33,052 nucleotides of DNA from Gammaproteobacteria bacterium HGW-Gammaproteobacteria-3 (GTDB lineage Bacteria > Pseudomonadota > Gammaproteobacteria > Methylococcales > Methylomonadaceae). Position numbers and translations under genes: made by a program. The stretch spans positions 1 through 33,052 of the forward strand of contig PGZD01000028.1 of the NCBI GenBank assembly GCA_002843155.1, given 5' to 3'. How positions within the stretch are numbered: the first letter of the stretch is position 1; the number at the start of each line of letters is the position of its first letter. The notes under the pieces were generated by a model. That model worked only from the letters and a program-made list of their open reading frames with translations, was not told the DNA's origin and searched no databases. Shown here in pieces: positions 1-33,052 of the stretch.

Positions 1-73
1 TTGAAAACAAAAAATCTGTAGTGCCATTTGGGATAAAGTAAGAATTTCAACTTATTCAATTAACAGATAATTG

Positions 74-180
74 TTAGTGGAAGTCACGAAGATGGGTTAG
101 AAATTCGATCAGCGCGGTTTGCTCCTCGTCTTCCAGTCCGCCGCCGCACAGGCGGCTTACTTGAATCCAAGTTTGTATGC
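74..180 (-). pseudogene. Possible 3' remnant of a gene on the minus strand
   Basis: Read on the minus strand, this stretch encodes a natural-looking C-terminus with the segment LEDEEQTALIEFLTHLRDFH followed by TAA. It resembles the acidic-helix ends of c-type cytochrome or di-haem peroxidase proteins ('L-x-D-x-E-x-x-A-L-I-x-F-L'). The frame stays open leftward for some 20 more codons, but I see no start codon with a ribosome binding site and no haem motif. I read it as a decayed gene end. A chance open frame is a real alternative, because a second overlapping minus-strand frame is also open here. Confidence 0.25.
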
Positions 181-183
181 CAG

Positions 184-245
184 TAGCGTTTAACGCTATT
201 AATATGTGCTGAAATTGGCATGTCATTACAATTTGGCATTGTAAT
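184..245. promoter_or_regulatory. Two adjacent short palindromes upstream of the 42-residue protein gene
   Basis: Positions 184-198 form TAGCGT-TTA-ACGCTA. Positions 225-245 form ATTACAAT-TTGGC-ATTGTAAT, an 8-bp inverted repeat with a 5-bp centre. Both lie upstream of a promoter-like pair (286-314) that would drive the small gene at 395. They could be operator sites, but no regulator can be assigned. Nothing else coding is seen between the left edge and 394. Confidence 0.35.
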
Positions 246-285
246 TGTCAAGAAGAGTCAGGTTCCACCGAAATCGTCCGGCAAC

Positions 286-314
286 TGGACATGTGCAGAT
301 CTAAGGTTTATAAG
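286..314 (+). promoter_or_regulatory. Sigma70-type promoter candidate
   Basis: TGGACA (286-291) and TATAAG (309-314) are separated by exactly 17 bp. This places transcription start near 321, ahead of the small membrane protein gene at 395. Confidence 0.45.
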
Positions 315-394
315 GTATTAGGCTATGAATACCAATGCACCGCGCACTGCGTTCATCATAGCCATGTGGATAAAACCTATGGGGAGCTTTTATT

Positions 395-523
395 ATGTCG
401 AAACCGGAAAATAATGAGGGTGGCAAAACACCCAAATACATCAAACCTTTGTTGATTGTAATCGTATGCGTGGCGCTATGGTTAGCACTTCAATCGCTTA
501 CCGGCGTACCCATGAAGATGTAA
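395..523 (+). CDS. Small single-helix membrane protein (42 aa), unknown function
   Basis: This short reading frame begins at ATG 395, eight bases after GGGGAG (381-386), a good ribosome binding site. The product has a charged, hydrophilic N-terminus (MSKPENNEGGKTPKYIKP), one hydrophobic segment from about residue 19 to 35 (LLIVIVCVALWLALQSL) and a short tail ending in MKM. The layout predicts a single inner-membrane helix. I do not recognise the family. A promoter (286-314) lies upstream and a hairpin with a T-run (645-698) lies downstream, so it looks like a single-gene transcript. Support is the RBS, the helix and the promoter/terminator framing. Homology could not be checked. Confidence 0.55.
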   Translation: MSKPENNEGGKTPKYIKPLLIVIVCVALWLALQSLTGVPMKM

Positions 524-1019
524 ATAAAATTACAGGTTTAGTCCCGCAATTAAGCGGTATATTTTATAACTATTCAGTACATTAGTCAGACCGTTCCGCA
601 TGAAGCTTTTTAAAAGCCAACAGTGTAGGGCATAAGCTTATGCCGCATCCACCTTTTAAGCTTCGTCATGCCGGGCGGCTTTGGTGGATGCGCTTTTTGC
701 TTATCATCACCCTACAGACAAACACATCGCTCAATCAGGATGATAGGCCGAATAGTTACTATATTTTTTCATCAACTTAAAATAGAAAAACGATGGGCTA
801 AATACTGCACAGTTGCCATGATCGCAGCGGGAAAGACCAAAGACTCAAATTGAGTCGCTCAAATTAATCTTGCTGAAGTTTCGGCAACGGGATATTGCGA
901 GCATTTGTTAATCCTGTCGACAAAAGCCCAGCGATGGGCGAGGCACGCAAAAACTGTCATCCAGAGTAAAATCTCCGTAATCGGACAAACAACTTGCCTA
1001 AGCTTTAGTCTTTCAACTT
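524..1019. other. Non-coding stretch between the 42-aa gene and the permease
   Basis: Apart from the hairpin at 645-698 I see no convincing gene here. A 61-codon plus-strand frame (668-853) overlaps the hairpin, lacks a ribosome binding site and has an unnatural composition, so I leave it out. No clear terminator follows the permease gene, which ends at 1020 on the minus strand. Confidence 0.5.
645..698 (+). terminator. Terminator-like hairpin with T-run
   Basis: GCATCCACC (645-653) pairs perfectly with GGTGGATGC (683-691) and is followed by a five-T run (694-698). The loop is long (29 nt) and can fold further. It lies 122 bases after the 42-residue membrane protein gene. Confidence 0.6.
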
Positions 1020-2792
1020 TTACTGGGTCAAAGGCCAAATCACAGGTATCAACGTAATCGTGGTGATGGCCGTGATGATATTCATCGGTATACCGACTTT
1101 CAGAAAGTCTTTGAAATGGTAGCCGCCCGGGCCATAAACCATCAGATTGGTCTGATAACCTATCGGCGTGGCAAAACTGGCCGATGCCGCCATCATCGTG
1201 GCGAACACAAAAGGTTCCGGATTGAGTCCGAGTGATTGGGTAATCGCCAGCACGATGGGCAGCATTAACAAGGCCGCTGCGTTATTGGTGATGACTTCGG
1301 TCAGTATGGATACGGTGACATAGGTCAAGCCTAAAAGCAGCCAGGCATTGCCATTGGCAAAGGAAAGAATGCGGTGGGCGATAAATTCGGCGGCGCCACT
1401 GACTTGCAAGGCGTTGCCGAGGGCAAAACTGGCGGCGATGGTGATCAGCACCGTGAGATCGAGACTGCGTCGGGCCTCATTGATGTCGCAACAGCCGCTA
1501 ATCACCATAAATCCGGCGCCCAGCAAGGCCGCATTCAACATGCTGGTAAGCCCGGAACCGGCAATGGCGATAACCATCAGGAGCAATCCCCAGGAAATTT
1601 TTGCGCGGCTGTGATTGGGCCGGGTTTCCGCCAAATCATTGATCATCAGAAAGTCGCGCTGAATGCGCTGCCGGGTAACAAAAGCCGGTCGCGCTTCCAA
1701 TAACAGGACATCGCCCGGCTGTAACTCGATAGAGCCCAGGTTGCCTTGAATGGCTTCGCCATCGCGCGCCACGGCCAACACCACCGCACCATAGCGGTCA
1801 CGGAACTGGCTGTCGCGAATGGTTGAACCGATACTGTCACAATGCAAAGACACCACCGCTTCGACCAGACAGCGTTCCGGCGCATCTTTTTCGATGACCG
1901 GCGTTTGGCTGTCCGACGACACCAGACCGTTGATTCGCAAAATATCAAAAATCGCGCTGGTTTCACCGACAAACACCAGCCGATCCCCGCCGCGCAATTT
2001 TTCTTCCGAGGACACGGCGGTGACGATGCTGCCGTTGCGCTCGATTTCAGCCAGATAAATACGCTGTAAATTACGCAAACCGGCGCTGCTGACGGTAACG
2101 CCTTCCAGCGGCCCGTTATGCGCCACCGCAACTTCAAAAGTAAATTTCTTGCGGTCGGCGAACTGTTCTGCCGCGCTTTGCCGGTCCGGCAACAAAACCG
2201 GCATGAACACAATCATGAATACGATACCGACCAGACACACCGGCAAACCAATCAAGGTAATGTCAAACAAGCCAAAACCGCTGTTGCCGGTCAAGGCCTG
2301 ATACTGGCCATTAATTACCAGATTGGTGCTGGTGCCGATCAAAGTCAGCGTGCCGCCCAGAATAGACGCGTAACTCAACGGAATCATCAGTTTGGATGGA
2401 CTGATCGCAATCCGTTTCGACCAGCGGGTGATGGCGGGAATCATGGTGGCGACCACCGGAGTATTGTTCAGAAAACCACTTAACGGTACGATCGGCAATA
2501 CCAGCCTGAACAAAGCGCTGCGGCAGGATTCAGGCTGGCCGAGCAAACTGTTGACCAGCCATTCGACGCCGCCCGACGCTCTGATGCCGGCCGCGATGAC
2601 AAACATCGCCGCCACGGTAATCAGCCCGGCGTTACTGAATCCTGCCAAAGCTTCCTTGGCGCTGATAACGCCACTGACGCTGAGTACCGTCAGCGCCGCC
2701 ATCAGGACAATATCGGGCGTCAAGCGCGAAAAAATCAGCGTCAACAAAACGGCGCCCGTTAAAAAGATTGTCAGCCAGCCTTGCCAGTCCAT
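1020..2792 (-). CDS. SLC13-family permease with TrkA-C domains
   Basis: This 590-residue membrane transporter starts at ATG 2792, with GAGG about nine bases upstream on the minus strand. The N-terminal half (1-200) and C-terminal quarter (about 400-590) hold the two transmembrane blocks of the SLC13/ArsB/CitMHS group. The motifs include LNNTPVVATMIPAI and LIGTSTNLVINGQ in the first half, and ITNNAAALLMLPIVLAI and TPIGYQTNLMVYGPGGY in the second. Between them, about residues 205-380, are two cytosolic RCK_C (TrkA-C) repeats (for example LRGGDRLVFVGE and LQPGDVLLLEARP), which usually bind ligands and gate transport. Family members move sulfate, dicarboxylates or other anions with sodium or protons. 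Nothing nearby shows the substrate. It appears monocistronic. Confidence 0.9.
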   Translation of the reverse strand: MDWQGWLTIFLTGAVLLTLIFSRLTPDIVLMAALTVLSVSGVISAKEALAGFSNAGLITVAAMFVIAAGIRASGGVEWLVNSLLGQPESCRSALFRLVLPIVPLSGFLNNTPVVATMIPAITRWSKRIAISPSKLMIPLSYASILGGTLTLIGTSTNLVINGQYQALTGNSGFGLFDITLIGLPVCLVGIVFMIVFMPVLLPDRQSAAEQFADRKKFTFEVAVAHNGPLEGVTVSSAGLRNLQRIYLAEIERNGSIVTAVSSEEKLRGGDRLVFVGETSAIFDILRINGLVSSDSQTPVIEKDAPERCLVEAVVSLHCDSIGSTIRDSQFRDRYGAVVLAVARDGEAIQGNLGSIELQPGDVLLLEARPAFVTRQRIQRDFLMINDLAETRPNHSRAKISWGLLLMVIAIAGSGLTSMLNAALLGAGFMVISGCCDINEARRSLDLTVLITIAASFALGNALQVSGAAEFIAHRILSFANGNAWLLLGLTYVTVSILTEVITNNAAALLMLPIVLAITQSLGLNPEPFVFATMMAASASFATPIGYQTNLMVYGPGGYHFKDFLKVGIPMNIITAITTITLIPVIWPLTQ

Positions 2793-3005
2793 TATTGCCT
2801 CTTAATGTCATCCGATGCTGTTTGCCGCAAAGCGGATGTAAATCGGCCATTATAATCAATCTTTGCAAAAAGCGGTGAATTTCACTGAAGCCTGCGTCCT
2901 TGCGGGATTAGAGCGCCACAGACAAGTTATGGCTTTACCCCAAGCTCTCGGGTGGCCGCACCAAGCCAAGTCAACACCGGCCAATGCGGCTTCATCTTTG
3001 ACCGA

Positions 3006-3368
3006 TCAATGTTGACCCGGCAACATACCCACCGAACCCGGCTTGATGCGTTTGCATTCCACCACGACATCTTCCATATGACAACGGTAGCCTTGGTCGC
3101 CGTTGGAACAGACATCGCACACCGGCTTGCCGTTATCCTTGATTTGTTCGACATGCCAGCCATAACCCTGGGTTTGACAAAACTTTCTGCCGTATCGTTT
3201 CAGGGTATAGGCTTTGGCCGCTGTTGCTGTTGCCGCCTGTTCCGATTCGCATTTTGCCGAAGGTAGGGTATTGGCCATTAAATCGCGGAAAATGTACTCC
3301 GTCGCCCATGTATTGCCTGCAAATAACATTAAAGCGGTTATAAGACTCAGTAAATTTAATTTCATCAT
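3006..3368 (-). CDS. Cys-rich secreted protein, unknown function
   Basis: The product is 120 residues, starting at tandem ATG codons (3368 or 3365) behind GGGAAAGA on the minus strand. An N-terminal signal peptide is predicted (hydrophobic LLSLITALMLFAG, likely cleavage after NTWA). The mature part carries six cysteines, including C-D-V-C and Y-R-C-H, suitable for disulfides or metal binding. I do not recognise the family. It lies 67 bases after a 57-residue membrane peptide gene on the same strand, with no terminator between. The two probably share the strong promoter at 3698-3726, and hence control by the operator-like repeats there. The composition and signal peptide support a real gene. 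Confidence 0.7.
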   Translation of the reverse strand: MMKLNLLSLITALMLFAGNTWATEYIFRDLMANTLPSAKCESEQAATATAAKAYTLKRYGRKFCQTQGYGWHVEQIKDNGKPVCDVCSNGDQGYRCHMEDVVVECKRIKPGSVGMLPGQH

Positions 3369-3435
3369 TCTTTCCCTGCAATTGTTTCAAGTTTGGATTT
3401 TATTTTTATAATTATTGGCTCATGAACTATTTTTT

Positions 3436-3609
3436 CTAATTCAGTACCCGGATATTCATCTGCGCTTCTTCTTCTTGTAATTGCTGCTTGATAGGGGCAA
3501 ATTTTTCGTCTTCATTCATTTTCACCAATACCAGGGTTGTCACCAACGCCAATGTTGTAAGGCCGACATACAACCAGAATTTATCTTTTTTAGCTTCTTC
3601 TTCAATCAT
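3436..3609 (-). CDS. Small single-helix membrane protein (57 aa), unknown function
   Basis: ATG at 3609 follows GAGGAG on the minus strand at a good distance. The product begins MIEEEAKKDKFWLYVGLTTL, has one hydrophobic helix at about residues 12-29, and ends in a highly charged, Gln/Glu-rich tail. I infer a single-pass inner-membrane protein with a cytoplasmic acidic N-terminus. Its promoter (3698-3726) is the best sigma70 match in the window and is bracketed by two copies of TAGTATCGATTCG. A Cys-rich secreted protein gene follows. I know no family for it. Confidence 0.65.
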   Translation of the reverse strand: MIEEEAKKDKFWLYVGLTTLALVTTLVLVKMNEDEKFAPIKQQLQEEEAQMNIRVLN

Positions 3610-3688
3610 GGCAAATCACTCCTCGGTTCTTAAAATGATAAACGCCGGGCCGCACAGGGCGGATCAGCGCACTGCTCGCTTTATGTAG

Positions 3689-3701
3689 CGAATCGATACT
3701 A
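3689..3701 (-). promoter_or_regulatory. Operator-like site 1, overlapping the -10 box
   Basis: On the minus strand this reads TAGTATCGATTCG. It overlaps the TATAGT -10 box (3698-3703) and the expected start site. It differs by one base from the core of the palindrome at 4528-4554 and is identical to the second copy at 3734-3746. Confidence 0.6.
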
Positions 3702-3726
3702 TAAAAATGAAAAAAAGAATTGTCAA
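3698..3726 (-). promoter_or_regulatory. Strong sigma70 promoter for the 57-aa/Cys-rich pair
   Basis: On the minus strand a perfect TTGACA -35 (3721-3726) and TATAGT -10 (3698-3703) are separated by exactly 17 bp. Transcription would start near 3691, about 80 nt before the 57-residue gene. Two operator-like repeats flank and overlap it, which indicates a strong but repressed promoter. Confidence 0.75.
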
Positions 3727-3733
3727 CTTTTAT

Positions 3734-3746
3734 CGAATCGATACTA
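3734..3746 (-). promoter_or_regulatory. Operator-like site 2, just upstream of the -35 box
   Basis: On the minus strand this reads TAGTATCGATTCG, identical to site 1. The two sites start 45 bp apart, a little over four helical turns, and bracket the promoter. The same core with one base changed forms half of the palindrome in front of the DUF2024 gene. Confidence 0.6.
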
Positions 3747-3905
3747 TTTTCAAGAGTCCAATCACCCTCGCCAGGCCATGCGAACAAACATCCGTCACAC
3801 CCAAAGATTCCGGCGCAATACCTTTTTCACCACGCTCTGTCGCCCGATAAATCGAACTCCTACATGGGCTTGCCGCTTGCCTGGACAAGACCATTTCCGT
3901 TCAGT

Positions 3906-4466
3906 TTAAGCCGCCGTATGCTCCTGGCATATTTTTTCGCTGTCTTTCTGTGTCAACGTTTCTTGGGTCAGACCACACAAAAAGCCCTGATCGGTCGTCG
4001 TAAAATATTTGCAGGTTTTACACAGACCAAAAGAATGTGATTTATGGGCTTTTTGCAAAGCCGTCAATGCCTGCATATAGACAGCCTCTTGCAATTGCGG
4101 ATAATGCTGCTCAAGAATCAGCGCGGCATTTCGGAACAGCTCGGTCGGCGCCGCCCGTTCAAGTACCTCGCGTCCCGCCGCGATGAGATGCAAATGCACC
4201 ATGCGCTTATCGACCTGATCGGGTAGTTTCAGGATAAAGCCTTTGCGCTCCAGAAGCAGCAAGGTCTGCGATACCGTACCTTTGGTCATGCCCAGATAGT
4301 GGGTCAACGCAGCCGGGGTATCGCTATAGCGGTTGCACCGCGACAAATAATCCAGCACCTGCAAATGCACCGCCTGAATACCCAGCTCGGTACATTTTTT
4401 ACGTTCCTCGGAACGAATCAACGCTGCCATGCGCTCGATGACTTTATAAAGATCGATTGTTGCCAT
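3906..4466 (-). CDS. MarR-family transcriptional regulator with Cys-rich C-terminal extension
   Basis: This 186-residue winged-helix regulator has its HTH at about residues 51-80 (LTHYLGMTKGTVSQTLLLLE) and the DKR wing motif at 87-89 (DKRMVHLHL). It is longer than typical MarR proteins (about 140-150 residues) because of a tail after residue 145. That tail contains C149-x2-C152, C164 and C180, a potential zinc or iron-sulfur site that could sense metal, redox state or NO. It diverges from the DUF2024/cytochrome cd1 genes. The palindrome 4528-4554 lies between them and is the likely operator. Two further copies of the operator core lie in the promoter at 3698-3726. Repression of both units is inferred from the site positions. 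The effector is unknown. Confidence 0.85.
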   Translation of the reverse strand: MATIDLYKVIERMAALIRSEERKKCTELGIQAVHLQVLDYLSRCNRYSDTPAALTHYLGMTKGTVSQTLLLLERKGFILKLPDQVDKRMVHLHLIAAGREVLERAAPTELFRNAALILEQHYPQLQEAVYMQALTALQKAHKSHSFGLCKTCKYFTTTDQGFLCGLTQETLTQKDSEKICQEHTAA

Positions 4467-4495
4467 GAGTCTATAAGTTTTAATTCGTTAATGAG

Positions 4496-4525
4496 TTGAC
4501 AAACGAAAAGACACTGGCCTAATAT
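4496..4525 (+). promoter_or_regulatory. Sigma70 promoter for the DUF2024 gene
   Basis: A perfect TTGACA (4496-4501) and TAATAT (4520-4525) are spaced by 18 bp. The start site would be near 4532, inside the 27-bp palindrome, the classic geometry for repression. Downstream cytochrome genes may be included in this transcript. Confidence 0.7.
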
Positions 4526-4527
4526 TA

Positions 4528-4554
4528 CACCTAGTTTCGATTCGAAACTAGGTG
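4528..4554. promoter_or_regulatory. Perfect 27-bp palindromic operator
   Basis: The arm CACCTAGTTTCGA (4528-4540) is mirrored exactly by 4542-4554 around a single central T (4541). It overlaps the expected transcription start of the promoter at 4496-4525 and lies between the divergent MarR gene and the DUF2024 gene. Its core TAGTTTCGATTCG (4532-4544) recurs with one change at 3689-3701 and 3734-3746. There is no T-run, so it is not a terminator. Confidence 0.8.
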
Positions 4555-4614
4555 GCTGTGCCATTCTTTTTACTCCCAGGACGGGTGATGTTATTCCTCG
4601 CAGAACAGTTCCAT

Positions 4615-4641
4615 GCCGGTGTCTCCAGCACCGGCTTTTTT
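4615..4641 (+). terminator. Intrinsic-terminator-like hairpin in the DUF2024 leader (possible attenuator)
   Basis: GCCGGTG (4615-4621) pairs with CACCGGC (4629-4635) over a seven-base loop and is followed by six Ts (4636-4641). It ends only two bases before the ribosome binding site of the DUF2024 gene and lies within the roughly 125-nt leader from the promoter at 4496. It could attenuate transcription or shield the RBS. I matched it to no known riboswitch. Confidence 0.55.
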
Positions 4642-4657
4642 ACAGGAGGCGCTTCTC

Positions 4658-4921
4658 ATGGCTATGGCCCATGTTTACGACACTTATGCCAAAACCGCCA
4701 AAGGCAGAATCATGCACTTCGATGTCGTGCTTGATGACCAAGATCAACACCAGGCCATAACTTATGCCAGGCAATGGCTGGCCAGTATTGGCGAGGGGGA
4801 TGCTGTGATTAATCAGACGCAGTGCGTATTTTGCCACAGTTGCGATGCACCGCCTGAATTGAGGCAACAAATCGATAACCAAGGCTACGCTATTTATAAA
4901 TTAGAAGGCTGTCCGGTTTGA
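4658..4921 (+). CDS. DUF2024 family protein
   Basis: The start at ATG 4658 is set by AGGAGG at 4644-4649. An in-frame ATG at 4613 lies before the leader hairpin and is unlikely. The 87-residue protein matches the DUF2024 pattern: H-V-Y-D-T-Y near the start, a central M-H-F-D-V, then W-L-x-S-I-G-E-G-D-A, and a Cys motif C-V-F-C-H-S-C-D-A-P-P. The C-x2-C-H-x-C could bind metal. The family's biochemical role is not known to me. It is the first gene after the operator-controlled promoter and lies 63 bases before the cytochrome cd1 gene, so it may be co-transcribed with the haem d1 cluster. Confidence 0.85.
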   Translation: MAMAHVYDTYAKTAKGRIMHFDVVLDDQDQHQAITYARQWLASIGEGDAVINQTQCVFCHSCDAPPELRQQIDNQGYAIYKLEGCPV

Positions 4922-4984
4922 GTTTATAGTTTAAGTTATATTACTATCGCTGCAAAAACTTGACACCGAAGGATGGAAAACACG

Positions 4985-6559
4985 ATGAAACCTACATTGA
5001 CTACACCTGTTATCAAAACCGCACTGGCAGCCGCTATCGGACTGTTGCTGTCGGCAAATCCAGCGCAAGCGGCCGAAAACGATGAACATAAGGCCCATCA
5101 GCTTTTTGAAGACAATTGCGCCAGTTGCCACGGTTCCGATCATGGCGGCTATCTTGCCCCGGCACTCAACGCCGAAACGCTCAAAGGCAGAAGCCCGACC
5201 GCCTTGCGCACGCTCATCATGACCGGCAGCTTCGAAACTCTGATGCCGCCTTTCTATGGCCGTTTATCGGATGATGACATCCGTTTGCTGGTCAAACATC
5301 TGCAAAGTACGCCCAAGCTGCCCAATCCCGCCTGGACTATCTCCGACATGAAAGCTTCGCTGAAAGTCTATGTCAAGGATGAAAGCACGTTGCCGGATAA
5401 ACCCGGCTTTCAAATCGATAGTATGGACAATCTGATCGGCGTTGCGGCGCGCGGCAAATACGGTCGCGGCGAAGGCTCCCGGGCGATTTTCATCAACAGC
5501 GTCACCCATCGGAAAGTAGGCGAAATTCCGACCGGCACCGCCGCCCATATTATTGAATTCAACCCCGTCAATCCGCGCTGGGCTTATGTCAAAACCGATA
5601 CCGCCGAAATTTTTAAAGTAGACTTGTATTCGATGCAGGCGGTGCGCAGTATCAAAACCGGCTATAACGGCCCCGGCATCGGTATTTCCCGCGACGGCAA
5701 ATACATCATGGCCGGTTCTTTTGTGCCGCACAATGCCGTGATTCTCGACGCCGATACGCTGGAACCGTTGAAAACGTTCGAGCTGGAAGGTATCGATCCG
5801 GATGGCAAGCAAGTGTCCTCCGATTCCGGCATGATCATCGGCACCCCTTTCGCCGATATTTTCGCCATTGCCCTGGAAAATGCCGGCCAGGTGTGGGTGG
5901 TGGATTTAAAAGACGATTTTCCGGTGACCAGAATCACTGATGTCGGCCGTCACCTGCACGATGCGTTTTTGACCCACGGCGGCAAAAAACTGATGGTCGC
6001 GTCCTACGACGACAGCATCGTCGCTGCAATAGACCTTGAACAACGCAAACTGATCAAAAAACTGCCCGCAGGCTGTGTGCCCCATGTCGGTGGGGGTTCG
6101 GCCGTTGTTGTCGATGGCCGCACGCTGGGCTTTGGCACCAATTTCGGTGACTGCGACAAAACCGTGGTCAGCGTCTGGGATCTGGATAAAATGGAAGTGG
6201 TCAAGCAAGTGCCGGTGTCCGGCGGCACCGAATCGCCCGCCGCTCACGCCAACGCGCCTTATGTCGCCGTGGATATTATCAGTAAGGACAGACGCGCCCG
6301 CACCATTCAACTGATTGATAAAAAATCGCTGGAAGTGGTCAAAACGCTCGATGTCGGCGGCCATGCCTATTTTCCTGAGTACAGCAGCGATGGCAAATAC
6401 CTGTATGTCAGCGCGGGTTATGCCGGTGATGAAGTGGTGGTTTATGATTCCGTCACTTTGAAAAAAGTCGCATCGATACCGATGGAAAGTCCGGCTGGTA
6501 TTTTCGCGCGCGGTCGGGTTAAATATATGACTCGCGGTCTTTCGCCCGACGAAATCTGA
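4985..6559 (+). CDS. Cytochrome cd1 family protein (NirS/NirN-like, nitrite reductase or dihydro-haem d1 dehydrogenase)
   Basis: I chose ATG 4985, because GAAGGA (4968-4973) would overlap an earlier ATG at 4973. The product is 524 residues. The signal peptide probably ends at SANPAQA (28), so the protein is periplasmic. A haem c domain has C45-A-S-C48-H49 with probable ligand M87 (LMPPF). The haem d1 propeller follows from about 140. H188 aligns with the NirS d1 axial His, and H325 (RHLHD) and H367 (CVPH) with the two NirS active-site histidines. The C-terminus (SPAGIF) and the haem c domain (GGYLAPALNAETL, then P-x-W) look more like NirN, whereas NirS ends near TPTGKFNVYNT. I therefore leave the reaction open. 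It heads a haem d1 biosynthesis cluster. Confidence 0.85.
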   Translation: MKPTLTTPVIKTALAAAIGLLLSANPAQAAENDEHKAHQLFEDNCASCHGSDHGGYLAPALNAETLKGRSPTALRTLIMTGSFETLMPPFYGRLSDDDIRLLVKHLQSTPKLPNPAWTISDMKASLKVYVKDESTLPDKPGFQIDSMDNLIGVAARGKYGRGEGSRAIFINSVTHRKVGEIPTGTAAHIIEFNPVNPRWAYVKTDTAEIFKVDLYSMQAVRSIKTGYNGPGIGISRDGKYIMAGSFVPHNAVILDADTLEPLKTFELEGIDPDGKQVSSDSGMIIGTPFADIFAIALENAGQVWVVDLKDDFPVTRITDVGRHLHDAFLTHGGKKLMVASYDDSIVAAIDLEQRKLIKKLPAGCVPHVGGGSAVVVDGRTLGFGTNFGDCDKTVVSVWDLDKMEVVKQVPVSGGTESPAAHANAPYVAVDIISKDRRARTIQLIDKKSLEVVKTLDVGGHAYFPEYSSDGKYLYVSAGYAGDEVVVYDSVTLKKVASIPMESPAGIFARGRVKYMTRGLSPDEI

Positions 6560-6566
6560 GGAGCAG

Positions 6567-6881
6567 ATGATGAAGTTACCAGCATCCGCCTTTGCTTTGT
6601 TTTTGGCTTTGACGGCCACCTCCGTTCATGCCGCCAACCTTTATGCCGGACAGGCTAAAGCCGCCGCCGTCTGCTCGCAATGTCACGGCATTATAGCGCC
6701 TTCGGTCGGGGCGCCGTTTCCGTCCTTGGCCGGACGCGACGCCGATTATTTGCAATTGGCACTGAAACAATACCGCGATAAAACCCGCGTATCGGACATT
6801 ATGAACGCCATTGCCGGATCACTGACCGATAACGACATCGCCAATGTCGCGGCTTATTATTCAAAACAACAAAGCCAATAA
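6567..6881 (+). CDS. Small periplasmic class I cytochrome c
   Basis: The protein is 104 residues. ATG 6567 (or 6570) lies just behind GAGGAG, which overlaps the region of the preceding stop codon, so it is translationally close to the cd1 gene. The signal peptide ends around HAA (21-23). One haem site is C36-S-Q-C39-H40 and the likely sixth ligand is Met79 (VSDIMNAIAG). The PSLAGRDADYLQLALKQY pattern is that of c4/c553-type cytochromes. It probably delivers electrons to, or takes them from, the cd1 protein, comparable to NirM in pseudomonads. That role is inferred from position. Confidence 0.85.
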   Translation: MMKLPASAFALFLALTATSVHAANLYAGQAKAAAVCSQCHGIIAPSVGAPFPSLAGRDADYLQLALKQYRDKTRVSDIMNAIAGSLTDNDIANVAAYYSKQQSQ

Positions 6882-6895
6882 AGCTTCAACACTTT

Positions 6896-6965
6896 GCAGA
6901 TCCGCCTCGACACTGATTGAATTTCCCCTTATTCAATAGGCTTGAGTCAACGGATCTGCCTTTTT
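6896..6965 (+). terminator. Long stem-loop with T-run between two cytochrome genes
   Basis: GCAGATCCG (6896-6904) pairs exactly with CGGATCTGC (6951-6959). The interior can extend imperfectly, with TTGAAT against ATTCAA nearer the tip. Five Ts follow (6961-6965), eleven bases before the nirC start. It could end the first cytochrome transcripts and reduce, rather than block, expression of nirC and downstream genes. Confidence 0.55.
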
Positions 6966-6975
6966 ATGGAAAACC

Positions 6976-7281
6976 ATGAAAATCTTCATCCTGTCAGCCA
7001 TGTTGTCCTCTGCCGTTGCCGCACCGCCGCCGGAACCTGCAAGACAACAAGCACTGCGCAACCTGCTCAAACACGATTGCGGTGCCTGTCACGGCCTGAC
7101 CTTGAAAGGCGGACTGGGGCCCGGCCTGCGTCCGGCCGATTTAGCCGATAAATCGAATGAATTTTTGACGGCAACTATTTTAAGGGGCCGCCCCGGTACG
7201 GCCATGCCGCCCTGGAACCGTTTTATCGACAAGAGCGAGGCCGCCTGGCTGGTCGAAATACTCAAAAACCCGCAACCTTGA
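6976..7281 (+). CDS. nirC: NirC-like cytochrome c (haem d1 cluster)
   Basis: This 101-residue periplasmic monohaem cytochrome has a short signal peptide (cleavage near AVAA). The haem site is C35-G-A-C38-H39 and is followed by G-L-T-L-K-G-G-L-G-P-G-L. A later I-L-R-G-R-P-G-T-A-M-P-P-W segment contains the likely ligand Met77. This pattern is characteristic of NirC (cytochrome c55x) in nirS operons, where it can donate electrons to cd1 nitrite reductase or assist d1 maturation. Eleven bases separate it from nirF. A long hairpin with a T-run lies just upstream. Confidence 0.85.
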   Translation: MKIFILSAMLSSAVAAPPPEPARQQALRNLLKHDCGACHGLTLKGGLGPGLRPADLADKSNEFLTATILRGRPGTAMPPWNRFIDKSEAAWLVEILKNPQP

Positions 7282-7291
7282 CGCTTACCAG

Positions 7292-8458
7292 ATGAAATAC
7301 CGATTCCTGATCTTATTGAGCCTGTTTTTTATTGATCCGGTTGCCGCCGATGTGTGCGCTACCGGCGATTTAGGCGTGGTTATCGAGCGCGAACCCGGCA
7401 ATGTGCTGATAATCAATACGACACAACACAAACAGCTCGGCAAAATTGAAAAATTAGGCGATTTATCGCACGCTTCCGTGGTATTTTCCCGCGACCAGCG
7501 CTATGCCTATGTGTTCGGACGGGACGGCGGGCTTACTAAAATCGATTTACTGACCGACAGCGTTGCCAAGCGGATTTTGCAAGCCGGTAATAGTATCGGC
7601 GGCGCCATATCGCAGGACGGTAAACTCATCGCCGTATCCAATTACACGCCCGGCGGCGTTAAAATTTTTTCCGCCGAAAGCCTAGAGCAAATCGCCGATA
7701 TTCCCGCTGTTTATGACGACGGCAAACTGTCCAAAGTCATTGGCCTGGTAGATGCGCCGGGGCAGCGTTTCGTATTCAGCCTGTTCGATGCCGGTGAAAT
7801 CTGGCTGCTGGACATGCGCACACCTGCCGCGCCCGCCCTTCAGAAATTCAAAAACATCGGCAAGCAACCTTATGATGCACTGATAACACCTGACGGACGT
7901 TTCTATATCGCTGGTCTGTTTGGCGAATCGGGCCTTGCCTTGCTGGATTTATGGTCGCCTGAAAGCGGCGTTAAAAAAATATTGCCCGCCTACGGCCAGC
8001 ACGATGAAAAATTGCCGGTTTATAAAATGCCGCATCTGGAAGGCTGGGCCATCGCCGGTGATTACGCTTTTATTCCGGCGGTCGGCCGCCACGAAGTGCT
8101 GGTTATCACTACCGATACCTGGAAGCTGGTCAAAGCCATTCCGGTTGCGGGACAGCCGGTATTCGTAATGGCGCGTCCCGACGGCCGACAAATCTGGGTC
8201 AATTTCGCTTTTCCGGACAATCAGCAGTTACAAATCATCGACGCTAAAGACCTGACCATCGAGAACACCCTCAAACCCGGCAAGGCCGTGCTGCACATGG
8301 AATTTACGCCGCGCGGCGAGGAAGTCTGGGTATCGCTGCGCGACGACAACCAAGTGGTCATCTATGACACCGCAACGCTGGCCGAAGTCAAACGCTTGCC
8401 CGCACAGACACCCAGCGGCATTTTTTTCAGCGCCCGGGCCCATAAAATCGGTTTGTAA
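7292..8458 (+). CDS. nirF: NirF, haem d1 biosynthesis protein
   Basis: This 388-residue protein is a beta-propeller homologous to the d1 domain of NirS but without a haem c site. An N-terminal hydrophobic segment (FLILLSLFFIDPVAA) indicates export. A Cys follows a few residues later, but no clean lipobox is present. Typical NirF stretches are GDLGVVIEREPGNVLIINT, FGRDGGLTKIDLL, LITPDGRFYIAGLFGE and the C-terminal QTPSGIFFSARAHKIGL. NirF acts in a late step of haem d1 synthesis, after siroheme side chains are decarboxylated. It is followed after four bases by nirD, so translation is probably coupled. Confidence 0.92.
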   Translation: MKYRFLILLSLFFIDPVAADVCATGDLGVVIEREPGNVLIINTTQHKQLGKIEKLGDLSHASVVFSRDQRYAYVFGRDGGLTKIDLLTDSVAKRILQAGNSIGGAISQDGKLIAVSNYTPGGVKIFSAESLEQIADIPAVYDDGKLSKVIGLVDAPGQRFVFSLFDAGEIWLLDMRTPAAPALQKFKNIGKQPYDALITPDGRFYIAGLFGESGLALLDLWSPESGVKKILPAYGQHDEKLPVYKMPHLEGWAIAGDYAFIPAVGRHEVLVITTDTWKLVKAIPVAGQPVFVMARPDGRQIWVNFAFPDNQQLQIIDAKDLTIENTLKPGKAVLHMEFTPRGEEVWVSLRDDNQVVIYDTATLAEVKRLPAQTPSGIFFSARAHKIGL

Positions 8459-8462
8459 CGCC

Positions 8463-8921
8463 ATGCTCAGCCCTTTACACAAACATCTGCTCGATGATTA
8501 CCAGCATGACTTTCCGTTGACGCTCAGACCCTATCTGACTATCGCAAAAGCGTTGGGGGTAACGGAAAACGACGTGCTGACAGCCTTCAACAGCTTGATC
8601 GACGATGACTTTATCAGCCGTATCGGCCCCATCATCCCGCCCAATCAACTGGGTAAAAGCACCTTGGTCGCTATGGCGATTCCACCCGGACGTTTAGAGG
8701 GCATTGCCGAAATCATCAGCAGTTTCAGGGAAGTCAACCACAACTATGAACGTGAACACCGCTTCAATCTATGGTTCGTACTAATTGCTTCCAGCAAACA
8801 GCATCTGCAAAACGTCATTCAAAGCATAGAGCGGCGCACCGGTTTTAAAACCCTGCAACTGCCCTTGCTCGATGAGTTTTTTATCGACCTGGGCTTTCCT
8901 TTGAAACTCGACCATGATTGA
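8463..8921 (+). CDS. nirD: NirD-type siroheme decarboxylase subunit
   Basis: The start at ATG 8463, four bases after nirF, gives 152 residues and fits the family better than an upstream in-frame ATG inside nirF. It has the AsnC/Lrp-like fold of NirD/L/G/H proteins: a winged-helix N-terminus (ALGVTENDVLTAFNSLID) and a C-terminal ligand-binding domain with EVNHNYEREHRFNLWFVL. The NirDL and NirGH complexes remove the C12 and C18 acetate carboxyl groups of siroheme in the cytoplasm. The gene overlaps nirL by 8 bp. Confidence 0.9.
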   Translation: MLSPLHKHLLDDYQHDFPLTLRPYLTIAKALGVTENDVLTAFNSLIDDDFISRIGPIIPPNQLGKSTLVAMAIPPGRLEGIAEIISSFREVNHNYEREHRFNLWFVLIASSKQHLQNVIQSIERRTGFKTLQLPLLDEFFIDLGFPLKLDHD

Positions 8922-9417
8922 TGATCGCGACCAAAAATTGCTCGAAGCGGTGCAAAAAGGACTGCCCCTTTGTTCAAGGCCCTATGCGACGCTCGGCCAG
9001 AGCATAGCAATGCCCGAAGCTGAAGTGATCAGTCGGCTGACCCGGCTCAAACAACAGGGCCTGATCAAACGGCTTGGCGTCATCGTCAAACATAAGCGCT
9101 TAGGCTATCGCGCCAACGCCATGGTGGTCTGGAATATTCCCGACACCGACGTTAAAAACCTGGGACAGCAAATCAGCCGGTTTGACTTTGTCACTTTGTG
9201 TTATCAACGCCCCCGCCATTTGCCCGAGTGGCCTTATAACCTGTTTTGCATGATTCACGGCAAAGACCGGAACATTGTTTTGGAGCAATTGAGGTTCATG
9301 ACGGAAACATGCGGGCTGACGCATTACGAGCGTGACATTTTGTTCAGCCGCCGTTGTTTCAAGCAATGCGGCGCCCTTTATAAAACGCCCGCAAGCCAGG
9401 TTTTGGCCTATGGATGA
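8914..9417 (+). CDS. nirL: NirL-type siroheme decarboxylase subunit
   Basis: The protein is 167 residues with the same AsnC/Lrp-like layout. Its winged helix covers about residues 1-55 (LTRLKQQGLIKRLGVIVKHK) and the diagnostic segment LCYQRPRHLPEWPYNLFCMI lies in the second domain. That Arg-Pro-Arg-His element is shared with NirH here but not with the NirD and NirG copies, consistent with paired D/L and G/H subunits. It overlaps nirD by 8 bp and nirG by 8 bp, so the four genes are probably translated as a coupled unit. Confidence 0.9.
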   Translation: MIDDRDQKLLEAVQKGLPLCSRPYATLGQSIAMPEAEVISRLTRLKQQGLIKRLGVIVKHKRLGYRANAMVVWNIPDTDVKNLGQQISRFDFVTLCYQRPRHLPEWPYNLFCMIHGKDRNIVLEQLRFMTETCGLTHYERDILFSRRCFKQCGALYKTPASQVLAYG

Positions 9418-9853
9418 ACTCGACACTAAAATCATCAACACGCTGCAACTCGGCTTTCCGGTTTGCGCCTCGCCTTACCGGCAGGTGGCCGGACAACTCG
9501 GTATAACCGAAGCTAAATTGCTGGCCCGGCTTGAAAACCTGCTCGCTAACGGCACGCTCACCCGCTTCGGCCCGCTATTTCATGCCGAACAAATGGGCGG
9601 CGCATTGACTTTGGCCGCAGTCTCCGTGCCGGTTGCAGAATTTGATAAAATCGCAGGGATCATCAACGCCTTTCCCGAAGTTGCGCATAATTACGCACGC
9701 GAACACACGCTGAACATGTGGTTTGTCATCGCCACCGAAACGCCCCAACAACTGACAGCTACGCTGGCAGCAATTGCCCGGCAAACGGGCCTGACCGTTT
9801 ACAATATGCCCAAAAAACGCGAATACTTCGTCAATCTGAAACTGGAAGCCTGA
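9410..9853 (+). CDS. nirG: NirG-type siroheme decarboxylase subunit
   Basis: The start at ATG 9410, overlapping the end of nirL, gives 147 residues (MDELDTKIINTL). An earlier in-frame ATG lies deep inside nirL. The sequence follows NirD closely in its second half: FPEVAHNYAREHTLNMWFVI is the counterpart of FREVNHNYEREHRFNLWFVL. A short N-terminal wHTH-like domain precedes it. It should pair with the NirH-type protein encoded three bases downstream. The D/G naming follows gene order and the shared HNYxREH motif. Confidence 0.88.
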   Translation: MDELDTKIINTLQLGFPVCASPYRQVAGQLGITEAKLLARLENLLANGTLTRFGPLFHAEQMGGALTLAAVSVPVAEFDKIAGIINAFPEVAHNYAREHTLNMWFVIATETPQQLTATLAAIARQTGLTVYNMPKKREYFVNLKLEA

Positions 9854-9856
9854 TTC

Positions 9857-10333
9857 ATGCTGGATGCCACCGACCGCGCCATCATCGATGCCACCCAAGC
9901 CGGTTTGCCGCTGACGCCCGAACCTTATCAGGCACTGGCCGAGGCGCTGAACTTAAGCGCCGATGAAGTGATGCAAAGAATAAAATCCATGCAGCGGCGC
10001 GGCGTCATACGTCGTATCGCCGCCGTACCCAACCATTACAAACTGGGTTATCGCTATAACGGCATGACGGTCTGGGACGTTCCCGATGAACAAATCGACG
10101 TACTGGGCGCTCGGGTCGGTCAACTGGATTTTGTCAGCCATTGCTACCACAGACCTCGGCATTTGCCGGAGTGGCCGTATAACCTGTTTGCCATGGTGCA
10201 CGGCAAAACCCGTGAGCAAGCCGACCTTCAAATCGAACAGATCGCCCGATTGCTTGGCGATGCCAACCGTGGCCATTGCGTATTGTTCAGCACCCGGATC
10301 CTGAAAAAAACCGGATTCAGGCGTAGCGCTTGA
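9857..10333 (+). CDS. nirH: NirH-type siroheme decarboxylase subunit
   Basis: This is the 158-residue final gene of the haem d1 cluster, three bases after nirG. It repeats the NirL features: RGVIRRIAAVPNHYKLGYRY after the winged helix and HCYHRPRHLPEWPYNLFAMV in the second domain. No nirJ (radical SAM) or nirE (uroporphyrinogen methyltransferase) follows. The next 690 bases are non-coding. Precursor siroheme must come from elsewhere, and the final propionate chemistry done by NirJ needs a gene outside this window. Confidence 0.9.
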   Translation: MLDATDRAIIDATQAGLPLTPEPYQALAEALNLSADEVMQRIKSMQRRGVIRRIAAVPNHYKLGYRYNGMTVWDVPDEQIDVLGARVGQLDFVSHCYHRPRHLPEWPYNLFAMVHGKTREQADLQIEQIARLLGDANRGHCVLFSTRILKKTGFRRSA

Positions 10334-10440
10334 TTTTTGTCTTGCGGCTTGTTTTCTTACAAAAAACCGCCGGATTTAAAACCTCATAGAAAACTTCAAC
10401 GCCGGTCATCCCATCGCTACAATACAAACCACGAAAGCAT

Positions 10441-10462
10441 AATTAATCTATGTTATTTAACA
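10441..10462. promoter_or_regulatory. AT-rich shared motif A (copy 1)
   Basis: The core CTATGTTATTTAACA matches 14315-14336 over 22 bases with a single difference. The second copy contains a perfect palindrome of TATGTTAT and ATAACATA. Conservation of length and flanks suggests an operator or activator site shared by the genes at 11023 and 14661. Confidence 0.55.
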
Positions 10463-10534
10463 AATATCAGCCAGTCATATGCTCTATTATCGTACGAATT
10501 TCTTTCATGCCTTGATTATCGGACGCTGATTTTA

Positions 10535-10557
10535 ATTAAACTATGCTATATGACTAT
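10535..10557. promoter_or_regulatory. AT-rich shared motif B (copy 1)
   Basis: ATTAAACTATGCTATATGAC (10535-10554) differs by one base from 14213-14232 upstream of the gene at 14661. Like motif A, it contains a TATGNTATATRAC core, so A and B are probably two versions of one binding site. Confidence 0.55.
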
Positions 10558-11022
10558 CTGTGCCATTGCCTCATAGCTTCATGCTTTTTTTATTGCAATG
10601 GCCTGAAAGTACCGAAATATTTTTATCCGTTACATATCATATACTTATATAATCACTCCATCGAGCAGCAGGTTGCCCCGAATACATCCGAATAACCGTC
10701 GGTATCAATAGACAGGCAGGGGGGCGACACTGAAACCGGCTGGTTTTGCTCCTGCTGCACCAAAAATGAAAACTTCTTCTGAAATAAAACAAGCCCATAC
10801 CGGCCTTTTCAAAGTTTGCCAAAGACTTTAATAATTAATAAATCCAATAAGTTAAATATTAATCAAGGATGCAGTAAAGCGATGACAAGATTTTTTACAA
10901 AGAAGAAACCACAGTGCAATTAATATTGCGGTATGAATTTTGCTTTTATATTCTGCGTTATGCGAGTAATCCGCAAAACGCATCTTTAATTCAGACTCTG
11001 AACTTGCCTGGAGGCTTTCAAA

Positions 11023-11829
11023 ATGAAAATAACAAATACTCTGTCACTAGCTGCATACAGCGGCATCGCTCTCGGTCTGCTTGCCGTCAACCCGCAAGCG
11101 GCGGCGCATACCCGACTGGAACATCCGGTCGTTAAAGAAGGCGTCAGAACCGATACTAACGTTGTCATTCCGCACGGCTGCGACGGCCAACCCGTCATCG
11201 GCAATGTTTTCTTTTTCCCCAATCAAACCGATTCCCGCGTCCAGACTTCAACGGACAGTTTCGCAACCTTTACTGATTCGCCCTTGACGGCGCTTGACTT
11301 TCTTCAGTCGCGCGTATTGATAACGCCGATCAAAAGCCGGGAGGTTTTTGATTTGGAAGAAAGGATTGCTGACACAGAGGGCAACGGCCTGGGGTTTTGG
11401 GCGGCCATCGGCGAAATCCCGGCATCGGGCTGGGTGGGCAAGCTCCCGGTGCGGATAGGCGCGGCCAACATTGCAACAGATTCGTGTGCAAAAAGCGTGA
11501 CGATAGTTCCGGCCATTGCCAATGTTTGCGCACTTTCCAAAGCTTCCGCGCCAAATTTCAATGCTGAAAACAGCGGTGGTCTGGTTGATTTATGGACTGC
11601 GCCTGACAATGGCACCCCGTTTGACGCCCCGGCCTGGAATTTTCCTGCCAGCTATAAAATCGAACGCGACCTGGAAAACAATCCATTCCCGGCAAGCTGT
11701 GATCTCGATGGCGACGGCATCGACGCAGGAGAGACGTTTGATGTGCGTATTTTCCCTTCGGCGGCGCAGACGCTTAAAGACATGCCGGTCTTCTTTGACG
11801 GCGTACAAGTTTGGCCTACACCGGAGTAA
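11023..11829 (+). CDS. YcnI/DUF1775-like secreted protein, putative copper binding
   Basis: This 268-residue protein follows a good RBS (CTGGAGG). The signal peptide (residues 1-28) ends PQAAA, so the mature chain is predicted to begin with His29. The next part contains NVVIPHGCDGQPV, like the PHGCDG signature of YcnI/DUF1775 proteins. In that family the N-terminal His helps bind Cu(II) in a mono-histidine brace. The rest is longer and more divergent, with four Cys including the PHGCDG one. Near the C-terminus is D-L-D-G-D-G-I-D-A-G-E, an EF-hand/dockerin-like calcium loop. It stands alone after an AT-rich control region shared with the operon at 14661. Copper binding is inferred. Confidence 0.7.
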   Translation: MKITNTLSLAAYSGIALGLLAVNPQAAAHTRLEHPVVKEGVRTDTNVVIPHGCDGQPVIGNVFFFPNQTDSRVQTSTDSFATFTDSPLTALDFLQSRVLITPIKSREVFDLEERIADTEGNGLGFWAAIGEIPASGWVGKLPVRIGAANIATDSCAKSVTIVPAIANVCALSKASAPNFNAENSGGLVDLWTAPDNGTPFDAPAWNFPASYKIERDLENNPFPASCDLDGDGIDAGETFDVRIFPSAAQTLKDMPVFFDGVQVWPTPE

Positions 11830-12136
11830 GCTGAAATCGCTATCGACAAGACATATTCAAAGACGACAAAGCTAACCACGGCTTAACATGTCGGCCGCCT
11901 GATTCATCGGGCGGCTCTCCCGCTTCAGCGTATGCTGACCTACCCTTCTTTCGTGTTAACACTAACGTCTTTATTTTTCAAGGCAATCGGGGCTTGATAC
12001 CGCATACGGAAGACCGAACGAAACAATCGAGTAGCAGCTTCAGCCTTAAATTCTTATTTTTTATATTTACCTAAACAAGAAAATTTGGTATAAAGTCCGA
12101 TTAATTATTGATACAAGGCACAGCAAGAGGTTATTC
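11830..12136. other. Non-coding stretch between the YcnI-like gene and rpmB
   Basis: It contains a GC-rich stem (GCCGCC 11894-11899 with GGCGGC 11910-11915) without a T-run, possibly ending the YcnI-like transcript, and the rpmB promoter (12066-12094). No gene is seen. Confidence 0.5.
12066..12094 (+). promoter_or_regulatory. Promoter candidate for rpmB-rpmG
   Basis: TTTACC (12066-12071) and TATAAA (12089-12094) are separated by 17 bp, 43 bases before the rpmB start. Confidence 0.5.
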
Positions 12137-12373
12137 ATGTCCAGAGTCTGTCAAGTAACGGGCAAGCGCCCTGTTACCGGTAACAACGTTTCACACGCGC
12201 ACAATAAAACCAGAAGACGCTTCAACCCGAACCTGCACTTCCATAGATTTTGGGTAGAAAGTGAAAATCGCTGGGTTCGCTTACGCGTTTCCGCCAAGGG
12301 TATGCGAATTATCGATAAAAAAGGCATTGACGCCGTTCTGGCCGATGTCCGCAAAAACGGCGTAAAAGCTTAG
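12137..12373 (+). CDS. rpmB: 50S ribosomal protein L28
   Basis: This 78-residue L28 starts [20 protein letters not shown] and contains [17 protein letters not shown], which are standard bacterial L28 sequence. It is full length. An AGAGG ribosome binding site precedes ATG 12137. It is followed after 14 bases by rpmG in the usual rpmB-rpmG order. L28 is a large-subunit protein needed for late 50S/70S assembly. Confidence 0.98.
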
Positions 12374-12387
12374 AAGAGGATTAAACA

Positions 12388-12543
12388 ATGCGCGATAAAA
12401 TCAAACTGGTGTCCAGCGAAGGCACAGGGCACTTCTACACAACCACCAAAAACAAACGCACCATGCCCGAAAAAATGGAGATCAAAAAATTTGATCCCGT
12501 GGTGCGCAAGCATGTTCTGTACAAAGAAGCTAAAATCAAGTAA
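12388..12543 (+). CDS. rpmG: 50S ribosomal protein L33
   Basis: This short gene (51 residues) begins at ATG 12388 behind AGAGGA. The product begins [20 protein letters not shown] and ends VLYKEAKIK, matching gammaproteobacterial L33 over its full length. It is the zinc-free type, with no CxxC pairs. The partner gene rpmB is immediately upstream and a hairpin terminator is immediately downstream (12571-12599). Confidence 0.97.
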
Positions 12544-12570
12544 CGCTTAGTAATTTACTTCGCCAGTTCC

Positions 12571-12599
12571 AAAAGCCACGATTTAACCGTGGCTTTTTT
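12571..12599. terminator. Bidirectional terminator between rpmG and the cNMP/rhodanese gene
   Basis: GCCACG (12575-12580) pairs with CGTGGC (12588-12593), preceded by four As and followed by six Ts. It can end transcription from rpmG on the plus strand and from the convergent minus-strand gene ending at 12624. Confidence 0.85.
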
Positions 12600-12623
12600 G
12601 TGTGCAACAGCCCGAAGTTTGCT

Positions 12624-14021
12624 TCAGCCACCTGTATTTTTCTTTAAACTGTCCAATACCGCCGTTAATTTTTCCGTCTGCTTGCGGAGCATCCGGTATT
12701 GTTTTTCCACCGCTTCCTTCTCGCTCTCCAGTTGCCTGCATTTACGCACAAGCTGACTATTGTTTTCCAGTAATTCATTATTGTCTTTGCGCAATTGCTC
12801 AAGCTCCGCTGCCGGGTATCGTCCCCCTGCATCATCCGGCGCTTGCCCTGAAATTAGAGGCGGGGGTATTTCTTCCCGGGCGACAATACTGGTCTCTCGG
12901 CCGTCATCGATGCTGAATGAGGCCGCTGTTTTTTTGAGTTCCGGTGGAATATCAGCCATGCCGCCCGCAAGAACCGAAGCCTTGAATTTGTTTTTCAGCA
13001 GCAAAAATGCCGCAGCCATACTGGTTTTACCGTCGTCGCATACCACAATGACGGGCCTGGCCCGATTCATCGTTTTAAGCTGGATACGCAAGGTAAAAAA
13101 TGGCGCGTTGATGCTGTCATTCAGATGACTCCGGCTATGGGCTTCCGACGAACGCACATCGAGCAGCAACGCACCTTCCGCCAATTGTCTGCGCATTTGC
13201 TCGAAGTTGACATATTTCAGACTGGGTTGCCGGATCAGGGTAATGAAGTCTTGTTTCGGCAAACGTAACAAAGTGACCGGGGTGAGGGCGGTGATCGTCA
13301 CATTCCTGGGCTTTTCCGAAAGCAACGCATCTTCTCCGAAAGTATCGGAAGCTCTGAGTAGCGCCAACTTGATTTCTTTGGCGTTTTCAGAGGGTTTGCG
13401 CGTAACCAGACACTGCCCGGCCTTGATCAGGTAATAATAATCACCCATATCTCCTTGACGCAGTACGACCTCACCTTTATCGACACTGATTTCTTCGAGA
13501 CTGATCAATATTTTCTGCAGATTCGCGGGCGGCAAACGCTGAAAAATGGGTGATTCTAATAAAGTTGTCATCCAGTCTTCAGAACTTTCTTCCGGCTCAT
13601 CAATGACCATGTAACTGTTATCCTCTTCATAGACAAGCGACGACAAATAGCTGGAGGTATCTTTCGTCAATCTTAAAAAACGCACAGGGCTTCGGGCTAC
13701 GCCATCTATTTTTCTCGGAATCTGATGCGCTAGAGCAAAGCGAGCGGATTCGCTGCCTGCCTTGATGGTTTCGATTTTCAAGCCTTGGGCCTGAAGCGAA
13801 ACTTCGCCGCTCAACAGATACAGCAGATCGCCGTCGGCATCCCCTTGTCGAAACAACACCGCACCGACATCGGCCTGCTCGACAGAAACCGTCCGGCACA
13901 GTGTTTCAAAATGCGGCACGGGCAATGTCGCCAAGGGAATCAAACGGCGAATAGCCTGCCCATCGGAAGAATTTAAATCGACCGCCATAGCCACTTGAGA
14001 TTCATTAATATCGACATTCAA
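12624..14021 (-). CDS. Double cyclic-nucleotide-binding domain, rhodanese and coiled-coil protein
   Basis: This 465-residue soluble protein has four parts. A degenerate cNMP-binding domain covers about 30-120 (VLFRQGDADGDLLYLLSGEV). A better one covers about 155-270 (VVLRQGDMGDYYYLIKAG, then FGEDALLSEKPRNVTITAL). A rhodanese domain at about 275-370 has the active-site loop VVCDDGKTSMAAAFLL, so the catalytic Cys is present. A charged coiled coil from about 405 to the end includes ELEQLRKDNNELLENNSQL. There is no DNA-binding HTH, so it is not a Crp/Fnr regulator. Such proteins may link cyclic nucleotide or redox signals to sulfur chemistry or protein partners. The role is unknown. It appears monocistronic and convergent with rpmBG. 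Confidence 0.85.
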   Translation of the reverse strand: MNVDINESQVAMAVDLNSSDGQAIRRLIPLATLPVPHFETLCRTVSVEQADVGAVLFRQGDADGDLLYLLSGEVSLQAQGLKIETIKAGSESARFALAHQIPRKIDGVARSPVRFLRLTKDTSSYLSSLVYEEDNSYMVIDEPEESSEDWMTTLLESPIFQRLPPANLQKILISLEEISVDKGEVVLRQGDMGDYYYLIKAGQCLVTRKPSENAKEIKLALLRASDTFGEDALLSEKPRNVTITALTPVTLLRLPKQDFITLIRQPSLKYVNFEQMRRQLAEGALLLDVRSSEAHSRSHLNDSINAPFFTLRIQLKTMNRARPVIVVCDDGKTSMAAAFLLLKNKFKASVLAGGMADIPPELKKTAASFSIDDGRETSIVAREEIPPPLISGQAPDDAGGRYPAAELEQLRKDNNELLENNSQLVRKCRQLESEKEAVEKQYRMLRKQTEKLTAVLDSLKKNTGG

Positions 14022-14212
14022 AATTTTACGACCGCCGACAAAGCATCAGACACATAAAGTCCTACGCGCCGTCACAAGCAGACCGTAATGAATATCTATC
14101 GGCAATGGGAGAAAATTCCATAACCACGTTAAAGCTTATAAAAAACTCAGTATAGCTTAATTTAAAATAATCGACGCCTCCCGGTTGGCGCAGATTCGCA
14201 AAACAAAATTTT

Positions 14213-14254
14213 ATTAAACTATGTTATATGACATATTTTTTATGTCATATGACC
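14213..14254. promoter_or_regulatory. AT-rich shared motif B (copy 2) with a neighbouring half-match
   Basis: ATTAAACTATGTTATATGAC (14213-14232) matches 10535-10554 with one difference. Five bases after the core ends, TATGTCATATGACC (14241-14254) gives a second, partly palindromic version of the same site. Confidence 0.55.
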
Positions 14255-14314
14255 TTTTTTTTGAGTTTTTTCAATGATGGCTTTGCAGGTCAGTGATATA
14301 GCGTCTCTTATATT

Positions 14315-14338
14315 AATTAATCTATGTTATATAACATA
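14315..14338. promoter_or_regulatory. AT-rich shared motif A (copy 2), perfect palindrome
   Basis: TATGTTAT-ATAACATA (14323-14338) is a perfect 16-bp palindrome. Together with its left flank it matches 10441-10462 at 21 of 22 positions. Spacing and half-sites differ from Fnr, Crp and canonical Zur boxes, so I assign no regulator. Confidence 0.6.
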
Positions 14339-14660
14339 TTTGGCGCTTTAACGTTCTTGTCCTTACTGCGTATTTAATGTCCGACAGGCACAAAAGCCGT
14401 GATTCTTTGAATGATTTCTTCAATTGACTTGCAAATTGTAATCTCTTGCCTTCAAGTCAGTCGCTGAATTAAAAATAGATATAGCTGTCATATCAATAGC
14501 CTGAAATTTCTTTTTGCACATTTAAAAACTGCCCGGCGCAGAGCCGCAGAAAACAAAATGCTTCACAAAATATGGCATAAATACTGTATTACTTTTAAAT
14601 TGGATAACAAAAAAATCACAGGGATGCGATAACAGTTGACTACACAGGAGAAAACCTATC

Positions 14661-15140
14661 ATGAAACCGACATTTTTAAGCAAAACCCTTCTCTTGACCG
14701 GCCTCATCGCGCTGGCTCTGGCCGGTACAGCGCATGCCCACACCGCCATCGCACCGCTTGGCGACATTGACGATCAGGGCAGTAATACGGCGGTAGCGGA
14801 TATCACCTGCTTCAACGATGGCAATGGGGAGCCCGATCACCTGCTGGCGAGCATCAAGGATCTCTCCCCACCGGTTCCAGGCTTATTGATCAATCTGCAA
14901 ATGCTCAAAGGCAAAACCTTTGCGCCCGGACAGCCTATCATCGCCACCAGCACGACCGACCCTGTTTCCGGCGATACCGAGGCCAGCGATTACATTCTGC
15001 TGCATAGAGGCGGCGGCGTTTACACCATCATGCTCAATAAAACCGGTCCCGGCACCCGCGAATTTGAACTGGTATGGCACTGCAATGCGGCCGACGGCAC
15101 CCATACCGGCACCGATATTGTTGTGACCCAATATCAATAA
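14661..15140 (+). CDS. Secreted protein with predicted N-terminal histidine, unknown family
   Basis: The protein is 159 residues with an AGGAG site upstream. The signal peptide ends ALAGTAHA (26), leaving mature His27-Thr as the first residues. This is the arrangement needed for histidine-brace copper sites, though signal peptidase could also cut elsewhere. The mature part is acidic and beta-rich with two Cys (ADITCF and VWHCNA), probably a disulfide. I do not recognise the family. It is the first gene of a probable six-gene operon (TlpA-like, DUF4266, DUF3570, ApbE, SpeE-like). Its control region shares two motifs with the YcnI-like gene at 11023, so a shared metal-related role is plausible. 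Confidence 0.7.
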   Translation: MKPTFLSKTLLLTGLIALALAGTAHAHTAIAPLGDIDDQGSNTAVADITCFNDGNGEPDHLLASIKDLSPPVPGLLINLQMLKGKTFAPGQPIIATSTTDPVSGDTEASDYILLHRGGGVYTIMLNKTGPGTREFELVWHCNAADGTHTGTDIVVTQYQ

Positions 15141-15154
15141 CCGTGCTTATCGTA

Positions 15155-15691
15155 ATGCCTCTCACCTGCATCGGCACAATAAAAAACTCAGCCCGGACCG
15201 CTGTTCTAGCTTATGCGTTAGCTACCGTTGCCACGGCCCATGCCGCTACAGTCGGCGAGCCGATGCCCCACTGCGAATTGGCGCCGATAGACGCCGCAGC
15301 GGTTTCCGGCCTGGAAAATTTCCGGGGCAAAGTGCTGTATGTCGATTTTTGGGCGTCCTGGTGCCCGCCCTGTGTCAAATCGTTTCCGTTCATGAACCAA
15401 TTGGTGCGCGATTACAAGGCGCAGGGCCTTGAAGTGATCGGCATTAATCTGGATGAAATAAACACCGATGCCGCGCAATTTCTCGACCGGCACCCGACGC
15501 AATTCACCGTGCTGGCCGATTTGGCCAAAACCTGCGCGCGGGACTTTGAAGTCAAAGCCATGCCGTCCACCTATCTCGTCGACCGCAACGGCATCATACG
15601 CCATATTCATTTAGGTTTTCGCAGTGGCGCCGAAGCGGAATTAAAAGAAAATATCGAGCGCTTGCTGGCCGATAACGCGAACGCCGAATAA
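15155..15691 (+). CDS. TlpA-like periplasmic thioredoxin
   Basis: I start this protein at ATG 15155 (178 residues), 14 bases after the previous stop. Longer in-frame starts inside the previous gene would spoil the signal peptide. The signal peptide ends ATAHA (30). The redox centre is W-C70-P-P-C73 within FWASWCPPCVKSFPFM, and a cis-Pro motif (AMPSTYLVD) follows. The fold is AhpC/TSA-TlpA, so the protein probably reduces disulfides or keeps Cys or metal sites reduced in the periplasm. In this operon the likely clients are the Cys-containing DUF4266 lipoprotein and the DUF3570 barrel. Confidence 0.9.
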   Translation: MPLTCIGTIKNSARTAVLAYALATVATAHAATVGEPMPHCELAPIDAAAVSGLENFRGKVLYVDFWASWCPPCVKSFPFMNQLVRDYKAQGLEVIGINLDEINTDAAQFLDRHPTQFTVLADLAKTCARDFEVKAMPSTYLVDRNGIIRHIHLGFRSGAEAELKENIERLLADNANAE

Positions 15692-15703
15692 CAGGAGTTA
15701 ATT

Positions 15704-15931
15704 ATGTCGCTGACCTCCCGCAAAGCAAAATTAGCCTCTCTGATGCTGCTGGCCAATCTCGGCGGTTGTGCCGAAGTCGCCCCCTGGGAGCGCGGATTTC
15801 TCGCCAAGCCGCAAATGGCTCTGCAATCCACATCCATGCAAAGCGCAATCAGGGCGCATACGTTCAGCAGCCGCGAAGCTGCGGCCAACAGCGGCTCCGC
15901 TGGCGGCGGCGGGGGCTGTGGATGTTATTGA
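15704..15931 (+). CDS. DUF4266 small lipoprotein
   Basis: This 75-residue protein starts at ATG 15704 behind CAGGAG. It has a lipobox (LANLGG-C22), so the mature lipoprotein has only about 54 residues. The family signature APWERGFLAKPQMAL follows, then S-R-E-A-A and a Gly-rich tail ending G-G-G-G-G-C72-G-C74-Y. The invariant-looking C-terminal CGC could bind a metal ion, be modified, or exchange disulfides with the adjacent thioredoxin. DUF4266 genes commonly accompany DUF3570 genes, as here. No biochemical role is known to me. Confidence 0.88.
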   Translation: MSLTSRKAKLASLMLLANLGGCAEVAPWERGFLAKPQMALQSTSMQSAIRAHTFSSREAAANSGSAGGGGGCGCY

Positions 15932-16035
15932 AGCGGGCATCCGGCATAATCCAGGCGCTTGAACCGGATTGCCGGACAGCCGAACAAATCAAATCGCCCC
16001 CTGTCTGTCCCAACTGACTTTTACAATTTCAATAC

Positions 16036-18690
16036 ATGCCCGCATCAACAAAACCCTCGCAAACAGCGTCTTTCAATGGCGCTTTACAGGCTTTGACTTC
16101 CGCCGCGCTGATCCTGCCCGGACTGATGTCACAAGTCGCCGAAGCGGCCTCGGAAAATGTCGCGGAATTTGGCTACAGCCATTATCAGGAAGGCAAGCGC
16201 GACCTGTTCAACGTCCGCAACAGCATGAATCCTATCGAAGTCGATAGCGTTCACGGCAATACCTCGCTCTCCCTGACCGACCGGATCAAATTTGGCTTCA
16301 ACTTTACCCAGGATACCTGGTCCGGCGCAACGCCCGTGGCGACGGGACTTTTGGCCACGCAACTGACCAACCGGCCGATCAAGGTGCCCTCTGAAAATGG
16401 TCTGGTCACCGTCGGCGCCTCGCCATTCATCAATTCCAATGTGGCATTGGACAGGAACCTGAATCCGATACAACAAACCGAATCGAAATTCGTCCATATC
16501 ATGGCCGAGGCTTCGCCGGAAACACGCCAGCAAGGCGATTTCAAGCTAAGTTATGAATGGGACAATGCCGCGCTTGACGTCGGCGGCGGTCTTTCCATTG
16601 AAAACGATTACGAATCCAGTTACGGCAGCGTGGGCGGCCGTTTCGATTTCAATCAGAAACTGACCACGGTCAAATGGAGCACAAGCTTCACCGACAGCGA
16701 TATTTCGGCCATCCTCGATCATGATATTTTGCCGTATTTGACGCGGACGGCTTTTGCCGACCAGATAGAATTTCGTGGCGGCTCGGAAATTCTGCACGGC
16801 AACAAGCAGGACTGGGCCGGGCAATTCGGCATCAGTCAGGTGCTCAACAAAACCGCCGTTCTTGACGCCAATATAAGCTATACCCATAGCAGCGGTTTTC
16901 TGGAAAATCCATATAAAGCGGTCACGGTGATTTTTGTCGATCCGGACCAATTGGCCAACCCTGGCAATCAGGTCATTAACGGCGATGTCCGCGCCTTGCT
17001 GGAGCAACGTCCCGGCACCCGTAATCAATGGAATTTCAGCACTAAATATGTGCAATACATCGAGCCTTTCGATGCCGCGCTGCACTTTAACTATCAGTTT
17101 TCGCACGATGACTGGGGTATCAACGCCCATGTTTTCGATGCTGACTGGGCGCAGCCTTTAGGCCATGGCTGGACGGTGACGCCCCGAATCCGCTATTATT
17201 CGCAGAGCGCCGCCAATTTTTACCGGCCCGTTGTCACGACCTTGCAAACCTTCAACAGCAATGCGACCGATGAGCAGGGGCGAACCATCCTGGTGGATGC
17301 CGATAACCCTACCAACGGCGTCGAGTTTTTCCGCGATCAAAATGATAATGTTTTCGATGCCGCCGGTAATATCGTCGATGAAAGGGATCTGAACCTGCAA
17401 AACAAGCGGGTGCCTTTCGACCCTGAAAAACTTCCGAACAATTTCTCCAGTGATACGCGGCTCTCGGGTTTCGGCACTTTGAGCGGCGGTATTACGGTAG
17501 CCAAGCAATTCGCCAAAGGCGTGAGCCTGGAAGCGGGGTTTGAATACTATACCCATCAAGGCTCGCTGAAGCTGGGCGGCGGCGGTGAAAATGATTTTGC
17601 CGATTTTGATTCTTTTGTCGCCAATGCCGCGCTCAAAGTCGATTTGTCCGCCGTGAACTTTCAAGGCGGCGGGAGCGGTACGCATGAACACGCTCATGTG
17701 CACGGCGGACATAGTGAGCCGGCTGGCGTAATCGCCGGCCACATGCTCAAACAGGCGGGTGAATTCATGGTCGGTTACCGTTTCATGTACAATCGCCAGG
17801 ATGGCGATATTTTGCACGGCACGCAAGCTGTCAGCGATCAGGCCATTGTCGATAACGGTTGCAGCGATACTCTTCCATGCCGCTTTACGCCGACTTATAT
17901 GAACATGAAGATGCACATGCTGAATATCATGTACGCCCCGGCCGACTGGCTAAACCTGATGCTGATGCCGACTTTCATGGATATGGAAATGAATATCCGC
18001 GAACTCGCGGGCCGCCCTCCCGCGCAACCCGGTGTTCATGAACACAGCGGCATCCAGGGCCATACTACCGGCGGCGTCGGCGACACCAAGCTATCGGCGC
18101 TGGTAGCCTTGCTCGACACGCCGGTACATCATGTCCATATGGGGCTGGGTTTAAGCGCCCCAACCGGCAATGTCGATCTCAAATTCCGGCGGACTTTTCA
18201 AATCGATGGCGGCCTGGTGCATTTTGGTATGCAATTGGGCAGCGGCACCTGGGATTTTCTGCCCAGCCTCACCTATACCGGCAATTTGGCTGACTGGTTC
18301 TGGGGCGGGCAAGTGAGCGGCATTACCCGTCTGGAAGACCGCAACGAATCCGGCTACCGGCTGGGCGATCAGGTGCAGGCGACAAGTTGGGGCGGTTATC
18401 AACTGACGCACTGGTTATCGGCGACCGTACGCGGCATCTATACCGTGCAAGGCGCCATAAAAGGGGATTTCAACAGTTTCAATGCCCGTTCCGGGCCGAT
18501 GGATTTTCCCGCCAACCACGGCGGCCGTTTCTGGGATGTCGGCTTCGGTCTCAGCGCCTCGGTGCCGGGCGGCGACCTGGCGGGCAATAGCTTTAGTTTC
18601 GAGTGGCGGCAGCCGGTCAGTGATGATGTCAATGGCTTTCAGCTCGAACGCGAAGGCGCGTTGACCGCATCCTGGCACTATGCTTTTTAA
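16036..18690 (+). CDS. DUF3570 protein fused to a second outer-membrane beta-barrel-like domain
   Basis: This is an 884-residue exported protein. The signal peptide ends near SQVAEA (37). Residues from about 40 to 545 match the DUF3570 type, with tyrosine- and aspartate-rich beta strands (YSHYQEGKRDLFNVRNSMNP, then many FGFNF/YSQSA-like strands). After a His-rich linker (THEHAHVHGGHSEPAG, about 548-563) comes a second barrel-like region resembling outer-membrane transporter or phenol-degradation MetA-type proteins. It contains a Met-rich run (YMNMKMHMLNIMY, then MLMPTFMDMEMN, about 621-653) and ends in Phe (SWHYAF), as outer-membrane barrels do. The His/Met clusters suggest copper or similar metal contact. 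DUF3570 proteins are normally near 400-500 residues, so this looks like a fusion. The start at ATG 16036 has a weak RBS. Confidence 0.8.
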   Translation: MPASTKPSQTASFNGALQALTSAALILPGLMSQVAEAASENVAEFGYSHYQEGKRDLFNVRNSMNPIEVDSVHGNTSLSLTDRIKFGFNFTQDTWSGATPVATGLLATQLTNRPIKVPSENGLVTVGASPFINSNVALDRNLNPIQQTESKFVHIMAEASPETRQQGDFKLSYEWDNAALDVGGGLSIENDYESSYGSVGGRFDFNQKLTTVKWSTSFTDSDISAILDHDILPYLTRTAFADQIEFRGGSEILHGNKQDWAGQFGISQVLNKTAVLDANISYTHSSGFLENPYKAVTVIFVDPDQLANPGNQVINGDVRALLEQRPGTRNQWNFSTKYVQYIEPFDAALHFNYQFSHDDWGINAHVFDADWAQPLGHGWTVTPRIRYYSQSAANFYRPVVTTLQTFNSNATDEQGRTILVDADNPTNGVEFFRDQNDNVFDAAGNIVDERDLNLQNKRVPFDPEKLPNNFSSDTRLSGFGTLSGGITVAKQFAKGVSLEAGFEYYTHQGSLKLGGGGENDFADFDSFVANAALKVDLSAVNFQGGGSGTHEHAHVHGGHSEPAGVIAGHMLKQAGEFMVGYRFMYNRQDGDILHGTQAVSDQAIVDNGCSDTLPCRFTPTYMNMKMHMLNIMYAPADWLNLMLMPTFMDMEMNIRELAGRPPAQPGVHEHSGIQGHTTGGVGDTKLSALVALLDTPVHHVHMGLGLSAPTGNVDLKFRRTFQIDGGLVHFGMQLGSGTWDFLPSLTYTGNLADWFWGGQVSGITRLEDRNESGYRLGDQVQATSWGGYQLTHWLSATVRGIYTVQGAIKGDFNSFNARSGPMDFPANHGGRFWDVGFGLSASVPGGDLAGNSFSFEWRQPVSDDVNGFQLEREGALTASWHYAF

Positions 18691-18723
18691 TGCAACTCAG
18701 CCTATTGGCTTTGCTGTTTGGAT

Positions 18724-19632
18724 ATGAAGCTTTACCAGTATCCGTTTAACGCCATGGGTACGCCCTGTGATTTGCAACTGTACGCCCGCTCAAAGGCGCA
18801 AGGACTGTGCGCGGCAAAGCGCGTAAAAGGCGACGTGCAGCGTCTGGAAGCGCGCTATTCGCGTTATCGTGAAGACAGTTTTTTAAGCGCCATGAACCGG
18901 GCTGCGCAAACCGGCGGCGCTATCACTGTCGATGAAGAAACCGCCAGCCTGCTCGATTATGCCGTCACTTGTTACCAGCAAAGCGGCGGCCTGTTCGATA
19001 TTACTTCGGGCCTTTTGCGCAAAGTCTGGCGACGTGATTTAAGCCGACTGCCGGATAATAGCGAAATTGAGCCGCTGCTCGCCAGAATCGGTTGGCATCG
19101 TGTCCATTGGCAGCCGCCCGTGCTTGAGTTTACTGTTCCGGGCATGGAAATTGATTTTGGCGGCATTGTAAAAGAATACGCCGTTGATCGGGCGGCGGTA
19201 TTATGCCGGGAGCAAGGCATCGAGCACGGTTTCGTCAATTTAGGCGGCGATATTAAAATCATCGGCCCTCGCGCCGACGGCAGCCCCTGGCGTATCGGCA
19301 TCCGCCACCCGCGTGCAGCCCGTGTCATTCGGACTTTGTCATTGACGCAAGGCGCCCTGGCCAGTAGCGGTGATTATGAACGCTGTTTTATGATCGATGG
19401 CAACCGTTACGGCCATGTGTTGAATCCCAAAACCGGCTGGCCGGTGCGTTATCTGGCGGCGGTCAGCGTGATCAGCGATTTTTGTGTCGTTGCAGGGAGC
19501 GCCTCGACCATTGCCATGCTCAAGGAACAAGACGGCCCGGCCTGGCTGGACGACTTAGGCTTGCCTTATTTTTGGGTGGATGTAGAGGGAAATACCGGAC
19601 ACAAACTTGACCATAGCGACGGCGTCCCATGA
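18724..19632 (+). CDS. ApbE-type FAD:protein FMN transferase (no signal peptide)
   Basis: ATG 18724 gives 302 residues. A TTG six bases earlier is possible. ApbE motifs are clear: NAMGTPCDL, LEARYSRYREDS, FDITSGLLRK, DFGGIVKEYAVDRAA, VNLGGDIKIIG, ASSGDYERCF, and GHVLNPKTGWPVR. The usual C-terminal D-A-x-A-T segment is altered here (VVAGSASTIAMLKEQ), which may affect Mg/FAD handling. Most ApbE proteins are exported or lipid-anchored. This one lacks a signal peptide, which suggests cytoplasmic flavinylation. The enzyme attaches FMN through phosphate to Ser/Thr of partner proteins. No standard FMN-binding domain is encoded nearby, so its target is unknown. Confidence 0.85.
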   Translation: MKLYQYPFNAMGTPCDLQLYARSKAQGLCAAKRVKGDVQRLEARYSRYREDSFLSAMNRAAQTGGAITVDEETASLLDYAVTCYQQSGGLFDITSGLLRKVWRRDLSRLPDNSEIEPLLARIGWHRVHWQPPVLEFTVPGMEIDFGGIVKEYAVDRAAVLCREQGIEHGFVNLGGDIKIIGPRADGSPWRIGIRHPRAARVIRTLSLTQGALASSGDYERCFMIDGNRYGHVLNPKTGWPVRYLAAVSVISDFCVVAGSASTIAMLKEQDGPAWLDDLGLPYFWVDVEGNTGHKLDHSDGVP

Positions 19633-19696
19633 ATTGACGCTTCACGCCGCCTGCCTTTTCCCGTTTTTTATTCTGTAACCACGCACTCAAATATTT

Positions 19697-21247
19697 ATGA
19701 ATAATCCATTGAACAAACTGGGCCGTATCGGCCTTTACTTGACGGTATTTATGACCGGCGCGTCGGTCATGGTCATCGAGCTTTTGGGTACGCGCCTGAT
19801 TGCCCCGTTTTACGGCGCCAGTTTATATGTCTGGTGCTCGCTTATTTCAGTGACCATGATAGCGTTGGCCCTGGGCTATTTCATCGGCGGGCGCTGGGCG
19901 GATTATCGTGACGGTAAAGGTTTTTCGCTCATTCTGGCGCTGGCTGCGGTGTTGACGCTGCTGATTCCCTGGATGACACGTTCGGTGTTACTGGCGACCG
20001 ACCCGCTCGGACTGCGCACGGGCGCTTTTATCAGCGCGTTGGTGTTGTTTACACCGAGCCTGACCCTGCTCGGCATGGTAAGCCCTGTGGCCATTAAACT
20101 GGCGACGCGACAGTTGCAAGGCGTCGGCGCCAGTTCCGGCTCCCTTTATGCCGTCAGCACGCTGGGCAGCGTGGTCGGCACTTTATTGCTGGGGTTTTTT
20201 TTGTTCCCCGAGTTCGGTTCGCGCGAAATTCTCGCCGGACTGGGCATAGGGCTTCTGATCCTGGCATTGTTGGTCGCGCTTTATGAACAGCAACAGTTGG
20301 CTGTCGTCAAAGCGACAGGGCCGGTACTGCTGTTGATCATCGTCGGCTTCAGCCTGATTCCGCAAATCGTCGGTGCGGGCCGCGCCTTACCCGCGCAACA
20401 GCAACTTATCATCCGCTCGGAACAGGAAAGTCTCTACGGCTGGGTGCGCGTCATCGACAAACCCAAAGCCAAGCTGCGGTTTCTGACATCCGACGCCTCG
20501 GTCATCGGTGCGGCCAGCCTGATCGATGGCAGCAATCTTCTCGTTTACCAGGATATCGTCAATTTGCTGCCTGCTTTGGCGCCGGGCATGAAACGCGCCT
20601 TGATTGTCGGACAGGGCGCCGGGCACATGGCCACAGCCCTGCATGAGCGTTACGGCATTAAAGTCGATACACTGGAAATTGATCCTGCCGTGGCCCAAGC
20701 TGCCGTTGATTATTTTGGGTTTAAACCTTCCGGCCAGGCACGAGTCGGTGATGGCCGCTATGAAATCAGAAAATTGACCGGGCCTTACGATTTAATCATC
20801 CACGACTGTTTTACCGGTGGCAGCGAACCGGCGCATTTGCTGACGGTGGAAACGTTACGCCAACTGCGCGGCTTGTTATCGGAGAAGGGGCTGCTGGCTT
20901 TAAATTTTGTCGGTTTTCTGGAAAACGGGCAGAATCCGGCATTGGCTTCGGTAGCAAAAACCCTGGACGAGGTTTTTCCCCGGCGACAAGTTTTTATTTC
21001 CGAACCGGGCGATGACTTTAACGACTTTATTTTTCTGACCGGCAACGCGCCGGTTGATCTTGAAGCCCCATCGCTCAGCCTTGGGCAACAAGACTGGTTA
21101 AAGCAGCGGCAAGTGTCGGTCAATAGTGAAAAAGGCCGGATTTTGACCGATAATCTCAATGCTCTGGAGCATCTGCAACTGCGCAAAGCCGAGCATTACC
21201 GGCAGGTCCTGGTCGAATGGTTCGGCACCGAATGGTTATTGCGCTAA
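19697..21247 (+). CDS. Membrane-anchored spermidine-synthase-like protein (fused MFS/SpeE type)
   Basis: This 516-residue protein starts at ATG 19697. Residues 1-235 form about seven transmembrane helices (first helix includes FMTGASVMVIELLGTRLIAP). Residues 240-516 form a SAM-dependent methyltransferase-like spermidine synthase fold: LIVGQGAGHMATAL is the nucleotide loop, LEIDPAVAQAA the acidic strand end and ARVGDGRYEIRKL the catalytic-region strand. DLIIHDCFTGGSEPAHLLTV follows. These fused proteins are common but their substrate is mostly unproven. It lies 64 bases after ApbE and probably ends the operon started at 14661. Confidence 0.87.
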   Translation: MNNPLNKLGRIGLYLTVFMTGASVMVIELLGTRLIAPFYGASLYVWCSLISVTMIALALGYFIGGRWADYRDGKGFSLILALAAVLTLLIPWMTRSVLLATDPLGLRTGAFISALVLFTPSLTLLGMVSPVAIKLATRQLQGVGASSGSLYAVSTLGSVVGTLLLGFFLFPEFGSREILAGLGIGLLILALLVALYEQQQLAVVKATGPVLLLIIVGFSLIPQIVGAGRALPAQQQLIIRSEQESLYGWVRVIDKPKAKLRFLTSDASVIGAASLIDGSNLLVYQDIVNLLPALAPGMKRALIVGQGAGHMATALHERYGIKVDTLEIDPAVAQAAVDYFGFKPSGQARVGDGRYEIRKLTGPYDLIIHDCFTGGSEPAHLLTVETLRQLRGLLSEKGLLALNFVGFLENGQNPALASVAKTLDEVFPRRQVFISEPGDDFNDFIFLTGNAPVDLEAPSLSLGQQDWLKQRQVSVNSEKGRILTDNLNALEHLQLRKAEHYRQVLVEWFGTEWLLR

Positions 21248-21284
21248 AGGAAAATCATGCCCAATTATACAGATTGAGGCCTGT

Positions 21285-21312
21285 TTCGTAGGAGCCCGGT
21301 TTATCGGGCGAC
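21285..21312 (+). repeat. REP-like hairpin element
   Basis: The sequence contains CGTAGGAGCCCGGTTTATCG with stem GCCCG (21294-21298) and CGGGC (21305-21309), followed by GACGC. This resembles the GTAGGAGC...GCGA type of extragenic palindromic repeat known from pseudomonads. Only this copy is seen in the window. It lies between convergent genes, a normal place for REPs, and might also act in transcript ends. Confidence 0.45.
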
Positions 21313-21371
21313 GCATTTTGCCGTGTTTGGGTGTGAGAACAATCAATGGTTTTTTATGCTGTTGCCCGATT

Positions 21372-22145
21372 TTATAGCGCGACTTGGGTCTTGTTTTGAA
21401 ATTTACGATAATTAATCGAAACCTTCAAACCGGCAAAGCGCCCTGACATTTTTATTAACTCTTGTGTCGCGGGGTCAAAGGTCAACTTGACCACACTTAA
21501 TGCCCGGTCTTCATAGCCTTTTTTAATTTCCGGCGAATCCAGTAAAAAATGGTAACTATAGACCTCTTGGCCCGCGCCTGTTTTTGTGATTTCAACAGGC
21601 GCGCCCAAGGCGCTGACGACCGCTTTCTTTTCCGGTAGGTTTTCCACGATTTTATCGATATGATCGGTATTGCCCTTGAGTTGTTTTTTGCCCTCGTTAA
21701 TTTCGGCGCCTGCCAGCGACCGCAAAGACACCTCCAGAAACTCAGGCGGTGCAATCTGTAAAAACAGCGGCGAAAAAGACCAGGCATCGAGCCGGTCATA
21801 ACGGTTGAATTCCAGCTCGATGAAGAAGGTTATGGCGGGCACCACCGCTTCGCGCTTTTCGTTGACTTTATGAAAGTAGTAGCGCCAACGTTTTCCAGGT
21901 GGCCTTGGGCTGTCTACACTCGGGTACAAACCGGATAACGAGACAAAATCTTCGCTATACATGACAGGGTGTTTAAAGTGCAGGGTAAAATCGTCGGCAA
22001 CCGCTACCGTAAAATGCTTGTCGAATTCGTCCAGTTGCTGATAAACCTGAAACGCGCGATACCAATACAAACAACCGGACAGCGACAGAACAAGGCCTGT
22101 CAACACTATCAGGCGACTTAGCTTGAGTAGGGTCACCCCTGTCAT
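21372..22145 (-). CDS. Lipoprotein, unknown function
   Basis: ATG 22145 gives 257 residues. A TTG two codons upstream overlaps the hslO stop. The N-terminus carries a lipobox signal (LVLSLSG-C), so the protein is membrane-anchored. The body is mixed alpha/beta, with HFKHPVMYSEDFVSL, a KRWRYYFHK patch and a C-terminal VVKLTFDPATQELIKMSG, which recalls outer-membrane-assembly SmpA/BamE-like small domains. I cannot name the family. It directly follows and overlaps hslO, so translation is probably coupled. Confidence 0.8.
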   Translation of the reverse strand: MTGVTLLKLSRLIVLTGLVLSLSGCLYWYRAFQVYQQLDEFDKHFTVAVADDFTLHFKHPVMYSEDFVSLSGLYPSVDSPRPPGKRWRYYFHKVNEKREAVVPAITFFIELEFNRYDRLDAWSFSPLFLQIAPPEFLEVSLRSLAGAEINEGKKQLKGNTDHIDKIVENLPEKKAVVSALGAPVEITKTGAGQEVYSYHFLLDSPEIKKGYEDRALSVVKLTFDPATQELIKMSGRFAGLKVSINYRKFQNKTQVAL

Positions 22146-22147
22146 CG

Positions 22148-23017
22148 TCAATGTCGGGTGTCGGGAACACTGACATCCGGGTGTGTTGCAAAAAGCCGCG
22201 CCACGTCGGCTTGATCAAAACGATAGTGACGACCGCAAAATTCACAATCTACGTTGATCTCACCCTGCTCGGCAATAACGCTGTCCAGTTCAGGCCGCCC
22301 CAAAGATTCGAGTGTCGCCTCTATTTTTATTGTCGAACAAGCGCACTCGAAGGCCACCGGCTCGGTGTCAAACAATCTGACCTGATCCTGATTGAACAAG
22401 CGGTACAGCAAAGTCTCGCAATCGAGCGTGAACAATTCCTTGTCGGTCAAGGTATCGGCCAGCAGGCTGATGCGCTGCCAATCCTCTTTATCGGAATGCT
22501 TGTCGGGCAACGCCTGCACTAATAACCCGGCAGCATTTCCAGCATGGGCGCAAAGCCGGATGTGTGTGTCGATCTGTTCGGATTGATTGAAATAAGTTTC
22601 CAGAGCCTGGCCGATGCTTTGTCCCTGTAACGGCACGATACCCTGGTAAGGCTCGGCGTTTTCGGATTTGATGGTCAGCGCCAGATAGCCTTCGCCGAAC
22701 AGGTCCGGAAGTGAAGCTGAAGACATATCGTTCCGGGCACGAACCAGGCCTCTGATTTTACGTTGCTCGGTAGCGCTCGCCACCAATGTTTCAAGCGCCC
22801 CGTTGCCCTGTGTCTGGAGAATGATGGCGCCTTTGGATTTTAAGGTCGAGGACAACATCGCCACAGCCGCCAAGGCTTGCCCCAATTGTTCCTGCATCGG
22901 CTCAGACCCGTACTGATGACGCTTGACTGCCTGCCAGCTTTGGTCAAGACTGACCCATACGCCACGAATACCCAAATCTTCAAATAAAAAACGCCGTAAC
23001 TTATCTTGTTCTTTCAT
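22148..23017 (-). CDS. hslO: Hsp33 redox-regulated chaperone
   Basis: The protein is 289 residues. The redox zinc centre near the C-terminus is complete: C-A-C (FECACSTIK) and C-E-F-C (VDCEFCGRHYRF) are the four zinc-binding Cys. On oxidation the zinc is released and the chaperone binds unfolding proteins, protecting against HOCl/H2O2 plus heat. Family sequence includes LGQALAAVAMLSSTLKSKGA and ALPDKHSDKEDW. It is divergent from msrA, so both oxidative-stress genes share one intergenic region. Confidence 0.95.
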   Translation of the reverse strand: MKEQDKLRRFLFEDLGIRGVWVSLDQSWQAVKRHQYGSEPMQEQLGQALAAVAMLSSTLKSKGAIILQTQGNGALETLVASATEQRKIRGLVRARNDMSSASLPDLFGEGYLALTIKSENAEPYQGIVPLQGQSIGQALETYFNQSEQIDTHIRLCAHAGNAAGLLVQALPDKHSDKEDWQRISLLADTLTDKELFTLDCETLLYRLFNQDQVRLFDTEPVAFECACSTIKIEATLESLGRPELDSVIAEQGEINVDCEFCGRHYRFDQADVARLFATHPDVSVPDTRH

Positions 23018-23032
23018 TACTTGACCAATTGC

Positions 23033-23060
23033 TTGAAATACTGTTTATTCAATCTATATT
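23033..23060 (+). promoter_or_regulatory. Promoter candidate for msrA
   Basis: TTGAAA (23033-23038) and TATATT (23055-23060) are spaced by 16 bp, 21 bases before the msrA start. A second pair (TTGACC 23021, TTTATT 23044) is also possible. Confidence 0.45.
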
Positions 23061-23081
23061 AACGCCCTGAGCCAAAGGTCC

Positions 23082-23687
23082 ATGATGTTGTCAACGATTA
23101 AAACTTTACCCGGACGCGACACGCCGATGCCCGTAAGCAATCGGCATTATGTCAACGGCCATCCGATTTTACCGCCTTTTCCCGCACATTTACACGAGGC
23201 GTTGTTCGGGATCGGCTGCTTTTGGGGGGCGGAGAAGAAATTCTGGCAAATACCCGGCGTCTTCAGCACCGCAGTAGGTTTCAGCGGCGGCGATACGCCC
23301 AACCCCACTTATGATGAAGTTTGCAGCGGTCTGACCGGTCATGCCGAAGTCGTTAAAATCGTATTCGATCCCGCCATGCTGGCTTATGAAAAGCTGTTGA
23401 CAGACTTCTGGCAGTCACACAATCCGACCCAGGGTATGCGGCAGGGCAATGATTGTGGCACGCAATACCGTTCTTGTATTTATTTTTATAGCCCGGAACA
23501 AGAGCAGGCGGCTTTTGCCACCCGTGACAATTATCAAAGCCGCCTGACGCAAGCAGGTTACGGGATGATCACGACGCAAATTCTGGCGGCGGATATTTTT
23601 TATTATGCCGAGGATTATCATCAACAATATTTGGCTAAAAACCCGCAAGGCTATTGCGGACTCGGCGGTTTGCCCGTGTCTTTTTAA
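23082..23687 (+). CDS. msrA: Peptide methionine sulfoxide reductase MsrA
   Basis: The protein is 201 residues, or 200 from the second ATG (23085). The catalytic loop is G-C-F-W-G ([12 protein letters not shown]). It contains [12 protein letters not shown] and [18 protein letters not shown]. The C-terminal [18 protein letters not shown] holds the recycling Cys. The N-terminal extension ([20 protein letters not shown]) matches E. coli MsrA. It reduces methionine-S-sulfoxide in proteins using thioredoxin. Its divergent neighbour hslO is another oxidation-defence gene. Confidence 0.96.
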
Positions 23688-23692
23688 ACAGG

Positions 23693-23718
23693 CAAAAAAA
23701 AGCGGCTTAAAAGCCGCT
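23693..23718 (-). terminator. Hairpin with A/T-run after msrA
   Basis: AGCGGCTT (23701-23708) pairs exactly with AAGCCGCT (23711-23718). Eight As (23693-23700) precede it, so a classic T-run exists only for minus-strand transcripts. On the plus strand it may still close the msrA message. Confidence 0.6.
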
Positions 23719-23926
23719 TAAAAAGGATATTTAGGAAGAATATAACGCAACTTTTAGCTGTAGAAAAGTTAGGTTAATAATAGCAACAGATACTGCAAAT
23801 AAAAATGTGACATATTGTCGCAGTTGAATTACGCGTCCAAATCGGCTATTAATCTTCTGCTGCGCGCGTATTCCTTTTCGGGCAGCGCCCCACCTTTTCC
23901 TATTGATAGCGGGACTGTTCAGCCTT

Positions 23927-25345
23927 ATGTTCTCAAATGTTTTACCCAAAACCGAAATATCCTCCCGGCAAAATCTCAAATGGCTGTTCATACTCAGGAA
24001 TCTGATGCTTGCCAGCGAAGCCATACTGATCATTATTTCCACTCACGGCCTCAGTATCCGCCTGCCCCAGGAACAACTGTGGCTGGTTGTGCTGTCGATC
24101 GGCTCGGTCAATCTGTATACCTGGATGCGCTTGCAAACCGAAGATCCGGTCAGCGAACTGGAAATTTTTTCACAACTGGTTATCGATGTATTGGGTATCA
24201 CCGCTTTATTGTACCTGACCGGCGGCGCCTCCAATCCCATCATTTGGGTGTTTTTGTTGCCGTTGATTATAACCGCCATTATGTTGCCGCACGCATATGC
24301 CTGGTATATGGTTATTTTGACCACTTCCATGTATACGATACTGATCGGCTATAACCTGCCTCTACCTTCTATAGAACCGCATATGCCGATGATGGCGCCC
24401 GACATCGATCTTTCGGCATTGCCGGTAGCGGGCATGAGCCGTTCCAGCCTGGCTCATTACCAGATGTTGATCAAAGCCCATGAACTGGAAGACCAGCATT
24501 ATTTCAACCTGCATCTTTTCGGCATGTGGTTCGGTTTTGTCTTCAGTGCCGGTCTCGTGGCTTTTTTCGTCATCGAACTGGCCAAGGTGCTCAGGGATCA
24601 GGAACGTTATCTGGCTGAAGCGCGCGAGAACGCATTGCGCGACGAACGCGTGGTGGCGTTGGGCACATTGGCCGCGAGCGCCGCGCACGACATCAGCACG
24701 CCCTTGGGCACCATTGCCATTGTCGCTCATGAACTGGAAAATGAGTACCCGATTCATCGTTTCCCGGATTTGCATGAAAAAACCTTGATCATGCAGCAGC
24801 AGATTAACCGCTGCAAGGAAACCTTGTCGGTGATGTCGGCCAGCGCCGGTGAAATGCGCGCGGAATCGGGCAAGATCATGTCAATGCTCGAATATCTCGA
24901 CGAAGTCATCAGTCAGTGGCGCACCCATAAACCCGAAACCAAACTCAGTTTGTCCATTACCCCCGGCCTGCCCGAACAAGGTAAAATAATCGCCGAGCGG
25001 ACCTTGACCCACGCCTTGATCAACATTCTCAATAACGCCGCCGAAGCCACCCCCGCAGAAAAGGGGCTGGAATTTCACGCTAGCTGGGATTTGACGCAAG
25101 CCACCCTGAAAATCCGCGATTTCGGCGAGGGAATGCCATCGGAAATTCTGGAGCTGGCCGGCAGCCATCCGGTTATCAGTAACAAGCTGGGACTGGGTGT
25201 CGGATTGTTTTTAACATGCAGCACTATCCGGCGCATGGGCGGCACCATAGACTTTTTTAATCTGGAATCCGGCGGCGCTTGCGTAGAAATAAAATTACCG
25301 CTACTAACTTTAAAGGAGACGCAAACGCATGAACCAGTCTATTGA
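23927..25345 (+). CDS. regB: RegB/PrrB-family redox sensor histidine kinase
   Basis: The protein is 472 residues from ATG 23927 (a TTG at 23903 is possible). Six predicted helices fill residues 15-220, and the quinone-sensing motif GGASNPIIW (99-107) corresponds to the GGxxNPF box of RegB. The kinase H-box AAHDISTPLGT has His254. Cys296 (INRCKETL) aligns with the redox-active cysteine of RegB. N-, G1- and G2-type ATP motifs follow (LINILNNAAEA, DFGEGM, GLGVGLFL). It phosphorylates RegA in response to quinone or redox state. The reading frame overlaps the regA gene by 17 bases. RegB/RegA systems often control respiration and denitrification genes, which makes the haem d1 cluster a candidate target. 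Confidence 0.93.
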   Translation: MFSNVLPKTEISSRQNLKWLFILRNLMLASEAILIIISTHGLSIRLPQEQLWLVVLSIGSVNLYTWMRLQTEDPVSELEIFSQLVIDVLGITALLYLTGGASNPIIWVFLLPLIITAIMLPHAYAWYMVILTTSMYTILIGYNLPLPSIEPHMPMMAPDIDLSALPVAGMSRSSLAHYQMLIKAHELEDQHYFNLHLFGMWFGFVFSAGLVAFFVIELAKVLRDQERYLAEARENALRDERVVALGTLAASAAHDISTPLGTIAIVAHELENEYPIHRFPDLHEKTLIMQQQINRCKETLSVMSASAGEMRAESGKIMSMLEYLDEVISQWRTHKPETKLSLSITPGLPEQGKIIAERTLTHALINILNNAAEATPAEKGLEFHASWDLTQATLKIRDFGEGMPSEILELAGSHPVISNKLGLGVGLFLTCSTIRRMGGTIDFFNLESGGACVEIKLPLLTLKETQTHEPVY

Positions 25346-25874
25346 TAAACCCCGATTATTGCTGGTTGATGATGATGAGACTTTCTGCAAGGTATTGAAA
25401 AGCGCGCTGGAAAAGCGCGATTATGAAGTCATCGTCGCTAACGCGGTGGAAACCGGCATTGAACTGGCCGAGCAAATGGAGCCGGAATACGCCATTATCG
25501 ATTTACGCATCGGTTATCAGTCCGGATTGGAGCTGGTCAAAAAACTCATTTCTCTGGACGGTAACACACAAATCGTCATGCTGACCGGTTTCGCCAGCAT
25601 CGCGACGGCGGTAGAGGCCATCAAACTGGGCGCTATCCATTATCTCACCAAACCGGCCAATGCCGATGAAATAGTCAGCGCCCTGCACAAAAACGAAGGC
25701 GACCCGTCTATCGCCATCAGCGAAAATCCATTATCCATCAAACGCCTGGAGTGGGAGCATTTGCAGAAAGTGCTGATGCAGCACGACGGCAATATTTCCG
25801 CCGCCGCGCGGGCGCTGAATATGCACCGCCGCACCTTACAAAGAAAACTCGACAAACGGCCGGTGAGAGAATAA
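25329..25874 (+). CDS. regA: RegA/PrrA-family response regulator
   Basis: The protein is 181 residues. The receiver domain has the acidic pair DDD near residues 14-16, phosphorylation site Asp58 (AIIDLRIG), conserved Thr (MLTGFASI) and Lys (YLTKPAN). A short linker leads to a Fis-type HTH that is almost the family consensus: GNISAAARALNMHRRTLQRK. Start ATG 25329 overlaps the end of regB by 17 bases, so the pair is co-translated. It binds DNA directly without sigma54 (no AAA domain). Confidence 0.95.
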   Translation: MNQSIDKPRLLLVDDDETFCKVLKSALEKRDYEVIVANAVETGIELAEQMEPEYAIIDLRIGYQSGLELVKKLISLDGNTQIVMLTGFASIATAVEAIKLGAIHYLTKPANADEIVSALHKNEGDPSIAISENPLSIKRLEWEHLQKVLMQHDGNISAAARALNMHRRTLQRKLDKRPVRE

Positions 25875-25896
25875 TTGCAGTGCCGCTTTGTTGTTT

Positions 25897-26700
25897 TCAG
25901 CGTTTTTTCAGCTCGCGTTTGGCCTCATCCCACAGACCATCGAGCTCCGCCAGTTCGCAATCGCGCAAACACCGCCCGGAGGCCTGGATTTGGCGTTCGA
26001 TGTATTGAAACCTTGCCGAAAATTTTTTGGTGCTCTCGCGCAGCGCTATTTCCGGGTTGACTTTTAAATGCCGCGCGAGGTTGACGACTACCAGCAATAA
26101 ATCGCCGACTTCTTCCTGGATATGCGCCTGATCGCCCGACTCCCAAGCCTCCTTGACTTCGTCCAGCTCTTCCAATACTTTGTCGAAAACCGGCGCAACG
26201 TAGGGCCAGTCGAAGCCATGACTGGCCGCGCGGTTCTGGATTTTTTCACATTGCAGCAGCGCCGGAAGATTACCGGGGATGCCATCGAGCACGCTGTCGG
26301 GCAAGGCGCCCGAGCGCTTGCCCCGGCGCTCTTCCTCTTTGGCCAGCTCCCATGCCCGTTTGTGCTCGGCTTCGTCCCGGTATTTCACTTCGGAAAATAT
26401 ATGCGGATGCCGCCTGATCAGCTTTTCGCCAATCCCGGCGGCCACTTGCTCAAAATCAAACAAACCTTGCTCTTCGGCAATACGCGCATGAAACACCACT
26501 TGTAATAACAAATCACCCAGCTCCAGACGCAAGTCGTCCGGATCATTACGCTCGATGGCGTCGGCCACTTCATAGGCTTCTTCAATCGTATATGGAATCA
26601 GACTGTAAAAATCCTGCTTCAGATCCCAGACGCAGCCGCCATCGGGTGAGCGCAGGCGCGCCATGATCGCCAATAATTTTTCGGTATGCGCTAAAGTCAA
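25897..26700 (-). CDS. mazG: MazG nucleoside triphosphate pyrophosphohydrolase
   Basis: This full-length, two-domain MazG has 267 residues. Start TTG 26700 overlaps the preceding stop (TTGA). It is supported because the family begins a dozen residues before IMARLRSPDGGCVWDLKQ. Each domain has the EExxE metal motif: TIEEAYEVADAIER and EELDEVKEAW, with DLLLVVVNLARHLKV following in the second. It hydrolyses NTPs and dNTPs to monophosphates, and may cleanse damaged nucleotides or lower ppGpp. It is convergent with regA and co-oriented with the PfkB kinase upstream. Confidence 0.93.
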   Translation of the reverse strand: MTLAHTEKLLAIMARLRSPDGGCVWDLKQDFYSLIPYTIEEAYEVADAIERNDPDDLRLELGDLLLQVVFHARIAEEQGLFDFEQVAAGIGEKLIRRHPHIFSEVKYRDEAEHKRAWELAKEEERRGKRSGALPDSVLDGIPGNLPALLQCEKIQNRAASHGFDWPYVAPVFDKVLEELDEVKEAWESGDQAHIQEEVGDLLLVVVNLARHLKVNPEIALRESTKKFSARFQYIERQIQASGRCLRDCELAELDGLWDEAKRELKKR

Positions 26701-27629
26701 AATGAAGAACCGAAACTGTCTTTATAGCGTTGTTTAAAAGCCGTCAGCGTAAACCCGTGATTCTGGGTGCCATGATGTTCGATTTTAATCGCACCCATCA
26801 GTGAGGCGATTCTGCCGGTCACGCTCCAGTCCAATTCATTGCTCAAGCCGTACAGCAAGCCAGCCCGATAGGCATCACCGCAACCGGTCGGGTCGAGTAG
26901 CGCAGAAGGTTTGGCGGCCGGAATATCGATACACTCGCCCTGGGTATAAATTTTTGAGCCGTTGGCGCCGAGCGTGATAATCAGTGCTTCAACATGATCC
27001 GCCAACTCTTCCAGGTTCAATCCGGTACGCTCCTGCATCAATTCGGATTCATAGTCGTTCAGCGTCACCCAGGTAGCGAGATCCAGAAACTTCAACAGCT
27101 CTTCGCCGCTGAACATCGGCATACCCTGGCCCGGATCGAAAATAAACGGAATTCCGAGTTCCGCGAATTGCGCGGCGTGCTGCTGCATTCCGTCTTTTCC
27201 ATCCGGCGAAACGATGCCGAGCGTGATCGAGGTATTGGCCGGAACGGCATTCAGATGTGAAAAATTCATCGCACCGGGATGAAAAGCCGTGATTTGATTG
27301 TCTTCTTCATCCGTGGTGATATAGGCCTGACCGGTATAGTTGTCATCCAGGATACGGATATATTCGCTGGACAATCCGCACTGGCACAACCATTGGGCAT
27401 AAGGCTCGAAATCATGGCCGACGGTAGCCATGATCAAAGGCTCTTCATCCAGTAATTTCAGGTTATAGGCAATATTACCGGCACAGCCGCCGTATTCCCG
27501 GCGCATGACCGGGACCAAAAAAGAGACATTCAGTATATGAACTTTTTCCGGCAGGATATGGTTTCTGAATTTATCATGAAATACCATAATGGTATCGTAA
27601 GCCATGGAACCGCATATCAACACACTCAT
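26697..27629 (-). CDS. PfkB-family carbohydrate/nucleoside kinase
   Basis: The protein is 310 residues. The C-terminal PfkB signature DPTGCGDAYRAGLLYG carries the catalytic Asp and anion hole. The N-terminal glycine pair YGGCAGNIAYNL contacts substrate. The closest type is the adenosine kinase/ribokinase-like PfkB found in many proteobacteria, but the substrate is not visible. The N-terminus MSVLICGSMAYDTIMVFHDK fits the start at 27629. It lies four bases in overlap with mazG, so the genes are coupled. Confidence 0.88.
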   Translation of the reverse strand: MSVLICGSMAYDTIMVFHDKFRNHILPEKVHILNVSFLVPVMRREYGGCAGNIAYNLKLLDEEPLIMATVGHDFEPYAQWLCQCGLSSEYIRILDDNYTGQAYITTDEEDNQITAFHPGAMNFSHLNAVPANTSITLGIVSPDGKDGMQQHAAQFAELGIPFIFDPGQGMPMFSGEELLKFLDLATWVTLNDYESELMQERTGLNLEELADHVEALIITLGANGSKIYTQGECIDIPAAKPSALLDPTGCGDAYRAGLLYGLSNELDWSVTGRIASLMGAIKIEHHGTQNHGFTLTAFKQRYKDSFGSSF

Positions 27630-27644
27630 AAACCTTTACGTCCT

Positions 27645-28007
27645 CTAAAAAAATAAAATCAATATCCAGGTGACGGCCGCCCAAAACAGCGCCAGCAAGA
27701 CTGCCGCCGAACCAATGTCCTTGGCCCGCCCAGACAATTCATGATGTTCAAAACCGACACGGTCAACCACGGCCTCGACCGCTGAATTGAGTAATTCGAC
27801 CAACAGCACCAGCACCATGCTGCCGATCAACAGCAATTTGTCGATGGCCGTCTCGCCCAGCCAAAGCGCCAGCGGCGTGGTTACCAGAAACAGGTAGACT
27901 TCTTGCCTGAAGGCTTCTTCATGTTCCCAAGTGGCTTTAAAGCCCGCGCAGGAAAAGAAAAAAGCGTTAACGATGCGTTTAAAACCTTTTGCGTTTTGAT
28001 GTGCCAT
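27645..28007 (-). CDS. dgkA: Diacylglycerol kinase DgkA
   Basis: ATG 28007 gives 120 residues, the usual DgkA length (E. coli 122). An upstream in-frame start at 28061 would add an atypical N-terminus. It has three transmembrane helices. The signature motif is VLLVELLNSAVEAVVDR, with catalytic Glu in RxEVYLF...EHEEAFRQEVYLFL. It phosphorylates diacylglycerol from membrane-derived oligosaccharide synthesis. It ends 16 bases before the PfkB-kinase gene start. An inverted repeat (AACCTGAG/CTCAGGTT, 28033-28052) lies upstream. Confidence 0.94.
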   Translation of the reverse strand: MAHQNAKGFKRIVNAFFFSCAGFKATWEHEEAFRQEVYLFLVTTPLALWLGETAIDKLLLIGSMVLVLLVELLNSAVEAVVDRVGFEHHELSGRAKDIGSAAVLLALFWAAVTWILILFF

Positions 28008-28032
28008 TATTTCACTATTAATTTGTTGACCC

Positions 28033-28052
28033 AACCTGAGGTTACTCAGGTT
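28033..28052. promoter_or_regulatory. 8-bp inverted repeat upstream of dgkA
   Basis: AACCTGAG (28033-28040) and CTCAGGTT (28045-28052) form a short hairpin in the presumed dgkA leader on the minus strand. It could be an operator or an RNA stem. Confidence 0.35.
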
Positions 28053-28205
28053 CATTGTCAATTTAATTACAACCTTCAGATTTTTATGAAAGAATTAAAA
28101 AGAATTTTACAAGTTTTTGATTTACATCGATTAAAAAACGGAGTTAATTTTATGCGATGAAACAAAAGCCAACAAAGTCAATTTATTGGAGCGTTTCTCC
28201 AATGT

Positions 28206-28251
28206 TTATCCCCAATGTTATCCACAGATTTTGTGGATAAATTTATCCCAC
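28206..28251. other. Cluster of DnaA boxes
   Basis: Within about 45 bases lie TTATCCCCA (28206-28214), the consensus TTATCCACA (28218-28226), its exact inverse TGTGGATAA (28232-28240) and TTATCCCAC starting at 28243. Another variant, TTATACACA, is found near 28648 upstream of gcvH. The neighbouring 28060-28160 is AT-rich. This could be a DnaA-binding regulatory or replication-related locus. The stem of the two perfect boxes could also end the gcvH transcript. Confidence 0.55.
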
Positions 28252-28626
28252 AATCATTTCACCGTAAGCAAAAGCATCCATTAGAACATCCAATTCGGTC
28301 AAATCATCGGCTTTAAGACAAAACAGCCAGGCTTCATAGGCATCGTCGTTGACTTTTTCAGGCGCCTCGATGATCGCCTCATTGACAGCGACCACTTCTC
28401 CGGTAACAGGACTGAACAAGTCCGAAGCGGTTTTGACCGATTCGACCACCGCACATTGTTGGCCCACCTGTAATTGTTGCCCTACCGCAGGTAATTCGAT
28501 AAAAACCAGATCCCCGAGTTCAGCTTGGGCAAAATCCGTTATGCCAACCCGAACAAGGTTGTCGTCTTCAAGTTTTGCCCATTCATGGGTTTTCGCATAT
28601 TTTAAATTTTCCGGTAAACTGTCCAT
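28243..28626 (-). CDS. gcvH: Glycine cleavage system H protein
   Basis: This is a full-length 127-residue lipoyl carrier protein. The lipoylation Lys is in VESVKTASD, and the fold is supported by KYAKTHEWAKLEDDNLVRVG at the start and VNEAIIEAPEKVNDDAYEAW later. It shuttles the aminomethyl group among GcvP, GcvT and the L protein. No gcvT or gcvP is present in this window. It stands alone between the RND operon and dgkA. A cluster of DnaA boxes overlaps its 3' end. Confidence 0.95.
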   Translation of the reverse strand: MDSLPENLKYAKTHEWAKLEDDNLVRVGITDFAQAELGDLVFIELPAVGQQLQVGQQCAVVESVKTASDLFSPVTGEVVAVNEAIIEAPEKVNDDAYEAWLFCLKADDLTELDVLMDAFAYGEMIVG

Positions 28627-28684
28627 CTATATCCCCAATTAAGTTATACACAGCGCGGCTAATCCAAGAGCATTAAAGCATAAC

Positions 28685-29701
28685 GTGCAAGTTTTTAAAA
28701 ACAACAAAAATTCATCGCGCACACTCTTCATTACCAAGTCCGGTATCGTTCTTGGCTTGTTGACCCTGAATTTTATCACTGTCGCCGCTGACCACGACGA
28801 TCGAGCCGGTCTGTATCTGGACGCCGAAAGGCAGCTTTACGCAGGCTTACAAACCACAACCTTAGCGCCTTTTCAGTATATCCCCGAATTTTCCGCTTCC
28901 GGCGTCGCTCTGACTTTACAGCCTTTGTTTGACCTCCGAAACCGCTACAACAATGCCCGGGCGCAATATCAAAGCGCCCGGGCGCACTTGCTGCTGACGC
29001 GGCAAAACAGCGACCGGGCACGGCATTTGTATCGCAGCGGCACTGTCTCGCAACGTACTGTGCAAGAACAACAAGCGCAATGGCAGCAGGACAAGGCCCA
29101 GGTACAAGCTTTGCAACTGCAAGTCGAGGCCCTTTATAACGAAGCGGTATTGAACTGGGGCCAGGTGCTGGCCCAATTGTTTTTAGCGGATGACGCGGCG
29201 CCGCTGTCGCCTTATCTGTCCGGTCAAAAAGCTTTGTTACAGATTGCATTGCCCGCAGGTGAAACACTTACCGACGGCATCGAGCACATTGCCGTCAGCG
29301 CCACGGGTAACAGACGCGAGCAGCATCCGGCCCAATTCATGGCAAAGGCGCCGCAAACCGACGCGCTAACACAAGGCGAAAGCTATTTTTTCAGTGCCGA
29401 CCATGCCGCCATCAAAGCCGGTATGCGTTTAAGCGCCTGGATTCCCCGCCAACAACAGAAGACAACAGGCGTACTGATTCCAGGTTCGGCGCTGGTTTGG
29501 CATTTAGGCCAAGCCTTTGTTTATCGGCAAACCGGCGAAGACCTTTTTATCCGCCGCCCGGTCACGCATTTCATTCAAACTCACGGCGGCTATTTCATTC
29601 AGGACGGTCTCGCCCCCGGCGACAGGCTGGTCACAACCGGCGCGCAAATGTTGCTGTCGGAAGAATTTCGCGGCCAGATTCCCGATGAGGACGATGATTA
29701 A
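28685..29701 (+). CDS. RND efflux periplasmic adaptor-like protein
   Basis: The protein is 338 residues from GTG 28685. A signal peptide or anchor helix is near residues 18-35 (ITKSGIVLGLLTLNFITVAA). A coiled-coil hairpin follows (NNARAQYQSARAHLLLTRQN, then GTVSQRTVQEQQAQWQQDKA), and a beta-barrel/membrane-proximal part comes later (VLIPGSALVWHLGQAFVY, DGLAPGDRLVTTGAQMLLSE). I see little of the paired lipoyl half-motifs normal in HlyD/CusB proteins, so it is a reduced adaptor type. Its stop lies three bases before the pump gene. It should link the RND pump to an outer-membrane channel, which is not encoded here. Confidence 0.82.
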   Translation: MQVFKNNKNSSRTLFITKSGIVLGLLTLNFITVAADHDDRAGLYLDAERQLYAGLQTTTLAPFQYIPEFSASGVALTLQPLFDLRNRYNNARAQYQSARAHLLLTRQNSDRARHLYRSGTVSQRTVQEQQAQWQQDKAQVQALQLQVEALYNEAVLNWGQVLAQLFLADDAAPLSPYLSGQKALLQIALPAGETLTDGIEHIAVSATGNRREQHPAQFMAKAPQTDALTQGESYFFSADHAAIKAGMRLSAWIPRQQQKTTGVLIPGSALVWHLGQAFVYRQTGEDLFIRRPVTHFIQTHGGYFIQDGLAPGDRLVTTGAQMLLSEEFRGQIPDEDDD

Positions 29702-29704
29702 ACC

Positions 29705-32700
29705 ATGTTAGCCGCGCTGGTCCGTTTCGCTATCCGTTTTCACGGCATCGTCATCGCGCTGGCCTTGGTGCTGCTGGCTTATGGCAGTTACCGTTTCACC
29801 ACGGCAGGTCTGGATATTTTCCCCGAGTTCGCGCCTAAACAGATCATTGTTCAGACCGAAGCGTCCGGTTATTCTTCCGAGCAGGTCGAAGTATTGGTCA
29901 CCCGGCCCATCGAAAGCGCCATCAGTGGTCTGATCGGTCTGCGCTCGGTACGTTCGGAATCGATACAGGGTTTATCGGTCATCACCGCCCAGTTTGCTGA
30001 AGACAGCGATGTTTACCGCAACCGCCAGTTACTCGGCGAAAGGTTGACTCATCTGGTCAACGCACTCCCGCGCACTGTCGCTACGCCGGTAATGGCGCCC
30101 CTGTCTTCTTCTTCCGCAACCGTATTGACGGTCGGTTTGCATAGTGAAGACAAAGACTTAATGGCACTGCGCAACCTGGTTGACGGGACGCTCGTACCCC
30201 GATTGCTGGCCGTGCCCGGCGTGGCCGATGTCAATGTTTTCGGCGGCGGTGTGCAGCAATTACAGATACAGGTCGATCCTCTACGATTACAACGCTTTGA
30301 TCTGACCTTGAACGAAGTCATACTGGCCGCTACCGAAGCCGCCAATAGTCAGGGCGGCGGCTTTATCGAAAACAGCAATCAGCGTCTCACCGTACAAATC
30401 ACCGGGCATCCGATCAGGCCCGAACAATTCAATGACATCGTCATCAAACAAGTCCAGGGCCGTAAGCTCACGCTCGGCGCGGTCGCAACCATCACTTATG
30501 CGCCGGAACCTGCGATAGGCGCGGCGCAAATCATGGGTCATCCCGGCATTGTCCTGATGGTGATCGGCCAATACGGCGCCAATACTCTGGCAGTTTCGCG
30601 TCAGGTGGAAGACACATTAAAACAATTCGACACCCTGTTCAGTCAGCAAAACATCACTTTTTACCCGCATTTATTCCGTCCGGCCGACTATATCGAAACG
30701 TCTCTGGCCAATTTATCAGGACATTTGCTCATCGGCGGACTGTTTGTCGTGGTCATACTGTATGTATTCCTGCTCAACTTCCGTACCGCTTTTATCGCCG
30801 CTGTCGCCATTCCGTTGTCGCTGATCAGCGCCATCATTATTCTGCTCGAAACCGGCGTCAACCTGAACATTATGGTGTTGGGCGGCCTGGCCATTGCCTT
30901 GGGGGAAGTGGTCGATGACGCCATTATCGACACCGAAAATATTTACCGACGCTTACGCGAGAATCGTTTGATGGCCAGCCCTTTAGCCGCTGCCACCGTG
31001 GTTTACCGGGCCTCGCTGGAAGTGCGCGGCTCCGTGGTGTACGCCAGTTTCATCGTCGCGCTGGTGTTTGTACCGCTGTTGACTTTAGGCGGTGTGGCCG
31101 GACGGCTGTTTGCGCCATTGGGTTATTCTTACATACTGGCCATTTTAATGTCGCTGCTGGTGGCTCTGACGCTGACACCGGCCTTGTGCCATGTGCTACT
31201 GGGCAATAATACCCAAGCGCTCGATGATCCGCCGCTCATCCGTCACCTCAAGCCCTTGTACCGCTCGCTGCTGTTGATCAGTATCCGGCGGTTCAAACCG
31301 CTCATACTGATCAGTGTCGGATTTTTCGCGGCAGGATTGCTGGCTTTTTTCCGGCTGGACGGCCAATTTCTGCCCGACTTGCGCGAAGGCCATTACATTG
31401 TCCATACCAGCAGTATCCCCGGCACCTCGCTTAAAGAGTCGATACGCATGGGTAGTCGGCTGACCGAACAGTTTTTACAGACTCCCGGGATTGACTCGGT
31501 ATCGCAGTGGGCCGGGCGCGCAGAGCGCGGGGCCGACACTTACGGCAGCCATTACAGCGAATATGAAATCCGGCTCAAGCCTTTGTCGGGTGCAGGGCAA
31601 CAACAGGTTTTAACCCGCTTGCGCAAAGTTTTATCGACGTTTCCGGGAATTTTGTACGAAGCCAATACTTTTTTAACGGAACGGATCGATGAGACGCTGT
31701 CCGGCTATACTTCGCCGGTGGTCGTCAATGTGTACGGCAATGACTTGAAGCAACTGGACCAAACCGCCGACATCGTGGCAAAAATCATGCGCACATTGCC
31801 CGGAGCCAGCAGTGTGCAACTGCGTTCCCCGCCCGGCACGCCGTTAATGGAGGTACGCCTGCAACCCGAGCCCCTTAGCTTTTGGAATTTAAGACCGTCC
31901 GCCGTCATGGAGGTGCTTCAAAGCGCTTACGAAAGCCGGATTATCGGTGCTAATTTTCAAGACAACCGTAGCTATGCCATCGCAGTCACATTGCTGCCGG
32001 AATTTCGCCAGCAACCGGAAAAGCTCGCCAAACTGCCGCTACGCACACCGGACGGAATTCGGATCACCCTCGCTCAAGTCGCCGAAATCAAACACAGCGC
32101 CAGTCGTTACAATATCCTGCATCAGGACGGCAGGCGGCGGCAAACCATTACTTGCAACATTACCGGCCGGGATTACACAGCTTTCATGACGGAACTCAAA
32201 CGGCGTATAGCCAACGAAATTACCTTTCCCGAAGGCAGTTACCCCGAATTTACCGGCGCCGCTATCGAACAGGCGCACGCGCGGCGGAATTTGATGTTAC
32301 ATTCATTGTTGGCAGGTGCCTTTGTCCTGATTTTTATTTATATCGCCATTGGCAATGTGCGCAATGTTTTGCTCACCCTGGCCAATTTACCGTTTGCACT
32401 GATCGGCGGCGTCGCGGCTGTGCTTGCCACCGGATCACTACTATCGGTCGGCTCGATCGTCGGCTTCGTCACCTTGTTCGGCATTACCGTGCGCAACAGC
32501 ATCATGCTTGTATCGCATTATCAACATCTGGTCGCCATCGACGGCAAGCCCTGGAATATTGAAACCGCGCTTCAAGGCGCCCAGGAACGCCTGCCGTCAA
32601 TTTTGATGACGGCGCTGGTAACCGCGCTGGCGATGTTTCCAATCGCTTTTAACAGCGACAACCCCGGCCGCGAAATCATGGGTCCGATGGCCGCCATCAT

Positions 32701-32809
32701 CATCGGCGGCCTTTCTTCCTCGACCTTACTCAATTTATTGCTGTTGCCCGTTATTTTGTTACGCTATGGCAAGTTTGAAGCAGACTTCAAACACTCTCCG
32801 GCAAAATGA
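29705..32809 (+). CDS. RND heavy-metal-efflux-type inner-membrane pump (CzcA/CusA-like)
   Basis: The protein is 1034 residues, typical of HME-RND pumps. The first helix and [21 protein letters not shown] are family standard. Central helix 4 reads [30 protein letters not shown]: the acidic proton-relay residues are present, but with an uncommon E-V-V-D-D-x3-D-x-E-N pattern rather than the usual G-M-V-V-D-x-A-V-V-x-V-E-N. The periplasmic porter domain ends by about 330, and the second half repeats the arrangement ([20 protein letters not shown]). Substrate (copper/silver or zinc/cobalt type) is not evident. Together with the adaptor it forms an efflux unit lacking a local outer-membrane factor. 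Confidence 0.9.
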   Translation: [1034 protein letters not shown]

Positions 32810-32997
32810 AATATTATCCGCATTTGCCCTATTTTTTGTGCGTCAAATTTCGGCCTGCCTGCCGGTAGGCGCGGCACAAGCTGATGTGATGCTGAACACC
32901 CCGACACTGAAATTGGGTTAAATCAGGTATAAAATTACACCGAAACAAGGCGCAAAAAAAACCCAAGTGAGATAACTCACTTGGGTTTTGGTTTTAA
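32810..32997. other. Region between the RND pump gene and the 5S rRNA 3' end
   Basis: No gene is seen. It holds a short stem (GCCTGCCTGCCGGTAGGC, about 32855-32872) and the terminator at 32954-32993. Confidence 0.5.
32954..32993. terminator. Bidirectional terminator for the rRNA operon and RND genes
   Basis: ACCCAAGTGAG (32961-32971) pairs with CTCACTTGGGT (32976-32986) over an ATAA loop. Seven As on the left give a T-run for the minus-strand rRNA transcript. TTTTGGTTTT on the right gives a T-rich tract for plus-strand transcripts from the RND operon. Confidence 0.88.
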
Positions 32998-33052
32998 ATG
33001 CCGGGCAATTCCCTACTTTCGCATGGGAAACTCCCACACTATCATCGGCGCT
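32998..33052 (-). rRNA. rrf: 5S ribosomal RNA, 3' part (cut by the window edge)
   Basis: Read on the minus strand, the sequence has the 5S 3' domain: GCGCCGATGATAGTGTGGGA, then CCCATGCGAAAGTAGGGAAT and TGCCCGGCAT at the end. Only about 55 bases are inside the window, and the rest extends beyond 33052. The end at 32998 is set by the GGCAT that closes the 5S stem. A strong terminator follows. Confidence 0.93.

Follow-up and report, generated by a model that had tools for sequence, protein, structure and literature searches.

Where gammaproteobacterial methanotrophs and ammonia oxidizers lack methanobactin, the way in which they bring in copper for their monooxygenases is, to our knowledge, an open question. 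An envelope gene cluster on the 33,052-nucleotide contig PGZD01000028.1 of Gammaproteobacteria bacterium HGW-Gammaproteobacteria-3 (the whole stretch is called the window below) bears on this question. The initial annotation had proposed an undescribed module for copper capture, sensing or transport, leaving a modified peptide or flavin-dependent redox chemistry equally open.

Gene content and partner proteins

The module consists of six genes, all on the + strand between 14661 and 21247, separated in gene order by gaps of 14, 12, 104, 27 and 64 bases, and a related gene lies further upstream:

11023..11829, +, YcnI-like secreted N-terminal-His protein (the second N-His protein)
14661..15140, +, N-His secreted beta-sandwich protein, mature N-terminus His27
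15155..15691, +, TlpA-type periplasmic thioredoxin with WCPPC
15704..15931, +, DUF4266 small lipoprotein (PF14086, 6e-19; lipobox judged by eye; C-terminal CGCY)
16036..18690, +, DUF3570 - COG4313-like double-barrel outer-membrane protein, 884 aa
18718..19632, +, ApbE flavin transferase (PF02424, 5e-76)
19697..21247, +, membrane SpeE-like enzyme (NF037959, fused MFS/spermidine synthase)

The TlpA gene likely starts at the ATG at 15155, the longest open reading frame reaching upstream to 15074. The SpeE-like protein scores 194 bits, above the curated NF037959 cut-off of 40. Promoter and terminator scans gave sites no more numerous than in shuffles.

Of 277 confirmed relatives, the best 80 served to examine conservation. 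The order TlpA-DUF4266-DUF3570::barrel on one strand was kept in 71 of the 80 fetched loci, with the N-His gene directly before it in 63, counts in which many loci end at contig ends; the co-directional gene set holds as first described, and its order is conserved. Relatives of the YcnI-like protein occur in 47 of the 80 loci. In the window two genes stand between its gene and the six-gene module, and many Nitrosomonas loci have it adjoining the N-His gene. The SpeE-like gene lies upstream on the other strand in many loci of this genus. Shuffle controls for the relatives used shuffled blocks of two bases, not strict dinucleotides. The tree leaves out three of the 32 Nitrosomonas loci (L069, L085 and L110), which have no fusion frame of 850 aa. 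A small neighbour gene in L146 and L147, considered as DUF2946, gave no Pfam match.

The proposal that the whole module is undescribed is not supported. A published flavinylation system with DUF3570 as the ApbE substrate comprises TlpA-type, DUF4266, DUF3570 and ApbE genes (PMC8238504, Meheust et al. 2021), and the genes found here correspond to it in all four core proteins, their clustering, the CXC tail and the GA-type flavin sites. No DsbD gene adjoins the module, as is likewise reported for 316 clusters in that paper. Unlike the system as described there, DUF3570 here carries a fused second barrel and has N-His, YcnI-like and SpeE-like partners; these are the parts that go beyond the published core. 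Among the literature matches listed, no paper treated the module in methanotrophs or Nitrosomonas. The 'CGC tail' noted earlier on the lipoprotein is present and corresponds to the known DUF4266 CXC motif, kept in 46 of 46 sequences. This redox-type tail on a lipoprotein, and the lack of a maturase recognised by eye among recurrent neighbours, led to the modified-peptide (RiPP) idea being dropped.

The N-His protein would begin, after signal cleavage at AHA|HT (judged by eye), with a residue that is His in 38 and Asp in 3 of 41 aligned sequences, the window's included. C50, H140, C141 and H148 are invariant (41/41); H27 with H140 or H148 is a candidate histidine brace at one copper site. The best matches of its model in a second fold search were Thermococcus protease domains (Z 10.5, 102 aligned), YPM and collagen-binding domains, a common sandwich arrangement. 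No known copper protein stands among the 50 matches listed by either fold search, a result that lends a known copper-protein fold no support without excluding one.

In the YcnI-like protein, H29, H51, C53, W126, C169 and W191 are invariant in 25 of 25 members, the cleavage site being judged by eye. The name given to it first holds for the N-terminal His and the Trp features, both shared with the YcnI / DUF1775 copper proteins (PMC8424229). It does not hold for family membership, as none of the 25 members matched the DUF1775 HMM even when E values up to 10 were admitted (HMMER filters active). In spacing only, H51 lies 22 residues past H29, while Glu50 of YcnI lies 23 past His27 (PMC8424229). 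The protein differs from YcnI in its extra conserved His and Cys, and it has no Pfam or PDB profile match. Proteins with N-terminal His have been described as binding Cu(II) or Ni(II) (PMC8424229, PMC12537917).

The double-barrel fusion

The DUF3570 fusion, already recognised in the initial annotation, was confirmed: PF12094 matches aa 18-525 (1.3e-112) and a second barrel follows.

16330-16332, +, predicted flavin acceptor T99 in SGAT (aa 96-99)
16420-16422, +, predicted flavin acceptor S129 in VGAS (aa 126-129)
17656..17763, +, His-rich linker, aa 541-576, 17% His
17764..18687, +, second barrel, aa 577-884
17899-17991, +, methionine ladder M622-M652, within the second barrel

The acceptors were assigned with the [S/T]GA[S/T] motif of PMC8238504, and all 52 fusions retain T99 and S/T129. 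The first site reads GAT in all 52, preceded by S in 46, G in 5 and A in 1. The second reads GA[S/T] in all 52, with V (the window's letter) in 23, T in 12, S in 8, A in 8 and G in 1 as the first letter. A DUF3570 protein of Chlorobium luteolum was shown to be flavinylated when paired with its cognate ApbE (PMC8238504), and judging from these motifs the fusion would be flavinylated in this organism as well. No secretion signal was visible by eye in ApbE, which is also leaderless in most of the non-fused clusters looked at. A plasmid search with the DUF3570 half gave no match.

The predicted fold of aa 564-884 matched COG4313 (4RL8) with Z 21.8, rmsd 2.9 and 252 aligned residues, tied with FapF (5O65; Z 21.6), and together with the strands of the model this indicates a 12-strand barrel. 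In a PDB profile search the best match of the second barrel was again FapF, at a non-significant E of 0.04. PF13557 (Phenol_MetA_deg) has no match in the window's protein and one in the relative L053. The second barrel differs from the COG4313 channel (PMC4493636) and FapF in being fused and in carrying the His-rich linker and Met ladder. These two elements account for the His/Met-rich stretches noted at the outset. GfcD (PMC11494523), likened here by its description only, probably also holds two barrels in one outer-membrane protein; its role is polysaccharide export, unlike what is proposed below.

Since COG4313 members have been implicated in the uptake of hydrophobic molecules (PMC4493636), the modelled fold match could mean that the fusion imports hydrophobic or small organic substrates and that its flavin redox chemistry is secondary. 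This seems very improbable: it leaves the Met/His pattern and the N-His partners unaccounted for, and no catabolic pathway was recognised by eye among recurrent neighbours.

All eight ladder methionines are present in at least 51 of 52 fusions. Seven of them are kept in 15 of 16 comparison proteins and the eighth (M642) in 13 of 16, in a set that was found by similarity to this barrel and is thus biased toward seeing the ladder. The one exception is L055, a Methylocystis 'alpha-amylase' without the ladder. The alignment leaves out other Methylocystis matches, as well as two of the 15 stand-alone loci (L140 and L145), which gave no blastp match. An 808-residue frame (G206) considered as a further fusion proved to be a stand-alone barrel whose frame overruns a divergent kinase gene.

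Should the model's short turns face the periplasm, both acceptors would lie toward the outer side, going by the strand list. This would suit flavin-based extracellular electron transfer, with the double barrel as a heme-free conduit to outside oxidants and no metal uptake. A chain of the Mtr complex appears among the Foldseek barrel matches, and a RegB/RegA-type redox pair lies nearby. The Mtr match is, however, one among hundreds of barrel matches, with a low TM-score of 0.23, no cytochrome was recognised in the unit, and the N-His proteins and Met ladder are left unexplained; we consider this reading improbable.

Distribution and proposed function

The 80 loci all belong to Nitrosomonas or methanotroph lineages, one of them by its ammonia/methane monooxygenase gene (PF02461) only, and within the samples examined the fusion occurs only in lineages of methane or ammonia oxidizers. 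Tractable laboratory methanotrophs that have the module include Methylobacter luteus (L112) and Methylovulum miyakonense (L128). Among 369 genomes of the class, PF02461 was found in 4 of 4 fusion carriers and in 7 of 365 others (Fisher 4e-7, not corrected for kinship). At the order level there is little contrast, because 53 of 61 genomes carry PF02461. In genus g309, which has AMO, the fusion was found in 0 of 23 genomes, so these monooxygenases do not depend on it. DUF3570 outside a fusion and second barrels standing alone are found in many genomes lacking a PF02461 match. Presence of the SpeE-like protein tracks the fusion among order-level relatives (20 of 28 fusion genomes versus 3 of 33 others), with a cut-off of 1e-70 chosen after the list had been seen; at 1e-40 the fusion-free count is 5 of 33. 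The genome of the window carries a pmoA-type gene and encodes DsbD-type proteins at two places.

Our tentative preference, given a little under even chances, is for a flavin-dependent metal-redox envelope module built on the DUF3570/ApbE base, which would reduce and handle a metal, most likely copper. We infer the electron route, the identity of the metal and the direction of transport as follows. A DsbD-type membrane protein, encoded elsewhere, would hand electrons to TlpA, from which they would move on to the DUF4266 CXC lipoprotein and then to two FMN groups attached to the DUF3570 barrel by ApbE. There a metal ion would be reduced, most likely Cu(II) to Cu(I), and the fused second barrel, with its Met ladder and His-rich linker, could handle the reduced metal. 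The secreted N-His proteins may serve in Cu(II) capture or hand-over, and the SpeE-like enzyme may be a conserved accessory. The copper explanation is supported by the kept acceptors, the DsbD-type and pmoA-type genes, the guild association, the Met ladder and the tracking of the SpeE-like protein. The metal/redox direction of the original proposal is thus retained, and copper itself is plausible from the host guild, the ladder and the N-terminal His proteins. Against it, no copper transporter, chaperone or regulator was recognised by eye among neighbour families present in at least 5 of the 80 loci, and no known copper protein appeared among the listed fold matches of the N-His model. The g309 genomes, the two barrels occurring apart in genomes without PF02461, and the hydrophobic uptake ascribed to COG4313 channels also count against it.

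The same flavin-redox architecture could instead act on iron; Fe(III) would then be reduced at the surface or in the periplasm to supply ferrous uptake. In Methylosinus (C49) the second barrel is independently fused to a different barrel and directly followed by FeoB. A PepSY gene precedes it, and further out the opposite strand carries genes for FecR, a sigma factor and a TonB receptor. This FeoB, together with the VIT1 iron transporters reported in 25 DUF3570 clusters (PMC8238504), favours iron. Against it, no Feo gene was recognised by eye among the recurrent neighbours of the 80 loci. The nearly invariant Met ladder also fits Cu(I) better than Fe(II), and iron is on the whole rather unlikely.

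A more specific copper reading, which we regard as doubtful, takes the fusion as a one-chain heme-free flavin outer-membrane reductase and channel, in which surface FMN would reduce Cu(II) and Cu(I) would enter via the Met ladder. The module would then be a dedicated copper acquisition system exchanged between methane and ammonia oxidizers, and flavinylation would precede export and take place in the cytoplasm, because ApbE has no signal peptide.

With the roughly seven genes of a conserved envelope module, whose fused form is found only in these guilds in the samples studied here, the copper question can be put to specific genes and proteins. The poorly understood DUF3570 flavoproteins in turn gain a double-barrel architecture, new partner genes and a predicted flavinylation site.

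Upstream motif and possible regulators

Co-regulation of the module with the YcnI-like gene had been suggested before, and at the level of sequence the two are linked by a common upstream motif. Four copies of this 29-nt motif were found, two in each of the intergenic regions preceding the two N-His genes. Its 16-base core, with up to 2 mismatches, matches 4 times in the window against 0.03 expected, once in the first region and three times in the second.

10439-10467 and 10532-10560, no strand, two weaker palindromic motif copies, 460-580 bases upstream of the YcnI-like gene
14220-14235 and 14323-14338 (region 14210..14341), no strand, two strong motif copies, TATGTNATATNACATA
23903..25874, +, RegB/RegA-type redox two-component pair (best NCBIfam matches, below curated cut-offs)

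A third, weaker match in the second region starts at 14241. This region, 320-450 bases ahead of the N-His gene, is at the same time upstream of a divergent cNMP/rhodanese gene, which ends at 14021 and which the motif there could serve. The palindrome does not fit the usual Zur or Fur boxes. The RegB/RegA-type pair is a possible regulator of the module; in other species a pair of this kind is found beside stand-alone second-barrel genes, in 7 of the 15 loci with L140 and L145 included.

Gene content and order of the module

The module is real and conserved; it extends a known flavinylation system and is associated with particular guilds. All six genes named in the initial annotation were found in the window at the coordinates assigned to them, and the start of the TlpA gene is probably 15155, not 15074. 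The features discussed are:

11023-11829, YcnI-like gene, encoding a second secreted protein with N-terminal His, 5' of the six-gene run with two other genes between
14661-21247, forward strand, genes for the N-His protein, TlpA, DUF4266 lipoprotein, fusion, ApbE and SpeE-like protein
16036-18690, forward strand, fusion of a DUF3570 barrel and a COG4313/FapF-like second barrel
23903-25874, kinase/regulator pair

Further upstream (4973-10333) are genes resembling cytochrome cd1 nitrite reductase and heme d1 assembly genes, named by eye from the ORFs.

A first tblastn comparison covered 20 stretches, two of them from one genome; the 19 relatives that supplied them comprise 18 members of the window's family and 1 of its order. 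The fusion was present in 20 stretches, TlpA and DUF4266 in 19 each, the N-His gene in 18, ApbE in 16, the SpeE-like gene in 10 and the YcnI-like gene in 9. One stretch (L037) carried the fusion without module partners, and a few had an ApbE or SpeE-like gene that was displaced or on the opposite strand. The second barrel used as query against the genome collection gave 277 relatives, and in the best 80 of these loci, many on short contigs, tblastn found DUF3570 in 79, DUF4266 in 78, TlpA in 75, N-His in 69, ApbE in 64, YcnI-like in 47 and SpeE-like in 37. The strict same-strand order TlpA-DUF4266-DUF3570-barrel was kept in 71 of these 80 loci, with N-His directly 5' in 63 and with ApbE 3' as well in 51.

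The SpeE-like gene lies 3' of the module in methanotrophs and 5', on the opposite strand, in many Nitrosomonas loci; its link to the module is therefore more than inherited order. Among 61 order-level relatives it was detected (E <1e-70) in 20 of 28 fusion genomes versus 3 of 33 fusion-free ones (Fisher 6e-7, kinship uncorrected), the latter count becoming 5 of 33 at a cut-off of 1e-40. The three fusion-free genomes with the SpeE-like gene at the stricter cut-off all carry a non-fused DUF3570.

In 33 of the 80 loci and 13 of 20 relatives, a secreted-looking HEAT-repeat protein is encoded close to the N-His gene (e.g. L034:4935-5897); it was not seen 5' of the N-His gene of the window. Near the module in 9 of the 80 loci a third type of secreted protein occurs, with His first after the signal (AHE/AHG; L119:3781-4563, L050:2309-3139), one of them with a weak PEP-CTERM match. 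A Methyloglobulus-type genome (G017; loci L039 and L134) carries many fusion paralogues, several in tandem.

Allowing up to 2 mismatches, the motif TATGTNATATNACATA has 4 matches in the window versus 0.03 expected, all within the two intergenic regions before the YcnI-like and N-His genes; the second motif set also faces a divergent gene. In relatives, at the same tolerance of 2 mismatches, it was present within 400 bases upstream of 14 of 74 YcnI-like genes versus 4 of 370 shuffled controls, and all 14 belong to methanotroph loci. As for the other module genes of relatives, none of 84 N-His, 75 TlpA or 79 fusion genes had it upstream, and 1 of 62 ApbE genes did. A common regulator at methanotroph YcnI-like loci is plausible.

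Hosts and ancestry

The window genome (3.1 Mb) contains a pmoA-type PF02461 gene (E 3.9e-132) and is thus that of a methanotroph. By name, the best 80 of 277 loci comprise 32 from Nitrosomonas, 43 from methanotrophs (including Methylobacter, Methylovulum, Methyloglobulus, Methylomonas and Crenothrix), 4 from 'Proteobacteria bacterium SZAS' and 1 from Gammaproteobacteria MGR_bin175, which shares sequence with a contig of a PF02461-bearing genome (G233).

In a class sample of 369 genomes, drawn evenly, the full fusion was found in 4, all with PF02461, versus 7 of the 365 others (Fisher 4e-7); the four carriers represent just three families. In a phylum sample (398 genomes, E limit 1e-25) just two genomes showed the fusion: the window genome and G381, which also has PF02461. 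Within the family of G381 (100 genomes), both halves were matched in 53 of 60 genomes of genus g281, one interrupted by stops and a few cut by contig ends. In genus g309, PF02461 was present in 16 of 23 genomes and the fusion in 0 of 23, which counts against a strict link between fusion and monooxygenase. PF02461 goes undetected in drafts, being found in 37 of 60 g281 genomes, yet in 12 of 12 with 4 contigs or fewer. The 61 order-level relatives give little contrast because 53 of them have PF02461, including 27 of 28 fusion carriers. One AMO-bearing g281 genome has a fusion gene with three in-frame stops (G436:C1:341366-344007).

A fusion tree of 81 rows (quick IQ-TREE, SH-aLRT support only, midpoint root) placed the window protein in a group of 38 rows (support 100) together with four rows of Methyloprofundus-type or related methanotrophs and every Nitrosomonas and SZAS row, the four SZAS rows nesting within Nitrosomonas. 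The remaining 43 rows were methanotrophs and MGR_bin175. The simplest reading of this tree would be a transfer of the fusion between the guilds of methane and ammonia oxidizers.

Flavinylation core and ApbE leader

The initial annotation knew of no characterised pathway with this gene set. For the core this is wrong, because Meheust et al. 2021 describe clusters of DUF3570, thioredoxin-like, DUF4266 and ApbE genes, with or without DsbD (PMC8238504); for the full set, no published description was found among the literature matches listed. DsbD-type proteins are encoded elsewhere in the window genome. In the DUF3570 protein of C. luteolum, flavinylation was shown at two [S/T]GA[S/T] motifs (PMC8238504). 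The corresponding motifs of the window fusion are SGAT (T99) and VGAS (S129), with GAT of the first and GA[S/T] of the second conserved in 52 of 52 fusions.

In the window the ApbE gene shares the frame of the fusion and starts only nine codons after its stop; residues 12-15 already form the first conserved motif (AMGT). Of 62 relatives, 50 have this motif no further in than residue 20; in the other 12 the called start is longer or the motif is not matched. Five ApbE proteins near non-fused DUF3570 genes were also compared: in four the motif is within the first ~15 residues, and in the fifth, more distant one it is near residue 25 with no obvious leader by eye. The second ApbE of the window genome begins with a lipoprotein-type signal, again by eye. 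Since the DUF3570-linked ApbE proteins (window 18718-19632; loci L158, L159, L162 and L165) appear to have no signal peptide, as judged by eye throughout, flavinylation likely precedes export in this branch. No statement of this was found in the parts covered of PMC8238504, PMC11334425 (including section 5) and PMC12052999.

Fusion barrels and metal handling

The fusion is a single frame of 884 aa, with PF12094 over aa 18-525 and a remainder without Pfam name. Its predicted model (mean pLDDT 79, pTM 0.72) has two barrels, at aa 42-536 (16 main strands counted from the strand list) and aa 577-883 (12 strands), and the linker is 17% His. Barrel 1 matched generic outer-membrane barrels (BamA, PelBC, CymA, OmpG; Z 17-21). 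For aa 564-884 the COG4313 channel 4RL8 (Z 21.8, with 252 residues aligned at rmsd 2.9) and FapF (Z 21.6) tied as best matches, 4RL8 being listed first. If the short turns are periplasmic, strand 3 would carry T99 in its outer half, and S129 would lie in the long outer loop that follows; because that loop is modelled at low confidence (aa 126-129 below 50), an outward flavin position is what we infer. The signal-peptide region (window 16081-16122, aa 16-29) is unusually conserved: all 52 fusions compared share L20, A24, L27, P28 and G29, and many non-fused DUF3570 proteins also have 'ALALPG' there.

In the second barrel, M624, M626, M628, M632, M642, M644, M652, H569, C609 and C615 are identical in 52 of 52 fusions and M622 in 51. 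Among 16 stand-alone or otherwise fused relatives, picked by similarity and so biased in favour of this Met ladder, M622, M624, M626, M628, M632, M644 and M652 are Met in 15 (the exception being a Methylocystis protein) and M642 in 13; M648 and M650 are not conserved there. On a Methylosinus C49 plasmid (L054:6780-8996) the Met-ladder barrel is separately fused to an OmpA-like barrel via a His-rich linker, directly 5' of FeoB and 3' of a PepSY gene.

The model of the N-His protein, for the most part confident (pLDDT 86), is a beta-sandwich. Of 41 proteins, 38 have H27 and all have C50, H140, C141 and H148. In the YcnI-like protein, which gave no DUF1775 model match, H29, H51, C53, W126, C169 and W191 are present in 25 of 25. 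In YcnI the Cu(II) ligands are His27 and Glu50, and Trp137 is close by (PMC8424229); the similar H29/H51 spacing offers a lead only.

The likeliest function of the module is redox handling of metal at the outer membrane, with copper a better candidate than iron. We infer the copper step as well as the route of the electrons and the direction of transport.

A kinase/regulator pair resembling 23903-25874 adjoins the barrel gene in 7 of 15 stand-alone loci by tblastn (L143, L144, L145, L148, L149, L150, L152). For the window pair and the sampled neighbours, the best-matching families were of RegB/RegA type, with scores that fell short of the curated cut-offs. Locus L152 has a CusB-like gene ~4 kb away, and at L175 another copy of the barrel gene is divergent to a similar-looking kinase gene.
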